From the NCBI RefSeq assembly GCF_000412185.1, contig NZ_ASJA01000017.1, positions 1 through 64,000 of the forward strand: a DNA stretch of 64,000 bases, read 5' to 3'. Made by a program: the position numbers and the translations under genes. The notes beneath the pieces were generated by a model, which was given only the letters and a program-made list of their open reading frames with translations, did no database searches and was not told where the DNA came from. Origin of the DNA: Euryhalocaulis caribicus (GTDB lineage: Bacteria; Pseudomonadota; Alphaproteobacteria; Caulobacterales; Maricaulaceae). This document shows, piece after piece, positions 1 through 64,000 of this stretch. The first letter of the stretch is position 1, and each line of letters begins with the position of its first letter.

Positions 1-34
1 GGATCTCAGAATAAAGCGCAACACCTCAAACGCC

Positions 35-88
35 TCCCCTCATCCGGTCCTCCGGACCACCTTTTCCCCTCCATAGGGGAGAAGGGAC
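35..88. repeat. REP-like double palindrome
   Basis: Two adjacent short palindromes lie ahead of the first gene: GGTCC-tcc-GGACC at 46-58 and TCCCCT-ccat-AGGGGA at 65-80, inside pyrimidine-rich then purine-rich sequence. The style resembles the dispersed CCCTCATCCGG...GGGGAGAAGG intergenic elements of many proteobacteria. It is non-coding and could fold in either strand. Confidence 0.6.
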
Positions 89-160
89 TTTTTAGAAGCG
101 CCTCGCCGGCGGCCGCACAACCAAAAGGGTGTTGATCTTCCTCCAGCCGCGCTAAAACCC

Positions 161-1318
161 ATGCACCACGTCACCGATCACGCCATTACCGGAGCTTCCC
201 CTTTGAGCGCTGCCGTCATCGAATCCACCGGCCTGTGGACCCCGCCCCATTCCATCTCCAACGAAGAGCTGGTCGAGAGCTATAACGCCTGGGTCGAACG
301 CTGGAACGCCGAAAACGCCGAAGCGATCGAGGCCGGAGAGGCCGAGCCCAAATCCTCCTCCTCCGTCGAGTTCATCGAGAAGGCCTCGGGCATTAAATCC
401 CGCTACGTCGTGTCGAAAGACCCGATCCTGGATCCGGAGATCATGGCGCCGCGCATCCCCGAGCGCCCGAACAGCGAAATTTCCATCCTGGCCGAAATGG
501 CCGTGAACGCCGCGAAGGACGCGCTCAAGCGCGCAGGCAAGACCGCCGAAGACGTCGATGCGGTGATCTGCGCCTGCTCCAATCTGCAGCGCCCCTACCC
601 GGCCATCGCGGTCGAGGTTCAGGACGCGCTGGGCGTTCAGGGCTGGGGCTTCGACATGAATGTCGCCTGTTCCTCCGCCACGTTCGGCCTGCAGGCCGCG
701 GCGGACATGATCGGCGGCGGTCATGCCCGCTCCATCCTGGTGGTGAACCCGGAAATCTGCTCGGGCCATCTCAATTTCCGCGACCGCGACTCCCACTTCA
801 TTTTCGGCGATGTCGCCACCGCCATCCTGGTGACGCGGGAGGAACTGGCCGACGGGGGCTGGCGCATCCTCGGCACCCATCTGAAGACGCAGTTCTCCAA
901 CAATATCCGCAATAATTTCGGCTTCCTGAACCGCGCCGCGCCCGAGCACGCCGCCGAGGCCGACAAGCTGTTCATTCAGGAGGGGCGCAAGGTCTTCAAG
1001 GAAGTGGTGCCGCTGGTCTCGGCCATGATCCTGGAACAGCTGGACACGCTCGGCCTCACCCCCGCCGACCTCAAGCGCATGTGGCTGCATCAGGCCAATC
1101 TCAACATGAACCGGATGATCGCCCACAAGGTGCTGGGCAAGGAGATGGACGAGACCTACGCCCCGGTAGTGCTGGACCAGTACGCCAACACCTCCTCGGC
1201 CGGCTCCATCATCGCCTTCCACCTCCATTCGGGGGATTTCGAGGGCGGCGAGAAGGGCCTCATCTGCTCCTTCGGCGCCGGCTATTCCGCCGGCACGGTG
1301 TTCGTGGAGAAGCGCTAG
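161..1318 (+). CDS. Beta-ketoacyl-ACP synthase III (FabH-like)
   Basis: This is a 385-residue thiolase-fold condensing enzyme of the KAS III family, which joins an acyl-CoA starter to malonyl-ACP. The catalytic triad is visible: Cys170 in NVACSSAT, His310 in LHQAN and Asn343 in YANTSSAGS, with a glycine-rich C-terminal FGAGYSAG. At 385 residues it is longer than the usual 315-330. The extra length lies mainly in an N-terminal insertion (about residues 38-105), a feature of a longer KAS III subgroup rather than classical FabH, so a role outside housekeeping initiation is possible. The ATG at 161 has only a weak ribosome site. It stands alone and converges on the minus-strand stress-protein pair with a 4-base gap. 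Confidence 0.88.
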
Positions 1319-1322
1319 GGGG

Positions 1323-1706
1323 TCACTGCCCGGGCAGTAATTGCTGTTCGCTGACCACGTAGGTCAGGTCGTCGCCGTCCGCTTCGTGGATCGTCACGTA
1401 ATCGCCGTGACGCAGGCGGTGATCGCCGAGCTTGTAGACCGGCTCGTCATCGCTGTCGTCATTGACATCGTAGTCGAAATACCAGCGCTCGCCCTTGTGG
1501 CGCAGCCGCCCCTCGCGGCGCTCCGCGCGGTCATCGGTGAAGCGCGTCACCGTGCAGTCGCGCCATTGCTCCGACCAGTTGGAGGCGTCCAGCATCCCGT
1601 CGGAATCCAGCGGCGCGACCATCACGTATCCGAAGCGGTCGTCGCCGTCCGGAAAGCCCGCGTCCGGGTTGCGGGAAAGGCGAAGCGTGATGCGATAGAG
1701 CGCCAT
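1323..1706 (-). CDS. Conserved hypothetical protein, 127 aa
   Basis: This small soluble acidic protein has no recognisable catalytic motif, signal peptide or membrane segment. The N-terminus looks like a beta-strand followed by a DGDDRFGYVMVAP stretch; the C-terminal half contains HRLRHGDYVTIHEADGDD, which is typical of a small beta-barrel. The start is well supported by a strong GGGAGG ribosome site that overlaps the stop of the upstream universal stress gene, so the two are very probably translated together. I cannot assign a function; the pairing suggests a stress-response accessory. Confidence 0.7.
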   Translation of the reverse strand: MALYRITLRLSRNPDAGFPDGDDRFGYVMVAPLDSDGMLDASNWSEQWRDCTVTRFTDDRAERREGRLRHKGERWYFDYDVNDDSDDEPVYKLGDHRLRHGDYVTIHEADGDDLTYVVSEQQLLPGQ

Positions 1707-1718
1707 GAGGATACCTCC

Positions 1719-2537
1719 CTAGTGGGCCAGCAACAGGCTCGGCCCCTCCTGGTTCTGGACAAAGGCGCGCGTGGCGCCGCCAAACACCATCTGCCGCGCC
1801 CGGGAATGACCGTAGGCCCCGGCCACCAGCAGGCCGCAATCATGGTCGGTGCAGGCTTTCATCAGCGCCTCGCCGACATAGCCGTCCCCGGCGCGCATCT
1901 GCCTGGCGTCCACGCCGCGCGCCTGCAGCCACATCTGCGCCTGAACCGGATCGGCGATGGTTTCGGCGCCGTCCGTATCCTCGCCCGCTTGCAACACGCA
2001 GACCTTGTCGGCGCGGCGCAGCAGGGGCAGGGCGAACTTCATCGCCGTCGCGGCCTCGCGCGAGCCGTTCCAGGCGATGGAGATATTGTCGAGATTGAAC
2101 GTCCCGCGCGCCACCACCACCGGCGCGGCGTCGGTGAAAAGGAAATCCTCGAACAGGGTGGAAAACGGCCCTGCCCCGGCCGCCGACCCGGAATCGATCA
2201 CGGTGAACGCCGCCAGCCGGACAAGGCCGGAAACCTCCTTGCGGCTGAGCGCGCCGCAGAACCGGGCCTCGCTGTCATCTGCGTCGCCAAAGACCGATTT
2301 GAAGGCCTGCCGGGCAATCTTCAGCCCCTCCTCCTGCGCGTCGGACAGCGCCGAGAGCGCCGCGCTGGGCAGGCCGTCCACGACGCTGATACCGGCAAGA
2401 TAGGCGGAATTGTCCGGCTCCACGAACGCCGCTTCCACCGAAGCCTCGATCTGGCGCGCCAGCGTGGCGGCGTTTTTCAGCAGCGCCGCATCCGACTCCG
2501 CACCGGCCATGGGGGCGAATACATATCGGCCAGCCAT
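1719..2537 (-). CDS. Universal stress protein (UspA family)
   Basis: The 272-residue protein has the UspA architecture in two halves. The N-terminal half begins with YVFAPMAGAESDAALLKNA, the usual first strand and helix. The C-terminal half ends with the nucleotide-binding signature G-x2-G-x9-G-S/T in the form GAYGHSRARQMVFGGATRAF. Family members bind ATP or dimerise during stress and growth arrest. An AGAGGG ribosome site precedes the ATG. The gene is followed at once by the 127-residue hypothetical gene and looks like the first gene of a two-gene unit. Confidence 0.85.
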   Translation of the reverse strand: MAGRYVFAPMAGAESDAALLKNAATLARQIEASVEAAFVEPDNSAYLAGISVVDGLPSAALSALSDAQEEGLKIARQAFKSVFGDADDSEARFCGALSRKEVSGLVRLAAFTVIDSGSAAGAGPFSTLFEDFLFTDAAPVVVARGTFNLDNISIAWNGSREAATAMKFALPLLRRADKVCVLQAGEDTDGAETIADPVQAQMWLQARGVDARQMRAGDGYVGEALMKACTDHDCGLLVAGAYGHSRARQMVFGGATRAFVQNQEGPSLLLAH

Positions 2538-2673
2538 GAAAAACCCTCTGTGCAGCTCTTCCCGTTCAATTCAATCTAACGGTTTATTTCTCCACTGTAA
2601 CAAGAAATGCAACTGGACCGATTACCGCTGGCCCCGCTTCAAGCCGCGGCAAAAAGGCTTTAGGGGAAGAGAG

Positions 2674-3321
2674 ATGGCTCCCAATTCACGCAAAAAAGAA
2701 CCGCCCAGAGCCTGGCAGCGCATGCTCTCGGGACGCCGTCTGGACCTGCTGGACCCCTCCCCCTTCGATATCGAGATAGAGGACGTCGCCCACGGCCTCG
2801 CCCGGGTGGCGCGCTGGAACGGCCAGACAATCGGCGACCACGCCTTCTCCGTCGCCCAGCACTCGGTCATCGTGGAGGGGATCGTGGCTAAGCTGGACCC
2901 GAAAACCACGCCCGCCGGCCGCCTCGCCGCCCTGCTGCACGATGCGCCGGAATACGTGATCGGGGACATGATCTCCCCCTTCAAGACCGCGCTCGGCTTT
3001 GACTACAAGGATTTCGAGGCCCGGCTGGAGGCCGCCGTCCATTTGCGTTTCGGCCTGCCCGCCAAGCCGCCGCGGGAGTTGAAAACACTGATCAAGAAGG
3101 CCGACACGGTCTGCGCCTATTTCGAGGCGACCCAGCTGGCCGGTTTTTCGGACGCCGAGGCGCGGCGCTATTTTGGCGTGCCGCCGCGCGGCATGAAGCT
3201 GACCCTGAGGCCCCAGACCACGATGGAGGCGCAGCAATCGTTCCTGGACCGGTTCGAGGAACTGCGCGCCAGACGCGACCGCAGCGAGGCGGCGATTGGC
3301 CGCCGCGCCCGCTCATTCTAG
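2674..3321 (+). CDS. HD-domain hydrolase (YfbR-like nucleotidase candidate)
   Basis: The product of 215 residues from the ATG at 2674 has an HD-fold metal-binding pattern: GDHAFSVAQHS followed by ALLHDAPEYVIGDM. Proteins of this type act as 5'-deoxynucleotidases or related phosphohydrolases; the substrate here is not shown. I chose the 2674 start because a GGGGAAGAG ribosome site precedes it and similarity to the family begins shortly after; in-frame sequence upstream reads through non-coding DNA. It is the first gene of a compact plus-strand run with the phosphatase-like gene (10-base gap), the NAD regulator and DUF488, so nucleotide or NAD turnover is a reasonable setting. Confidence 0.8.
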   Translation: MAPNSRKKEPPRAWQRMLSGRRLDLLDPSPFDIEIEDVAHGLARVARWNGQTIGDHAFSVAQHSVIVEGIVAKLDPKTTPAGRLAALLHDAPEYVIGDMISPFKTALGFDYKDFEARLEAAVHLRFGLPAKPPRELKTLIKKADTVCAYFEATQLAGFSDAEARRYFGVPPRGMKLTLRPQTTMEAQQSFLDRFEELRARRDRSEAAIGRRARSF

Positions 3322-3331
3322 TCTTGCCGGT

Positions 3332-3844
3332 ATGAGCGAGATCTGGATCTGCCCGCTTTCGGAAGTCGAGGAACAGGTGCGCGGCCTGAAACCGGCGCAT
3401 CTGGTCAGCCTGCTGGACCCCGGCTCCATGATCGGCACGCCGCACGGCCTGCACCCGGACCGCCATTTGCGGCTGGAATGCCATGACATCGGCGACGCCC
3501 AGCCGCAAATGGCGCCGCCCGGCGAAGGCCACGCAAAATCGCTGATCGATCTGGCCGGGCGCTGGGACGAAAGCGCGCCGATCCTTGTTCATTGCTGGGC
3601 GGGGGTCAGCCGCTCCACCGCCTCGGCCTTCATCATCGCCTGCGCCCGCAATCCGGACGCGGACGAGCTGGAGCTGGCGCAGCGCCTGCGCAAGGCCTCC
3701 CCCACCGCCTGGCCCAATCGCCGCCTGATCCGGTTCGCCGACCGCATGCTGGGCCGGGACGGGCGCATGATCGCCGCCATCAAATCCATCGGCGAGGGCG
3801 ACATGATGGCCTGGCCCGAGCCTTTCGAACTGGCGTGGCGATGA
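3332..3844 (+). CDS. Tyrosine phosphatase-like protein
   Basis: This 170-residue protein carries the cysteine phosphatase P-loop HCWAGVSRS, with nucleophile Cys88 and phosphate-binding Arg94, and a YLSV-like N-terminal domain (IWICPLSEVEEQV). Such stand-alone alphaproteobacterial proteins are usually annotated as protein-tyrosine-phosphatase family; the physiological substrate is unknown. Its ATG at 3332 lies 10 bases after the HD hydrolase stop, and its own stop overlaps the start of the NAD regulator in an ATGA arrangement at 3841-3844, which implies translational coupling. Confidence 0.82.
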   Translation: MSEIWICPLSEVEEQVRGLKPAHLVSLLDPGSMIGTPHGLHPDRHLRLECHDIGDAQPQMAPPGEGHAKSLIDLAGRWDESAPILVHCWAGVSRSTASAFIIACARNPDADELELAQRLRKASPTAWPNRRLIRFADRMLGRDGRMIAAIKSIGEGDMMAWPEPFELAWR

Positions 3845-4821
3845 ACGGCGGCGAGCTGGTCATCGGCCTGAACGCGGTTATCATGGCCGTGGATGGCGAG
3901 AAGCCGCTGGCGCTGGTGATCCGCAATGCCGGCCTGCCCGACGGCCTGCCCTTCGGCTCCTTCGAGCCGGACAGCCACCGCACCTTCGAGCTGGCCCTTC
4001 GCCGCTTCGTGACCGAGCAGACAGGGTTCTCGCTGGGCTATGTCGAACAGCTCTACACGTTCGGCGACCGGGGCCGCGAGGCGCCGCTGGCCGAGCTGGC
4101 CGGGGCCGGCGATGCGCGCGTCATATCGGTCGGCTATCTGGCGCTGACCCCGCAGCCCGACGAGCTGGATGAACGCGGCGGCGTCTGGGAGGGCTGGTAC
4201 CGCTATTTCCCTTGGGAGGATCACCGCAAGGGCGAACCCCGCATCATTGCGGAGACCATCGCCTCGCGCCTTCGCGTCTGGGCCGACGAGTCCGGCTCCG
4301 CCGGCGGCCGTCAGGCGCGCTGGGACCGCGCCCGCATTGCTTTCGGCCTCGATGGCCGCGACTGGAACGGACAGCGCGCGCTGGACCGCTATGAACTGCT
4401 CTACGAGGCGGGGCTGGTTCCCGAAGTCTCCCTCGACCAGGCGCGGGACGGCGAAACGGCGGGGACGGCGGAGGAGAAAGCCGGGCTGGGCTGCCCGATG
4501 GCCTCGGATCACCGCCGTATCCTCGCCACCGCGATTTCACGCCTGCGGGCCAAGATCACCTACCGCCCGGTCCTGTTCGAACTCGTCGGCGAAACCTTCA
4601 CCCTGCGTGAATTGCAGGACACGGCGGAAGCCATCCTTGGCTATCGCCTGCACGCGCAGAATTTCCGCCGCGCGCTGGACCGCTCCGGCATGGTTGAATC
4701 CACGGGCGAGATGGAGACAGAAACCGGCGGCCGCCCGGCGCAGCTTTACCGCTTCCGCCGCGAAATCCTGCGCGAGCAACCGGCGCTGGGCGTCGCCGCG
4801 CCCCGCCTGCGCACGCCCTGA
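3841..4821 (+). CDS. nadQ: NadQ/NrtR-like NAD biosynthesis regulator
   Basis: A 326-residue protein has an N-terminal Nudix-like domain (about residues 1-170: VIGLNAVIMAVDGEKPLALVI, then GFSLGYVEQLYTFGDRGRE) and a C-terminal winged-helix region (about residues 220-310). The catalytic Nudix box with its REXXEE core is missing; the equivalent stretch reads LRRFVTEQTGF, so hydrolysis is unlikely and ligand sensing is more probable. This matches the NrtR/NadQ group of transcriptional repressors of NAD synthesis. It lies directly upstream of nadABC, whose promoter holds two matching inverted repeats. Start by ATGA overlap with the previous gene. The DNA target and ligand are inferred. Confidence 0.8.
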   Translation: MNGGELVIGLNAVIMAVDGEKPLALVIRNAGLPDGLPFGSFEPDSHRTFELALRRFVTEQTGFSLGYVEQLYTFGDRGREAPLAELAGAGDARVISVGYLALTPQPDELDERGGVWEGWYRYFPWEDHRKGEPRIIAETIASRLRVWADESGSAGGRQARWDRARIAFGLDGRDWNGQRALDRYELLYEAGLVPEVSLDQARDGETAGTAEEKAGLGCPMASDHRRILATAISRLRAKITYRPVLFELVGETFTLRELQDTAEAILGYRLHAQNFRRALDRSGMVESTGEMETETGGRPAQLYRFRREILREQPALGVAAPRLRTP

Positions 4822-4831
4822 GGAGACCGCC

Positions 4832-5197
4832 ATGACCGATATCCGGATCAAGCGCATCTATGAGGACGCGGCGGAGAGCGACGGCTACCGGGCGCTGGTC
4901 GACCGGCTCTGGCCGCGCGGGGTCAGCAAGGACAGGGCGCAACTGGACGAATGGGCCAAAGACCTCTCGCCCACCGACGACATGCGCAAGGAATTCGGCC
5001 ATGACGAGGACGCCTGGCCGCATTTCAGGAAAGCCTATCGCCAGCACCTCACCGCCGAAGCCTGTCAGGAGCGCATGAGAGAGCTTCTGGAGGCGGCGGG
5101 CGATGGCGCCCTGACCCTGCTGTTCGCCGCAAAGAATGAAGAGCGCAACAACGCCGTCGTCCTGAAGGACGCGCTGGAGGACATGAAGAGCCCATAG
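4832..5197 (+). CDS. DUF488 family protein
   Basis: This 121-residue protein shows the DUF488 pattern: IKRIYEDAAESDGYRALVDRLWPRGVSKD at the N-terminus, a central W-x-KDLSPTDDMRKEFGHD and the ending LLFAAKNEERNNAVVLKD. The family is widespread and its biochemical role is not settled. The ATG follows AGGAGACCGCC, a good ribosome site, 10 bases after the regulator stop, so it is the last gene of the HD - phosphatase - regulator - DUF488 unit. Nothing in the sequence links it mechanistically to NAD. Confidence 0.85.
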   Translation: MTDIRIKRIYEDAAESDGYRALVDRLWPRGVSKDRAQLDEWAKDLSPTDDMRKEFGHDEDAWPHFRKAYRQHLTAEACQERMRELLEAAGDGALTLLFAAKNEERNNAVVLKDALEDMKSP

Positions 5198-5226
5198 GGC
5201 CGCGACTCTCTGTCCGTCATAAAAGT

Positions 5227-5254
5227 TTGCTTTTTCACCCTTGGCGCCTATATT
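5227..5254 (+). promoter_or_regulatory. Candidate nadA promoter
   Basis: TTGCTT at 5227-5232 and TATATT at 5249-5254 are separated by 16 bases, giving a predicted transcription start near 5261. The start would fall inside the first inverted repeat, the expected geometry for repression. The match is by eye. Confidence 0.45.
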
Positions 5255-5274
5255 TTGCTCAGATTGAGAAAAAG
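5252..5274. promoter_or_regulatory. Operator 1 candidate, NadQ type
   Basis: Inverted repeat ATTTTGCTCA - GAT - TGAGAAAAAG, with 8 of 10 arm positions complementary. It overlaps the candidate -10 box and start point of nadA and shares the core CTCA-nAT-TGAG with the second repeat 64 bases downstream. Confidence 0.6.
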
Positions 5275-5315
5275 GGGCGGCTGGATGACAGCCAGACCCC
5301 TGAAAATGCGACCGG

Positions 5316-5338
5316 CTAATACTCACATTGAGCATTAG
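5316..5338. promoter_or_regulatory. Operator 2 candidate, NadQ type
   Basis: Inverted repeat CTAATACTCA - CAT - TGAGCATTAG, with 9 of 10 arm positions complementary. Its centre (5327) is 64 bases from that of operator 1 (5263), about six helical turns, so both sites face the same side of the DNA. It lies in the untranslated leader just ahead of the nadA ribosome site. Confidence 0.65.
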
Positions 5339-5357
5339 AGACGCAAGGAGGAACGCC

Positions 5358-6473
5358 ATGGACCGCGGCGTCACAGACATTCCGAACCGTGAGACCCAAG
5401 CCGAGGCCCCGCTGGCCTATACGGACGAAGTCAAACGCGAGACCGATCACCTCTATGAGCGCGTGAAGGATTTCATTCCGAAGATCGAATGGCCGATGCA
5501 CGCCCCGCTGATCCACGCGATCAACAAGCTCAAGAAGGAGAAAGGCGCGGTCATTCTGGCGCATAACTACATGACGCCGGAAATCTTCAATTGCGTCGGC
5601 GACTTCACCGGCGACAGCCTGGCGCTGGCGCGGGAAGCGGCGGAAACCGATTCCGATCTGATCGTTCAGGCCGGCGTTCATTTCATGGCCGAGACGGCGA
5701 AAATCCTCTCCCCCGAGAAGACCGTTCTGATCCCCGATACGCGCGCCGGCTGCTCGCTGGCCGCCTCGATCACCGCCGAGGACGTGAAGCTCATCCGTCA
5801 GCGTTTCCCCGGCGTGCCGATCGTCACCTATGTGAACACCTCCGCCGAGGTGAAGGCCGAATCCGACATCTGCTGCACCTCCTCCAACGCCGTGCAGGTG
5901 GTGGAGAGCCTGGGCGCGGACCGGGTCTTCCTGATCCCCGACCAGTACCTAGCCAAGAATGTCGCCGCCCAGACGGACGTCGAGATCCTGACCTGGGCCG
6001 GGTCATGCGAAGTGCATGAGCGCTTTACGGCGGAGGACATCGCCTCCATGCGGGCCGCCAATCCGGGCGTCGTCGTTCTGGCGCACCCCGAATGCCCGCC
6101 GGACGTGCTGACCGCGGCGGACTACGCCGGTTCAACCTCCGCCATGTCCAATTATGTGAAACAGAAAAGCCCCAATCAGGTGGTGCTGATCACCGAGTGT
6201 TCGATGAGCGACAATGTCGCCGCGGAGAACCCGGACGTGAATTTCGTGCGGCCCTGTAATCTCTGCCCACACATGAAGCGGATCACGCTGCAGAACATCT
6301 ATGACGCGCTGCGCTTCAATCAGCACGAAGTTGAAGTTGACCCGGCCGTCGCCGAAAAGGCGAAGGAAGCGATCCAGAAAATGCTGGACCTGCCCGAGCC
6401 GGAAGAAAAGCGCGACTTCGACACCAAGCGTCCGCAGAAAAATATCGAGGTCGTCAGCCGCGACGCGGCCTGA
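5358..6473 (+). CDS. nadA: Quinolinate synthase
   Basis: NadA condenses iminoaspartate with dihydroxyacetone phosphate to quinolinate, using an oxygen-sensitive [4Fe-4S] cluster. The 371-residue product shows the family landmarks: [14 protein letters not shown], the cysteine segments RAGCSLAAS and [11 protein letters not shown], and [15 protein letters not shown] near the C-terminus, which supplies the last cluster ligand. The ATG at 5358 is chosen because an AAGGAGGA ribosome site stands at 5345-5352; a possible TTG 30 bases upstream would lie inside operator 2. First gene of nadABC, 23 bases before nadB, and probably repressed by the Nudix-like regulator upstream. Confidence 0.96.
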
Positions 6474-6496
6474 TCTTCAAACAGGCTGATCCAAGA

Positions 6497-8017
6497 ATGG
6501 CCATTCACCGCCAGCGCCTGCCCGATGACGCCGTCCTGATCATCGGGGCGGGGCTGGCGGGCCTGTATCTGGCGCTGAATCTGAAACCCCGAAAAGCGGT
6601 CGTGCTGGCCGCCAAGCCGGTGTCCGAAGGCGCGGCCAGCGCTTGGGCGCAGGGCGGCGTGGCCGCGGCGCTGGCGGCCGGAGACTCGCCGCAGGCCCAT
6701 GCCGCCGACACGGTGCGCGTGGGAGCGGGACTGGTGGATCCGGCCATCGCGCAAATGATTGCGGAGGACGGGCCGGGCCTGGTGCGCAACCTTGCCTCGC
6801 TGGGCGTGCCGTTCGACCGGGACGCGGCGGGCGAATTTGTGCTGAGCCGGGAGGCCGCCCATTCGGCGGCGCGCGTAGCCCGGGTCTCCGGCGATCTGGC
6901 CGGGAAATCCATCATGGAGGTGCTGGTCGCCAGGGCGAAAGCCGCCGACTGGATCGAGCTGGCCGAGGGCAAGGCTCTGGACCTGTTAACGGATGCGCAG
7001 GGCGGCGTGGCTGGCGTGCTGGCCGCCACGGAAGACGGGCTGACGGAATTCACCGCCGGCGAGGTGGTGATCGCCTCGGGCGGGGTCGGCGGGCTTTATG
7101 CGGTGACGACCAATCCCCCCTCCTCCCGCGGCGACGGGCTGGCCATGGCGGCGCGCGCCGGAGCGGTGATCGGGGAAGCCGAGTTTGTGCAATTCCACCC
7201 CACGGCGATGGATATCGGCCGCGACCCGGCGCCGCTGGCGACCGAAGCCTTGCGCGGCGACGGCGCATTGCTGGTGGATGCGGACGGGGCGCGGCTGGTC
7301 GACCACGCCGAGGGCGAACTGGCCCCGCGCGATATTGTCGCCCGCGCCGTACATCGCGCCAAGGCCGCCGGCCGCCAGCCCTATCTGGACGCGCGCCACG
7401 CGATTGGCGAGGCGTTTCCCGACCGTTTCCCGACCGTCTTTTCCGCCTGCATGTCCGCCGGGATCGACCCCCGCCGGGATCTGATCCCCGTCGCGCCCGC
7501 CGCGCATTACCACATGGGCGGGGTGCGGGTAGACGCGCAGGGCGCGGCCAGCCTGCCCGGCCTGTCTGTCTGCGGCGAGGCGGCCTGCACGGGCGCGCAT
7601 GGCGGCAACCGGCTGGCCTCCAATTCCCTGTTGGAGGCGATCGTGTTCGCCCGCCGGATCGCGGAGCGGCTGAAAGACAGCGATGCGGTCAGCCGGACCG
7701 CGCAATCGGCGGAGGCCCCGCCCCGCCTGCCGCGCGCCGATCTGGCGCAATTGCGTGAAGCCATGGCGCGGCATGCAGGCGTGGAGCGGACCGCGAGCGG
7801 TCTTGCCGGACTTCTTGATGAGATGAACGCCATGGAGGCGCGGACCGGCGGCGCAAACCCCTTGATCGCCGCGCGCCTGATCGCCGCCAGCGCCCTGATA
7901 CGCGAAGAGAGCCGCGGCGCGCACGCCCGCGCCGACCATCCCGAGACACACGCCGAGGCGCGCCGCAGCGCCATGACGCTGGCCGAGGCGCGCAACGCCG
8001 CCGCCCGCGCCGCCTGA
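6497..8017 (+). CDS. nadB: L-aspartate oxidase
   Basis: The 506-residue flavoprotein oxidises L-aspartate to iminoaspartate, the substrate of NadA. Visible features are the FAD dinucleotide fold VLIIGAGLAGLYLALNL at the N-terminus, SAWAQGGVAAAL, the succinate-dehydrogenase-like active-site segment VQFHPTAMDI, and HYHMGGVRVD followed by GEAACTGAHGGNRLASNSLLEAIVFA near the C-terminus. Length is slightly below the usual 530-540. It sits between nadA and nadC in the same direction and is almost certainly co-transcribed with them. Confidence 0.96.
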   Translation: MAIHRQRLPDDAVLIIGAGLAGLYLALNLKPRKAVVLAAKPVSEGAASAWAQGGVAAALAAGDSPQAHAADTVRVGAGLVDPAIAQMIAEDGPGLVRNLASLGVPFDRDAAGEFVLSREAAHSAARVARVSGDLAGKSIMEVLVARAKAADWIELAEGKALDLLTDAQGGVAGVLAATEDGLTEFTAGEVVIASGGVGGLYAVTTNPPSSRGDGLAMAARAGAVIGEAEFVQFHPTAMDIGRDPAPLATEALRGDGALLVDADGARLVDHAEGELAPRDIVARAVHRAKAAGRQPYLDARHAIGEAFPDRFPTVFSACMSAGIDPRRDLIPVAPAAHYHMGGVRVDAQGAASLPGLSVCGEAACTGAHGGNRLASNSLLEAIVFARRIAERLKDSDAVSRTAQSAEAPPRLPRADLAQLREAMARHAGVERTASGLAGLLDEMNAMEARTGGANPLIAARLIAASALIREESRGAHARADHPETHAEARRSAMTLAEARNAAARAA

Positions 8018-8029
8018 CCAGGAGTTTCA

Positions 8030-8872
8030 ATGAGCGCCGTGCCCTATCCCGTTCTGGAGCCGATTATCCGCCGCGCGCTGGAGGAAGACCTGTCCGGCGG
8101 CGATGTGACCAGCCTGAGCTGTATCGACGCGGACGCCACGGCGCGCGCCGTGATGCGGGCGCGAGAGGCCGGCGTCGCCGCCGGTCTGGACGCCGCCCTG
8201 CTGTCTTTTCGCCTGGTGGAGCCCTCGCTGCGGGTCGAGGCGTTGAAGCGGGACGGCGACCCGCTGGAAGGCGGCGATGACGTTCTGGCCGTCAGCGGCA
8301 ATGCCCGCACCATCCTGATGGCCGAACGCACGGCGCTGAACTTCGCCACCCATTTAAGCGGCGTCGCCAGCCTGACCGCGCGCTATGTCGAGGCCGTCGC
8401 CGGAACGGGCGCTAAGATCAGCCCCACGCGCAAGACGCTTCCCGGTCTGCGGGCGCTGCAGAAGGCGGCCGTGGAGGCGGGCGGGGGATCGCCCCACCGG
8501 TTTGCGCTGGGCGATGCGGTGATGATCAAGGACAACCATATCGCGGCGTCCGGCGGCATCGCCGAGGCGATTGAACGCGCCCGCAAGGCCGGCGGCCATA
8601 TGCGCCGGATCAGCGTGGAGGTCGATACGCTGGACCAGCTGGACATTGCGCTGGACGCCGGGCCGGACGTGATCCTGCTGGACAATTTCTCAAACAAGGC
8701 GCTGGCCGAGGCCGTGACGCGCAATCAGGGCCGCGCCGTGCTGGAAGCCTCCGGCGGGGTGAATCTGAGCACCGTGCGCGGCATCGCGGAGAGGGGCGTG
8801 GACGTGATCAGCGTCGGCGCGCTGACCCATTCCGCCCCGGCGCTGGATCTGGGTCTGGATTTCGAGGCCTAG
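8030..8872 (+). CDS. nadC: Nicotinate-nucleotide pyrophosphorylase (quinolinate phosphoribosyltransferase)
   Basis: NadC converts quinolinate and PRPP to nicotinate mononucleotide with release of CO2 and PPi, completing the de novo branch. The 280-residue product contains RTALNFATHLSGVA, the ISPTRKTLPGLRALQKAAV substrate-binding stretch, VMIKDNHI and the C-terminal barrel segments VILLDNFSN and VLEASGGVNL. An AGGAG ribosome site precedes the ATG, 12 bases after nadB. A strong hairpin follows the stop, closing the operon. Confidence 0.96.
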   Translation: MSAVPYPVLEPIIRRALEEDLSGGDVTSLSCIDADATARAVMRAREAGVAAGLDAALLSFRLVEPSLRVEALKRDGDPLEGGDDVLAVSGNARTILMAERTALNFATHLSGVASLTARYVEAVAGTGAKISPTRKTLPGLRALQKAAVEAGGGSPHRFALGDAVMIKDNHIAASGGIAEAIERARKAGGHMRRISVEVDTLDQLDIALDAGPDVILLDNFSNKALAEAVTRNQGRAVLEASGGVNLSTVRGIAERGVDVISVGALTHSAPALDLGLDFEA

Positions 8873-8882
8873 CCGCAAACGA

Positions 8883-8911
8883 AAACGGCCGGGCGTGACG
8901 CCCGGCCGTTT
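8883..8911. terminator. Bidirectional terminator after nadC
   Basis: A perfect 13-base stem AAACGGCCGGGCG is separated by a TGA loop from its complement. A at the left foot and T at the right foot allow it to serve nadC and also the convergent wall-hydrolase gene. Confidence 0.85.
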
Positions 8912-8944
8912 CCATCGATAAGTCCGCGGTGCGGAACTGTCAGA

Positions 8945-9733
8945 TTACGCGTCCGTGTCCGGCAGGCGGCCAGCGGCACCCGGGAAACGGTAGAATTTGT
9001 GGCTGCCGATCACGCCGGTCTGCACCAGGCTGGGCGCCCAGTACGGGTTGATCGCGACCGTGTGATAGTGCGTCGCGCCATTGGTGGCCGGCTTCGCCAG
9101 ACCCAGCATGGCGTGCGCGGCGACCTGATTGGCGTTGCGCCATGCCACGCCGCGCGGCTTGCGCGCCACCGAACCGTCACAGGTAAAGGTGAACTGGCAG
9201 CCCGTATTGCGGTAGGAGCCCTGATAGACGACGCCGCAGATCGTGTTCGGGTAGAGCGGGTGACGCACCCGGTTCATGACCACTTCGGCGACCGCCATCT
9301 GACCCGGGCGGGTTTCGGACCGCGCCTCGAAATAGACGGCGTCGGCCAGGCATTTGCGTTCTTTCGCCTGACGCTCGGCCTGATCGAAATGCGCCTGCGC
9401 GAAGGTCTGGTAGGCGCCGATCACGTCACGGTCGCGGGCCAGAGAATCCAGCGACTGGTTGGACGTGTAGGCGCGCGCCATGCGCCAGATCTTTTCACTG
9501 CGATCACTGCTGGTGAGGCGGAACCCGTTTTCGCGCGCGGCGTTGGCGTCGATAGAGAACATGTCGACGAAGGTTTCGGCGCGCTGGTTCCATTCCGCGT
9601 TGTTTTCCTGCGTTTGCAGCCGGGATTGCGCCATCGGCAGCGCGAAGGCCATCAGGCCTAGCGCCGCGGCGGCGGACGCAAACTTAGCGGCGGCGCGCGC
9701 TTTGCGCGCACGTTTGGAAACTTCAAGCTTCAT
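8945..9733 (-). CDS. Cell wall hydrolase, SleB family
   Basis: A 262-residue exported protein has a basic N-terminus, a hydrophobic segment (about residues 17-35) serving as signal or anchor, a helical middle and a C-terminal Hydrolase_2/SleB domain (about residues 125-262). The domain starts CLADAVYFEARSE, where Glu136 is the probable catalytic residue, and continues AVAEVVMNRV and YRNTGCQFTFTCDG. The family cleaves peptidoglycan glycan strands as a lytic transglycosylase; outside spore-formers it serves in wall remodelling. Convergent with nadC across a shared terminator. The ribosome site is poor, so the start is less certain than the gene. Confidence 0.85.
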   Translation of the reverse strand: MKLEVSKRARKARAAAKFASAAAALGLMAFALPMAQSRLQTQENNAEWNQRAETFVDMFSIDANAARENGFRLTSSDRSEKIWRMARAYTSNQSLDSLARDRDVIGAYQTFAQAHFDQAERQAKERKCLADAVYFEARSETRPGQMAVAEVVMNRVRHPLYPNTICGVVYQGSYRNTGCQFTFTCDGSVARKPRGVAWRNANQVAAHAMLGLAKPATNGATHYHTVAINPYWAPSLVQTGVIGSHKFYRFPGAAGRLPDTDA

Positions 9734-10063
9734 GGTTTGGTTTTCGCATCGACGCCGCGCGCATCACGCAGCAGACAATTCTCGGCGGCCCTCTTCTATT
9801 TCTCAAAACCAGAAATAAGGTTTGGCCCCGTTCGTGAGCAGGCAGGTAGGGGCATCCTTCCGGCATGTCAAATTACGAATCAACGCAAGGATAGCGCCAA
9901 ACCTTACCCGATTCTCCAAATTTTTATTAGTTCCATAGGTTTGCGGGCCTTCAGTGCTGCACTGCAACAAACTGAAAAAAGTTCCCTTACCGCTGTTCCT
10001 GCGATGGAACCCTGGCTTCAGAGCCTGATTTTTGCGCCTGATTCTCGCGGGCGCAATAAATCG
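9734..10063. other. 330-base intergenic stretch, AT-richer
   Basis: No convincing gene is present between the wall-hydrolase start and the ppdK stop. The middle (about 9880-9980) is clearly richer in A and T than its surroundings. It probably holds the minus-strand hydrolase promoter; a loose TTGAGA...GAGAAT pair can be read there. Close to ppdK is the hairpin TTGCGCC - 11 bases - GGCGCAA (10032-10056), which has no T-run on the ppdK side and so is a doubtful terminator. Confidence 0.6.
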
Positions 10064-12742
<2,679 letters not shown>

Positions 12743-12756
12743 AAAGCTGACTTTCC

Positions 12757-14844
12757 TTAAGCTCGCGATTCAATCCGGTCGAAATCCGCCACCGCGCGAA
12801 GGGATTCGCGAATCTGCCCCAGCAGGAGCAGGCGGTTGCGGCGCAGTCCCTCGTCCTCGGCGTTCACCGTGACCGCATCGAAGAAATCGTCGATGCGCGC
12901 CCGCAGCGGGGCGATAGCCGCCATGGCGCCCTCGAAGTCTTCCGCTTCGATGGCCGCCTCGGCGGACGGTTTGGCGTGTTGCAGCGCATCATACAAGGCC
13001 TTTTCCTGCGGTTCAGGCAGGTTCGACCCGTCCGGCGCGCCCGCGCCCTCAAACCCCTTCTTCTCTTCGGCTTTGAGGATATTGGCCGCCCGCGTGTAAC
13101 CGGCCAGCAGATTCTCCCCGTCCTCGGTCGCCAGGAAGGATTGCAGCGCCTCGACACGCTTGACGATGGCGACAAGGTCGTCCTCGCCGAGCGCGAAGAC
13201 GGCGTCGATCAGGTCATGGCGGATACCTTGTTCGCGGAGCGCGACTTTCAGGCGGTCGGCGAAGAAAGCTAGAAGATCGGCTTTTGTTGGCTCTAACCAC
13301 TCATAGGGAAAGGCGTCCCCTGTATACCTGTTTCTACCTAAAAGTCCCTGTACTAATGAATTGAGGTAAAGACGACATCCGTTCTCCAGAACCAAACGGA
13401 TGACGCCCAGCGCCGCCCGCCTTAACGCATAAGGATCCTTCGACCCCGTCGGCTTTTCATCAATTGCCCAGAAACTAACCAGCGTATCCAGCTTGTCGGC
13501 CAGAGCGACGGCGACCGAGACCGGCTCTGTCGGGACTTCGTCGGAGGGGCCTTGCGGCTTGTAATGCTCCCGGATGGCGTTGGCGACGGCGTCCGGCTCG
13601 TTGAATTTCCTGGCGTAATACCAGCCCATCACGCCCTGAAGGTCGGTAAATTCGATGACCATCTGGGTGGTAAGGTCGGCCTTGGCGAGCATCGCGGCGC
13701 GTTCGGCCTGATCCGGGTCGGCGCCGACAACGGGCGCGAGTTCTTTCGCCAGCGCGGCGACACGCTCGGCCTTGTCCTTCACGCTGCCGAGCTTGCGATG
13801 GAAGACGACGTTTTCGAGGTCGTCGACGCGCTGATCCAGCGGGCGTTTGAGGTCTTCCTCCCAGAAGAAGCGGGCGTCTTCCAGGCGGGCGGTGAGGACG
13901 CGCTCATACCCCTTTATGGAGGCGCCGCCGCCATCGGAAGGGTTCAGGTCCGCCACGGCGATGAAGCGCGGGGCGAGTTGGCCCGTCTTCGGGTCGGCGA
14001 CCGCGAAATATTTCTGGTTCTTGCCCATGGTGAGGCGGATTGCTTCATCCGGCAGGTCGAGGAATTTCTCGCCGAACGTGCCCAGGATCGGGTTCGGCCA
14101 TTCGGCGAGGCCGGCGTTCTCGGCCAACAGGGCGGAATCCTCCACCCAGTCCAGCCCGGCCTCCTTGCAGATCGCCGCGACCCCTTCGGCGATGCGCGCC
14201 TCGCGGTCGGCGGCGTCCAGCAGGACATGGCCGTCCGTCTCCAGCGTCTTGCGGTAGCTGGCGAAGTCCGAAACCTCGAACGGGCCCGGCCCGTGGACGC
14301 GGTGGCCCTCGGTGACATTGCCGCTCTTCACTCCGGCAAATTCGAAAGGCACGACCGCGCCATCGAACAGGCAGAGAATGCGGCGCAGCGGGCGGACCCA
14401 GCGCTCCGACCGGCCGCCCCAGCGCATGGATTTCGGCCACGGAAAGGACCGGCAGATTTCCGGCGCGATCTCCGCGATGACGTCCGGCAGCTTGCGGCCC
14501 GGCTTTTCGATGATGGCGACGTAGAAATCGCCCTTCTTGTCCTCGCGCGTTTCGCAACTGTCCAGGCTCTCCAGCCCGGCACTGCGCAGGAAGCCCTCCA
14601 CGGCCTTGTCCGGCGCGCCGACGCGCGGGCCCTTGCGCTCCTCGCGTACGTCCGGGGTCGCCCCGGGCAGGTCGTCGATGACCAGCGTCAGGCGGCGGGG
14701 CCCGGCAAAGCTCTGCACGGCGGCGGGCTTCACGCCGGCCTTTTCCAGCGCCTCGGTCATCAGGCGCGTCAGGTCGCGCGCGGCCTGGCCCTGCATGCGC
14801 GCGGGGATTTCCTCGGAAAAGAGTTCAAGGAGAAGCTGCGGCAT
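12757..14844 (-). CDS. glyS: Glycyl-tRNA synthetase, beta subunit
   Basis: The beta subunit of the bacterial alpha2beta2 glycyl-tRNA synthetase handles tRNA recognition. The 695-residue protein opens with [25 protein letters not shown] and shows RFIAVADLN, the HD-like [20 protein letters not shown] and a C-terminal anticodon-binding region. The start overlaps the cupin stop by one base. A segment near residues 488-521 is coded by unusually AT-rich DNA (44 G/C in the 100 bases 13281-13380), although the frame stays open. It is the fourth gene of glyQ - DUF559 - cupin - glyS - ppdK. Confidence 0.96.
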
Positions 14845-15218
14845 CAGGCCAGTCTCGTCGGTTTATAGGTGCGCTCGGTGGGCGGGCCGTCGCCGGTGTT
14901 CACCACCGAGTCCCGCTCGATCAGCAGGACATGCACTTCGTCGGTCACGGTTACGGGCCGGTGCTCCACCCCGCGCGGGACGATGATGAATTCGCCCTCG
15001 CTGATAGTTTTCTCGCCGTCGCGGAATTCCATGCGCAGCACGCCCCTGGTGACGAGGAACATCTCGTCTTCCCGCGCGTGCGCATGCCAGTCGAACCCGC
15101 CGCGCAGCTTGGTCAGCTTCACGTGCTGGTCATTCACCTGCCCGGCGATCCGCGGCTGCCACGCCTCGTCGAACGTCGCGAAGCTCTTTTCCAGATTGAT
15201 GACGCGCGGGAGGGTCAT
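14844..15218 (-). CDS. Cupin-domain protein
   Basis: This 124-residue protein has a single conserved barrel with metal-type cupin motif 1, [25 protein letters not shown], and motif 2, [15 protein letters not shown]. The two histidines of HAHAREDE and the later His suggest a bound metal, but the substrate is unknown. The start at 15218 overlaps the stop of the DUF559 gene, and initiation further upstream would translate a REP-like palindrome. It is wedged between the glycyl-tRNA synthetase subunit genes, an order seen in other alphaproteobacteria, and is probably co-translated with glyS. Confidence 0.85.
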
Positions 15219-15661
15219 GAAATGGCTCCCCCTTCGCTTCCCCTCTCCCCTCGTGGGAGAGGGGTCAGGGGTGAGGGGGCGTCTCCGCCAATCGCGCACC
15301 TGACTTGTTCAAGCACCCGGTCCGTCTCATCCCAGACTTCCGAATTGTCGAAGCGCAGGACAGTAAAGCCTTCCGCCTTCAGCCAGTCGTCCTTCTTACG
15401 ATCGAAGGCGCGAGCCTCATCGCTTTCATGATGCGGCCCATCCAGTTCGATGGCCAGCTTGGCTCCATGATGGACGAAATCGACGGCGTACGGACCAATC
15501 GGCGCTTGCCGGCGAAACTTGCCTTCGACGCCCTGCATGGCGCGTAGCTCATTCCAGAATTTCTTTTCCGTCGCGGGCATGTCCGCGCGCAGCCGTTTGG
15601 CGCGGGCATTAGTCAGGCCGAATGAAGTCTGGCGATTTTCCTGCGATCTGGGCGTGCTCAT
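15215..15661 (-). CDS. DUF559 endonuclease-like protein
   Basis: This is a 148-residue member of the DUF559/Vsr-like superfamily. The core reads [22 protein letters not shown], then [29 protein letters not shown] and [12 protein letters not shown], with candidate restriction-fold residues Glu, Asp and Lys. Nuclease activity has not been demonstrated for most members. The last 24 residues ([17 protein letters not shown]...) are translated from a REP-like palindrome, and a second palindrome lies immediately upstream in the end of glyQ. The ATG at 15661 overlaps the glyQ stop codon region. Sitting between glyQ and glyS, it looks like a small cassette lodged in a housekeeping operon. Confidence 0.82.
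15240..15264. repeat. REP-like palindrome B
   Basis: CCCCTCTCCC - ctcgt - GGGAGAGGGG is a perfect 10-base stem inside the 3' end of the DUF559 gene; together with flanking GTCAGGGGTGAGG it is translated as the proline/glycine-rich tail. It is the same family style as the palindrome at 15685-15707. Confidence 0.75.
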
Positions 15662-16575
15662 GCGTGCGCCCCCTTCCCCTCGGTCCCCTTCCCACGAGGG
15701 GAAGGGGAAGCCAATTTTACCCACCCTTCCGCGCAGCCTTTGGCGAGGTCGCGGACGCGTGCGATATAGGTGGGGCGTTCGGTGGCGGAGACGACGCCGC
15801 GGGCGTCCAGCAAATTGAAGAAGTGGGAGGCCTTGAGGGCGTAGTCGAAGGCCGGCAGCGGCAGGTTCTTTTCCAGAAGCAGGGCCGATTGCGCCTCCGC
15901 GTCCTCGAAATGCCGCTTCAGGGCCTCGACATTGGCGTGCTCGAAATTGAATTCGGAGAACTGGCGCTCTTGGGGCAGGAAGATGTCGCCATAGGTGACG
16001 CCGTCATCGTTGTAGCGCAGGTCATAGACGTTATCGACGCCCTGCACGTACATCGCCAGACGCTCCAGCCCGTAGGTCAACTCGCCGGAGACCAGGTCCA
16101 CGTCCAGCCCGCCGACCTGCTGGAAATAGGTGTACTGGCTGACTTCCATGCCGTCGCACCAGACTTCCCAGCCAAGGCCCCAGGCCCCGACAGTCGGGTT
16201 TTCCCAGTCATCCTCGACGAAGCGCACGTCATGCAGGGCGCGGTCGATGCCGATGGCGTCGAGACTGCCGAGATACAGCTCCTGCAGGTTTTCCGGGTTG
16301 GGCTTCAGGATGACCTGGAACTGGTAGTATTTCTGCAACCGGTTCGGGTTCTCGCCATAGCGGCCGTCCGCCGGGCGGCGCGAGGGCTGCACATAGGCGG
16401 CCTTCCACGGTTTCGGCCCGAGGCTCATCAGCGTGGTCGCCGGGTGCAGCGTGCCGGCGCCGACCTCCACGTCGTAGGGCTGGAGAATGGCGCAGCCGCG
16501 CTCCGACCAGTAGGTCTGGAGACGGAAGATCAGGTCCTGGAACGAAGGCGCGTTACCGCCGTTGCGCTGGCTCAT
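15658..16575 (-). CDS. glyQ: Glycyl-tRNA synthetase, alpha subunit
   Basis: The alpha subunit carries the class II catalytic core that activates glycine. The 305-residue product begins with [35 protein letters not shown] and shows the motif-2 like [33 protein letters not shown], both nearly invariant. The C-terminal dozen or so residues ([16 protein letters not shown]) come from a REP-like palindrome and lengthen the protein beyond the usual end near [12 protein letters not shown]. It is the first gene of the five-gene unit. Confidence 0.96.
15685..15707. repeat. REP-like palindrome C
   Basis: CCCCTTCCC - acgag - GGGAAGGGG is a perfect 9-base stem at the 3' end of glyQ; a further partial CCCTTCCCC copy lies at about 15671-15679. 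With palindrome B it brackets the DUF559 gene. Confidence 0.72.
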
Positions 16576-16664
16576 TTAGGGGCCGGATATCTCGCTGGGG
16601 ACGTTCTTTGAAAAGTCGCGCGCACCCTACCCGGATGCGCCGGTGAATCAAGAAAGCGGCGCTT

Positions 16665-17033
16665 CTAGAGGAAGGCGATGACCGCGCCGCCAATGACAAC
16701 GCCCAGCACGCCCTCGCCCATCACGGCCAGCGGATACCAGTTGGGCTGGCCCGGCTGCGGACCGGAAAACATCATCGTGGCGCTGATCGAGCCCACCGCG
16801 CCCGCCAGAATGAGGGCATGAACCATGGGGAAAGACGGGGCGATCAGGGCGCATACAACGCCGCCCAGAAACGCCGCCACGGCGCCAAAGCCAAGATTGG
16901 CGTTGATATAGGCCGGGGTCGGGTGCGGGCCGGTCAGCATCAGGCGGGAGGTGAGGAAATGCCCGCCCATGACCAGCGCGGCCATGACGATATACCCGAT
17001 CAGGATGGACAGGATGCTCAAGCCGATGGCCAT
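16665..17033 (-). CDS. Small integral membrane protein, four helices
   Basis: A 122-residue hydrophobic protein has predicted membrane segments at about residues 4-24, 45-65, 70-90 and 100-122, joined by short loops such as LMLTGPHPTPAYINANL and SGPQPGQPNWYPL. No family is recognisable to me. The ATG follows GAGGGACGA, a good ribosome site. It follows mtnP by 36 bases in the same direction and is likely the last gene of the bc1-mtnP unit; whether it has anything to do with respiration is unknown. Confidence 0.75.
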   Translation of the reverse strand: MAIGLSILSILIGYIVMAALVMGGHFLTSRLMLTGPHPTPAYINANLGFGAVAAFLGGVVCALIAPSFPMVHALILAGAVGSISATMMFSGPQPGQPNWYPLAVMGEGVLGVVIGGAVIAFL

Positions 17034-17069
17034 TCGTCCCTCGCGCGAATCGATGAAGATTTTGTGAGA

Positions 17070-17939
17070 TTAACCCAAAACGCGGCCCGCCACCGCGTCC
17101 AGCTTCGCGACCAGCGCGGGATCGCGCGCTTCGGCCGCGGTGAGGATGGCGAAGTCCAGCGCGCGCTCGATGCCCTGCGGGCTGGCCTCGCGGGTTTCGG
17201 GCAGCGATTCCGCCAAGTGGCGGATCGTGGATTTCGCCTTGTCGGCATTGGCTTTCAGGATCGCCAGGATCTCGCTGACGTCCAGATCGTCGCCGTCCCG
17301 CCAGCAATCATAGTCGGTGACCATGCAGAGCGAGGCGTAAGGAAGCTCCGCCTCCCGCGCCAGCTTGGCCTCGGGCATATTGGTCATGCCCACGACCGAG
17401 CAGCCCCAGCTCTTGTGCAGGCGGGATTCCGCGCGGGTGGAGAATTGCGGGCCTTCCATGGCCAGATACGTCCCGCCCTCGGTCACGTCCGCGCCCGCCT
17501 TTCGCGCAGCTGCGGCGGCGAAACCCGAAAGCCGCGCGCAGACCGGGTCGCTGACCGAGACATGGCCGACGCAGCCCGGCCCGAAGAAGCTCTTTTCGCG
17601 GTTGATGGTGCGGTCAACGAACTGATCGACCAGCAGGAAGGCCCCGGGCGGAAGCTCCTCTTTCAGGGAGCCGCACGCGGAAATCGACAGGATGTCGGTG
17701 ACGCCGGCGCGCTTCAGCGCGTCGATATTGGCGCGGTAATTGACGCCCGACGGCGGCAGGGGATGTCCTCGCCCGTGACGCGGCAGGAAGACCAGCGAAA
17801 CGCCGCCAATCTCCCCCCGTATAAGCGCGTCGGAGGGATCGCCCCACGGGGTCTCGATCCGCTCCTCGCGGACATTCTCCAGCCCGTCGATCTCATAGAG
17901 ACCGGAGCCGCCGATAACGCCGAGGGTCCAGGCGGACAT
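17070..17939 (-). CDS. mtnP: S-methyl-5'-thioadenosine phosphorylase
   Basis: MTA phosphorylase splits methylthioadenosine to adenine and methylthioribose-1-phosphate in methionine salvage. The 289-residue product shows GVIGGSGLYEIDGL at the N-terminus, the phosphate-binding FLPRHGRGHPLPPSGVNYRANI, and YLAMEGPQFSTRAESRLHKSWG with VVGMTNMPEAKLAREAELPYA, the purine/nucleoside pocket. It starts 16 bases after the cytochrome c1 stop and is probably read through from the bc1 genes. Confidence 0.95.
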   Translation of the reverse strand: MSAWTLGVIGGSGLYEIDGLENVREERIETPWGDPSDALIRGEIGGVSLVFLPRHGRGHPLPPSGVNYRANIDALKRAGVTDILSISACGSLKEELPPGAFLLVDQFVDRTINREKSFFGPGCVGHVSVSDPVCARLSGFAAAAARKAGADVTEGGTYLAMEGPQFSTRAESRLHKSWGCSVVGMTNMPEAKLAREAELPYASLCMVTDYDCWRDGDDLDVSEILAILKANADKAKSTIRHLAESLPETREASPQGIERALDFAILTAAEARDPALVAKLDAVAGRVLG

Positions 17940-17955
17940 CGCCGCGCCCTGTTCC

Positions 17956-18759
17956 CTAGTGCTCGACGTCGCGCCAGACTTCCTTGTAGGCGAGGAAGGT
18001 GAGGCCGGACAGGATGATCAGGAAAATGATCACGCCAAAACCCATGCGCTTGCGCGTTTCCATGTGCGGCTCGGACGCCCAGGCCAGGAAGGTGGTGACG
18101 TCTTCCGCCATCTGCTCCGGCGTGGCTTCCGTGCCGTCCTCATAGGTGACGCGGCCCTCGGTCAGCTGCGGCGGCATGGCGATCCAGTGGCCGGCGAAAT
18201 ATTCGTTGTAATAGAGGCCCGCGCGCGGGGGCTCCTCGCCTTCCGGGGCGTCCTTGTACCCGGTCAGCAGGGCGTCGAGATAGTCGGCCCCGCCGCCGCG
18301 CGCCTTGACGATCACTGACAGGTCGGGCGGATGCGCGCCGCCATTGGCCGCGCGCGCCGCGTTGTCGTTCGGGTACGGCGCGGGGAAACGGTCCGATGTC
18401 TGGCCCGGACGCATGAACATGTCGCCCAGATCATCCGGCCCGTCCTCGATCTGGAACTCGGCGGACAGCGCCTTGATCACCGGATTGTCGTTCGGGTTCG
18501 GGTAGTCCTCGTCATGGAAGGGGCCGCCCTCCTGGCCCAGCATGCGGAAATACATGTAGTCCATGCTGTGGCAGGCGGCGCAGACCTCGCGATAGACCTG
18601 ATAGCCGCGCTGCAGCGAGGCGCGGTCGAACACGCCGAACGGACCTTCAAACGACCAGTCCTGGTTCGGGGCGTGCACCTCTTCCTCCGCGGCGATGGCC
18701 GTGGTGGAGGTCAGAAGCGCAACAGCGATGAGAAATACGCGCATCATGTCAGACTTCAT
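17956..18759 (-). CDS. petC: Cytochrome c1 of the bc1 complex
   Basis: Cytochrome c1 passes electrons from the Rieske centre to soluble cytochrome c on the periplasmic face. From the ATG at 18759 the protein has 267 residues, a signal peptide (about 1-24), the heme c motif CAACH at residues 60-64, the MFMRPGQTSDRFPAPYPN region expected near the axial methionine, and a C-terminal anchor (about 240-258, GFGVIIFLIILSGLTFLAY). The longer upstream reading (to 18840) overlaps cytochrome b, so the start behind GAGAGAG is preferred. Seven bases separate it from the cytochrome b stop. Confidence 0.95.
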   Translation of the reverse strand: MKSDMMRVFLIAVALLTSTTAIAAEEEVHAPNQDWSFEGPFGVFDRASLQRGYQVYREVCAACHSMDYMYFRMLGQEGGPFHDEDYPNPNDNPVIKALSAEFQIEDGPDDLGDMFMRPGQTSDRFPAPYPNDNAARAANGGAHPPDLSVIVKARGGGADYLDALLTGYKDAPEGEEPPRAGLYYNEYFAGHWIAMPPQLTEGRVTYEDGTEATPEQMAEDVTTFLAWASEPHMETRKRMGFGVIIFLIILSGLTFLAYKEVWRDVEH

Positions 18760-18766
18760 CTCTCTC

Positions 18767-20035
18767 TTACTCGGCCGGCGCAGGCGTTGCGGCGGTATCT
18801 GAACGCGGTTTCCCGCGGTCCCCGTGGATCGAATCGGCAATGGAGGCGGGACGCGGCTTGGGCGTCTCGATCAGGCCGACGATGGGCAGGATCAGCAGGA
18901 AGTAGGCGAAGTAGTACACGGTCGCCAGACGCGAGGCGTGGAGCACCCAGCCTTCCGGATTCTGGCCGCCGCAATAACCCAGCAGCAGGCAAGCGCCGAC
19001 GAAGATCAGGAAGAACCAGCGCATCACCGGACGGTAGCGCATGGAGCGCACCCGGGAGGTGTCCAGCCAAGGCAGGATGAACAGCACACCGATGGAGGCG
19101 AACATCGCCAGCACGCCCATCAGCTTGTCCGGGATGGCGCGCAGGATCGCGTAGAAGGGCAGGAAATACCATTCCGGCACGATGTGCGACGGCGTCACCA
19201 GCGGATCGGCCGGGATATAGTTGTCCGCATGGCCCAGAATGTCGGGCATGTAGAAGACGAACACCGCGAACAGGATGAAGAACAGCAGCAGGGCGAACCC
19301 GTCTTTCACCGTGTAGTACGGGTGGAACGGCACCGTGTCCTTGCCGGACTTCACGCTGACCCCGGTCGGGTTGTTGTTGCCCGGCACGTGCAGCGCCCAG
19401 ACATGCAGCGCCACGACGCCGGCGATGGCGAAGGGCAGCAGATAGTGCAGCGAGAAGAAGCGGTTCAGCGTCGGATTATCGACGGAGAAGCCGCCCCACA
19501 GCCACGTCGTGATCGTCTCACCGATGATCGGCAGCGCGCCGAACAGATTGGTGATCACCACCGCGCCCCAGTAGGACATCTGGCCCCACGGCAGCACATA
19601 GCCCATGAAGGCGGTCGCCATCATCAGCAGGAAGATGACCACGCCGAGGATCCACAGGATCTCCCGCGGCGCCTTGTAGGAGCCGTAATACAGGCCCCGG
19701 AACATGTGCAAATAGACCGCCAGGAAGAACATCGAGGCGCCATTGGCGTGGATATACTGGATCATCCAGCCCCACGGCACGTCGCGCCGGATGCGCTGCA
19801 CGCTCTCAAACGCGTAATCGACGTGCGCCACATAGTGCATGGCCAGCACGATGCCGGTGACGATCTGCACCACCAGGATCAGCGAGAGAATGCCGCCGAA
19901 CGTGTACCAGTAGTTCAGGTTCTTCGGCGTCGGGAAATTGATCATCGTGTCTTGGCTGAAGCGCACGATGGGCAGGCGCGAATCCAGCCATTTTTCGATG
20001 CCGGTCTTGGGTTCGTAGGTCGAAGGGCCGCTCAT
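18767..20035 (-). CDS. petB: Cytochrome b of the bc1 complex
   Basis: This 422-residue, eight-helix protein is the quinol-oxidising core of complex III and binds two b hemes. Hallmarks include [71 protein letters not shown] and the Qo-site motif [19 protein letters not shown]. Heme histidines occur as two pairs, in the second and fourth helices. It is not fused to cytochrome c1. Order Rieske - cytochrome b - cytochrome c1 with 8- and 7-base gaps is the standard operon. Confidence 0.97.
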
Positions 20036-20043
20036 GAGTCAGA

Positions 20044-20571
20044 TCACCCGATCTTTACGACAGTGTCAGAAAGGTACTCATAACCCGGAACTTCCAGGTT
20101 TTTCGGCGCGGGGCCTTTGCGGATGCGCCCGGCCGTATCGTAGTGCGAACCGTGGCACGGGCAGAACCAGCCGTCATAGTCGCCGGACCGGTTGCCCAGC
20201 GGCACGCAGCCCAGATGGGTGCAGATGCCGACCATGATCAGGAATTGCGGCTGATACTCGCCGCCGGACAGCGGAACCAGGCGTTCCTGGTCGGTGGCCG
20301 GGTCGCGCAGACCGGAGACATCGACGGAGCGCGCCTCCTCGATCTCTGCCGGGGTGCGGTGACGCACGAATACCGGCTTGCCGCGCCACATGACGGTGAT
20401 CTGCTGGCCTTCGGTGACCTGCGACAGATCGACCTCGGTCGAGGCCAGCGCCAGCGTGTCGGCGGCCGGGTTCATCTGGTCGATAAACGGCCACAGGGTC
20501 AGCGCGCCGCCGGCGGCCGCCGCGGCGCCGGCTGCGATATAGATGAAATCGCGGCGGGATGGTTCGCTCAC
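20044..20571 (-). CDS. petA: Rieske iron-sulfur subunit of the bc1 complex
   Basis: The Rieske subunit carries the [2Fe-2S] cluster that takes the first electron from quinol. With the GTG at 20571 the protein has 175 residues, a twin-arginine type N-terminus (SRRDFIYIAAG) with membrane anchor (about 9-30), and the cluster motifs CTHLGC (117-122) and CPCHGSHYD (137-145). I prefer the GTG because AAGAGGA precedes it and the length fits the family; a longer reading to 20664 adds 31 arginine-rich residues with no family support. Confidence 0.94.
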   Translation of the reverse strand: MSEPSRRDFIYIAAGAAAAAGGALTLWPFIDQMNPAADTLALASTEVDLSQVTEGQQITVMWRGKPVFVRHRTPAEIEEARSVDVSGLRDPATDQERLVPLSGGEYQPQFLIMVGICTHLGCVPLGNRSGDYDGWFCPCHGSHYDTAGRIRKGPAPKNLEVPGYEYLSDTVVKIG

Positions 20572-20785
20572 CGGCTGTAATCCTCTTCTCTCGTGCGCGC
20601 GTGAATTTGAAGATTCGCGCGGCGGCCTTCCCCTTCGGCTCGAGCCCCCGCTCCGCGCTTGCACTGAATTACTAGTCTCAAGACGCCGCCGCGGCCAGCG
20701 ACGGCTCGCCGCATCACGCAGCTTGGAACAACAGAGAACGCGGCTTAATGCGCGCGGCGTCGATTTTCAACCGTATTACGCGCAT

Positions 20786-22324
20786 TTACGGCGCCTGATA
20801 CGGATTTCCCCATCCCGAAGGGCGGGCTTTTTCATACGCCTCCAGAAAGGGCTGCATATGTTCTTCATAGCGCCGCCACCCCCCGATGGACTTGGTGGAA
20901 ATCGGCTGGCGCACCTGGGTTTTGGAGGCGGTCTTCACCGCGCGGTCGGTCTTGTAGAAATTATTCTGCACGTCCTCGACCGGCAGTCCGGCGTGTTCGA
21001 GGAGCTTCGGCGCCCAGACATCCGGCTCGGCGGCCAGTGATTCGTAAGGGATGAACAGCAGCTTTTCCGGAAACAGCTCCAGGAAATAACGCTGAAGATC
21101 CTCCACCTGCACCATCCGCTCGGCAATGCGCTCCCATGCCCAGGTCCAGTCATGGCGGACCAGGAAGCGCGTCTTCAGCACCGAAAGCGCCACATCGCGC
21201 GGGTCGCGGCGGATCCAGACGAAACTGGCGTTTGGCAGCGCCGCCATCGCCGCGCCGGCGTGGTAGGGCAGGTCCAGCGCCTTGTCGACGACGCGGCCCT
21301 CGCTCTCCGGACCGAACTCTTCATCGACAAAGCGCAGATAGATCTGGCCCAGCTTTCCGAACGGATCGCCGCCGGGGCCGCCGAAATTGCGCTGGAAATG
21401 ATTGAGGCGCTGCGGGTCAAGCCGGCCCAGCGGGAACGCCGACACGCGCATTGCGTCCAGCTCTCCGCCGTCCTTTACCTGGCTGTGCGTGGTCAGCAGC
21501 TGCTCCAGCAGCGTGGTGCCCGAGCGCGGCATGCCGAAAATGAAGATGGGGCGCGAGGATTCCGCGCCCATTCCGCGATCCTCGAGTTTTTTGTAGAGCG
21601 CGGCGCTGAAGGTCCGTTTGATGCGCTCCACATAGGCGCGCTCGCCCGCGACATCATAGGGCCGCTCGGCCGCCATGATCGCCTGACCTTCCGCGTAATT
21701 CTCATACGCCTTGTCGTATTCCCCGATGCGGTCATAGGCGTCGCCCAGCGCGTAATGCAGATTGGACAATTCCTTGGTCTTGGAGGCGCCGGCCTTTATC
21801 AGGCGGTCGCGAAGCGCCTCCATCTGGCCATACGCCTTGTCGCCCAGTTCGAACTTTTCCAGCTTGACCAGCTGGTTCCAGCTTTCGACGTCGTTCGGGT
21901 CCAGTTTCACGACCCGCCAGAACATGTCCTTCGCGCAGTCCATGTCGCCCAGGAAGAAGGCGAAATTGCCGGTGCGGAAGGCGGCCGGGGCGGATGTGGG
22001 GTGTTTTTTCTGCAGCGCCTGCGCGATCTCGAACGCCTCTTCGGTCCGTCCGGCGGAATTCAGCATGCGGCTGAGCTTCATGCGGCGGTCATCATCGCGC
22101 GGCTTGGCGGCGGCGAATTTCCGTTGCGCGCGGACGGCGGAAAAGCGGTCCCCCGCGTCGGCGGCAAGATCGGCCACCAGCCCCCAGCGGTCGCCGATAT
22201 CCTCGTCCCGCGACACGATTGCGCGAACAATATCGATCACCTGCATGGCGCGGCCCGCCTTGGTGGCGTCAATCGCCGCCTGGATGGCGTCCTCGATGGG
22301 GGGCGTTTGAGCTTGGTCGGCCAA
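20786..22324 (-). CDS. TPR-sulfotransferase paralogue 1
   Basis: The 512-residue product has helical tetratricopeptide-like repeats over about residues 10-250 and a C-terminal PAPS-dependent sulfotransferase domain (Sulfotransfer_3 type). The 5'-phosphosulfate loop MPRSGTTL is at about 265-272, a possible catalytic Glu288 is in DGGELDAM, and the 3'-phosphate motif WIRRDPRDVALS is at about 370-381. A conserved ending, VRQPISTKSIGGWRRYEEHMQPFLEAY, is shared with its neighbours. No signal peptide is visible, so it is probably cytosolic. The TTG start at 22324, after a GGACGA ribosome site 13 bases past the previous stop, gives the same size as its paralogues. The acceptor is unknown. Confidence 0.85.
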   Translation of the reverse strand: MADQAQTPPIEDAIQAAIDATKAGRAMQVIDIVRAIVSRDEDIGDRWGLVADLAADAGDRFSAVRAQRKFAAAKPRDDDRRMKLSRMLNSAGRTEEAFEIAQALQKKHPTSAPAAFRTGNFAFFLGDMDCAKDMFWRVVKLDPNDVESWNQLVKLEKFELGDKAYGQMEALRDRLIKAGASKTKELSNLHYALGDAYDRIGEYDKAYENYAEGQAIMAAERPYDVAGERAYVERIKRTFSAALYKKLEDRGMGAESSRPIFIFGMPRSGTTLLEQLLTTHSQVKDGGELDAMRVSAFPLGRLDPQRLNHFQRNFGGPGGDPFGKLGQIYLRFVDEEFGPESEGRVVDKALDLPYHAGAAMAALPNASFVWIRRDPRDVALSVLKTRFLVRHDWTWAWERIAERMVQVEDLQRYFLELFPEKLLFIPYESLAAEPDVWAPKLLEHAGLPVEDVQNNFYKTDRAVKTASKTQVRQPISTKSIGGWRRYEEHMQPFLEAYEKARPSGWGNPYQAP

Positions 22325-22337
22325 GAGCGTCGTCCGT

Positions 22338-23825
22338 CTAGTTGTCGCTGGAATAGGTCTGGTAGGCGTCGATAAAGGGTTGGAGGTGTTTTTCATAGGC
22401 CTTCCAGCGCCCGATCGACTTGGTCGAGATGGGCTGACGGGCCGATTCCAGCGACGCCGTGGCAATGGCCTTGTCGCTCTTGTGGAAGCGGTCCTGCACC
22501 GGTTCAGGCTGCAATCCGCAATGGGCGAGTATCTTCGGGATCCAGACATCGGGCTCGCGCGCCAGATCCTCATATTCCACTTTCAGGATGGCGTCGGGGA
22601 ACAGGCCCGCGAAATGCTCCCGCAGTTTTTCGAAATGCGCCATGCGATGAGCGATATCCTGCAGACGCCAGCTCCAGTTTTGCTGGTTCAGCAGCCGGAT
22701 CCGGAAATTCGACCACGCCACGTCGCACGGGTCACGGCGAATCCAGACGACCGGCGCCTGCGGCAGGCCGGCCCGGATCACGCCCGCCATGAAGGGCAGG
22801 TTGATCGCCTTGTCCACGATCTTCCCGTCCGGGCCGAACTGTTCGCCGATCAGTTGCTGATAGACATCGCCGACCACCGACCAGGGACCGTTCTCCCGTC
22901 CCGCGAAACGCTTCTCGAACTCCTCCATCCGCTCCGGCTGGAAGCGGCCGAGAGGGTAGGAGGCAATGCGCATCGCCGACAGCTCTCCGCCATCCGCCAC
23001 GGCGCTGTGCGCGGACAGAAGCCGCTGCAGCAGCGTGGTGCCGGAGCGCGCCATGCCCAGAACGAACAGCGGCCGGTCGCCCGGCGCGCCGGCGCCGGGG
23101 CGCGACTGGTAAAAATCGGCGTCGAAAGTGTCGATAATGGTGTCGACATAATCGTCGAAAGCGTCGGCGTGATACGGGTCATGCGCCGCCATGATCTTCG
23201 ATCCGGCGTCGAAATGAGCAAACGCGTCGTCCCGCTCCTCCAGCTTGTGGAAGGCGTCGCCCAGCGCAAATTCCAGCGCCGCGCGCTGTGTCGGCGCGGC
23301 GTTCTCCAGCTTCGGGCGAACCGCCTGCATCGCGGCGATATCTTCCCGCTGCCGCCCCGACCGGTCGAGATTCTGAAGGTGCGACCAGGCGTCGGGGTTC
23401 ATCGGGTCGGCCTCGACCACTTCCCGGAACAGCTCGGCCGCGCGCTCGATCATGCCGAGATGCGAGGCCAGGAACGCAACGCGGAATTTCGCCCCCGGCA
23501 CGTTCGGGGCCCGGGCCAGCACCGCCTCGGCGATCTTCATGCCCTCATCGGTGCGGCCATAACCGCCCAGCATCCGGGCCAGCGCAAAACGATGATTGAG
23601 GTCGCCCGGCGCATGCGCGATCAGTTTTCGCTGCGCGATGATTGCAGTGCGCATATCGCCGATATCGGCGGCCATTTTCGCCACCTCCCCCCAGCGCGCG
23701 CCCAGATCGGGCGACTGGGCGGTCAAACGCCGCACAGCGCCCAGCGTGACGTCCCGGCGATTGCCGGCCAGGGCCTGCCGCGCGCGTTGCAACAATGTCC
23801 CGGGGTCCGACGCGGCGTTGTTCAA
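22338..23825 (-). CDS. TPR-sulfotransferase paralogue 2
   Basis: The 495-residue paralogue has TPR-like helices (about 5-235) followed by the sulfotransferase domain. The phosphosulfate loop reads GMARSGTTL (about 257-265), with alanine in place of the usual proline; GGEL places a candidate base at Glu281; the 3'-phosphate motif is WIRRDPCDVAWS. The ending SARQPISTKSIGRWKAYEKHLQPFIDAY matches the group. Its ATG lies in an ATGA overlap with paralogue 3 at 23822-23825, so the two are translationally coupled. The acceptor is not predictable. Confidence 0.87.
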   Translation of the reverse strand: MNNAASDPGTLLQRARQALAGNRRDVTLGAVRRLTAQSPDLGARWGEVAKMAADIGDMRTAIIAQRKLIAHAPGDLNHRFALARMLGGYGRTDEGMKIAEAVLARAPNVPGAKFRVAFLASHLGMIERAAELFREVVEADPMNPDAWSHLQNLDRSGRQREDIAAMQAVRPKLENAAPTQRAALEFALGDAFHKLEERDDAFAHFDAGSKIMAAHDPYHADAFDDYVDTIIDTFDADFYQSRPGAGAPGDRPLFVLGMARSGTTLLQRLLSAHSAVADGGELSAMRIASYPLGRFQPERMEEFEKRFAGRENGPWSVVGDVYQQLIGEQFGPDGKIVDKAINLPFMAGVIRAGLPQAPVVWIRRDPCDVAWSNFRIRLLNQQNWSWRLQDIAHRMAHFEKLREHFAGLFPDAILKVEYEDLAREPDVWIPKILAHCGLQPEPVQDRFHKSDKAIATASLESARQPISTKSIGRWKAYEKHLQPFIDAYQTYSSDN

Positions 23826-25324
23826 CGGTCAGTCCCGTAATAGGCGTCCAGAAACGGCTGGAGATGCGCCTCATAGCGCTTCCAGCGGTCCACGGCCCGT
23901 GTGTGGATCGGTTCGCGCACCTGCGTCATCGCCGCGGTCGAGACGCCTTTCCGGGACTTGTGGAAGTCCAGCACGCCGGGCTCCATCTCCAGCCCGCAAT
24001 GCGTAACGATGCGCCGCGCCCCTTCTTCCGGCGCGGCGGTCAGCGATTCATAGGGCGCGGTGAGGACGCGGTCCGGCAACAGGGCGGCAAAATGCTCATG
24101 CAATTGGTCAACGGCCCTGATCCGGGCGGCCAGACGCTGCTGGCCGTAGCTCCAGCCATGCTGGCCCGCGAACATGACGCGCAGCGACGACCAGGCGATG
24201 GCGCCGGGATCGCGCTGCATCCAGATTATCGGCGCCTCGCTCAGCATCTTGGCAATGAGCCCGACCTTGAACGTGTTGTTAAGCGCCTTGTCCACGACGT
24301 GGCCGCGCAGGCCGAACTGTTCCGACATCAGCTCCAGATATCGCCCGCCCATCTTGCCCAGCGGGTCGTCGGACTTGGAAAATTCCAGAAAGGCCTGGAT
24401 ACGGTCGCCGCGGCACGTCCCCAGCGCGTGGGTCGCCACCTGCATGAAGGGCAGCTCCCCGCCGCCGGCCGATCCGCTATGCGCGCCCAGAATCTGCTCC
24501 ACCAGCGTGGTGCCCGACCGCGGCATGCCGACAACGAAGATGCTGCGCTTGCCCGGCGCCCCCGCGCCGCGCGTGTTCCGGAAAAAGGAGTCGTCGAACG
24601 TGCGGCGAAGATCATCGACATAGGTCTGCAGATCGTCGGCGTTGAAAGGCGTTTCCTTCGCCATCATCTCCGCGGCCTGGCTGACATAGGCGAAGCCTTC
24701 ATCGACCTCGTCCAGATCGTCCAGCGCCTTGCCGATACCAAAGCCGATCGCCGCTTTTTCCCGGCCATCGGGAATCTGGGCAGAGTCCCAGGCCTTCTTC
24801 ATGGCGTCGATGTCGGGGTCGCCGGCTTCGAAACGCTTCAGCCAGGCGATCAGGTGCCAGGCCGACCCATAGGTGGGGCGCATCGCCACGGCTTTGTGGA
24901 GATAATTGAGCGCCCGGTCGGTCTCCCCGGCGCGCGCGGCGCAACTGGCCGCAAAAAAGGCAAGGCGCGGCTCGTGCGGAACCTGCTGGAACAGGGCCTC
25001 GGCAAGGGGCAGCGCCTCCCGCGCCTTGTCTGCATCCAGCAGGATGCGCGCCAGCAACAGCGTGCGGTCCGGCTCGTCCCGGTTGAGGGCCAGATAGCGG
25101 CGCGCGGCGTTTTCGGCCGCGAAATAATCGTAGGAATCCTTGGAAAGCTCCGCCACGTCCTTCCACTTGTCGCCCAGCTGCGCGCGGCTGCGCAAAAGCC
25201 CGCGCATCCGCGCCGCGGTAATATTGGGCGCCCCCTTCTTCAGGGCGGCCCGGGCCTCGGTCAGCGCGGCGTCGATACGCGCCTCGACCTCGCCGGGCGC
25301 TAAATTCTGTCCTGTGGCGCTCAC
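23822..25324 (-). CDS. TPR-sulfotransferase paralogue 3
   Basis: This protein has 500 residues from the GTG at 25324, which follows an AGGGGA ribosome site. TPR-like helices span about 5-245. The phosphosulfate loop is GMPRSGTTL (about 266-274) and the candidate catalytic Glu290 is in GGGEL. It is the most divergent copy: the 3'-phosphate motif is WMQRDPGAIAWS, lacking the second Arg-Asp, and the ending is VREPIHTRAVDRWKRYEAHLQPFLDAYYG. PAPS affinity or substrate may therefore differ from the others. It is the second gene of the four-gene run. Confidence 0.86.
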   Translation of the reverse strand: MSATGQNLAPGEVEARIDAALTEARAALKKGAPNITAARMRGLLRSRAQLGDKWKDVAELSKDSYDYFAAENAARRYLALNRDEPDRTLLLARILLDADKAREALPLAEALFQQVPHEPRLAFFAASCAARAGETDRALNYLHKAVAMRPTYGSAWHLIAWLKRFEAGDPDIDAMKKAWDSAQIPDGREKAAIGFGIGKALDDLDEVDEGFAYVSQAAEMMAKETPFNADDLQTYVDDLRRTFDDSFFRNTRGAGAPGKRSIFVVGMPRSGTTLVEQILGAHSGSAGGGELPFMQVATHALGTCRGDRIQAFLEFSKSDDPLGKMGGRYLELMSEQFGLRGHVVDKALNNTFKVGLIAKMLSEAPIIWMQRDPGAIAWSSLRVMFAGQHGWSYGQQRLAARIRAVDQLHEHFAALLPDRVLTAPYESLTAAPEEGARRIVTHCGLEMEPGVLDFHKSRKGVSTAAMTQVREPIHTRAVDRWKRYEAHLQPFLDAYYGTDR

Positions 25325-25428
25325 GTTTTCAGTTCCCCTCGCCCCTGAACGGTGTGCTGCGTGCGTTTTGGCGCGGCGATACGTTTTTGACAATCATTGC
25401 AGCGGCCAACAACCGCCCGCCCGCGTCT

Positions 25429-26961
25429 TCATGAATGATACGGCTCGCCCCATTCCTCGGGCCAGATGCGCTCGAAAATATCCGTGAAAGGCTGCAGGAA
25501 GCCGCCCCAGCGCCGCCATTGCCCGATATTGCTGGTCGTTATCGGCTGCCGGACCTGCATGAGCGAGGCCGTATTGACCACTTGCGGCCCTTTGTAGAAA
25601 TCGGTCTGCACAGGTTCAGGGGGCAGGCCGCAGTGATCGAGCAGACGCGGCGCCGCCGTGTCAGGATCGGAAACCAGCGCCTCGTATTGCAGGTCAAGAA
25701 TGCGCTCGGGAAACAGCGCCATGAAATGCCGCTTCAGGGCCTCGGCGTGCACGATCCTGTGAGCGATCCGCTCCCAGCTCCAGGTCCAGTCGGCGCGGCG
25801 CGGGAATGGCGTCTTGTATATCGACAGCGCCGTATCGCGGGGATCGCGGTTGAGCCAGACAAAGGACGCTTCGGGCAGACCCGCCAGCGCGGGCCCGGCC
25901 AGCAGCGGTATCTCCAGAGACTTGTCCACGACGCGGCCCTGCGCGCCATAAATTTCCGAGACAAATTGCAGATAGCGGCCGCCCAGCGTGTTGAAAGCAT
26001 TGTCGCCATAGGCGCGGGCGAGCCGCTTGAAATCCTCCGGCGCGAACTGCCCCAGCGGGTAGCAGGCCAGGCGCAGCGCTTCCAGCTCTCCGCCGCCGGC
26101 CACGCCGCTGTGCCGGTTCAGCATGCGCTCCACCAGCGTGGAGCCGGAGCGGGGCAGCGACACGATGAAAATCGGGCGGTTTGACTGCTGCCGCTCGCCG
26201 GCCGTGCTGACGCGTTTGTAGAAATCGCCGTCAAAGATCGCTTTCGTGCGCTCTATGAAGTCGCCCTCGCCCTCCACCGAATGGGGCCGTATCGCCTCCA
26301 TCGGCTCCTGGGCGCGATCAAAATGGGCGGCGGCGCGGTCCAGCGCCCCGGTCTTTTCGTAGAGATCGCCGAGCGCGAATTGCAGCGCGGAGGCCTGCTC
26401 CGTGCGCCCGGCGTCAAACCACTGGCTGCTGAGCGTCTCCATCTCCGCCGCCGCCTTGTCCGGCGACTCAAACCCGTCCAGCTTGACCAGCTGCCGCCAG
26501 CTTTCGATGTCCTGCGGGTTCAGTTTCAGAGTCCGCTGATAGGCGTCGCGGGCGCCGTCCATATCGCCGCTATAGAGCAGCATCACGGCGTGCTGGGCGT
26601 TCAGGCGCGGCGATTGAGGGTCCCGCGCCAGCAGGCGGGCCGTGATATCCAGCGCCTCCTCCATCCGGGCGGCGCGCGCCAGGTAATTGGCCAGATTGGC
26701 CTGCGGCGCCGGATCGTCCGGGCGGGCCGCCGCGTAGCGTTTCTGCGCCTCCACCGCGCCGACCGCATCGCCCAGATCGTTCGCCAGAAGGGCGGCTTTT
26801 CCCCAGAGGTCGCCGATATTCTCGCCCCGGGCCAAAAGAATCCGCGACAGCTCGAACGCCACGTCATAGCGGTGGTCCGCCTGCGCCGCGCGGGCGGCTT
26901 CAAGAATGGTCTCGGGCGTGGGCGCGGTGCGTCCGTCCACCGGACCGGAAGGTGAAGTCAT
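25429..26961 (-). CDS. TPR-sulfotransferase paralogue 4
   Basis: The 510-residue paralogue has clear TPR pairs at about 20-215, including ARAARMEEALDITARLLARDPQSPRL, and a sulfotransferase domain with phosphosulfate loop SLPRSGSTL (about 268-276, Ser for the second Thr), candidate Glu292 in GGGEL and 3'-phosphate motif WLNRDPRDTALS. The tail VRQPITTSNIGQWRRWGGFLQPFTDIF departs slightly from the KSIG consensus. It is the first gene of the minus-strand run and lies 104 bases ahead of paralogue 3; its start is back to back with hemF, leaving 120 bases for two promoters. Confidence 0.87.
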   Translation of the reverse strand: MTSPSGPVDGRTAPTPETILEAARAAQADHRYDVAFELSRILLARGENIGDLWGKAALLANDLGDAVGAVEAQKRYAAARPDDPAPQANLANYLARAARMEEALDITARLLARDPQSPRLNAQHAVMLLYSGDMDGARDAYQRTLKLNPQDIESWRQLVKLDGFESPDKAAAEMETLSSQWFDAGRTEQASALQFALGDLYEKTGALDRAAAHFDRAQEPMEAIRPHSVEGEGDFIERTKAIFDGDFYKRVSTAGERQQSNRPIFIVSLPRSGSTLVERMLNRHSGVAGGGELEALRLACYPLGQFAPEDFKRLARAYGDNAFNTLGGRYLQFVSEIYGAQGRVVDKSLEIPLLAGPALAGLPEASFVWLNRDPRDTALSIYKTPFPRRADWTWSWERIAHRIVHAEALKRHFMALFPERILDLQYEALVSDPDTAAPRLLDHCGLPPEPVQTDFYKGPQVVNTASLMQVRQPITTSNIGQWRRWGGFLQPFTDIFERIWPEEWGEPYHS

Positions 26962-27081
26962 GAATGCGCTCGATCATTTCGCGCCGGATCGGGGCCGGGC
27001 CGGGAAGGCTGCCGGCCGACTTTGACAAGTGGAATGACCCGGTGCAACTCGCTGGTCCCGTAGAGACGCGATTGGACGCCC

Positions 27082-27978
27082 ATGACCAGATCCAGCCCCC
27101 TGCCCGACGACATCGAGGAAAAGAAGCGCAAGGCCTCCGAGTGGTTTGCCGCGCTGCGCGACCGCATCTGCGCCGCGCTGGAGACGCTGGAACAGGACGC
27201 CGACCCCGATCTCTATGACGGCGAAGCCGCCCGCTTCGTCCGCTCCCCCTGGACGCGCGGAGACGGATCGAAGGACGAAGGCGGGGGCACGGCCTCTCTC
27301 CTGCACGGGCGGCTGTTCGAGAAGGCGGGCGTGCATATTTCCGAAGTGAAGGGCGAATTCTCGCCGGAGTTCGCCAAACAGATCGACGGCGCCGAGGACG
27401 ATCCCCGCTTCTGGGCCAGCGGAATTTCCCTGATCGTGCACCCGCGCAATCCGCGCGTGCCGGCCGTTCACATGAATACCCGCATGATCGTGACCACGCG
27501 CTCCTGGTTCGGGGGCGGCATGGACCTGACGCCGGTGCTGTCATACCAGCGCGACCGGGATTTCGAGGACGCGCGGGACTTCCATCAAGCCTGCCGGGAC
27601 GCCTGCGAACCGCACGGCAAGGATTATTACAACCGCTATTCGAAATGGTGCGACGAGTATTTCCATCTGAAACACCGCGACGAACCGCGCGGCGTCGGCG
27701 GCATTTTTTACGACCGGCACAATAGCGGGAACTGGGAGGACGATTTCGCCTTCACCCGCGATGTCGGCGAAAAATTCAATGATATCTATCCGGCGCTGGT
27801 CCGCCGCCGCATGGACGAGATCTGGTCGGACGCCGAGCGCGAGGAACAGCTGGTCCGGCGCGGCCGCTATGTGGAATTCAACCTGCTCTATGACCGGGGC
27901 ACGATTTTCGGCCTGAAGACCGGCGGCAATATCGAGTCGATCCTGTCCTCCATGCCGCCTGTCGTGAAATGGCCGTGA
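27082..27978 (+). CDS. hemF: Oxygen-dependent coproporphyrinogen III oxidase
   Basis: HemF converts coproporphyrinogen III to protoporphyrinogen IX with O2. The 298-residue product carries the invariant segments [53 protein letters not shown], the [21 protein letters not shown] motif and the C-terminal [31 protein letters not shown]. It interrupts the otherwise minus-strand sulfotransferase series and is unrelated in function; its presence indicates aerobic heme synthesis. Confidence 0.97.
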
Positions 27979-28029
27979 AATAAGGACGCGCCCTTGCAGG
28001 GCTCCGGTCCCGGCGCTACCTGACCCGTC

Positions 28030-28845
28030 ATGACAGAACCCGCCATGACCGACGCCATCCGGCCGCCCCGCAATTTCCCCGCCGTCAACTGGATCGGGTT
28101 CTGGACGCTCTACAAGAAGGAAGTCCTGCGCTTCCTGAAAGTGACGTTCCAGACGGTGCTGGCGCCGGTTGTCACCACGCTTCTCTATATCGTGGTCTTC
28201 ACCATTGCCCTGGCCGGGTCGCGCACGGCGGTGGCGGGCATTCCCTATCCGCAATTCCTGGCGCCGGGCCTGATCATGATGGCGATCCTGTCCAACGCCT
28301 TCCAGAATTCCGCCTCATCGCTGCTGATCTCCAAGGTTCAGGGCAATGACGTCGATTTCCTGATGCCGCCGCTGGCCGCGGGCGAGCTGGCGGCCGCCTT
28401 CATTCTGGGCGCGGCGACGCGCGGCATTGTCGTGGCGGCGGTGACCGCGGCCACGATTGCGCCCTTCATCAATATCGTTCCCGACCACTGGTGGGCCGTT
28501 CTGTATTTCGGAGTCGGCGCGTCGCTGCTGCTGGGGATGCTGGGCGTGATCGGCGGCATATGGGCGGAGAAGTTCGACCATATGGCGATGGTGCAGAACT
28601 TCATCATGCTGCCGCTGGTATTCCTGTCGGGCAGTTTCTATTCGATCTCCCGCCTGCCGGAAGCTTTCCAGACCGCCAATCATTTCAACCCGGTCTTCTA
28701 CGTGATCGACGGGTTCCGATATGGCTTCACCGGTCATGCCGACGGATCGGTCATGGTCGGCGTCATCATCGTGGGCGTGGCCAATATCGCCTGTCTGGCG
28801 ATCACGCTGGGCCTGCTGAAGTCCGGCTGGCGGCTGAAAAGCTAG
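28030..28845 (+). CDS. ABC-2 type transporter permease
   Basis: This 271-residue membrane protein has about six helices and the ABC-2 pattern: a cytoplasmic start (WIGFWTLYKKEVLRFLKVTFQTVLAPVVTTLLY), QFLAPGLIMMAILSNAFQNSASSLL, and PLVFLSGSFYSISRLPEAFQTANHFNPVFYVIDGFRYG, typical of drug, capsule or lipid exporters such as YadH. No ATPase gene is adjacent, so its partner must be elsewhere. Its stop overlaps that of the convergent sulfotransferase paralogue 5 by 4 bases. Export of a sulfated lipid or glycan is possible but unsupported by sequence. Confidence 0.88.
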   Translation: MTEPAMTDAIRPPRNFPAVNWIGFWTLYKKEVLRFLKVTFQTVLAPVVTTLLYIVVFTIALAGSRTAVAGIPYPQFLAPGLIMMAILSNAFQNSASSLLISKVQGNDVDFLMPPLAAGELAAAFILGAATRGIVVAAVTAATIAPFINIVPDHWWAVLYFGVGASLLLGMLGVIGGIWAEKFDHMAMVQNFIMLPLVFLSGSFYSISRLPEAFQTANHFNPVFYVIDGFRYGFTGHADGSVMVGVIIVGVANIACLAITLGLLKSGWRLKS

Positions 28846-30368
28846 AGCGCTTCCCGGCCGCCGAACTTGCGGTAGGCCTCGATAAATTCGCCCATGTGCT
28901 TCTCGTAGCGCCGCCAGCTGCCGATCGACTTGGTCGAGATCGGCTCCCGCACGGACTCCACCGACGCCGTCGCCACCGGGCCGTCCTGCTGGTGGAAGGT
29001 TTCCTCCACAGCTTCGTGCGGCAGGCCGCAATGCTCCAGAATCCTGTCTGTCCACTCGCCCGGATTGGCGGCGAGGTCTTCGTATCTGACGTTCAGGATC
29101 CGCTCCGGCGCGATGGCGCTGAAATGATCCTCGAACCGCTCCACCTCCACGATGCGGGAGGCGATATGCTCCATGTTCCAGCTCCAGTCCTGCTGGAACA
29201 GGCGGCGCTGGAAGATCGACCAGGCGACATCGCGCGGATCGCGTCGCGTCCAGATGACCGGCGCGTTCTCGTACAGGGCCAGTATGAAACCCATGCGGAA
29301 CGGAACGAAGATCGCCTTGTCCACGACCTTGCCTTCCGAACCGAAGCGTTCGGTCAGCAGGCGCAGGTGGAAATCGCCCAGCGCGCGCCATGAAGAATGA
29401 TCGCCCGAAGGGGTGGGTTGCTCGGTCGGGGCGACCTGATCCGGGGCGCGGCCCTCGATCGGGTAGCCGGCCACGCGCAGCGCGCCCAGCTCGCCCCCGC
29501 CCGCAACCCCGCTATGGGCCGAGAGAAGGCGCTCCAGCAGCGTCGTGCCCGAGCGCGCGGTCCCCGCAACGAAAATCGGGCGCGTGCTGTCGTGACGCCC
29601 CTGCTCCGCCCCTTTCGCCATGGCTTCGGCGGAATGCGCCTGCCGCGACGCGTCCGCGAACTGGCGCACCCGGGCGGGATCGTAATTGCCGGTGGAGGCG
29701 AACAGACGGTTGGCCTTCGAGAAGTGCTCGAACGATGAATCCGTGTCTCCGGCGCGGTCATTCATCACGCCGAGCGCGAATTCAAAAAGCGCCGTCTGCT
29801 TGGGATCGGAATCGCCGGCGGCGCGGTAGACGTCCATGAAGCGGTCGAACCGGGCGCCTTCATCCTTCGACAGGCCCTTGAGCACGGCCAGCTGATACCA
29901 GCTTTCCGCCGAATTCGGCTCCAGCTCCAGGATTTCCTCGTGCTTGGCGCGCGCCTCGTCGAACCGGCCCAGATGGGCCAGCGCCACGGCGGCGCGCAGC
30001 TTCAGCTTGGCGTAGCCCGGATTCTGCTTTTCAAGCCGGGTCAGGACTTCCAGGGCCTTCTCGTCGCGGCCGAATTCGATCAGGTAATGGGAGAGCTGAT
30101 AGACCCGGTTGAGATCGCGCGGATCCTCTTCCTGACTTTTCATCGCGCACTGAACAGCGGCGCCGGAATCGCGAAGGTCCCCGGCCAGATGCGCCAGCGG
30201 CCCCCACGCCCCCTTGCGGATGGCTTCGGGCTGCTCCAGCGCCCGGCGGATGATCTGAACCGCCTGCGCCGGTTCGCCGTTCTTCACGGCGGCCTGCGCC
30301 CCCTTGACGGCGGGCACCTTGCCGCCGCGCTCCTGATTGCCGTTCGCGCCTGCCTGCTTGTTGCTCAT
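28842..30368 (-). CDS. TPR-sulfotransferase paralogue 5
   Basis: The 508-residue paralogue is separated from the other four by hemF and the permease gene. Residues 1-25 are a polar tail rich in Gly, Asn and Gln; TPR-like helices follow at about 28-245; the sulfotransferase domain has loop GTARSGTTL (about 269-277), candidate Glu293 in GGGEL and WTRRDPRDVAWS. The ending VREPISTKSIGSWRRYEKHMGEFIEAY agrees with paralogues 1 and 2. A GGGGGAAG ribosome site precedes the ATG. It has its own transcription unit, opposite argD across a 202-base gap. Confidence 0.87.
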   Translation of the reverse strand: MSNKQAGANGNQERGGKVPAVKGAQAAVKNGEPAQAVQIIRRALEQPEAIRKGAWGPLAHLAGDLRDSGAAVQCAMKSQEEDPRDLNRVYQLSHYLIEFGRDEKALEVLTRLEKQNPGYAKLKLRAAVALAHLGRFDEARAKHEEILELEPNSAESWYQLAVLKGLSKDEGARFDRFMDVYRAAGDSDPKQTALFEFALGVMNDRAGDTDSSFEHFSKANRLFASTGNYDPARVRQFADASRQAHSAEAMAKGAEQGRHDSTRPIFVAGTARSGTTLLERLLSAHSGVAGGGELGALRVAGYPIEGRAPDQVAPTEQPTPSGDHSSWRALGDFHLRLLTERFGSEGKVVDKAIFVPFRMGFILALYENAPVIWTRRDPRDVAWSIFQRRLFQQDWSWNMEHIASRIVEVERFEDHFSAIAPERILNVRYEDLAANPGEWTDRILEHCGLPHEAVEETFHQQDGPVATASVESVREPISTKSIGSWRRYEKHMGEFIEAYRKFGGREAL

Positions 30369-30570
30369 TATCTTACGTCTTCCCCCGGGAGTTCGCGGCC
30401 CGCCTTTGGCCTGTCGCCGCGTCGTTTGCGCGCCTTCTTAATCGTCTTGCAGGCGCCTTGTCATCCCGCGAGGCTGCGCGATGGCCGCGCGATGGCCGCA
30501 GAGACGATCTTGACCCGCCGATAAGAGCGTGGTGAGGCTCGCCGCGATCTAACGCACATGGAGACGCTTC

Positions 30571-31773
30571 ATGCCCGCCCCCCTTATGGACACCTATGCC
30601 CCGCCGCCCGTCGTTTTCGATCACGGCAAGGGGGTCTATCTCTACAGCGACGATAACGAGGAATATCTCGACTTCATCGCCGGCATCTCGGTGAACGCGC
30701 TGGGCCACGCCCATCCTAAAGCTGTCGAGGCGCTGACGGCGCAGGCCGGCAAGCTGTGGCACCTCTCCAACATGTTCCGCGTGCCGGGGCAGGTTGAACT
30801 GGCGAACAAATACATCAAGGCGACCGGCTGGGCCGAGCGCGTCTTCTTCACCAATTCGGGAACCGAGGCGATTGAATGCGCGCTGAAAACGGCGCGCAAA
30901 TACCAGTTCGTGAACGGCCATCCCGAGCGTTACCGGATCATCAGCTTCACCGGCGCTTTCCATGGCCGCACCTATGGCGCGATCAATGCCGGCGGCAACC
31001 CGAAATATCTCGAAGGCTTCGGCCCCGCCATGCCCGGTTTCGATCAGGTCGAATTTGGCGATCTGGAGGCTGTGAAAGCAGCGATTTCCGATGAAACCGC
31101 GGCGATCATCGTTGAGCCTGTGCAGGGCGAAGGCGGCGTTCGCGCCCTGCCCGAGGAATTCCTGCGCGCCCTGCGCGATCTCTGCGACGAACACGGCCTG
31201 ATGCTGATCTATGACGAGGTGCAATGCGGCGCCGGGCGCACCGGCAAGCTGTTCGCCTATGAATGGGCCGGCGCGGACGATGCGCGGCCGGACATCATGG
31301 CGGTGGCCAAGGGCGTGGGCGGCGGTTTCCCGATGGGCGCCTGCCTTGCGACCGACGCCGCGGCGGCCGGGATGCAGATCGGCTCCCACGGCTCCACCTT
31401 CGGCGGCAATCCGCTGGCCATGGCGGTCGGCAACGTGGTCATCGACGAGCTGACCAAGGACGGCTTCATGGACCACGTCGTGAAGGTGTCCAACTTCCTG
31501 CGCCAGCAGGTGGCCGGGCTGGCCGATGAATATTCCGACCTGGTCGAGGACGTGCGCGGCAAGGGCCTGCTGATGGGCCTGAAGCTGAACGAGCGCGTGG
31601 TGAACAAGGACGTCGCCGCGCTGGCGCGTGATGAGAAGCTGCTGGTCGGCGCGGCCGGCGACAATGTGCTGCGCATGGCGCCGCCGCTGATCATCGAGGA
31701 AAAGCACGCCCGCGAAGCGGTCGAGAAACTGGACCGCGCGTTCGCCAAAGCGCGTGAGAAACTGTCGGACTGA
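30571..31773 (+). CDS. argD: Acetylornithine aminotransferase
   Basis: This PLP-dependent class III aminotransferase of 400 residues converts N-acetylglutamate semialdehyde to N-acetylornithine in arginine synthesis. The sequence shows [57 protein letters not shown], the cofactor segment [21 protein letters not shown] and the Schiff-base lysine in [22 protein letters not shown] precedes the ATG. The Hsp33 gene starts 5 bases after its stop. In this family acetylornithine and succinyldiaminopimelate roles can overlap. argF, commonly next to argD in alphaproteobacteria, is absent here. Confidence 0.92.
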
Positions 31774-31778
31774 CCCGC

Positions 31779-32726
31779 ATGGATACGCCGCGTTCCAACA
31801 GCCCCGCCGGACTGGACGATCTGGCTGCGACCGACGACACCGTCGCGCCGTTCCAGATTGAAAAACAGCCCGTGCGCGGCCGCGTGGTCCGCATGGGCCC
31901 GGCGCTGGACCAGATTCTCACCGCCCACGACTACCCGGAGCCGGTCGCCCGGCTGCTGGGCGAGGCGGTGCTGATCACGGTTCTGATCGGCGCGTCGCTG
32001 AAATTCGACGGCCGGCTGATCCTGCAGGCCAGCGGCGACGGGCCGGTGTCCTTCCTGGTGGCGGATTACGCCACCAGCGGGGCCATCCGCGCCTATGTGA
32101 AGCTGGACCCCGAACGCGTGGACGCCGCCATCGAGGCGGCTCAGGAGGGGCTGGGCGCGCTTCTTGGCGAAGGCACGATGGCCATGACCATCGACCAGGG
32201 TCCGGACATGGACCGTTATCAGGGCGTTGTGCCGCTGGAAGGCGAGACGATCGCCGAAGCCGCCGAAGCCTATTTCGCCCAGTCGGAGCAGATTCCCACC
32301 CGCATCAAGTCCGCCATTGGCCGCTGGCAGGGCGGGGGCGAAGCCACGCACTGGCGCGGCGGCGCCATGATGATCCAGCAGATCGCCGCCGACGATGCGC
32401 GCGGCGACGCGGGCGAGGCGTGGAACACGGCCCGCGCCCTGTTCGACACCCTGGCCGATGACGAGCTGAGCGATCCGGAGCTTTCCGGCGGACGCGTGCT
32501 GTTCCGCCTGTTCCATGAAGACGGCGTGCGCCTGATGGATTCGCAAGCCATCCGGTTCGAGTGCCGCTGCTCCCGCGACAGCGTGCGCAATCTTCTGTCC
32601 AGCTTCTCCGAAGAGGAAATCGGGGAGATGGTGGAGGACGGCGCGGTCAGCGCGACCTGCGAATATTGCAATACGCAATACGCTTTCGACGCGGCGGAAC
32701 TGGCCCCCGGTCAGCCGCGCCAGTAG
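31779..32726 (+). CDS. hslO: Hsp33 redox-regulated chaperone
   Basis: Hsp33 is a holdase activated by oxidation of a zinc-binding cysteine cluster. The 315-residue protein has the N-terminal Hsp33 domain (RGRVVRMGPALDQILTAHDYPEPVARLLGEAV) and the C-terminal redox switch as two cysteine pairs, FECRCS and CEYC. It is coupled to argD. Its last 16 bases overlap the end of the convergent TrkH gene. Confidence 0.95.
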   Translation: MDTPRSNSPAGLDDLAATDDTVAPFQIEKQPVRGRVVRMGPALDQILTAHDYPEPVARLLGEAVLITVLIGASLKFDGRLILQASGDGPVSFLVADYATSGAIRAYVKLDPERVDAAIEAAQEGLGALLGEGTMAMTIDQGPDMDRYQGVVPLEGETIAEAAEAYFAQSEQIPTRIKSAIGRWQGGGEATHWRGGAMMIQQIAADDARGDAGEAWNTARALFDTLADDELSDPELSGGRVLFRLFHEDGVRLMDSQAIRFECRCSRDSVRNLLSSFSEEEIGEMVEDGAVSATCEYCNTQYAFDAAELAPGQPRQ

Positions 32727-34156
32727 GCGGGCGACAGCAGGACCAGCACGGTCACGACCTCCAGCCGGCCGACGAACATCCCCGCCGCCATGGCCCATTT
32801 CGCCGCGTCGGGAAGCGGCTGGAACGTGCCCGCCGGCCCGATGATCGTCCCCAGCCCCGGCCCGACATTGGCAACGCTGGTCGCCGCGCCCGACAGCGCG
32901 GTCACCAGGTCCAGCCCGATGGCGGACAGGAATATGGCCAGGGCGGCAAAGCACAGGAAAAACAGGAAGAAAAAGCTGAGGACCGAGAAGATCGTGTCCT
33001 CCGGCACCACGCGGCCATTATATTTCAGCCGCGCCACCACGTTGGGCCGCGCCATCTCCAGCACATAGGTTTTCAGCGCCAGAAAGGCGATCTGATAACG
33101 GAAGATCTTGATGCTGCAGGAGGTCGATCCCGCGCACCCGCCTATGAACATCAGGCAGAAAAAGAAGGCGTTCGCGAACCCGCCCCACAGCGCATAATCG
33201 GCCGTGGCGTAGCCGGTTCCGGTCATGATCGACACCGCGTTGAACGCGGCCAGGCGCACCCCGCGCACCGGCTGATGGATTTCCGCCAGCCACAGATAGA
33301 AGGTCAGAATCAGCGTGACGGTCAGGAAAATGCCCAGATAGACCCGCACCTGCGAGTCGGTCAGGAAGGCGTCGGGCCGCCCGCGCGCCGCCATCATGTA
33401 GAGCACGAACGGCACGCCGCCCGCGAACATGAAGATCGTCCCTACAATATCCGCCCCGCCGGTCATGAACGCGCCCATGGAGCGGTCGGAGGTGGAGAAC
33501 CCGCCCGTGGCGATGGTGGTCATGGCGTGGCACACCGCGTCGAACAGGCTCATGCCCGTCGCCCAGTAGGAAATGGCGCAGGCCATGGTCAGGGCGATAT
33601 AGATGCCGCCGATAAAGGCGGCGATCTGGGTGGCGCGGGGCAGGATCTTCTCCGACTTGTCGGAGGATTCGAGGCGGAACAGCTGCATCCCGCCGACCCG
33701 CAACATGGGCAGAACGGCCAGCGCGGTGACAATGATGCCGATGCCGCCCATCCATTGCAGGATGGACCGCCACAGCAGGACGCCCGGCGGCATGTCGTCC
33801 AGGCCGGTCAGAATCGTGGCCCCGGTGGTGGTCAGGCCCGATGTCGACTCAAAAAACGCATCGGTGACCGACAGGCCCAGATCGCTGATCACGAAGGGAA
33901 TGGCCCCGAACGCGGCCAGCAGGACCCAGGTCAGCGAGACCAGCAGGAAGGCGGTGCGCACAGTCAGGCGCTTGCCATGCCCCCAATTGGCCAGCGCCAG
34001 CCCGCCGCCCAGGAACATCGAAAGCCCGCCGCCCGTCGCAAAGGCGCGCCAGTCCTTCGACCCGGCGATCAGGTCGGCCAGCATCGGCAGCATCATCGCC
34101 GCGCCCAGCCCGGACAGCAGCACGCCGATCACCAGCATAACGGGCCGTACATCCAT
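32711..34156 (-). CDS. TrkH-family potassium transporter subunit
   Basis: A polytopic protein of 481 residues from the ATG at 34156 belongs to the TrkH/KtrB superfamily. Selectivity-loop signatures are visible, such as FESTSGLTTTGATIL, CHAMTTIATGGFSTSD and a later SIMTGTGYATADY, together with CAGSTSCSIKIFRYQI near the C-terminus. It moves K+ through the inner membrane with a TrkA partner that is not in this window. A GTG 10 codons upstream (34186) is an alternative start; the ATG fits the family N-terminus better. Confidence 0.92.
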   Translation of the reverse strand: MDVRPVMLVIGVLLSGLGAAMMLPMLADLIAGSKDWRAFATGGGLSMFLGGGLALANWGHGKRLTVRTAFLLVSLTWVLLAAFGAIPFVISDLGLSVTDAFFESTSGLTTTGATILTGLDDMPPGVLLWRSILQWMGGIGIIVTALAVLPMLRVGGMQLFRLESSDKSEKILPRATQIAAFIGGIYIALTMACAISYWATGMSLFDAVCHAMTTIATGGFSTSDRSMGAFMTGGADIVGTIFMFAGGVPFVLYMMAARGRPDAFLTDSQVRVYLGIFLTVTLILTFYLWLAEIHQPVRGVRLAAFNAVSIMTGTGYATADYALWGGFANAFFFCLMFIGGCAGSTSCSIKIFRYQIAFLALKTYVLEMARPNVVARLKYNGRVVPEDTIFSVLSFFFLFFLCFAALAIFLSAIGLDLVTALSGAATSVANVGPGLGTIIGPAGTFQPLPDAAKWAMAAGMFVGRLEVVTVLVLLSPAYWRG

Positions 34157-34272
34157 CACGTTGAGCTGGTTTCCCCCGAAAAACACGCGGCGCGCTTGAT
34201 CCCCCGCGCCGTTCGACCTTAAGCCTGTTCGACAACGCGCCCAAGCGCGAGTCGGGACAACAGCGCCATTTC

Positions 34273-35289
34273 ATGACAGGCATACTCCCCAGCCAGACCC
34301 TGGCCCAGATGATCGAAAGCGGCGCGCTTGCCGCCACAGACGGATTCGAGCCGGGCCAGATCCAGCCCGCCAGCCTTGATCTGCGGCTCGGGCGCACCGC
34401 CTACCGGCTGCGCGCCAGTTTCCTGCCCGGCGCGGGACGCACGGTGGAAGACCGCCTGAACGGCGACATCGTCATGCACCGGATCGACCTCAGCGAAGGC
34501 GCGGTTCTGGAGACGGGCTGCGTCTATCTTGTCCCGCTGGCCGAGCGTCTGGCCCTTCCGGAAGACGTCTCCGGCGCGGCCAACCCGAAAAGCTCCACCG
34601 GCCGTATCGACGTGTTCACGCGCGTCATCACAGACGGCGCGCAGGCCTTCGACGCCGCGCCAGCCGGCTATCAAGGCCCGCTCTATCTGGAAATCAGCCC
34701 GCGCACCTTCTCTGTCCTGGTGCGGCCGGGCGCGCGTCTGGCGCAGATCCGCCTGCGCCGCGGAAGCCCGGCGCCGCTGAAGGAAATCACCTTGGGCGTG
34801 GACCTGACGGGCGGCGAGTCCGGAGTCATCGGCTATCGCGCGCGCCGCCATTCCGGCCTGATTGATCTTGAGAATCTGGGCGGTCACGATCCCGCCGATT
34901 TCTGGGAGCCGGTGCCAGCGCGCGGCGGACGCATGGTTCTGGATCCGGACGAATTCTATATTCTCGCCTCCGCCGAAAGCGCCTCCGTCGCGCCGGATGA
35001 GGCGGCGGAAATGGCCCCCATCGCCACCGAGATCGGCGAATTCCGCGCCCATTACGCCGGCTTCTTCGACCCCGGCTTCGGCTGGGAATCCGCCGGCGGC
35101 GCAGGCTCCCGCGCCGTGCTGGAGGTGCGCGGCCGCGATGTGCCCTTCATGCTTGAGCACGGACAGGCCGCCGCCCGCCTTGTCTATGAATCGCTGGAAG
35201 CCCCGGCGGACGCCGTCTACGGCGCCAGCGGCTCCCACTACCAGGCCCAGGGCCTGAAACTCTCGAAACATTTCGGCGGGTGGGGCTAG
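34273..35289 (+). CDS. dcd: dCTP deaminase (long alphaproteobacterial form)
   Basis: The 338-residue protein matches the long 2'-deoxycytidine 5'-triphosphate deaminase group and appears to hold two related dUTPase-fold halves. Motifs include GFEPGQIQPASLDLRLG, the active-site-like AANPKSSTGRIDVFTRV in the first half and EIGEFRAHYAGFFDPGFGW in the second. The enzyme makes dUTP for thymidylate synthesis. It stands alone between TrkH (divergent) and the desaturase (convergent, 12-base gap). Confidence 0.9.
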   Translation: MTGILPSQTLAQMIESGALAATDGFEPGQIQPASLDLRLGRTAYRLRASFLPGAGRTVEDRLNGDIVMHRIDLSEGAVLETGCVYLVPLAERLALPEDVSGAANPKSSTGRIDVFTRVITDGAQAFDAAPAGYQGPLYLEISPRTFSVLVRPGARLAQIRLRRGSPAPLKEITLGVDLTGGESGVIGYRARRHSGLIDLENLGGHDPADFWEPVPARGGRMVLDPDEFYILASAESASVAPDEAAEMAPIATEIGEFRAHYAGFFDPGFGWESAGGAGSRAVLEVRGRDVPFMLEHGQAAARLVYESLEAPADAVYGASGSHYQAQGLKLSKHFGGWG

Positions 35290-35301
35290 ACGGGGACGCC
35301 T

Positions 35302-36252
35302 TCAGGCCCCGGGCCGGGCAATATTTTCCATCGCCAGCGTAACGCCCGCGGGCGACAAGCCTTTCCGCGCAGGAAGCGTCTCGGGCGTCTGGATATCCCA
35401 GACCAGACCCATGCGCTCCAGCAACTGGATGAACCGCCAGCCGGGGTCGCTCTGTCCGGGATAGTGGCCGTGGCGGGCCGAACCCGGGAATGCATGATGA
35501 TTGTTGTGCCAGGCCTCGCCCATCGTCACGAACCCGGCGACCGGCACGTCATGCGCCTGAACGCCCGCCCCGTCGACCAGCCAGGATTGCGGGCCCTCCC
35601 GCTGGGCGTAACGCCCGATCAGCCAGTGCATGGTCACGCTCAGGCTGACCCGTACGAAAACGCCCCACACAACCCATGCGAAACCGCCCATGAGGAACAG
35701 GACCGCCGCCAACACGCCCTGTTGCAGCATCCAGGTCCGCTCGAGGAAGCGGTAAAAGCGGTCTCCCGTCACCGTCTCGCCGGGATCGAAGCGCGGCGGA
35801 TGATAAAGCTCCAGCCGGCAGTGCAGGTTCATCCATGCATCGCGCCAGAACCCGGCCCGGTGAGAATAGAAATCGTGGCAGTCCGGCTGGCGCTGCGCCC
35901 AGTCGCGCATGTCATGCGTGCGGATCATCCAGAACGGACCGCCCATCCCCACCATCGCGCCAAACCACACCAGAACATGTTCGGTCGGTTTCGAGCATTT
36001 GAAACTGCGGTGAATCAGCAGTCGGTGATAGCCGACCGAATGACCCGCGCAGAGCGTCAGCGCGGTCAGCCCGAGAAAAACAAGGAAAGCGTCCAGCGTG
36101 AAAAAGAGCGGCCCGAGAAACGCGGCCCCCGCCAGCATGGCACCGTTCCAGATCGAATAGGCGGGGCTCCACCTGATCCGTCCCCTGACGGCGTCCGCCG
36201 CCTGTGTCTGGTGGATGGAATTGACCTTGTAGGGATCGCGTTCTTCCGACAC
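35302..36252 (-). CDS. Fatty acid desaturase (acyl-CoA delta-9 type)
   Basis: The 316-residue membrane di-iron enzyme has histidine boxes HSVGYH (71-76) with His81, HDMRDW (about 113-118) and HNNHH (249-253), in the order and spacing of stearoyl-CoA-type desaturases, and hydrophobic pairs at about 35-65 and 175-210. It introduces a double bond into saturated acyl chains using O2 and would control membrane fluidity. The GTG start is supported by GGAGG five bases upstream. The divergent ArsR-type gene across an AT-rich 118-base gap is the obvious candidate regulator. Confidence 0.92.
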   Translation of the reverse strand: MSEERDPYKVNSIHQTQAADAVRGRIRWSPAYSIWNGAMLAGAAFLGPLFFTLDAFLVFLGLTALTLCAGHSVGYHRLLIHRSFKCSKPTEHVLVWFGAMVGMGGPFWMIRTHDMRDWAQRQPDCHDFYSHRAGFWRDAWMNLHCRLELYHPPRFDPGETVTGDRFYRFLERTWMLQQGVLAAVLFLMGGFAWVVWGVFVRVSLSVTMHWLIGRYAQREGPQSWLVDGAGVQAHDVPVAGFVTMGEAWHNNHHAFPGSARHGHYPGQSDPGWRFIQLLERMGLVWDIQTPETLPARKGLSPAGVTLAMENIARPGA

Positions 36253-36267
36253 CGCCGCCTCCAGGCA

Positions 36268-36273
36268 ATTATA
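36268..36273 (-). promoter_or_regulatory. Desaturase -10 box candidate
   Basis: A perfect TATAAT on the minus strand, 16 bases ahead of the GTG start; I see no clear -35 element. Confidence 0.4.
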
Positions 36274-36316
36274 TATTTAAGTAATCCCTTATTTCCTTAA
36301 TCGCTGAAAGTCAATC

Positions 36317-36336
36317 ATTTAACTTATTTCTTAAAT
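36317..36336. promoter_or_regulatory. Candidate ArsR-type operator
   Basis: ATTTAA - 8 bases - TTAAAT inverted repeat. It overlaps the likely -35 box (TTAACT, 36319-36324) of a promoter whose -10 is TATGAT at 36342-36347 (17-base spacer), consistent with autorepression of the regulator gene. A related AT-rich TTAAG...CTTAA arrangement lies at 36277-36300, nearer the desaturase. Confidence 0.5.
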
Positions 36337-36370
36337 CTCTATATGATCGTCGAATGATGGAGATTCGTTG

Positions 36371-36685
36371 ATGCAGCGCGTGTTTGAAGCCCTGGCGTCG
36401 CAAGTGCGCCGCAAAATTCTGGCCTATCTGTCGGAGTCGGAACTGACCGCCGGCGAAATCGCGGAGCGTTTCGAAATTTCCAAACCCGCCGTGTCCCAGC
36501 ATCTCGGCATTCTGGAGAATGCCGGTCTGGTCGAGCGGGAAAAACGCGGCCAGTTCGTTCACTACCGGATCGTGCAGGACAATCTGACCAATACGCTGAA
36601 CGATTATGTCCAGCAGGTCTGCCCGGTCAGCCGTCCCCTGCGCCGGGAGAGCGCGGAAATCGCCCGCAAAAAGGCGAAGCCCTAG
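36371..36685 (+). CDS. ArsR-family transcriptional regulator
   Basis: The 104-residue winged-helix protein opens [20 protein letters not shown], has the recognition helix region [21 protein letters not shown] and the wing [12 protein letters not shown]. The metal-binding ELCVCDL motif of classical ArsR/SmtB is absent, so it probably senses something other than a metal, for instance a lipid or redox cue. Divergent orientation suggests control of the fatty acid desaturase and of itself. A TTG one codon upstream could also initiate. The end overlaps the glmM stop by 4 bases. Confidence 0.88.
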
Positions 36686-38028
36686 GCCGCCCGCCCCACC
36701 GTTTCGACCAGCGAGTCGACGATCTTCTCGACCTTCCGGGCGTCGTCGCCCTCGGCCATGATGCGGATCAGGGGCTCGGTGCCGGATTTTCGGATGACGA
36801 GGCGCCCTGAATCGCCCAGCTCGGCTTCGGCCTCGCGGATCGCCTCTTTCACTTCATCGGCCTCCAGCGGCGCGCCGGACTTATAGCGGACATTCTTCAG
36901 GATCTGAGGGGCCGGTTCGAACTGGCGCAGGATCTGGCTGGCCGGCTTGTCGGCCTCCACCATCGCGGCCAGCACCTGCAGCGCCGCCATCAGGCCATCG
37001 CCGGTCGTGGCGAAGTCCGACAACACAACATGGCCGGACTGCTCGCCGCCCAGATTGTAGCCGTCGGCGCGCATCTTCTCGACAACATAGCGGTCGCCGA
37101 CCTGCACGCGCTCGAGGGCGAGCCCGTCCTCTTTCAGGCAGCGCTCCAGCCCCAGATTGGACATGATGGTCGCCACGATGCCGGGCTTGGCGAGGCGCTC
37201 GCGCTTGTGCCAGGACCGCGCGATCAGGGCGAGGATCTGGTCGCCGTCGACGATCTCCCCGTGCTCGTCACAGACGATGATGCGGTCGGCGTCGCCATCC
37301 AGCGCCAGTCCGATATCGGCGCGCATTTCCTTGACCTTGGCGGCCATAGCGCCGGGATGGGTGGAGCCAACCTCGTCATTGATATTGAAACCGTTCGGGC
37401 TGACGCCGACCGAGATAACCTCCGCCCCCAGCTCCCAGAGCGCGGCCGGGGCGACCTTGTAGGCCGCGCCATTGGCGCAATCGACCACCACGCGAAGCCC
37501 GTTCAGGCGCAGGCGGCGCGGCAGGGTGGCTTTCACGATCTCCACATATCGCGCCTGCGCGTCATCCACGCGCTTGGCTCGGCCCAGCTTGTCGGCCGGG
37601 GCCAGCTCTTCCTCCAGCCCCCGGTCCATCAGGCTCTCGATTTCCAGCTCCGTGGAATCGTCCAGCTTGTAGGCGTCCGGCCCGAACAGCTTGATGCCAT
37701 TGTCGTGATAGGCGTTGTGCGAGGCGGAAATCATCACGCCGAGATCAGCGCGGAGCGAGCGCGTCATCATCGCAACGCCCGGCGTCGGCAGCGGACCGAA
37801 CTGGAAGACGTCCATCCCGACCGAGGTGAAACCCGCCACCAGCGCCGTCTCGATCATATAGCCGGAAAGACGCGTATCCTTGCCGATCACCACCGAATGG
37901 CGGCGGCCCGTATCGCGCCGGAAATAGCGCCCCGCCGCCTGGCCGAGGCGCAATGCGGTTTCCGCGGTCATTGGCGGCTTGTTGGTCAGGCCGCGCACGC
38001 CGTCGGTTCCGAAATAGCGTTTTTCCAT
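36682..38028 (-). CDS. glmM: Phosphoglucosamine mutase
   Basis: GlmM converts glucosamine-6-phosphate to glucosamine-1-phosphate for UDP-GlcNAc. From the ATG at 38028 ([13 protein letters not shown]) the protein has 448 residues; the phosphoserine is Ser103 in [20 protein letters not shown], the metal loop is [13 protein letters not shown] and the sugar-binding loop is [12 protein letters not shown], followed by [16 protein letters not shown] longer reading from 38085 has no family support. It is divergent from glmS, the preceding pathway step, across 115 bases. Confidence 0.97.
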
Positions 38029-38143
38029 TCTGGCGCCTCTTTTTTCGCCGTAATTCAATTGCAGGCAACATGACTCGGTCGCCATTTACCTTTGCCGGGT
38101 TATAGCGTCCATGACCTGACGAATCGCTAAAGGGATCAGTTCA

Positions 38144-39961
38144 ATGTGCGGAATTATCGGAATTGTCGGTGACAAGCCGGTCGCAGAGCGGCTTCTGGAC
38201 GGCCTGCGGCGGCTGGAATACCGCGGTTACGATTCCGCCGGGCTGGCCGTACTGGACGACGGCAAGGCCGCGCGCCGGCGCGCCGCCGGCAAGATCAAGG
38301 CGCTGGAATCCGCATTCGAGGCCGATCCCGTCGACGCCCATATCGGCATCGCCCATACGCGCTGGGCCACGCACGGCGCGCCGAATGAGACAAACGCCCA
38401 TCCCCATCGCGCCGGCCGTGTCACAGTCATCCATAACGGCATCATCGAGAATTTTCGGGAGTTGAAGGACGAGCTGCACGCCAAGGGCCGCACTTTCGTC
38501 ACCCAGACCGATTCCGAAGCGGTGGCCGTGCTGGTCGACCAGGCGATGGACGAGGGAATAACGCCCCGCGAAGCCGTGCAGGGCGCGCTGTCGCGGCTGG
38601 AAGGGGCGTTCGCGCTGGTCTTCCTGTTCGATGGCGAGGATGACCTTCTGATCGGCGCCCGGCGCGGCTCTCCGCTGGTGGTGGGGCTGGGCGACGGGGA
38701 AACCTATCTGGGGTCGGACGCCATGGCCGTCGGCCCGCTGACCCGCCGCGTGATCTATCTGAAAGAGGGCGACTGGGCGGTCGCCACGCGCGCCGGCGCA
38801 ACCGTTTATGACGAGGACAATCAGGAAGTGACGCGCCCTGTCGCGCTGCTGGAAGCCAATCAGGCCGTGGCCGCCAAGGGCAATCACCGCCACTTCATGG
38901 AAAAGGAAATCTACGAACAGCCGGAGGTGGTGGCCCGCACCCTCTCGGCCTATGTGAACGAGGACCTGACGATCAGCCTGCGCGACGGTCTGGATTTCTC
39001 ACAATTTAGCCGCGTCCTTATCACGGCCTGCGGCACCGCCAGCTTCGCCGGCGAGATCGCCCGCTACTGGTTCGAGCAGGTGGCGAAACTTCCCGTCGAG
39101 GTCGATATCGCCTCGGAGTTCCGCTACCGCGAACCGGCGCTGGACACGGGCGCGCTGGCCCTGTTCATCAGCCAGTCGGGCGAGACCGCCGATACGCTGG
39201 CCGCCCTGCGCTATTGCAAGGATGCGGGCCTGACCACCGCGGCGCTGGTGAACGTGCCCGAATCCTCCATCGCGCGGGAGGCGGACATCGTCCTGCCAAC
39301 CCTGGCGGGGCCGGAGATCGGGGTTGCCTCCACCAAGGCCTTCACCTGCCAGCTCGCCGCGCTTGCCGCGCTGGCCGTGGCGGCGGGCGCGCAGCGCGGC
39401 GCGCTGTCGAAAGACGAGGCCACCGCCCATGCCCGTTCGCTGATGCACGCGCCGCATTTGATGAACAAGGCGCTGGAGACCGAAACCGATATTCAGGCCA
39501 TGGCGCAGGAACTCTCCCGCGCCCGGGACGTGCTGTATCTGGGCCGCGGCGTCTATTTCCCGCTGGCGCTGGAGGGCGCGCTGAAGCTGAAGGAGATCAG
39601 CTATATTCATGCGGAGGGCTACGCCGCCGGCGAGCTGAAGCACGGCCCCATCGCGCTGATTGAGGACGGCACGCCGGTCATCGTCATCGCCCCGCACGAC
39701 AAGCTGTTCGACAAGACCGCCTCCAACATGCAGGAGGTCGCGGCGCGCGGCGCGCGTCTGGTGCTGATTTCCGATGAAAAGGGCCTGAAGGAAGCGGCCG
39801 ACCTGGAGCCCGCCGGCATCGCCGCGCCAGAGGCCGATCCCCTGATCGCGCCCATCGTCTACGCCGTCCCGGTGCAGCTTCTGGCCTATCACGTGGCTGT
39901 CGAGAAAGGCACCGATGTGGACCAGCCGCGGAACCTCGCCAAGTCGGTAACGGTTGAGTAG
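38144..39961 (+). CDS. glmS: Glutamine--fructose-6-phosphate aminotransferase
   Basis: GlmS makes glucosamine-6-phosphate from fructose-6-phosphate and glutamine. The 605-residue enzyme begins MCGIIGIVGDKPVAERL, whose Cys2 becomes the N-terminal nucleophile of the glutaminase domain, with HTRWATHGAPNETNAHPH. Two SIS domains follow (ITACGTASFAGEIARYWFE and YLGRGVYFPLALEGALKLKEISY), and the tail NLAKSVTVE is diagnostic. AAAGGGA precedes the ATG. No glmS ribozyme is seen in the short leader. Confidence 0.97.
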   Translation: MCGIIGIVGDKPVAERLLDGLRRLEYRGYDSAGLAVLDDGKAARRRAAGKIKALESAFEADPVDAHIGIAHTRWATHGAPNETNAHPHRAGRVTVIHNGIIENFRELKDELHAKGRTFVTQTDSEAVAVLVDQAMDEGITPREAVQGALSRLEGAFALVFLFDGEDDLLIGARRGSPLVVGLGDGETYLGSDAMAVGPLTRRVIYLKEGDWAVATRAGATVYDEDNQEVTRPVALLEANQAVAAKGNHRHFMEKEIYEQPEVVARTLSAYVNEDLTISLRDGLDFSQFSRVLITACGTASFAGEIARYWFEQVAKLPVEVDIASEFRYREPALDTGALALFISQSGETADTLAALRYCKDAGLTTAALVNVPESSIAREADIVLPTLAGPEIGVASTKAFTCQLAALAALAVAAGAQRGALSKDEATAHARSLMHAPHLMNKALETETDIQAMAQELSRARDVLYLGRGVYFPLALEGALKLKEISYIHAEGYAAGELKHGPIALIEDGTPVIVIAPHDKLFDKTASNMQEVAARGARLVLISDEKGLKEAADLEPAGIAAPEADPLIAPIVYAVPVQLLAYHVAVEKGTDVDQPRNLAKSVTVE

Positions 39962-40014
39962 CCCGCCCCGCGCTTTACCCTGTGCCGGACACGGCCCCCA
40001 GCAAGAGTGATGAA

Positions 40015-40896
40015 ATGAAAAAAGTCCGCAAAGCGGTCCTGCCCGTCGCCGGTCTCGGCACGCGCGTCCTGCCCGCCACGAAGTCCATCCCGAAAGAGAT
40101 GCTGCCGGTCTTCGACCGCCCCGCCATCCAGTACGTGGTGGACGAGGCGCTGGAAGCGGGGATCGAGCATCTGGTCTTCGTCACCGGCCGCAACAAGGGC
40201 GCGATCGAGGACTATTTCGACCGCGCCTATGAGCTGGAAACCACGCTCCAGAACAAGGGCAAGGACGACGTGTTGGCGGAACTGGAAGCCTCCATCCCCG
40301 AGCCCGGCTCCATGAGCTTCGTGCGCCAGCAAGCCCCCAAGGGGTTGGGCCATGCCATCTGGTGCGCCCGCGACGTCATAGGGGACGAGCCCTTTGCCAT
40401 CCTGCTGCCGGACGTGCTGGTGAAGGCCGCGCCCTCCTGTCTTGCGCAGATGACCGCCGCTTACGAACAATCGGGCGGCGGCAACGTGATCGCGGTGGAG
40501 GAAGTGGCGCGCGAGGACGTGAACAAATACGGCATCATCGACCCTGAAGGCGGGACCGAGGGCGTCATCAAGATGAAGGGCATGGTGGAAAAGCCGGACG
40601 TCGATTCCGCGCCCTCCAACCTCTCCATTACCGGCCGCTATATCCTGCAGCCGGAAATCTTCAAGCTACTGGCGACGCAGGGGCGCGGCGCGGGCAACGA
40701 AATCCAGCTGACCGACGCGATGGCGCGGCTGATGGAGGAGCAAGCCTTCCACGCCGTGAAATATGAGGGCCGCTCATATGATTGCGGCAACAAGATCGGA
40801 TACCTGACCGCCATCGCGGCCTATGCCCTGAACGATGCCGAATGGGGCGCGGAGGCCCGTCAGGCCTTGGCGGATGCGCTGGACGGCGCGTCCTGA
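40015..40896 (+). CDS. galU: UTP--glucose-1-phosphate uridylyltransferase
   Basis: GalU forms UDP-glucose. The 293-residue product has the nucleotidyltransferase start AVLPVAGLGTRVLPATKSIPKEMLPVFDRPAIQYVVDEA and the later FVRQQAPKGLGHAIWCAR, FAILLPDVLV and EIQLTDAMARLM. The ATG at 40015 gives the usual MKKVRKAV start; an in-frame GTG 11 codons upstream is less likely. Its 3' end overlaps the convergent epimerase gene by 37 bases. With glmM/glmS and the epimerase it supplies envelope sugar nucleotides. Confidence 0.95.
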   Translation: MKKVRKAVLPVAGLGTRVLPATKSIPKEMLPVFDRPAIQYVVDEALEAGIEHLVFVTGRNKGAIEDYFDRAYELETTLQNKGKDDVLAELEASIPEPGSMSFVRQQAPKGLGHAIWCARDVIGDEPFAILLPDVLVKAAPSCLAQMTAAYEQSGGGNVIAVEEVAREDVNKYGIIDPEGGTEGVIKMKGMVEKPDVDSAPSNLSITGRYILQPEIFKLLATQGRGAGNEIQLTDAMARLMEEQAFHAVKYEGRSYDCGNKIGYLTAIAAYALNDAEWGAEARQALADALDGAS

Positions 40897-41858
40897 GCGG
40901 CGCGCCATTCCTTCAGCCAGTCCACGAAACGCGAAACCCCGTCTTCCAGCGCGACCTTGTTTTCGAAGCCGTAAGCCTCGCGGATATGGGTCACATCGGC
41001 GGAGGTGGTCAGCACATCGCCCTTGTGGCGCGGCAGGTCTTCGCGCCGCGCCGGCTTGCCGACGGCTTTTTCCAGCGCGGTTACCAGCTCCAGAACCGGC
41101 CGCGCGTGTGAACCGCCGATATTGAACAGGCGGTGGCGCCCGCTCTCCGGCGCATCTTCCACGACGCGGACCAGCGTATCGATGACATCGTCGATATAGG
41201 TGAAATCGCGCACCATCTCGCCGCCATTGAAAAGATGGATCGGCTCGTCCCGCATCATCGCTTCGGCGAACAGCCAGTAAGCCATGTCCGGCCGGCCCCA
41301 TGGGCCATAAACGGTGAAGAAGCGCAGCCCCGTCTGGGTCAGGCCATAAAGGCTGGAATAGGCGTTGCTCATCAGCTCGCCGGACCGCTTGGTCGCGGCG
41401 TAGAGCGAAGCGGGGTCATCCACCCGGTCCTCTTCGGAGAACGGCGCGGCGTCGCGTTCGCCATAGACGGAACTGGACGAGGCATAGACCAGGTGGCGCA
41501 CGCATTCGGCCCGCCGCGCGGCCTCGATCACCGACAGATGCCCCATCATGTTGGAGCGGCCATAAGCCAGCGGATTTTCCAGCGAATAACGAACCCCCGC
41601 CTGCGCGGCGAGGTGCAGGATCCGCTCGGGCTTCACCGCCTTGACCAGCGCCTCCGTGACCTCCGCATCGGCCAGGTCCAGCTTTTCGAAGGAGAAGGCG
41701 TCAGAACGGCCAAGCTCGGCCAGGCGCGCCTGTTTCAGGGCCGGATCGTAATAATCATTGATGACATCCACGCCTACGACTTCCGCGCCGCGCGCCATCA
41801 GCGCGCGGCAAGCGTGGAAGCCGATAAACCCTGCGGCGCCAGTGACGAGAATTTTCAT
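40860..41858 (-). CDS. NAD-dependent UDP-sugar epimerase (UDP-glucuronate 4-epimerase type)
   Basis: The 332-residue short-chain epimerase has the NAD fold MKILVTGAAGFIGFHACRALMARGAEV, the early DVINDYYDPALKQARL stretch typical of UDP-glucuronate 4-epimerases, the catalytic YASSSSVYG, and Tyr-x3-Lys in YAATKRSGELM, then TGLRFFTVYGPWGRPDM. The likely product is UDP-galacturonate, a common acidic sugar of alphaproteobacterial surface glycans; the assignment to this subgroup rests on the N-terminal pattern. It overlaps galU at the 3' end. Confidence 0.87.
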   Translation of the reverse strand: MKILVTGAAGFIGFHACRALMARGAEVVGVDVINDYYDPALKQARLAELGRSDAFSFEKLDLADAEVTEALVKAVKPERILHLAAQAGVRYSLENPLAYGRSNMMGHLSVIEAARRAECVRHLVYASSSSVYGERDAAPFSEEDRVDDPASLYAATKRSGELMSNAYSSLYGLTQTGLRFFTVYGPWGRPDMAYWLFAEAMMRDEPIHLFNGGEMVRDFTYIDDVIDTLVRVVEDAPESGRHRLFNIGGSHARPVLELVTALEKAVGKPARREDLPRHKGDVLTTSADVTHIREAYGFENKVALEDGVSRFVDWLKEWRAAQDAPSSASAKA

Positions 41859-41945
41859 CTTGCTGCGAGATTTCCTGTCAGGCGCGGCCCTTGCGCCGCG
41901 TGATGGATTGCCGCGCTTGGTAACCGATCCCGCTGAACCTGTCGA

Positions 41946-42776
41946 TCAAGCGGGCGCAATCGGCGACCGCGATCCATAAGCGATGAAATGCGGATTGGCG
42001 AAATCGGAATCCAGCGCCTGCTCGCGCTTGTCATAGCTGAGCGGCTGACCGTCCACCGTGGTCACGCATCCGCCCGCGCTGACCAGCACGGCGTGACCGG
42101 CCGCGGTGTCCCATTCCATCGTGCGGCCCAGCCGCGGATAGACATCGGCCGCGCCTTCCGCCACCAGGCAGAATTTCAGGGACGATCCGGCGGAGACCGT
42201 GTCCGTCACGCCCAGCGCCTTTAGAAAATCGTCCGTCTCCGGGGTGCGGTGGGACCGGCTGGCCACCGCGGTCGGCGGGCTGGCCGGCTGGCGCACGGAC
42301 ATGGGTTTGAGGTCATATTCGCCGGGATTGCGGCAATCGACTTCACCGGTCCTGGCGTGATCGCCACACCCGACATAGAGCTTCTTCGTAGCCGGCGCAT
42401 AGACCACGCCGATCACCGGGGTACGGTCCCGCACCAGGCCGATATTCACCGTAAAATCGCCGCCGCCGCGAATGAATTCCTTGGTGCCGTCCAGCGGATC
42501 GACCAGGAAGAAATCCCCGTCCGTATCGGGAATGCGTCCCGCCTCGACAGACTCCTCGGCAACCACCGGACAGCCGGGCGCGAGCTTGGCCAGCTCTTTC
42601 AGGATATAGGCCTCGGCCCGCTGGTCGGCGATGGTGACCGGCGAGTCGTCGTCCTTGCGCTCGACTTCGAGGGAATTGCCCTCATAGACGTCCAGGATGA
42701 TCCGCCCGGCCTCAAGCGCGATGCGCTCCAGGCCCTTGATCAGGTCGGCGTCACAGATCGAATTTGTGGCCGACAT
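41946..42776 (-). CDS. cysQ: 3'(2'),5'-bisphosphate nucleotidase
   Basis: CysQ hydrolyses PAP, the by-product of PAPS use, to AMP and so prevents inhibition of sulfotransferases. The 276-residue inositol-monophosphatase-like protein shows [12 protein letters not shown], the metal-binding VVAEES and [10 protein letters not shown], and the C-terminal [15 protein letters not shown]. Its start overlaps the end of cysNC by 26 bases, so PAPS synthesis and PAP disposal are coupled in one unit. Confidence 0.95.
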
Positions 42777-44676
42777 AGCCCAGAAGCTCCTCTACGCATT
42801 CCTCGACGCTGCGCTCTGCGGTGCGCAGGGTAAAATCGGCCTCGGCCGGCTCTTCATACGGCGCGGAAACGCCGGTGAAGTCCTTGATCTCGCCCGAACG
42901 CGCCTTCTTGTAGAGGCCCTTGGGATCGCGCTCCTCGCACACTTCCAGCGGGGTCGCGACATAGATCTCGTGGAAGCCCTCGCCCACCGAATCCCGCGCC
43001 CGCTGACGGTCGGAGCGATACGGGGAAATGAAGGATGAGAGCACGATCACGCCAGCGTCGGAGAACAGCGAGGCGACCTCGCCCACGCGGCGAATATTCT
43101 CCGCCCGGTCTTCCGGGGAGAAGCCCAGATTGGCGTTCAGCCCGTAGCGCACATTGTCGCCGTCCAGCACGTAGGTGGAGTAGCCGCGTTCGAACAGCGC
43201 TTTTTCCAGCGCCACGGCGATGGTGGATTTGCCCGCGCCCGAAAGCCCGGTGAACCACAGCACCCCGCCCTTGTGATGGTTGCGGCGTTCGCGCGCCGCG
43301 CGGTCCACATTGGTGGTGACCTTGTAGATATTGGTGGACTTCACGGTGCTCAGCGAGCGCTGATCCGGATAGCCCTCCATGGAGATGATGCCGCCGCCGG
43401 CGATGTCGTAGCCATCGACGATCACAAAGCGCCCGGTGTTCGGATTCTCGGTGAACTCGTCCAGCGCGATCATGCGCTTGCAGCGGATGATCACCTCGCC
43501 AACCTGATTGCGCTCGACCTGTTCGGCTTCGCGGTTGGACAGGTCCCCGGTGTCGACGATGCGCTCAACCGACTCGATCTTGGCGTTCGCCTGCAGCGTG
43601 CCGATCTTGATCTTGTAGGCTTTCTTGACGCTCAGCGGCTCGCGGCCGAGCCAGAAGATGCGCGCCCGGAAGACGTCCGTCTCCACGGGAGGATTATCCA
43701 CCTGGCTCATGATCTGGCCGCGCTCGACGAAGATCTGCTCTTCCAGCGTGATGCCGACGCTCTCGCCCGCGGAGGCCGCGGTCGGGTTCTCGCGGCTGTC
43801 GGGCCAGGTCTCGATGCTCTTGATGCGTGAAGACTTGTTCAGCGGGGAGAACATCACCCGGTCGCCCACGCGCAACTTCCCGGACTCGATCCGTCCGGCG
43901 ATGATGCGGCGGTCGTCAAACTTGTAGACGTCCTGAACCGGCATGCGCAGCGCCTGGTGGGACAGCGGCTCGGGCATCTTGAAGCTGTCGAACGCCTCGA
44001 CCACCGTCGGACCCTTGTACCAGCCCATATTGGCTTTTTCGTCGCCATCGGTGCGCATGGCGATCATGTCGCCCTCGCGCGCGGAAACCGGCACGACGAA
44101 CGTCGCATCGACCCCGACGGAGTTCAGATACTGACGGTACTCGGCCTCGATCTCGTCGAACCGGGCCTGGCTGTAATCCACGCGGTCCATCTTGTTCACC
44201 GCGACCGCCACCTGGCGCACGCCCATCAGGGACAGCAGATAGCCGTGGCGGCGGGACTGCTCCTGCACGCCCTCGCCCGCGTCGATGACCAGCAGCGCCG
44301 CATCGGCCTGCGCCGCGCCGGTGACCATGTTCTTCAGAAACTCGGTATGGCCCGGCGCGTCGATGATCGTGTAGTCGCGCTTTTCGGTGTGGAACCAGAT
44401 CTGCGAGGTGTCGATCGTGATGCCCTGATCACGCTCGGCCTGCATGGCGTCCATCAGGAAGGCCCATTCGAAGGGCATGCCGCGCTTGCGGCACATCTCG
44501 GTGATCGCTTCCATCTTGCCGTCCGGCAGAGAGCCGGTGTCATGGAACAGGCGGCCGACCAGCGTCGATTTGCCGTGATCCACGTGACCCACGATCACGG
44601 TGCGCAGAAGCTCGCGGTTGCGGTCCGCCTCCGCCTGGATTTTAGCGTCTTTGGGCATGGGCATGTCTTTCGTCAT
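42751..44676 (-). CDS. cysNC: Bifunctional sulfate adenylyltransferase subunit 1 / APS kinase
   Basis: This 641-residue fusion has an N-terminal CysN GTPase (about 1-460: GHVDHGKST at 30-38, [12 protein letters not shown]) that drives APS formation with CysD, and a C-terminal APS kinase CysC (about 466-641: GLSGAGKST at 477-485, then [19 protein letters not shown]) that phosphorylates APS to PAPS. The fusion directs sulfate to PAPS, the donor for sulfotransferases. It lies 36 bases after cysD and upstream of cysQ; no sulfite reductase or PAPS reductase gene is present in the window. Confidence 0.97.
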
Positions 44677-44712
44677 CGGACCCGGTGTAAATGGAGAGGG
44701 CGCGCGCCGGCG

Positions 44713-45510
44713 CTAGAGGTAACCGCCTTCGCGGAGACGTTCGAAAGCGTCTTCGGTCTCGTGATCCATGGCGCGGCCGGAGCGTTCGGAAACCTTGGTC
44801 GTGCGCAGTTCCTGGATGATCTCCTCGACCGTCGAGGCGTCGGAATCGACCGGGTTGGTGATGTCCTGATCGCCCAGCGAGCGGTAACGCTTGCCGTTCT
44901 TGGAGAAATACAGGGAGATCAGCGGGATCTCCTCGCGCTTGGTGTATTCCCAGATATCCAGCTCCGTCCAGTGCAGCAGCGGATGGATGCGGATATGCGT
45001 GCCCTCGGGATAATCGGTCTTGTACTGGTCCCAGAATTCCGGCGGCTGATCGCGGAAATCCCAGTTGCCTTCCAGCCCGCGGGGCGAGAACACACGTTCC
45101 TTGGCGCGCATGGACTGCTCGTCCCGGCGGATGCCGGCGACCAGACCGTTGAAGCCATGCTTCTGGGTCGCCATGCGCAGGCCCGCCGTCTTGCGGGCCG
45201 CGGAGCGCGCGGCCGGGCCAAGGCCCTCGCCGTCAATGTCCTCGATCGGCGGACATTCCTCGCGAATGAAGTCCAGACCCCATTCCTCGGCGTAGCGGTC
45301 GCGGAATTCATACATTTCGGGAAATTTCTTGCCCGTATCGACATGCATCACCGGAAACGGGATGTGACCCAGAAACGCCTTCTTGGCCAGCCAGACCATG
45401 ACGTTCGAGTCTTTGCCCAGCGACCACAGCAGGGCCATCTTGTCGATGCGATTGAATGCTTCGCGGAAAATATAGACGCTTTGCGCCTCGAGCCTATCGA
45501 GCCGATCCAT
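44713..45510 (-). CDS. cysD: Sulfate adenylyltransferase subunit 2
   Basis: CysD is the catalytic adenylyltransferase half that forms APS from sulfate and ATP. From the ATG at 45510 (MDRLDRLEAQSVYIFREAF) it has 265 residues, shorter than the roughly 300 of E. coli. The PP-loop is SLGKDS (30-35), followed by FPVMHVDTGKKFPEMYEFRD, GIRRDEQSMRAKERVFSPR and WTELDIWEYTKREEIPLISLYF. It is the first gene of cysD-cysNC-cysQ; a long imperfect dyad lies in its 215-base upstream gap. Confidence 0.95.
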   Translation of the reverse strand: MDRLDRLEAQSVYIFREAFNRIDKMALLWSLGKDSNVMVWLAKKAFLGHIPFPVMHVDTGKKFPEMYEFRDRYAEEWGLDFIREECPPIEDIDGEGLGPAARSAARKTAGLRMATQKHGFNGLVAGIRRDEQSMRAKERVFSPRGLEGNWDFRDQPPEFWDQYKTDYPEGTHIRIHPLLHWTELDIWEYTKREEIPLISLYFSKNGKRYRSLGDQDITNPVDSDASTVEEIIQELRTTKVSERSGRAMDHETEDAFERLREGGYL

Positions 45511-45619
45511 GACTGGCCGTCCGTTCCCTTTAGATTTGGCGTACACGCGAGCCGAAACGGGCGAAATGCTGCGCATCCCGCCCACCGGCGCGCGAACCTA
45601 GCGATACGCCGTCATAGGG

Positions 45620-45668
45620 GCAATCACTAACCAATCATTATTCGCAGCTACGCTGGTTCATTGATTGC
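45620..45668. promoter_or_regulatory. Long imperfect dyad upstream of cysD
   Basis: GCAATCA-ct-AACCA is mirrored by TGGTT-cat-TGATTGC across a 20-base spacer: 12 matching arm positions with an offset of one base between the two blocks. It lies between the divergent cysD and AGE-type genes, 110 bases from the cysD start and 58 from the other. It could be an activator or repressor site, or a leader hairpin. The binding protein is unknown. Confidence 0.45.
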
Positions 45669-45725
45669 ATGGCGGGCGCGGTCTAGAGAAACGGCCCTGA
45701 CGGGATACATCAAAGGGGGACGGCG

Positions 45726-46880
45726 GTGCGGAGTTCTGCCGCGGCCACACGCGCGAAGAACTGGATGATCGACAAGGCGCTTCCGCTATGGCGGGAACGC
45801 GGCGTTGATCCCGCGCGCGGCGGATTTGTCGAACGTCTCACCCTGCAAGGCGAGCCGGACTATCACGCCATCCGGCGCCTGCGCGTACAGGCCCGCCAGA
45901 TCTATGTTTTCTCCCATGCTTCCATCCTTGGATGGGACAGCGGCGGCAAGACGCTGGCGGCGAACGGATTCGACTATCTGGTCGATCGCGGCTGGCGCGC
46001 GGACGGCGAACCCGGCTGGGTTCACCTGCTGACGCCCGAGGGGAAAATCGAAGATCCGCGCCGAGACGCCTATGACCATGCTTTCGTCCTTCTGGCCTGC
46101 GCATGGGCGTACCGCGCCACCGGCGATTCGCAGATTCTGGACGTGGCTGAAGAAACCCTCGCCTATCTGGACGAGGCGATGGGCGCGAAAAATGGCGGCT
46201 GGCTGGAAGGCGCGCCGCACGCCGGCCCGCGCCGCCAGAACCCGCACATGCACGCGCTGGAAGCCTTCCTCGCCCTCTATCAGGCCACGGGCGAACAGCG
46301 CTGGCTGGACCGGGCGCTGGATGTTTTCAAGCTGTTCGAAACGCACTTCATGTGCGGCGATAGCGGCCGCCTGACCGAGTATTTCGAAGATGACTGGCGC
46401 CCCGCCAACGGCGCCCACCGCGACCGGTACGAGCCCGGCCACCACGCCGAGTGGATCTGGCTTCTGCACCGTTACGCTCAGGAAACCGGCGCCGACACCG
46501 CCGACCACGCTGCCGCCCTTTATGACTACGCCGTCAATCGCGGCATGGACCGCCACAGCGGCTTCTTCTGGGACGAAGTGACCGGAACCGGCGAAATCCG
46601 CCGCGCCAGCCGCCGCTGCTGGCCCCAGACGGAGCTTCTGAAAGCCCGGCTGGCGCGTATCGAGGCCGGAGCGAACGGCGAGGCGCGCGAGGAAGCGGAG
46701 GCGACGCTGGACGCCCTGATGGATGTTTATCTGACGCCGCAGCCCGAGGGCGGCTGGATGGACCGGTTCGACGCCAAAGGGCGCCCGGCCGCCGACGCCA
46801 TTCCCGCCAGCACGCTTTACCACCTGATGTGCGCGTTCGCCGAAGCCGACCGGGTTCTGAACGCGAAAGAGGATTCATGA
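45726..46880 (+). CDS. AGE-family sugar epimerase/isomerase (mannose-6-phosphate isomerase candidate)
   Basis: The 384-residue (alpha/alpha)6-barrel protein is of the N-acylglucosamine 2-epimerase family. Conserved features are the RLRVQARQIYVFSHAS arginine/histidine segment, DAYDHAFVLLACAWAY, NPHMHALEAFLALYQATG, PGHHAEWIWLLHRYA and the WPQTELLKA segment. Family members isomerise mannose, glucose or mannose-6-phosphate. Because manC follows in an ATGA overlap, supply of mannose-6-phosphate from fructose-6-phosphate is the likely role. The GTG start follows AAGGGGGA. Confidence 0.88.
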   Translation: MRSSAAATRAKNWMIDKALPLWRERGVDPARGGFVERLTLQGEPDYHAIRRLRVQARQIYVFSHASILGWDSGGKTLAANGFDYLVDRGWRADGEPGWVHLLTPEGKIEDPRRDAYDHAFVLLACAWAYRATGDSQILDVAEETLAYLDEAMGAKNGGWLEGAPHAGPRRQNPHMHALEAFLALYQATGEQRWLDRALDVFKLFETHFMCGDSGRLTEYFEDDWRPANGAHRDRYEPGHHAEWIWLLHRYAQETGADTADHAAALYDYAVNRGMDRHSGFFWDEVTGTGEIRRASRRCWPQTELLKARLARIEAGANGEAREEAEATLDALMDVYLTPQPEGGWMDRFDAKGRPAADAIPASTLYHLMCAFAEADRVLNAKEDS

Positions 46881-47968
46881 CCGACAAGACCGTCGTCACG
46901 CCGGTGATCATGTCCGGCGGGTCGGGCACGCGCCTGTGGCCGATGTCGCGGCAGGCCCGGCCCAAGCAGCTGCGCGCCCTGATGAGCGATCACACGCTGC
47001 TGCAGGAAACCGCCCTGCGCGCTTCCGGCGAGACGGGCGATGTGACGTTCGGCGACCCGATCATCATCTGCAACGCCGCCCATCGCGAGGAAATCGCCGC
47101 GCAGATGGACGCTGTCGGGATCACCCCGGCCGCCATCGTGCTGGAGCCGGTGGGCCGCAACACCGCGCCCTGCGCCGCCGCGGCCGCAGCCCTGATGGCG
47201 GAAACCGGCGAGGACGGCCTGATGCTGCTGCTGCCCGCCGACCATCATATCCGCGACGCGGAAGGCTTCCGCGCCGCCGTGGCGCGCGCGGCCGGCGCGG
47301 CGCGGGACGGCGCGCTGGTCACGTTCGGCATCCGCCCGGACGGGCCGGAGACCGGCTATGGCTATATCCGCCGCGGTGAAAAATCCGGCGCGGTCTATTC
47401 CGTCGACCAGTTTGTCGAGAAACCGGACCGCAAAACCGCCGAACGCTATCTGGAAGAAGGCCTGTATTCCTGGAACGCGGGCATCTTCCTGTTCCGCGCC
47501 GACCGCCTGGCCGAGGAAATGCGCGGCCAGTGCCCGGAGATTCTGGACGCCGCAGCCGCCGCGCTGAAGGCCGCCCTGCGCTCCGACGGCGTGATCGCGC
47601 TGGACCCGGCCATCTTCGCCGACTGCCCGTCCGACTCCATCGACTATGCGGTCATGGAAAAGACCAGCCGCGCGGCCGTCCTGCCCATGGATATCGGCTG
47701 GAGCGATATCGGCTCCTGGTCGGCGCTGTGGGAGCTGGCGGACAAGGACGAAGCCGGCCTCGCCGCCCATTCGGACCGCGTGATCGCCATTGGCGCCAGG
47801 AACAGCTATGTGCGCAGCGACGGTCCGCTGGTCGCCGCGCTGGGCGTGGAGGACCTGATCGTCGTGGCCTCCGGCGACGCCGTGCTGATCGCCCGCCGCG
47901 ACGCGGTTCAGGACGTGAAGAAAGTGGTCGAGGAATTGAAAGACCGCGGCCGCAAGGACCTGGTCTAA
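46877..47968 (+). CDS. manC: Mannose-1-phosphate guanylyltransferase
   Basis: ManC makes GDP-mannose. The 363-residue protein contains the pyrophosphorylase signature MSGGSGTRLWPMSRQARPKQ, EPVGRNTAPCAAAAA, LLPADHHI and FVEKPD, and ends soon after the nucleotidyltransferase domain, so the C-terminal isomerase half of the bifunctional form is missing; the AGE-family gene just upstream may supply it. The ATG (46877) follows AGAGGA and overlaps the previous stop. The end overlaps the rfbD stop by 4 bases. Confidence 0.95.
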   Translation: MTDKTVVTPVIMSGGSGTRLWPMSRQARPKQLRALMSDHTLLQETALRASGETGDVTFGDPIIICNAAHREEIAAQMDAVGITPAAIVLEPVGRNTAPCAAAAAALMAETGEDGLMLLLPADHHIRDAEGFRAAVARAAGAARDGALVTFGIRPDGPETGYGYIRRGEKSGAVYSVDQFVEKPDRKTAERYLEEGLYSWNAGIFLFRADRLAEEMRGQCPEILDAAAAALKAALRSDGVIALDPAIFADCPSDSIDYAVMEKTSRAAVLPMDIGWSDIGSWSALWELADKDEAGLAAHSDRVIAIGARNSYVRSDGPLVAALGVEDLIVVASGDAVLIARRDAVQDVKKVVEELKDRGRKDLV

Positions 47969-48840
47969 GCCGGCTTCACCGACGCCACGCAGCGCGCAAT
48001 CGCGTCCCGCCAGGCTGGCAGGGCGATCCCGGCCGCTTCCCGCAGCTTTGAACAATCCAGCCGCGAATCCGCGGGCCGCGGCGCCGGCGCGCCCCAGGCC
48101 TCGGTCGTGGTCGGCGAAACCGACGCTTCATGGCCGAGGCGCCGCACCTCGTCCGCAATCGCCTCGCCCACCTCGAACCAGCTCGCATCCCCGGCGCCCG
48201 CCGCGTGATACAGGCCCGGCTCCGCCGCGCCCTCCAGACGCGCCTCGGCCAGTTTGAAGATTGCCGCGGCGAGGTCCGGCGCGAAGGTCGGATTCAGCGT
48301 CTGGTCCGCGACGACGTTCGCCTCGCCCGCCTCGATCAGGCGGCCGGCGACGGCGCGCACGAAATTGCGGCCCTCATCGTCAAACACGCCGGACGTGCGG
48401 ACGATCACCGCTTCGGGGTGCGCCGCGGCGACGGCGGTCTCGCCCGCATATTTGGATTTTCCATAGACCCCCGCGGGATGCGGCGCGTCCTCTTCGGTAT
48501 AGGGCCGGCCCAGCTGGCCATCGAACACATAATCCGTGGAAACATGGAAGAAGGCCGCTCCGGCCTTCTCCGCCGCATCGGCGGCGGCGGCCGCGCCTGT
48601 TTCGTTCACCGCGAAAGCCGCGTCCGGCTCCTCTTCCGCCTTGTCGACGGCGGTGTAGGCGGCGGCGTTGATCACCAGCGCCGGCGCGGTCTTGGCGATG
48701 GCGTCGCGCACGCTGCGCGGATCGGTCAGATCCAGCACCGGACGCCCCAGCGCTGTTGCCTCAAACCCGCTCTCGCAGCTCTGCAGCGCCCGCGCCAGCT
48801 GGCCGGAGCTTCCAAGGATGAGCGCCAGTCTCCGAGCCAT
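47965..48840 (-). CDS. rfbD: dTDP-4-dehydrorhamnose reductase
   Basis: RfbD reduces dTDP-4-dehydro-L-rhamnose to dTDP-L-rhamnose with NAD(P)H. The 291-residue short-chain protein begins RLALILGSSGQLARALQS and has VINAAAYTAVDKAEEEPDAAFAVN, HVSTDYVFDG, the Tyr-x3-Lys in YGKSKYAGE and a C-terminal SRLDCSKLREAAG, all standard. It follows rfbC by 4 bases. rfbA and rfbB, the earlier steps, are not in the window and must be encoded elsewhere. Confidence 0.95.
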   Translation of the reverse strand: MARRLALILGSSGQLARALQSCESGFEATALGRPVLDLTDPRSVRDAIAKTAPALVINAAAYTAVDKAEEEPDAAFAVNETGAAAAADAAEKAGAAFFHVSTDYVFDGQLGRPYTEEDAPHPAGVYGKSKYAGETAVAAAHPEAVIVRTSGVFDDEGRNFVRAVAGRLIEAGEANVVADQTLNPTFAPDLAAAIFKLAEARLEGAAEPGLYHAAGAGDASWFEVGEAIADEVRRLGHEASVSPTTTEAWGAPAPRPADSRLDCSKLREAAGIALPAWRDAIARCVASVKPA

Positions 48841-48844
48841 GGGC

Positions 48845-49408
48845 TTAAGCGAAATCCCGCGGCAGGGCGTCCAGTTTCGGCCACTGGGTGTCGCGCTCCG
48901 ACTGCACCGGCGTTTCCAGCCAGTCCGGCCAGTCGAACCCGATCACCGGATCGTCCCAGGCGATGCCGCGCTCATGTTCGGGCGAATAGAAATCCGTCGC
49001 CTTGTAGAGAATGGTCGTGTTGTCCTCGAGGGTGAGGAAAGCGTGCGCGAACTGTTCGGGCAGGAACAGCGCCTCGCGTGATTCGGCGCGCAGCTCATAG
49101 GACGCGCTCTGCCCGAAGGTCGGCGAATCGGGGCGCAGATCGACCGCGACATCCAGAACCGCCCCGGACACCACCCAGATCATCTTGCCCTGCGCCATCG
49201 GCGGCGCCTGATAGTGAAACCCGCGCAGCGTCCCGCGATTATTGGAAACCGACCAGTTATCCTGAACGAAGCGGGCGGGCAGCCCCGCCTCTTCCATCCG
49301 CCGTTCGGAGAACAGCTCGGAAAACCATCCGCGCGAATCTTCAAAAGCCGGCGGCTTGAGCTTCATGAATCCGGGCAAAGCGAGTTCGGTGGCGAATTCT
49401 GCGCTCAT
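48845..49408 (-). CDS. rfbC: dTDP-4-dehydrorhamnose 3,5-epimerase
   Basis: RfbC epimerises dTDP-4-dehydro-6-deoxyglucose at C3 and C5. The 187-residue cupin-fold protein shows the characteristic PPAFEDSRGWFSELF, FVQDNWSVSNNRGTLRGFHYQAP, KMIWVVSGAVLDVAVDLRPDSPTFG, FLPEQFAHAFLTLED and GIAWDDPVIGFDWP. AGAAGGACTATT precedes the ATG. It forms a two-gene unit with rfbD, divergent from the sulfoquinovose gene across 155 bases. Confidence 0.96.
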   Translation of the reverse strand: MSAEFATELALPGFMKLKPPAFEDSRGWFSELFSERRMEEAGLPARFVQDNWSVSNNRGTLRGFHYQAPPMAQGKMIWVVSGAVLDVAVDLRPDSPTFGQSASYELRAESREALFLPEQFAHAFLTLEDNTTILYKATDFYSPEHERGIAWDDPVIGFDWPDWLETPVQSERDTQWPKLDALPRDFA

Positions 49409-49477
49409 AATAGTCCTTCTGGGCGGGAATAAGCTGCTATAAATGCGGGAATTAAGGCTGTCACCGGCTCTGCGGGC

Positions 49478-49507
49478 TTGTCACCCTTCTATCACACCGC
49501 CTAAAGA
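49478..49507 (+). promoter_or_regulatory. Candidate promoter of the sulfoquinovose synthase gene
   Basis: TTGTCA at 49478-49483 and TAAAGA at 49502-49507 with an 18-base spacer, about 57 bases ahead of the ATG. Moderate match by eye. Confidence 0.35.
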
Positions 49508-49563
49508 GGCCCGCAACGCATGGCGTGAGCCAAAGTTCTGGGAAATACAGCGGATAGACGCAC

Positions 49564-50766
49564 ATGAAAGTGATCGTACTCGGTGGCGACGGCTTCTGCG
49601 GCTGGCCGACCGCGCTGCACCTCTCCAACGCGGGACACGACGTGATCATCGTCGACAATCTGTCCCGCCGGAAAATCGACGTGGAGCTGGAGGTCGAGTC
49701 CCTCACCCCCATCCGCCCGATGAGCGAGCGCCTGACGGCGTGGAAGGAAGCCACCGGCAAGGATATCCGCTTCGAGAATTTCGACATCGGCCAGGATTAT
49801 GACCGTCTGGTCCGCCTGATTGAGGATGAACAGCCTGACAGCATCGTTCACTTCGCCGAGCAGCGCGCCGCGCCCTATTCCATGAAAAGCGCGCGTCACA
49901 AGCGTTACACCGTGGACAACAACCTGAACGCCACCAATGACGTTCTGGCCGCCATCGTGGACGCCGAAAAGGACATCCACCTCGTCCATCTCGGCACGAT
50001 GGGCGTCTATGGCTACGGCACTGCCGGGATGAAGATCCCGGAAGGCTATCTGAAGGTGAAGCTGGATACGCCCGAGGGCGAAGTGGAGAAGGAAATTCTC
50101 TACCCGGCCAATCCGGGGTCGATCTATCACATGACCAAGACCCAGGATCAGCTCTTCTTCTATTTCTACAACAAGAATGACGGCGTGAAGATCACCGATC
50201 TTCACCAGGGCATTGTCTGGGGCACCCAGACAGAGGAGACTCGCAAGGACGAGCGCCTGATCAACCGCTTCGATTATGACGGCGATTACGGCACCGTGCT
50301 GAACCGTTTCCTGATGCAGGCCGCCGTCGATTACCCGATGACCGTGCATGGCACAGGCGGCCAGACCCGCGCCTTCATCCATATTCAGGACACGGTGCGC
50401 TGCATCCAGCTGGCGGTGGAAAACCCGCCCCAGTCCGGCGAGCGCGTGCGCATCCTCAACCAGATGACCGAGACGCACCGCGTCCGCGATCTGGCGAAGA
50501 TGATTTCCGACATGACCGGCGCGGAAGTGGCCCAGGTCTCCAACCCGCGGAACGAGGCGGACGAGAACGACCTGCATGTGGAGAACGACACCTTCCTGTC
50601 CATGGGCCTGAAGCCCATCACCCTGGCCGAAGGCCTGATGGAGGAAGTGACGGAAATCGCGAAAAAATACGCGGGCCGCGCGGACAAGAGCAAAATCCCG
50701 TGCACCTCGGTCTGGAATTCCGGCAAGGAAGCCGGCGCGCCCAAGCCCAAACTCGTCGCCGGCTAA
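49564..50766 (+). CDS. sqdB: UDP-sulfoquinovose synthase (SqdB/SQD1)
   Basis: The enzyme makes UDP-sulfoquinovose from UDP-glucose and sulfite with tightly bound NAD. The 400-residue product has the distinctive start VIVLGGDGFCGWPTALHLS, the RRKIDVELEVESLTPI segment, HFAEQRAAPYSM, Thr145 in HLGTMGVYGYG, and Tyr188 and Lys192 in YHMTKTQDQ, matching the SQD1 catalytic set, plus LHQGIVWGTQT and RAFIHIQDTVRCIQLA. In phototrophs and rhizobia the product becomes the sulfolipid SQDG. Here the next gene is a GT2 glycosyltransferase, not an SqdX- or SqdD-like one I recognise, so the sulfosugar may go into a glycan. Confidence 0.93.
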   Translation: MKVIVLGGDGFCGWPTALHLSNAGHDVIIVDNLSRRKIDVELEVESLTPIRPMSERLTAWKEATGKDIRFENFDIGQDYDRLVRLIEDEQPDSIVHFAEQRAAPYSMKSARHKRYTVDNNLNATNDVLAAIVDAEKDIHLVHLGTMGVYGYGTAGMKIPEGYLKVKLDTPEGEVEKEILYPANPGSIYHMTKTQDQLFFYFYNKNDGVKITDLHQGIVWGTQTEETRKDERLINRFDYDGDYGTVLNRFLMQAAVDYPMTVHGTGGQTRAFIHIQDTVRCIQLAVENPPQSGERVRILNQMTETHRVRDLAKMISDMTGAEVAQVSNPRNEADENDLHVENDTFLSMGLKPITLAEGLMEEVTEIAKKYAGRADKSKIPCTSVWNSGKEAGAPKPKLVAG

Positions 50767-50787
50767 TCTGAAGGCGGGCCGGATATC

Positions 50788-51771
50788 ATGCCGGCGGTCA
50801 GCGTCATCATCGTTGCCTATCAGAGCGCGGACTGCCTGCCGCGCTGCCTGAGCGCGCTGGCGCATCAGAGCTTCCGCGATTTCGAGATTATCCTGATCGA
50901 CAACGCCTCGCCCGATGGCGGGCCGGACGAGTCTGCGCTTCCCGATAACGCGCGCCTGATCCGCAACGCCGAAAACCGGGGCTTCGCCGCCGCCAATAAT
51001 CAGGGCGCGGCGGAAGCCAGGGGGCGCTGGATCGCGCTTCTCAACCCGGACGCCTTCGCGCGGCCCTCTTGGCTGGCCGAGCTGATCGGCGCGGCGGAGC
51101 GCCATCCCGATCACCGCATGATCGGCTCGCTGCAACTGATGGACGAGGACGACGACGTGCTGGACGGCGCGGGCGATGTCTATCACGCCTCGGGTCTGGC
51201 CTGGCGCGGCGGGCATGGCGACCCGGCCGGCATCGCGCCGATCCGCGATGCGGAAATCTTCGGCCCCTGCGCCGCCGCCGCCCTCTATGACCGGGAGATG
51301 TTTCTGGCCGCGGGCGGCTTCGACGAACGCTATTTCTGCTATTTCGAGGATGTGGACCTGGCCCTGCGCCTGAACCTGAAGGGCGAGCGCGCGCTGGTCG
51401 CGCCCAGGGCCGTGGTGCGCCATGTCGGCTCCGCCAGCTCGGGCGGGCGGCGGTCGGACTTCGCCGTCTATCACGGCTTCCGCAACCGCCTCTGGACCTT
51501 CATCAAGTGTACGCCCGCCCTTGTCCTGCCGCTGGCCGTCCCCTGGCATCTGGCGGCGACGCTGGCGCTATTGGCGATCCACACCGCGCGCGGCGGCGGC
51601 AAGCCGGCGTTCCGGGGGCTGTGGGACGGGCTGCGCGGCGCTGGTGAGTTCTGGCGCGCGCGAAAAAGCGCCCTCCCGGCGGAGGACGCTTTCCGCGCCT
51701 ATGGGCGCGCCGTTTCGTTCAGCCTGACCGCGCCGCTATTTCGCGGCATCCACGAGAAGCCGCTGGACTAG
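50788..51771 (+). CDS. Family 2 glycosyltransferase
   Basis: This 327-residue inverting glycosyltransferase has a GT-A domain: VSVIIVAYQSADCLPRCLSAL, ILIDNASPDGG, NRGFAAANNQGA, GRWIALLNPDAF (metal-binding region) and the ED motif in YFCYFEDVDLALRLNLKG. The C-terminal third has a hydrophobic stretch (about residues 245-270, CTPALVLPLAVPWHLAATLALLAIH) that may contact the membrane. The pattern resembles rhamnosyltransferases of the WbbL/RfbF kind. It lies 21 bases after sqdB and is probably co-transcribed. Donor and acceptor are not determinable. Confidence 0.9.
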   Translation: MPAVSVIIVAYQSADCLPRCLSALAHQSFRDFEIILIDNASPDGGPDESALPDNARLIRNAENRGFAAANNQGAAEARGRWIALLNPDAFARPSWLAELIGAAERHPDHRMIGSLQLMDEDDDVLDGAGDVYHASGLAWRGGHGDPAGIAPIRDAEIFGPCAAAALYDREMFLAAGGFDERYFCYFEDVDLALRLNLKGERALVAPRAVVRHVGSASSGGRRSDFAVYHGFRNRLWTFIKCTPALVLPLAVPWHLAATLALLAIHTARGGGKPAFRGLWDGLRGAGEFWRARKSALPAEDAFRAYGRAVSFSLTAPLFRGIHEKPLD

Positions 51772-52451
51772 AGCGTCTCCGCGCAATTGTAGTCCGGATC
51801 GGGTTGTCCCTGATCGTTCCTCGGCACGTCGTCGCCGTTAAGAACGCCCAGAAGCTCCATGTCGAAGACCAGCGCCGCGTTCGGCGGGATAACCCCGCCC
51901 GCGCCTTCCGGCCCGTAGGCCAGTTCCGGATGGGCGTAGAGCTTCCAGCGGTCGCCCGGCTTCATCATGGACAGCGCCTCGATCCAGGCCGGGATAAAGC
52001 CCGCCGCCGGATAGGCCAGCGGTTTGCGTCCGCCCTCGCGGGAGGAATCGAACACCGTCCCGTCCACCAGTTCGCCGGTATAATCGGCGCAGACCCAGTC
52101 GAACGGGCTGGGCGACTCGCCGTCTTCCGGCCCGGCTTCCAGAACCTCGTATTGCAATCCGGATTCGGTGACCTGAACCTCATCGCGCTCCGCGTTCTCC
52201 GCCAGCCACGCCTCGGCCTCTTGCAGATTCTCGTCCGCTTCGGTCTCGCCCTGTTCCGGGGCCAGATCCACCGGCCCGGCGTCCGCCTCCCCGCCATCGG
52301 CTTCAGGAATATCCTTCCCGGCGTCAGCCATTTCGGTTTCGGCCGGGGCTGAGTCTTGCGCGGCGGCGTCGGTGTCGGCGTCCTGCTGACCGCAGGCCGC
52401 GGTGAGAAGCGCCGCCACGGCGGCGGCGGAAAGAGACAGTGCAATACGCAT
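51768..52451 (-). CDS. FKBP-type peptidyl-prolyl isomerase, lipoprotein
   Basis: The 227-residue exported protein has a signal peptide with a lipobox LTAAC (lipid-modified Cys20), an acidic low-complexity linker (about 25-75) and a C-terminal FKBP domain (about 95-220) with LVDGTVFDSSREGGRKP, GFIPAWIEALSMMKPGDRWKLYAHPELAYGPEGAGGVIPPNAALVFDMELLGV. It would act as a membrane-anchored foldase in the periplasm. It is separated from the upstream peptidase gene by a terminator, so it has its own promoter. Confidence 0.93.
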   Translation of the reverse strand: MRIALSLSAAAVAALLTAACGQQDADTDAAAQDSAPAETEMADAGKDIPEADGGEADAGPVDLAPEQGETEADENLQEAEAWLAENAERDEVQVTESGLQYEVLEAGPEDGESPSPFDWVCADYTGELVDGTVFDSSREGGRKPLAYPAAGFIPAWIEALSMMKPGDRWKLYAHPELAYGPEGAGGVIPPNAALVFDMELLGVLNGDDVPRNDQGQPDPDYNCAETL

Positions 52452-52474
52452 CGGCGGGCTCCAGTCGGAAATGC

Positions 52475-52504
52475 AAAAGGGCGGGCACGTTACCGCACCC
52501 GCCC
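52475..52504 (-). terminator. Terminator after the S9 peptidase gene
   Basis: On the minus strand GGGCGGG - 12 bases - CCCGCCC is followed by TTTT, a rho-independent signal between the S9 peptidase stop and the FKBP start. Confidence 0.75.
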
Positions 52505-52557
52505 GTCCGCTTCGAGAGGCTTGAAGCCGATTATCTGTAGACAGCAGGCGTGGCGCG

Positions 52558-54504
52558 CTATTGCGCGTTCAGCACCTTGTCCAGGAACAGCGTTTCCGCC
52601 TCCGACTGGTAGTCGCGGTTGGACTTCTTGCGGAAGCCGTGTCCCTCGTCCATGGCCAGCAAATACCAGGCTTCCACGCCATTCTCGCGCGCCGCCTCCA
52701 GCATCTGCTCGGCCTCGCTGGCCGGCACGCGCGGATCGTTGGCGCCCTGGATGATGAACAGCGGCACGCGGATCTTGTCCGCCTGGTTCAGCGGCGCGAT
52801 CTCTTCCAGATAGGCCCGCATTTCCGGATCGCGCTCATCGCCATACTCGGCGCGGCGCAGGTCGCGGCGATAGCCTTTCGTGTTCTCGAGGAAGGTCACG
52901 AAATTGGAGATGCCGACGATATCCACCGCTCCGGCCAGCCGGTCGGAATAATCCACCGCCGAGGCCAGAACCATATAGCCGCCATAGGAGCCGCCATAGA
53001 CGACCACCCGGTCGCTATCGAACGCCGCCCGGCCGCCGATCCAGTCCAGCAGCGCGCCGATATCCTTCACCGAATCCTTGCGCAACATGGCGTTGTCCAG
53101 CCGCACATAATCCTTGCCGTAGCCGGAGGACCCGCGGACGTTCGGCGCGATCACCGCCGCGCCCAGCTCATTCACCCAGTACTGGAAGGTGGAGGAGAAG
53201 CCGGGGCGGTACTGCCCTTCCGGCCCGCCATGGATATAGACGATCACCGGGTGCGGCCCTTCGCCCGCGGGCTCATAGACCCAGGCCGGGATTTCGCGAC
53301 CGTCGAAGCTTTCGAACTTCACCAGCTCCGGCTCCACGAAACTGTCGGCGTCCAGACCGCCCAGCTCGCTGTCCGTCCAGCGGGTCAGCTCGCCGCTTTC
53401 CATGTCCAGAACCCAGACATCGCCCGACGAGGTGGCCGAGGAGAAGCTGAAGCCCAGCCGGTCGCCGTCATCGTCGAAATCGACCGAGGAGATCAGCCCC
53501 GCCGGCAGGTCCGGCCCGTTGCGGCTCTCGCCGGTCTCCAGGTCCAGGAAATACAGCGTCTCCGTGCCGCCCTCGTTCAGCGTATAGGCGACCGTCCGGT
53601 TGTCCGGCGACAGGACGATATTCTCCACGTCCCACTCGATATCGGGCGTCAGCACCTCGATCTCGTCAGTCGCCGGGTCCACCGCCACGATGCGCTGGAA
53701 CTGGCTGTCCTCGTCGCTGACGCTCAGAACGCGGCCATCGGGCAGGAACTCCCCGCCGCCCCAGGCGACCTCCACCTCGGGCCGGATCTCGTCCAGCTCG
53801 CCGGTCTGCGGGTCCAGCGTGTAGAGATGCGAGCGGTTGATCGACTCATATTTGCCGATCAGCAGCGTCTGGCCGTCCGCCGCGAAATCCAGCGGATACA
53901 TCGCGCCATCGCCTTCCAGCACGACCTCGCGCGAATCCGGGCTTTCCGGATTGGCCATCAGGATATCCCAGTCCGGCTCGGCCGCGGTGGAGCGGAACCA
54001 CGCCACCCGCTCGCCGTCATCGGACCACAGATAGGAGCCGTTGCGCGTGCCCTCTTCGGTGAAATTCACCGTCTCGCCGCTCGCCAGGTCATACAGCCAG
54101 CCCTGATAGAATTCGTCGCCGCCCGTGTCCTTGGAGAAGATGAAGGCGTCGCGCGATCCCTCGCGGATGGAGGCGCCGCCCACCGGCTCGTCATAGAAGG
54201 TCAGCTGTTTGCGCGCGCCCATGGGGGCGTCCACCTTGTGGATCTGCGCCACCTCGCCGAACCGCGTGGCGATCAGAACGCCGCCATCAGCGGTGAAGCC
54301 GTTGAACCCGGCGCTGCGGGCGTTCTCATAGAGCTGACGGCGGTCCTTCACCGATTGCGGGATCTCCGGGATCCCCTCGATCACCAGATTGCCGCGCTCT
54401 ATGCGCTCCGGCGCGGCGTCCGCCGCCCCTTCCTCCTGCGCCAGCGCAGGCCCGGCCAGCAGGCCCAGGGCGGACGCCGCCCCGATCAGAATGGTCCGTT
54501 TCAT
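52558..54504 (-). CDS. Prolyl oligopeptidase family (S9) serine peptidase
   Basis: A 648-residue exported enzyme has a signal peptide (about 1-22), a beta-propeller of repeated WD/TolB-like blades (about 40-390) and an alpha/beta-hydrolase peptidase domain (about 395-648). The triad is Ser506 in GGSYGGYM, Asp590 in GANDPRVP and His622 in DEGHGF. The family cleaves small peptides, often after proline or as acylaminoacyl/dipeptidyl peptidases. It is 41 bases downstream of the M16 peptidase gene in the same direction, which suggests joint periplasmic peptide degradation. Confidence 0.93.
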   Translation of the reverse strand: MKRTILIGAASALGLLAGPALAQEEGAADAAPERIERGNLVIEGIPEIPQSVKDRRQLYENARSAGFNGFTADGGVLIATRFGEVAQIHKVDAPMGARKQLTFYDEPVGGASIREGSRDAFIFSKDTGGDEFYQGWLYDLASGETVNFTEEGTRNGSYLWSDDGERVAWFRSTAAEPDWDILMANPESPDSREVVLEGDGAMYPLDFAADGQTLLIGKYESINRSHLYTLDPQTGELDEIRPEVEVAWGGGEFLPDGRVLSVSDEDSQFQRIVAVDPATDEIEVLTPDIEWDVENIVLSPDNRTVAYTLNEGGTETLYFLDLETGESRNGPDLPAGLISSVDFDDDGDRLGFSFSSATSSGDVWVLDMESGELTRWTDSELGGLDADSFVEPELVKFESFDGREIPAWVYEPAGEGPHPVIVYIHGGPEGQYRPGFSSTFQYWVNELGAAVIAPNVRGSSGYGKDYVRLDNAMLRKDSVKDIGALLDWIGGRAAFDSDRVVVYGGSYGGYMVLASAVDYSDRLAGAVDIVGISNFVTFLENTKGYRRDLRRAEYGDERDPEMRAYLEEIAPLNQADKIRVPLFIIQGANDPRVPASEAEQMLEAARENGVEAWYLLAMDEGHGFRKKSNRDYQSEAETLFLDKVLNAQ

Positions 54505-54545
54505 GTCTTTCTACTCCCCAGTTGTCAGACAGTTATGCCGATCCG

Positions 54546-57377
54546 TCAGCTCGCCTCCGGCGGCAGGATCTGCACGCGATACTCGTTGGCGGAATCGAAC
54601 TGTTCCGCGGCCAGAGATTTCAACGTCTCCAGCGTCACGTCCTCGTAATCGGCGCGCTGCGTGCGGTGGCGCATCAGCGCCTGATCGTCGGTCTGAGCCT
54701 CGCTGACCACGCCGATCCAGTAGCCGTTCTGCTCCTGGTTCTCCTCGATATTCTCCAGCAGCGGCCGCCTCGCCCGGTCCAGCTCGTCCCCGGTGAACCG
54801 GCCCTCGCGCATGTCGGCGGCCAGCTCTTCGGTGATTTCGAAAAACGGGTCCACGTCTTCCGGCTTCAGATCCAGCATCACCCGGAAATAGCCATAGCCC
54901 GGATAGGTGCGGTAGCCGGTATAATAAGCGTTGGGCGAATAGGTCGCCGCCTCCTGCTCGCGCACCCGCTCGGTCAGCTTAAGCTGGAAGATTTCCGCCA
55001 GCAGTGACATATGGCGCGCCCGCCGGGCCTCCTGCCCGTCCGGCGCGGGCCAGTAGACCAGCGCCAGCGCCCGGTCCGCCTCGCCCTCGTGCCGCACGGT
55101 CGCCGTCTCGCCCGTCTCCGGGAATTCGACGGTCCGCACATCCTCGAAATCGCTGCGCGCCGCCGCGCGCTCCGGGATCGCGCCCAGCGTCCGCGCGACC
55201 AGCGCCACGGCCTCTTTCTCGGTAATGTCGCCGACAATGCCGATTTCCAGCGCCGCGTTCCGGCGCGCCGGTTCGATGAAGGCGCGGGAATCGTCCAGCG
55301 ACCAGGTCTCGACCTCTTCCTCGCCGGGGAAGCCGAAGCGCGTGTCGCCCGAATGGATCATCTGGGTGACGTCGCGGTTCATCACGCCCTGCGGGGTGGA
55401 GCCCAGCGTCTTGTAAAAGATGCGGTAGAGCTGCTGGAACTGGGCCAGTGATTCCGGGCGATAGGCCGGATCGGTCATATAGGCCGCCCACAGCTCCAGC
55501 TGCGCCTCCAGATCGCCGGGCGTCGTCCGCGCGCTGGCCTGGAACGCGTCGGACGTCGCGCCAAAACTCAGGCCCACCGACTTGCCGGCCATCAGGCGCT
55601 GGATCTCGTCGAAGGAATGTTCGCCCAGACCGCCCTGCGCATAGGCGTTGGAGAACAGGAAGCGTTGCCCGCCCTCGCCCTGCGGGGTTTCCAGCGCGCC
55701 GCCGCCAAACCGCATGCGCACGCGCACCACGTCATCCTCGAAATCGGTCTGCTTGAAATTCAGCATCACGTTGTTTGCGAAACGGATGCGGGTGATTTCC
55801 GGGTCTTCCACCACCTCGCGGGAGATCACCTCCCCCACTTCCCCGAAATCCTGATAGGCGAACTCGGCCGCCGCATCGTCTTCGCGCGGCTCGACCTCCT
55901 GCGAGGCGGCGGCCCGGTAGGCGTCCAGAATTTCCGCCTCCGGCTCCTCCAGCGTCTGGCTGGTGGAAAGATACAGCAGCGGCGTTTCGCCTTCCCACTG
56001 TTCACGGAACGCCGTCTCGACGGCCTCAAGGCTCAGCGCATCGGCGTTGGCCTCGAAAATCTCGTAGGCGTCGCGCGGATGCACGAACACGTCGTCGCCT
56101 GAGAACGACCCGACCAGAGAATTGGCCAGGTTCACGCTCTGCCGGGTATCGGCCTGCTCGGCGGCGTTGCGATAGGCGGTGCGCATATTGGCGATCTGCT
56201 CGTCCAGCTCCGCCTGGCTGAAGCCGAACTCCTGCGCCCGGCGCAGCTCGTTCTCGATCACGCCCAGCGCGTCGCCCCATTTCTCCGGCTCCGTAACCGC
56301 CGAAACGCTGGCAATGCTGGCGGTTTCCAGGAAATCGCCCTGTCCGGCGCTGGCGCTCAGGAACGGCGCGTCTTCCTGCCGGGAAATCGTCGCGAAGCGG
56401 CGGGACAGGATGGCGTTGCCCAGCCCCCGCCGCGTCTGCTCTATCCGGTTTTCCAGCGTGTCGGCCTTGGCCTCATAAGGGTCCAGCACATTGATCGCGA
56501 TGCTGGTCGGGATGCCTTCCTCCTGGAAATATCCCGCCGAAAGCGCGCGGTCGCTCACCCCGCCCAGATCCGGTTCCGGCCCTTCCGCGCCTTCAACGGT
56601 CCAGTCGCCGAACGCCTCGCGGATGCGCCCTTCAATCTCCGCGGCGTCGAAATCCCCGACGGCGACGAAGAAGGCCCGCTCGGGCCGGTAATATTTGCGG
56701 TAGAGATCGACAAACCGCTCTCGCTGCGCGTTCGACAGAACCTCCTCGGTCCCGATGGGGAAGCGGCTGGCGGCCAGCGCGTCCGGGAACAGGAAATCGT
56801 AGCGCGCCTCGGCGTTGCGGAAGGACGGCGTGTTCCGCACCCGCTTCTCGGACAGCACCACCCCGCGCTCATTATCGATGGCGGACTCCGTCATCGTCAG
56901 GTCGTCCAGCTCCGACATCAGGAAGAAGGCGGTGTCCAGCGTTTCCTCGTCTGTTTCCGGCAGGTCCAGCTGGTAAACCGTCTCGTCGAACGAGGTATAG
57001 GCGTTGGTGTCCGGCCCGAAGGCGAGGCCCGTCCGCTCCAGGATTTTCACCATGTCGCCCTCGGGCACGTTTTCCGAGCCATTGAAGGCCATGTGTTCGA
57101 TGAAGTGCGCCAGCCCGCGCTGGTCGTCCGCCTCCATCAGCGCGCCCATATCGATCCGCATCCGCAGGGCCGCGGTATTGGTCGGCGTATCGTTTTCCAG
57201 AATGGCGTAGCGCAGCCCGTTCTCCAGCTCGCCATAGACAACGTTCTCGTCCACCGGCAGATCGCTGGCCTGGTGCGGGAAGTCCGGTTGTTCGGCCTCA
57301 TCGGGTTGCGCGGCGGGGGCGGCGGTCGCGGTCAGGCTCATGGCGAGCGCGCTGACCCAGATCGAAGACGCTTTCAT
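54546..57377 (-). CDS. M16 zinc peptidase (insulinase/pitrilysin family)
   Basis: The 943-residue protein has a signal peptide (about 1-23) and two M16 repeats. The N-terminal half holds the inverted zinc motif HFIEH (91-95) with a distal Glu near residue 170 in IDNERGVVLSEKR; the C-terminal half lacks the motif, as is usual. Such periplasmic enzymes degrade peptides of intermediate length. Placement with the S9 peptidase downstream and an oligopeptide-type ABC ATPase upstream points to peptide scavenging. Confidence 0.94.
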   Translation of the reverse strand: MKASSIWVSALAMSLTATAAPAAQPDEAEQPDFPHQASDLPVDENVVYGELENGLRYAILENDTPTNTAALRMRIDMGALMEADDQRGLAHFIEHMAFNGSENVPEGDMVKILERTGLAFGPDTNAYTSFDETVYQLDLPETDEETLDTAFFLMSELDDLTMTESAIDNERGVVLSEKRVRNTPSFRNAEARYDFLFPDALAASRFPIGTEEVLSNAQRERFVDLYRKYYRPERAFFVAVGDFDAAEIEGRIREAFGDWTVEGAEGPEPDLGGVSDRALSAGYFQEEGIPTSIAINVLDPYEAKADTLENRIEQTRRGLGNAILSRRFATISRQEDAPFLSASAGQGDFLETASIASVSAVTEPEKWGDALGVIENELRRAQEFGFSQAELDEQIANMRTAYRNAAEQADTRQSVNLANSLVGSFSGDDVFVHPRDAYEIFEANADALSLEAVETAFREQWEGETPLLYLSTSQTLEEPEAEILDAYRAAASQEVEPREDDAAAEFAYQDFGEVGEVISREVVEDPEITRIRFANNVMLNFKQTDFEDDVVRVRMRFGGGALETPQGEGGQRFLFSNAYAQGGLGEHSFDEIQRLMAGKSVGLSFGATSDAFQASARTTPGDLEAQLELWAAYMTDPAYRPESLAQFQQLYRIFYKTLGSTPQGVMNRDVTQMIHSGDTRFGFPGEEEVETWSLDDSRAFIEPARRNAALEIGIVGDITEKEAVALVARTLGAIPERAAARSDFEDVRTVEFPETGETATVRHEGEADRALALVYWPAPDGQEARRARHMSLLAEIFQLKLTERVREQEAATYSPNAYYTGYRTYPGYGYFRVMLDLKPEDVDPFFEITEELAADMREGRFTGDELDRARRPLLENIEENQEQNGYWIGVVSEAQTDDQALMRHRTQRADYEDVTLETLKSLAAEQFDSANEYRVQILPPEAS

Positions 57378-57456
57378 TGAGGCAGTGTCCTGACAAGGCT
57401 TGAATTCAAGGCCGCGAAGCTTGGCCCAAGCCTGACAGGCGGCGCAAGGCGCGCCT

Positions 57457-59325
57457 TTATGAAACTGCTGTCATGTCCGCCGCGCTCAACCCCTTGGCGC
57501 CGGCCATCGGATCATGCTCGGCCACCCAGTGGCCGGGTTCGATTTCGACCAGTTGCGGCGTGTAGATTTCCCCGCCTTCATCCTCCGGCAGGCGGGATTT
57601 CAGGAAGCGCAGCGCGGCGCGCGGGTCCATCGGGCTGGGCAAGTCGCCCTCGATCTTGATGCGCTTGCGGCTCTTCTCCCGCACCGGGTCGGGGATTGGC
57701 ACGGCGGAGATCAGCGCCCTGGTATAGGGGTGGCGGGCGTCCTCATAGATCGCCTCGCGGTCCGCCAGCTCGACGACCCGCCCCAGATACAGAACCATGA
57801 CGCGGTGGGAGACCTCGCGCACCACGCTCAAATCATGGCTGATGAACATCATGGAGAGGCCGAAATCGGTCTGCAGGTCGATCAGCAGGTCCAGCACCTG
57901 CGCCTGCACCGAAACGTCCAGCGCAGAAACGGCCTCGTCGCAGATCACCAGTCTGGGCTTCAATATCATCGCCCGGGCGATCCCCACGCGCTGGTTCTGC
58001 CCGCCCGACAGCTCGTGCGGGTAGCGATTGATCATCGCCGGATCCAGACCCACCCGCTCCATGATCGTGCGCACCGCCTCGTCCCGCTCCGCCCGTTTCA
58101 TGTCCGGCGCAAAGGTCTGCAAGGGCTCGGCGATCGAGGCGCCGATCGACATGCGCGGGTCCAGCGAGGCCAGCGGATCCTGAAACACGATCTGCAGATC
58201 CTTGCGCGCGCGCCGCAGTTCGCTCTTCTTCAACTCCGTCAGGTCGGTCCCGAGCCACGAGACAACCCCGCCGCTGACCGGCGCCAGTTGAAGCACCGCC
58301 CGCGCCAGCGTCGATTTCCCGCAGCCGGACTCCCCCACGATGCCCAGCGTCTCGCCCGGCCGCAGGTCGAACGTCACCCCGTCCACGGCGCGCAGCGGTT
58401 TCACCTCGCCCCACAGGCCCTTTCCCGTGCGCACCGGGAAATGCACCTTCACATCCTCGGCCCGCAGCAGCGGCTGGCCGTCTTCCGGCGGGGTATAGGC
58501 GGGCAGGCTGGCATGGCCGGGGCGCTCGCTGCGGTCGATGCGCGGCATGGCGTCCAGCAGCATGCGCGAATATTCGGTTTTCGGGGCGTGGAAGACCGCT
58601 TCGGCGCTCCCCGCCTCCACATATTGCCCGTCCTTCATCACCTGAACGCGGTCCGCCATGCGCGCCACCACGCCCATATCGTGCGTGATCAGGGCGATGG
58701 CCGCCCCGGTGTCGCGCTTCAGCTCGTCCATGATGTCCAGGACTTCGGCCTGGACCGTCACGTCGAGCGCCGTGGTCGGCTCGTCGGCGATCAGCAGATC
58801 GGGGTCGCACAGCATCGCCATGGCGATCATCACCCGCTGGCGCATCCCCCCGGACAGCTCGTGCGGGTATTGTTTCAGGCGGCGTTCGGCTTCCGGAATA
58901 TGCACCCGGTCCAGCCAGTTCAGGCATGTCCGGGCCGCTTCCTCGCCCTTTATCCCGGCATGGGCGGCCAGGATTTCCTGCATCTGTGCGCCGATTTTCA
59001 TGTGCGGGGTTAGCGAAGTGAGCGGATCCTGGAAGATCATCGTCATCTTCTCACCGCGAATCCGGTTCAATTCGCGCTGTTTCAGACCCAGAATCTCCCC
59101 TCCGCGATACCGGATCGACCCCTCTACGCGCCCGTTTTGCGCCAATAATCCCATGGCGGCGAGGAAGGTCTGGCTCTTGCCGGAGCCGGATTCGCCAACA
59201 ACGCCAACGCATTCGCCCTCATTCACGGTCAGGTTCACCCCGCGCACGGCGTGAATTTCCCCGTCCGGCGTGTCGAAACGGATGTCCAGATCGGCGATTT
59301 CCAGAATGGGCGCTTGTGATGTCAT
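57457..59325 (-). CDS. Double-ATPase ABC transporter protein (oligopeptide/dipeptide type)
   Basis: The 622-residue fusion has two complete ATPase domains. First: GESGSGKSQ, LSGGMRQRVMIAM, LLIADEPTTALDV. Second: GESGCGKST, LSGGQNQRVGIARAM, LVICDEAVSALDVSVQ. Each is followed by the oligopeptide/nickel-type C-terminal region (HPYTRALISAVPIPDP in the second). It equals DppD-DppF or YejF in arrangement. The permeases and binding protein are not in this window, so the transporter is incomplete here; the peptidase neighbours favour peptide import. Confidence 0.93.
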   Translation of the reverse strand: MTSQAPILEIADLDIRFDTPDGEIHAVRGVNLTVNEGECVGVVGESGSGKSQTFLAAMGLLAQNGRVEGSIRYRGGEILGLKQRELNRIRGEKMTMIFQDPLTSLTPHMKIGAQMQEILAAHAGIKGEEAARTCLNWLDRVHIPEAERRLKQYPHELSGGMRQRVMIAMAMLCDPDLLIADEPTTALDVTVQAEVLDIMDELKRDTGAAIALITHDMGVVARMADRVQVMKDGQYVEAGSAEAVFHAPKTEYSRMLLDAMPRIDRSERPGHASLPAYTPPEDGQPLLRAEDVKVHFPVRTGKGLWGEVKPLRAVDGVTFDLRPGETLGIVGESGCGKSTLARAVLQLAPVSGGVVSWLGTDLTELKKSELRRARKDLQIVFQDPLASLDPRMSIGASIAEPLQTFAPDMKRAERDEAVRTIMERVGLDPAMINRYPHELSGGQNQRVGIARAMILKPRLVICDEAVSALDVSVQAQVLDLLIDLQTDFGLSMMFISHDLSVVREVSHRVMVLYLGRVVELADREAIYEDARHPYTRALISAVPIPDPVREKSRKRIKIEGDLPSPMDPRAALRFLKSRLPEDEGGEIYTPQLVEIEPGHWVAEHDPMAGAKGLSAADMTAVS

Positions 59326-59372
59326 GGAGGAATCAGCCTGTCAGGCGGTCAGGAAACGAACAGCCAAACCCA

Positions 59373-60536
59373 TCAATATTGCCATTCGATTGAGAGATAG
59401 AGCTTCTTCCGGTCCGCCGGACCGCCCGCCCCGCCGTCATAATCGGCGTATTGCAGGCCCGCGCTCCAGTTCTCCGCGAAGCCCAAGCTCACTTCCGCGT
59501 TCCATTCATGGCCGAAATCGGCCCCGCCGCGGGTCGGATCGAAGCTGTGAAACGCAGCCTGAAAGCCCAGCTTCCGGCCAAAAGGCGGGCGCGGCCAATT
59601 GGCTTTCGCGCCCAGATAGAGGTCCTCCACGCCCTCGGCGGGAATGTTGGAGAACACGTCCGCCCAGCCCCGGCGCGCATGTTTGCCGGCGAATGGCAGG
59701 TCAAACCCGCGCGTTCCGTCGCCTTCCCAATGCTTGAACCCGCCGAAACCGGCCAGCGGGCCATAGGTAATCGTACCCTCCAGCCCGGCATGATCGAGGG
59801 TGAAGTCGGCCGAAGTCCGGTAGTCCTGCTGCCGCGCCAGCACCGCGTCATAGGTGAAAACCGCCGGTCCCGCGGGCAGGTCCCCGGTGGCTCTGGCGCC
59901 GAAAGTGGCCGTGCCGGGCCGGTCGTCCAGGTCGATCAGATAGGCAAAACCGGACGCCTTGAACGCGCCCGAGCGCACCCAGTCGAGGTGCAAAAGGTGG
60001 GAATCGGAGTCGGAATCGGCCCGCGTTCCCAGCGTCTGATTGACCTTCCAGACATAGGAATAGCTGGCCGTCAGCCCCGGTTTGACGTCGAAATCGATGC
60101 GCGCGGCGTCAAAGGTACGGTCATCCTGCCGCCAGCCGGAATTGCCGATGAAGCGCTGGTCGCCATGGCGCACGATCTGGCGGCCGATCGAGGCGAAAAC
60201 CCTGTCGGTTTCATAGATCAGTTGCAGCCGGTTCAGGTCCGCGATCGCCGCATCCGGGATCACCGGGCGGTCCTGCCCCGCCGCCGGCGCGGCGAAATAA
60301 TCCCCGCCCAGCACCGTTACCGCCTCCAGCTCGCCCAGAACGGAGAGGTTTTCGGCGATATCCAGCTCCGCCCCGGCGCGCGTGCGCAGGGTCAGGGCGT
60401 CCGAACTGTCCGGAAATCCGTCCTGATCGACGTGCTCATAGCGCAGGCGCGCATCGGCAAACGGGGCGAAATCGCCGGTCTCCGCATAGGCGGGCGGGGC
60501 GGCGGCGAGGATCAGAAGGGGCAGAAAAGTGCGAAT
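59373..60536 (-). CDS. Outer-membrane porin-like beta-barrel, probable ATT start
   Basis: Reading back from the stop, the frame stays open to about 60560 and encodes 387 residues if initiated at the ATT at 60536: a short basic start, signal sequence RTFLPLLILAAAPPAYA, then mature protein DFAPFADARLRYEHVDQD and alternating beta-strands ending in ...LYLSIEWQY, a C-terminal aromatic typical of outer-membrane barrels. It resembles alginate-export-type porins. The first conventional start in frame (GTG at 60314) would remove the signal peptide and first strands. GGAG lies 8 bases before the ATT; a CTG at 60557 behind AAGGGG is the alternative. A start-codon mutation or sequence error is possible. 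Confidence 0.72.
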   Translation of the reverse strand: MRTFLPLLILAAAPPAYAETGDFAPFADARLRYEHVDQDGFPDSSDALTLRTRAGAELDIAENLSVLGELEAVTVLGGDYFAAPAAGQDRPVIPDAAIADLNRLQLIYETDRVFASIGRQIVRHGDQRFIGNSGWRQDDRTFDAARIDFDVKPGLTASYSYVWKVNQTLGTRADSDSDSHLLHLDWVRSGAFKASGFAYLIDLDDRPGTATFGARATGDLPAGPAVFTYDAVLARQQDYRTSADFTLDHAGLEGTITYGPLAGFGGFKHWEGDGTRGFDLPFAGKHARRGWADVFSNIPAEGVEDLYLGAKANWPRPPFGRKLGFQAAFHSFDPTRGGADFGHEWNAEVSLGFAENWSAGLQYADYDGGAGGPADRKKLYLSIEWQY

Positions 60537-60618
60537 GGTCGGGGCTCCGCGAAGCAGTTTCGCGCCCCTTATAACCGCAAACCGATGCTCCGGGCACGCC
60601 CTTCCCTGCGGACTTCGC

Positions 60619-61524
60619 TCAGGCTTTCTGCGCTTTCAGGAAGGCTTCCAGCTTCGGCCAGGCGTCCGGTTCGGTCATGAAGGGCGCGTGCCCGACGCCG
60701 GCGACCTCCACGACCGCCAGATCGGGTTTGATTTCCTGCATTCTCGCCACCGTTTCCGGGTCCAGAAGATCGGTGATCGCGCCCCGGAACAGCAGAGTCG
60801 GGACCGGTTTCAGCGCCTCGAAGAACGGCCACATGTCCGGCGGCGCGGTCTCGCCCTTGGAGACATTGCCGCTGATCGCCGTGTCATAGTCCAGAACCAG
60901 CCCGTCCGGCGTCTCGCGATAGAGCCGCCAGGCGAAACGCTCCCAGAATGCCTGCGTTTCGCCCGGAAACGCCACGCCATTGACCCCCTTCGTGCGCTCC
61001 GCGGCTTCTCCCCAGTCCTTGGCTGGACCGGAGTCGCCGCAGACATAGGATTCGATCCGGGTGATCCCCTCGGTCTGCAGCTCCGGCCCGATATCGTTGA
61101 TGGCCGCCGCGGCGACCTTTTCGGGGTCGGAATGGGCCGCGATCATGGTGATCAGACCGCCCATGGAGGTCCCCACCCACAACGCCTTTTCGACGTTCAG
61201 GTCCTCAAGAAGCGCCAGAACATCGGCCACATAGACCGCCGGATTATAGCGTTCGGGCTGCGGATCGGCGTCGGAGCGGCCGCGGCCGCGCATCTCCGGC
61301 ACGATCACCCGCCGCCCGGTCGCCTCCGCGATCATCGGGGCCAGTTCCTCGAAATCCCGGCTGTTGCGGGTCAGGCCGTGCAGGCAGAGCACGGGCGCGA
61401 TGTCCGGATTGCCGTCATACAGGCGATAGCGCACCACCGGCCCGTCGGCGGTTTTCAGCTCGCCCCACCTGTATCCGCCGGATGCGTTTCCGGTCTTTTT
61501 CTCGCGTTTCAGCAAGCCGAACAT
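60619..61524 (-). CDS. Alpha/beta-fold hydrolase
   Basis: The 301-residue hydrolase has VLCLHGLTRNSRDF (oxyanion region), EMRGRGRSDADP, the nucleophile elbow GTSMGG with Ser120, and a late His in VAGVGHAPFM, with an acid from the DLLDPETVARMQ region. It is similar in style to proline iminopeptidases and epoxide or ester hydrolases; substrate not predictable. It follows the MFS gene by 21 bases, so a transporter-hydrolase pair acting on an imported ester or peptide is plausible. Confidence 0.88.
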   Translation of the reverse strand: MFGLLKREKKTGNASGGYRWGELKTADGPVVRYRLYDGNPDIAPVLCLHGLTRNSRDFEELAPMIAEATGRRVIVPEMRGRGRSDADPQPERYNPAVYVADVLALLEDLNVEKALWVGTSMGGLITMIAAHSDPEKVAAAAINDIGPELQTEGITRIESYVCGDSGPAKDWGEAAERTKGVNGVAFPGETQAFWERFAWRLYRETPDGLVLDYDTAISGNVSKGETAPPDMWPFFEALKPVPTLLFRGAITDLLDPETVARMQEIKPDLAVVEVAGVGHAPFMTEPDAWPKLEAFLKAQKA

Positions 61525-61545
61525 GCGCTTAGCCTTTTCTTGCCA

Positions 61546-62949
61546 TTAGATCGGATCGGTCACGGGCAAGGCGTCTTCCTCCTCGTCCCGCGCTTCCCAG
61601 TCGCGCTCGATCGTGCGCGCGGCCAGCAGGAACAGCCCGCCGGCGAGAAGGTTGAACCCGGCGATGATCATCACCGCGAATTTCAGGGAATCCTCGCCCA
61701 TCGCCGCGCGCAGACCATCGGAAATGGCCCCCGTCACCAGCGGCCCCAGTCCCAGACCGATAATATTCACGATGAACAGCATCACCGCGCTGGCCATCGC
61801 CCGAAGTCCCGGCGCGACGAGGTTCTGGATGGTGGCGAACAGCGGCCCGTACCACATCGCGCCCAGCGCGGTCGGGATCAGCAGGGCCAGCACCGAAACG
61901 ATGAAAACCGGCGTCATGATCGCGCCCAGATAGATCGGCAGCGCGACCAGCATGGCGATCCCGGGAATGACGGCGTAAGCCTTCAACCCCAGCCGCCCGC
62001 CGGCGAACTTGTCGGTCAGCCAGCCGCCGATCCAGGTGCCCGCCCCGCCGCCAATGCCGATGACAAAAGCATATGGGAGAGCGGCCGTGGTCACCGCTTC
62101 GCGCACCGGCATGTAGTCGTCCAGCCCGCGCACGAAGAAGGAAAACAGCCATGGAAACAGGCCGTAACCCACCATGGAGGCGATGGCCGCGCCAAAGGAC
62201 AGAATCCAGAAACTGGGCTTTTTCGCCAGCGCGGAGACCACCTTGGAAATCGGCGGCTGCGTCATGTCGGCGTGGCGGTCATAGGAGCCGCGCTTGGGCT
62301 CGCCCACCGTGAACCAGAGAATAAGGCCCAGGATCACGCCCGGAATGCCCACCAGAAGGAAGGGCGCGCGCCACGCGGAATCCGCGCCAATGGCCGCAAG
62401 CCAGCCCGGCGCGCCGTTGGCGGCGTAATAGTCCCCGACCCAGCCATAGAGATACGACCCCATGAGGATGCCGACCACCGAGCCGAGCGGGATGCCCAGC
62501 GCATAGATCGCCAGCGCCCGGGCCCGCTGTTTGGACGGGAAATAGTCGGACAGCAGAGAATGGGTCGGCGGCGAACAGCCGGCCTCCCCCACCCCGACGC
62601 CGATGCGCGTCAGGATCAGGAACAGGAAGGACTGCGACAGGCCGAACAGCGCGGTAAACCCGCTCCACAAGGCCAGCGAAATGGAGATGATCGAGATGCG
62701 GTTCAGCCGGTCCGCCAACCGCGCGATGGGCAGGCCCAGCATGGTGTAGAACAGCGCGAACGCCGTGCCGGTCATCAGGCCCAGCTGCCAGTCCGCCAGG
62801 CCGAATTCCGCCTTGATCGGCTCCTGCAACACGCCGACGATCTGCCGGTCGATGAAATTGAAGATGTAAACGACCAGAAGGGCGCCCAGTACGTAGGATT
62901 TATAGCCGCCCGAAACTGTTCGCGGATCTATGCGCCGCGCCTCACTCAT
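61546..62949 (-). CDS. MFS transporter, spinster-like
   Basis: The 467-residue protein has about twelve hydrophobic helices and MFS signatures: LPIARLADRLNRISIISIS after helix 2, GVGVGEAGCSPPTHSLLSDYFPSKQRARALAIYALG, and a central loop before GTWIGGWLTDKFAGG. The GVGEAG...LLSDYFP pattern matches the spinster-like MFS group common in alphaproteobacteria and often found with degradation of organic acids or aromatic compounds. GGGGCAGGACAA precedes the ATG. It is a paralogue of the partial neighbour upstream. Confidence 0.93.
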   Translation of the reverse strand: MSEARRIDPRTVSGGYKSYVLGALLVVYIFNFIDRQIVGVLQEPIKAEFGLADWQLGLMTGTAFALFYTMLGLPIARLADRLNRISIISISLALWSGFTALFGLSQSFLFLILTRIGVGVGEAGCSPPTHSLLSDYFPSKQRARALAIYALGIPLGSVVGILMGSYLYGWVGDYYAANGAPGWLAAIGADSAWRAPFLLVGIPGVILGLILWFTVGEPKRGSYDRHADMTQPPISKVVSALAKKPSFWILSFGAAIASMVGYGLFPWLFSFFVRGLDDYMPVREAVTTAALPYAFVIGIGGGAGTWIGGWLTDKFAGGRLGLKAYAVIPGIAMLVALPIYLGAIMTPVFIVSVLALLIPTALGAMWYGPLFATIQNLVAPGLRAMASAVMLFIVNIIGLGLGPLVTGAISDGLRAAMGEDSLKFAVMIIAGFNLLAGGLFLLAARTIERDWEARDEEEDALPVTDPI

Positions 62950-62988
62950 TTGTCCTGCCCCATCGTATTCTTGTTGATGGTCACAGTG

Positions 62989-64000
62989 TCAGCCGCCCTC
63001 CCAATCCTTGGCAAGGCGCCGCGCGGCGAAAAAGAAAAGAATCGCGGCCATGAGATAGAAGCCCGATCCGGCGAGGATGGAATAACGCAGGGATTCGTCG
63101 CCGAAATACGGTCTCAGACGCTCTGAAAACTCGCCCAGGATATAAACGCCCCCGCCAATCCCCAGCAGATTATTGATCAGCAGGAACAGCGCCGAAGCCG
63201 TGGCCCGCATATCGGGGCGCACCAGATGCTGGAACGCCGACAGGACCGGCCCCAGCCACATCAGGCCCAGAGCCACCGGAACAGAGAACAGCAGGATCGC
63301 CACCACCGGCGTCGATGACAGCACGCCCAGCGCATAGAACGGCACGGTGAACAGGAAGGCGACGGCCGGGACCAGCGCGTATGCCGCGCGGTTCTTTTCG
63401 CCCAGCTTGTCGCCCAGCGCGCCGCCGGCCCACACGCCGATAATGCCGCCAACCAGCAGAATGCCCCCGAACAACAGCGAGGCCTCCAGAATATCCACCT
63501 GGAAACTGCGCACGAAGAAGGAGGGCAGCCAGAAGAAGATGCCATAGCCCATCATGGAGCTGCAGGACGCGCCAAGCGTCAGCAGGAAGAAGCTGGGCTT
63601 CTTCATCAGCACGGCGAAAACCTCGCCCAGTTTCGCCCGTTCGGTGGTCTGGCGCGGCGGATCGAAACGGCCGCGTTCAGGCTCCCTGACGGTCAGCTTG
63701 AATATCGGCGCCAGAACCAGGCCCGCGACGCCGACAATGATGAACGCCGCGCGCCAGTCGATCCATGAAGCGACAAAGCCGCCGAATACGATTCCGACCG
63801 CGCTGCCGATGGGAATCCCGAAGGAATAGATAGCCAGCGCCCGCGCGCGCTGATTGGGCGGGAAAAAGTCCGCGACCAGCGAATAGGCCGGCGCCACGCC
63901 CCCGGCCTCCCCCACGCCCACGCCCAGACGCGCGGCGAAAAGCTGCCAGAAATTGTTCACCATTCCGCAGGCCGCGGTCATCAGCGACCACGCGGCCAGC
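62989..64000 (-). CDS. MFS transporter, spinster-like (5' end cut by window)
   Basis: This is the C-terminal part (about 337 residues) of a second MFS protein with the same GVGVGEAGGVAPAYSLVADFFPPNQRARALAIYSFG signature as the preceding gene. The frame is open to the edge (LAAWSL before the first Met), so the start lies outside the window. About nine or ten helices are present. Tandem duplication with the 61546-62949 gene is likely (39-base gap). Confidence 0.9.
   Translation of the reverse strand, partial: LAAWSLMTAACGMVNNFWQLFAARLGVGVGEAGGVAPAYSLVADFFPPNQRARALAIYSFGIPIGSAVGIVFGGFVASWIDWRAAFIIVGVAGLVLAPIFKLTVREPERGRFDPPRQTTERAKLGEVFAVLMKKPSFFLLTLGASCSSMMGYGIFFWLPSFFVRSFQVDILEASLLFGGILLVGGIIGVWAGGALGDKLGEKNRAAYALVPAVAFLFTVPFYALGVLSSTPVVAILLFSVPVALGLMWLGPVLSAFQHLVRPDMRATASALFLLINNLLGIGGGVYILGEFSERLRPYFGDESLRYSILAGSGFYLMAAILFFFAARRLAKDWEGG

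Follow-up and report, generated by a model that had tools for sequence, protein, structure and literature searches.

An array of genes for TPR-containing sulfotransferases, one with a predicted tyrosylprotein sulfotransferase-like fold, beside hemF of Euryhalocaulis caribicus

The tyrosylprotein sulfotransferases (TPSTs) of metazoans are anchored in the Golgi, and in the passages cited here, the membrane anchor belongs to the metazoan and plant forms, the bacterial TPST is described as unanchored, and bacterial tyrosine sulfation is described for few lineages (PMC9372746). RaxST of Xanthomonas, the bacterial TPST of the raxX-raxSTAB cluster, has been modelled on TPST2 and acts in the cytoplasm ahead of export, according to the cited parts of two sources (PMC9372746; PMC6637879). 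PAPS-dependent sulfotransferases in general are characterized, in an excerpt of the latter source, by an Arg or Lys of the 5'-PSB, a catalytic base between the motifs, and a Ser of the 3'-PB (PMC6637879). The combination of tetratricopeptide repeats (TPR) with a sulfotransferase domain is already known from the NCBI name "tetratricopeptide repeat-containing sulfotransferase family protein", and our literature search found no paper on the function of this family. Here, five such genes (S1 to S5) are described in a 64,000-nucleotide stretch of E. caribicus DNA, referred to below as the window.

Gene layout, domain architecture, and predicted fold

The array and its flanking genes are arranged as follows.
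20044-20664, minus strand: petA, which we take to encode the Rieske subunit of bc1; the other anchor of the site, assigned by synteny
20786-22324, minus strand: S1, TPR-sulfotransferase, 512 aa, TTG start
22338-23825, minus strand: S2, TPR-sulfotransferase, 495 aa, TTG start overlapping the S3 stop
23822-25324, minus strand: S3, TPR-sulfotransferase, 500 aa, GTG start preferred to an upstream TTG at 25393
25429-26961, minus strand: S4, TPR-sulfotransferase, 510 aa, divergent from hemF
27082-27978, plus strand: hemF, presumably coproporphyrinogen III oxidase; anchor of the recurrent site
28030-28845, plus strand: ABC-2 membrane protein (PF01061), between hemF and S5
28842-30368, minus strand: S5, TPR-sulfotransferase, 508 aa, parted from the S1 to S4 run by hemF and the ABC-2 membrane protein

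The five paralogues of about 500 residues reported in an earlier note on this DNA are real: they are 495 to 512 aa long and 32 to 45% identical, and in BLASTP, each of the ten pairs has an E-value of roughly 1e-72 or lower. The tandem run of four genes proposed there is also present (S1 to S4), but its supposed ATGA overlap reads TTGA, i.e., the stop of S3 and the TTG start of S2. With regard to the phage and transposon genes that the earlier note had not seen around the array, S1 had no match among 50,697 phage records, and no transposon or phage family was found among the window proteins scanned by Pfam, which are a subset of all.

As the earlier note had proposed, an N-terminal TPR region is found in each of the five proteins, where Pfam TPR matches precede a C-terminal Sulfotransfer_3 domain (PF13469) scoring 98.9 to 117.3 bits against a gathering cutoff of 27 (E-values of 6.5e-28 to 1.6e-33); the same order of domains is seen in the S1 model. 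The putative PAPS-binding motifs of S1 are located as follows.
21461-21529, minus strand: 5'-PSB loop PRSGTTL to GGE, Arg267 to Glu288, 21 residues apart
21182-21211, minus strand: 3'-phosphate motif RRDPRDVALS (Arg373, Ser381)
20876-20932, minus strand: C-terminal motif TASKTQVRQPISTKSIGGW, aligned to the TPST stretch QV.KP......W

Arg267, Glu288, and Ser381 of S1 correspond to the Arg, putative base, and Ser that characterize PAPS-dependent sulfotransferases, and their equivalents occur in all five proteins. The wider set of R, T/S, T, H, E, K, R, D, and S is likewise retained in 5/5, including the catalytic Glu and Lys that would be expected of active enzymes. The PAPS pocket, whose absence had been named as contrary evidence, is represented by these residues in S1 to S5 and by the predicted TPST fold of S1. 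The shared P/A-RSG-T/S-T, GGEL, RDP, and C-terminal R.PI.T.....W motifs are present in every copy, but the exact tail given previously differs in S3 (VREPIHTRAVDRW) and S4 (VRQPITTSNIGQW).

An AF2 model was obtained for S1, alone of the five, with a pLDDT of 94.1, and 14 helices, corresponding to the TPR superhelix, precede its first strand. The solved structure nearest to the predicted catalytic domain is TPST1 (5wri/5wrj; VIA Z-score = 21.8, 2.6 Å, 247 residues), followed by TPST2 (3ap1, Z-score = 21.3) and tick TPST (8w5z, Z-score = 21.2). TPST chains occupy ranks 1 to 7 (Z-scores of 20.9 to 21.8), and polyketide sulfotransferase domains come next (4gox, 18.0; 4gbm, 17.6). The ranking by sequence is similar, i.e., TPST 8w5z at 1.8e-12 and then CurM 4gbm at 4.1e-11. 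No other enzyme family in the VIA lists outranks TPST, a result that covers the listed families only, and a bias in which sulfotransferases have been solved structurally may account for part of the likeness. In the alignment, human TPST2 has the same R-to-E spacing as S1 (21 residues). No hydrophobic stretch was seen by eye at the N-termini of the window proteins.

The petA-hemF site and the copy number of the subfamily

The interval between petA and hemF is a recurrent site. A single homologue is found there in 24 of 137 genomes of the family, hemF itself being matched in 118, and it is divergent from hemF in all 23 testable cases, with gaps between the matched stretches of 40 to 233 bp in 22 and 1835 bp in one. 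Six of the 20 hemF regions that were fetched have a sulfotransferase homologue in the petA-hemF interval; the 20 had been chosen to include those six. In all 24 hemF-linked relatives, the catalytic Glu is replaced by Arg and the Lys by Pro, Ser, or Ala, yet close pairs of these homologues are under purifying selection; therefore, the hemF-linked gene apparently encodes a catalytically dead but selected protein, i.e., a conserved pseudo-sulfotransferase. No neighbor common to all relatives was found, and the upstream genes vary. The earlier note had overlooked this site and the lone degenerate homologue, divergent from hemF, that relatives have there.

The source genome contains seven members of the subfamily, five in the window and two elsewhere, and three more distant TPR-sulfotransferase homologues are also encoded elsewhere. 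Each of 20 other carriers (out of 32 other matching genomes), scored fully together with the source genome, has one or two copies at a score of at least 300 bits, a line of our own choosing; the full scoring was used because the order-wide survey scored just the three best candidates per genome. These 20 carriers are also the ones whose loci were retrieved. Within the order, the distribution of the subfamily is patchy, with matches in 33 of 398 genomes, the source genome included. Tandem sulfotransferases are not unique to this array, as six such ORFs lie within 14.4 kb at locus L097, three each at L036 and L088, and three on contig 42 of genome G032.

In a 49-row tree, built without L024, L028, L032, L037, L181, and the duplicates L234 and L235, the seven source-genome copies form one clade (94/87, slightly below the tool's starred level of 95/80), S1, S2, S4, and S5 group together (100/96), and the partner of S3 is C4b, a copy located on a different contig (93/84). 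The first two groupings make an expansion in this lineage likely. On the other hand, the pairing of S3 indicates that the series is not purely local, and the large divergence of the copies argues against a recent one, so that the local duplication series proposed earlier is only partly supported. The tree suggested for deciding this groups all seven copies by genome but does not set the five window copies apart; as an exclusive clade, these are neither rejected nor supported (p-AU of 0.092 in this tree and 0.124 in an earlier test).

The hemF-linked rows form their own clade (100/100) and lie apart from the window copies in the best tree. A clade of the five window rows with the hemF rows is disfavored (p-AU of 0.015 in the earlier test and 0.035 in the 49-row tree), and one of S4 with the hemF rows is rejected (p-AU of 0.001 in the earlier test); therefore, simple orthology between S4 and the dead gene does not hold. 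The test on the 49-row tree does not reject a grouping of all seven source-genome copies with six hemF-linked rows (p-AU of 0.243).

PAPS supply, acceptor, and origin of the array

Genes for PAPS formation, which the earlier note had overlooked, are encoded in the same window.
41946-42776, minus strand: cysQ-like phosphatase (PF00459 Inositol_P), a possible PAP hydrolase
42751-44676, minus strand: cysNC, GTPase and APS kinase (PF01583)
44713-45585, minus strand: cysD-like sulfate adenylyltransferase subunit (PF01507)

The cysNC gene is the sole APS-kinase match in the source genome and lies 12 kb from the array. The module must also feed cysteine synthesis, because no second ATP sulfurylase was found in this genome. 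It sits in the middle of a nucleotide-sugar locus (window 36.7 to 51.8 kb) with genes for phosphomannomutase, a GlmS-like protein, nucleotidyltransferase, epimerases, GlcNAc 2-epimerase, ManC, RmlD, RmlC, and GT2, a setting that favors a glycan acceptor.

Members of the subfamily elsewhere often adjoin an Oar-like TonB-dependent receptor. One such receptor (L229) had no match in the source genome at 1e-40, and a receptor search of the window and of the contig at 62 to 80 kb found none; therefore, receptor pairing cannot explain this array. The co-occurrence also fails at the genome level: L229-type receptors are found in 6 of 41 genomes (G010, G019, G026, G035, G038, and G039), and two carriers of the subfamily, G028 and G032, are absent from this set. 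The five non-duplicate loci left out of the 49-row tree have no receptor alongside.

We propose that S1 to S5 are active, cytosolic, PAPS-dependent TPST-like sulfotransferases, amplified in this lineage beside hemF and acting on a protein hydroxyl, an explanation that as a whole has about an even chance of being correct. The C-terminal domain would bind PAPS via the RSGTT loop, the RD......S motif, and the C-terminal R.P....W, with the Glu of GGEL as the putative general base, and the N-terminal TPR superhelix would hold the acceptor. PAPS would be supplied by CysD and CysNC. The array would derive from one ancestral gene beside hemF, which in the sister genera may have stayed single and lost catalysis under continued selection. 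The likeliest acceptor, slightly favored over a glycan, would be a protein hydroxyl, probably tyrosine, sulfated before export.

It is possible, though doubtful, that the array instead acts on a capsule, exopolysaccharide, or LPS whose synthesis is encoded by the nucleotide-sugar locus, which lies 6 to 21 kb to the right of S5 around cysQ-cysNC-cysD. Several paralogues would suit several linkages, each enzyme having its own, and PF13469 also recognizes NodH, a GlcNAc sulfotransferase, as stated in the cited part of PMC11625862. However, no glycosyltransferase was recognized adjoining the array, the neighbors covered in relatives (20 proteins scanned, plus the receptor search) proved to be housekeeping genes or a TonB-dependent receptor and included no glycan locus, and the predicted S1 fold resembles TPST more closely than it does the remaining solved sulfotransferases in the list. 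Small-molecule substrates, such as secondary metabolites or lipids, are very unlikely to be the targets: the polyketide enzymes rank second by both structure and sequence, but a TPR superhelix would be an unusual addition to a small-molecule enzyme and no polyketide gene was recognized among the window proteins scanned.

The array may also have been transferred as a pre-expanded set whose arrival at the hemF site had no connection with the dead homologues, a scenario that we consider rather unlikely. The same-genus genome G001, which has no match at 1e-60 and a petA-hemF gap of only 174 bp, the patchiness of the subfamily, and the separate clade of the dead rows are all consistent with such a transfer. 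However, a comparable set turned up in no other genome, the transfer would require two hits on the same interval in the same orientation, and joint ancestry of the seven copies and the dead rows is not rejected. Foreign composition was not seen either, as the GC3 of S1 to S5 (0.81 to 0.84) is near that of their neighbors (0.82 to 0.89).

Comparison with known systems

The closeness of the predicted S1 catalytic domain to animal TPSTs, the seven-member amplification, the recurrent petA-hemF site with its pseudo-sulfotransferase, and the position of the sole APS-kinase match near the array are new. Some alphaproteobacteria could have a TPR-TPST system that sulfates exported proteins, elsewhere partnered by the Oar-type receptor, with a dead hemF-side copy in sister genera that has kept acceptor binding and links the acceptor to the biogenesis of heme or bc1; we regard this broader picture as speculative and unlikely in its entirety. 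The TPR-fused TPST-like family, its recurrent receptor partner, and its conserved dead relative provide concrete genes for testing bacterial tyrosine sulfation, and a site with both an active array and a dead counterpart would allow acceptor binding to be separated from sulfate transfer.

The NCBI family, whose name is carried by 10 of the 25 plasmid matches of S1 listed (36 records in all; 25 to 33% identity among the matches listed), has the same TPR and PF13469 architecture as S1 to S5. It is a loose superfamily, whereas the subfamily described here has reached seven copies in a single genome. The TPR superhelix ahead of a transferase domain also recalls O-GlcNAc transferase and SPINDLY, and the TPR part matches; the catalytic domain and donor of these enzymes are unrelated, and the likeness is an analogy of layout only. 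RaxST is similar by description and has a peptide substrate and exporter genes, whereas none was recognized at the window array in a search that was not systematic for small ORFs; beside S1 to S5, the ABC-2 protein but no peptidase-ABC exporter was seen. Among solved structures, the predicted S1 catalytic domain is most like animal TPST1 and TPST2 (5wri, 3ap1), whose catalytic fold is predicted to be alike (Z-scores of 21 to 22) and whose RSGTTL loop, Glu at +21, RD......S, and QV.P......W align with S1. The identity over the fold is 16 to 20%, and the TPR superhelix is an additional element of the bacterial proteins.

The paralogue array

All five open reading frames that the earlier note had placed at 20786-30368 (here S1 to S5, all on the minus strand) were recovered, with products of 512, 495, 500, 510, and 508 residues, respectively, lengths that depend on the preferred start codons. 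S1 to S4 form a head-to-tail series; the overlap reported as ATGA is actually TTGA, between S2 and S3. S5 (28842-30368) is placed apart from them, past hemF and an ABC-2 membrane protein. The latter gene (28030-28845) sits between hemF and S5, with no ATPase gene apparent next to it. The proposed paralogy and domain composition were borne out: all pairs are significantly related (E of about 1e-72 or better, 32-45% identity), and Sulfotransfer_3 lies far over the Pfam cut-off in all five proteins, together with TPR families. None of the NCBIfam models listed reached its cut-off. The DNA comparison left similarity only in patches (64-90% identity), several of which cover the PAPS loop, which marks the five genes as old duplicates under protein constraint.

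The five-paralogue observation is correct, and the TPR-sulfotransferase family is already known in databases; a limited literature search found no paper on its function or on a hemF-linked homologue. What is new is the contrast between an intact array and a dead copy at one recurrent heme/bc1 site, the predicted TPST-like fold of the S1 catalytic half, and the pairing of sulfotransferase and receptor in genomes other than the window's own.

Two further subfamily copies, C4a and C4b, lie on another contig of the same genome. Downstream of C4a on the same strand (L179, 1924-7499), two proteins were labeled by eye, one as resembling a TonB-dependent receptor and the other as a putative lipoprotein; the Pfam scan of 4698-7499 gave no match. 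Between C4b and an RTX-repeat protein are three tandem proteins of ~227 residues that look alike by eye (L180, 7313-9447), two of which were scanned: that at 8764-9447 is a Sulfotransfer_2 protein, and that at 7313-7996 had no family match.

Homologues between petA and hemF

The genes at this site are those that we take to be hemF, petA, and bc1 genes. In 19 of 20 hemF regions, chosen from 38 hemF-bearing genomes so as to include the six with a sulfotransferase, petA and cytb adjoin hemF; in the exception, G024, hemF stands alone. The petA-hemF gap is 174 bp in the same-genus genome, and the 12 other sulfotransferase-free intervals measured span 247-1673 bp, some holding an unrelated ORF. Six relatives from five genera (G004, G010, G013, G014, G015, and G021) carry one TPR-sulfotransferase homologue there, which is divergent from hemF, like S4 in the window. 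A profile built from these six was run against 137 family genomes and recovered the gene in 24 of them, belonging to 5 of 19 genera; 118 of the 137 gave a hemF match. In the 23 genomes with both genes, they are always on the same contig and divergent, with 40-233 bp between the matched stretches in 22 genomes and a gap of 1835 bp in G263. The remaining homologue is that of G366, a genome with no hemF match.

L255-L278 (24 genomes) and L161, L166, L168, L169, L170, L172: hemF-linked sulfotransferase homologues, divergent from hemF

In the initial six homologues, AAGAS or a similar sequence stands in place of the RSGTT loop, Arg has replaced the Glu of GGE, and both the Lys and the C-terminal stretch are absent. 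All 24 proteins have Arg at the Glu position and P, S, or A at the Lys position, and the 5'-PSB Arg is missing in 23; the G212 protein retains RSG but has AD for TT. Among the 14 closest pairs listed, 13 have a dN/dS ratio of 0.07-0.24; the ratio is 0.71 in the distant pair G013/G188, for which dS is doubtful. The dead domain has a mean identity of 58%, versus 50% for the TPR half, and the model of one such protein (pLDDT 88.2) retains the TPST-like fold (5wrj, Z = 18.2, 3.1 Å, 221 residues). Because of the low dN/dS, the well-conserved dead domain, and the retained fold, the hemF-linked homologue is a maintained pseudo-sulfotransferase, i.e., an apparently dead enzyme under selection and not one in decay.

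A 67-row quick tree and a 42-row tree did not resolve S3 and the two C4 copies. In a 49-row tree, whose sampling differs from both, all seven copies from this genome fall into one clade (94/87, slightly below the tool's starred level), with support for S1+S4 (100/99), S1+S2+S4+S5 (100/96), S2+S5 (99/78), and S3+C4b (93/84). The hemF-linked rows make up a clade of their own (100/100), set off by a long stem. Uniting the seven with the six hemF-linked rows was 6.1 log units worse and was not rejected (p-AU 0.243); uniting the five window rows with the hemF rows was disfavored (p-AU 0.035). On our preferred reading of these results, one ancestral gene would have stood at the petA-hemF site, been amplified and dispersed in this genome, and degenerated in sister genera; the rival reading is that the array was inserted there independently of the dead homologues. 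The genome has seven subfamily copies, versus no more than two scoring 300 bits or above in each of 20 other carriers, for which every candidate was scored; order-wide, a match at 1e-90 occurs in 33 of 398 genomes, including this one. Six TPR-sulfotransferase-like ORFs, two plus and four minus, were also seen within 14.4 kb in a gammaproteobacterial MAG (L097).

PAPS supply and receptor pairing

The PAPS module in the window consists of the following genes.

44713-45585, minus strand: cysD-like gene
42751-44676, minus strand: cysNC, the only APS-kinase match of the genome
41946-42776, minus strand: CysQ-like phosphatase

The cysG-, sulfite reductase-, and cysH-like assimilatory genes are on a different contig, where ATP sulfurylase was absent among the six proteins scanned, and a search for a Sat-type enzyme found none; the CysD-CysNC module therefore probably supplies both cysteine synthesis and sulfation. 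CysNC had a match at 1e-30 in 37 other relatives, several of them over the GTPase part only; identity is 42% in the same-genus genome and nowhere above 50%, the value in the best relative. These low values suggest that the gene was replaced or is an old paralogue.

The main point in favor of a glycan acceptor is that this module is embedded in a nucleotide-sugar locus. Receptor pairing hints at a link between the family and exported proteins. In a 24-row clade near the window copies, an Oar-like TonB-dependent receptor directly adjoins the sulfotransferase in 13 rows. In 12 of these the two genes lie tail to tail, about 70-230 bp apart, and in one (L035) the receptor is upstream in the same direction. 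Four of the five receptor queries came from L025, L026 (two), and L035, so detection at these loci carries no independent weight. Both L026 receptors were confirmed by Pfam, which found only CarboxypepD_reg at L035.

L025, L026, L027, L035, L227-L230, L237, L238, L241, L242: sulfotransferase and Oar-like TonB-dependent receptor pairs, in varied contexts

Since the upstream genes vary from locus to locus, the pair seems to move together. The same receptor search found no match across the 20 hemF regions. The window's own genome lacks any match at 1e-40 to a receptor of this kind, and among 41 genomes receptor presence does not follow subfamily presence.

Predicted fold and catalytic residues

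The AlphaFold2 model of S1, built from a 40-row alignment, is confident (pLDDT 94.1, pTM 0.92) and takes the shape of a 14-helix all-helical half followed by an α/β sulfotransferase half. The top seven VIA-align entries are TPST structures (Z = 20.9-21.8, RMSD = 2.6-3.1 Å over 246-252 residues), and polyketide sulfotransferase domains rank after them (Z = 18.0 and 17.6). A sequence search with the catalytic domain placed TPST first (1.8e-12) and CurM a close second (4.1e-11). Passages of PMC6637879 give the general rule for sulfotransferases as an Arg in the 5'-PSB, a Ser in the 3'-PB, and a His/Glu base between them. The PAPS-binding and catalytic residues, the Arg, Glu, and Ser among them, are kept in all five window proteins; of the two other copies in this genome, C4b carries neither the Lys nor the 3'-PB Ser, and in C4a the RD has become RK. 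Human TPST2 and the window proteins share a spacing of 21 residues between the R of RSGTT and the aligned E, which is presumably the TPST base, and the alignment also pairs their DK, RD......S, and QV.P......W stretches.
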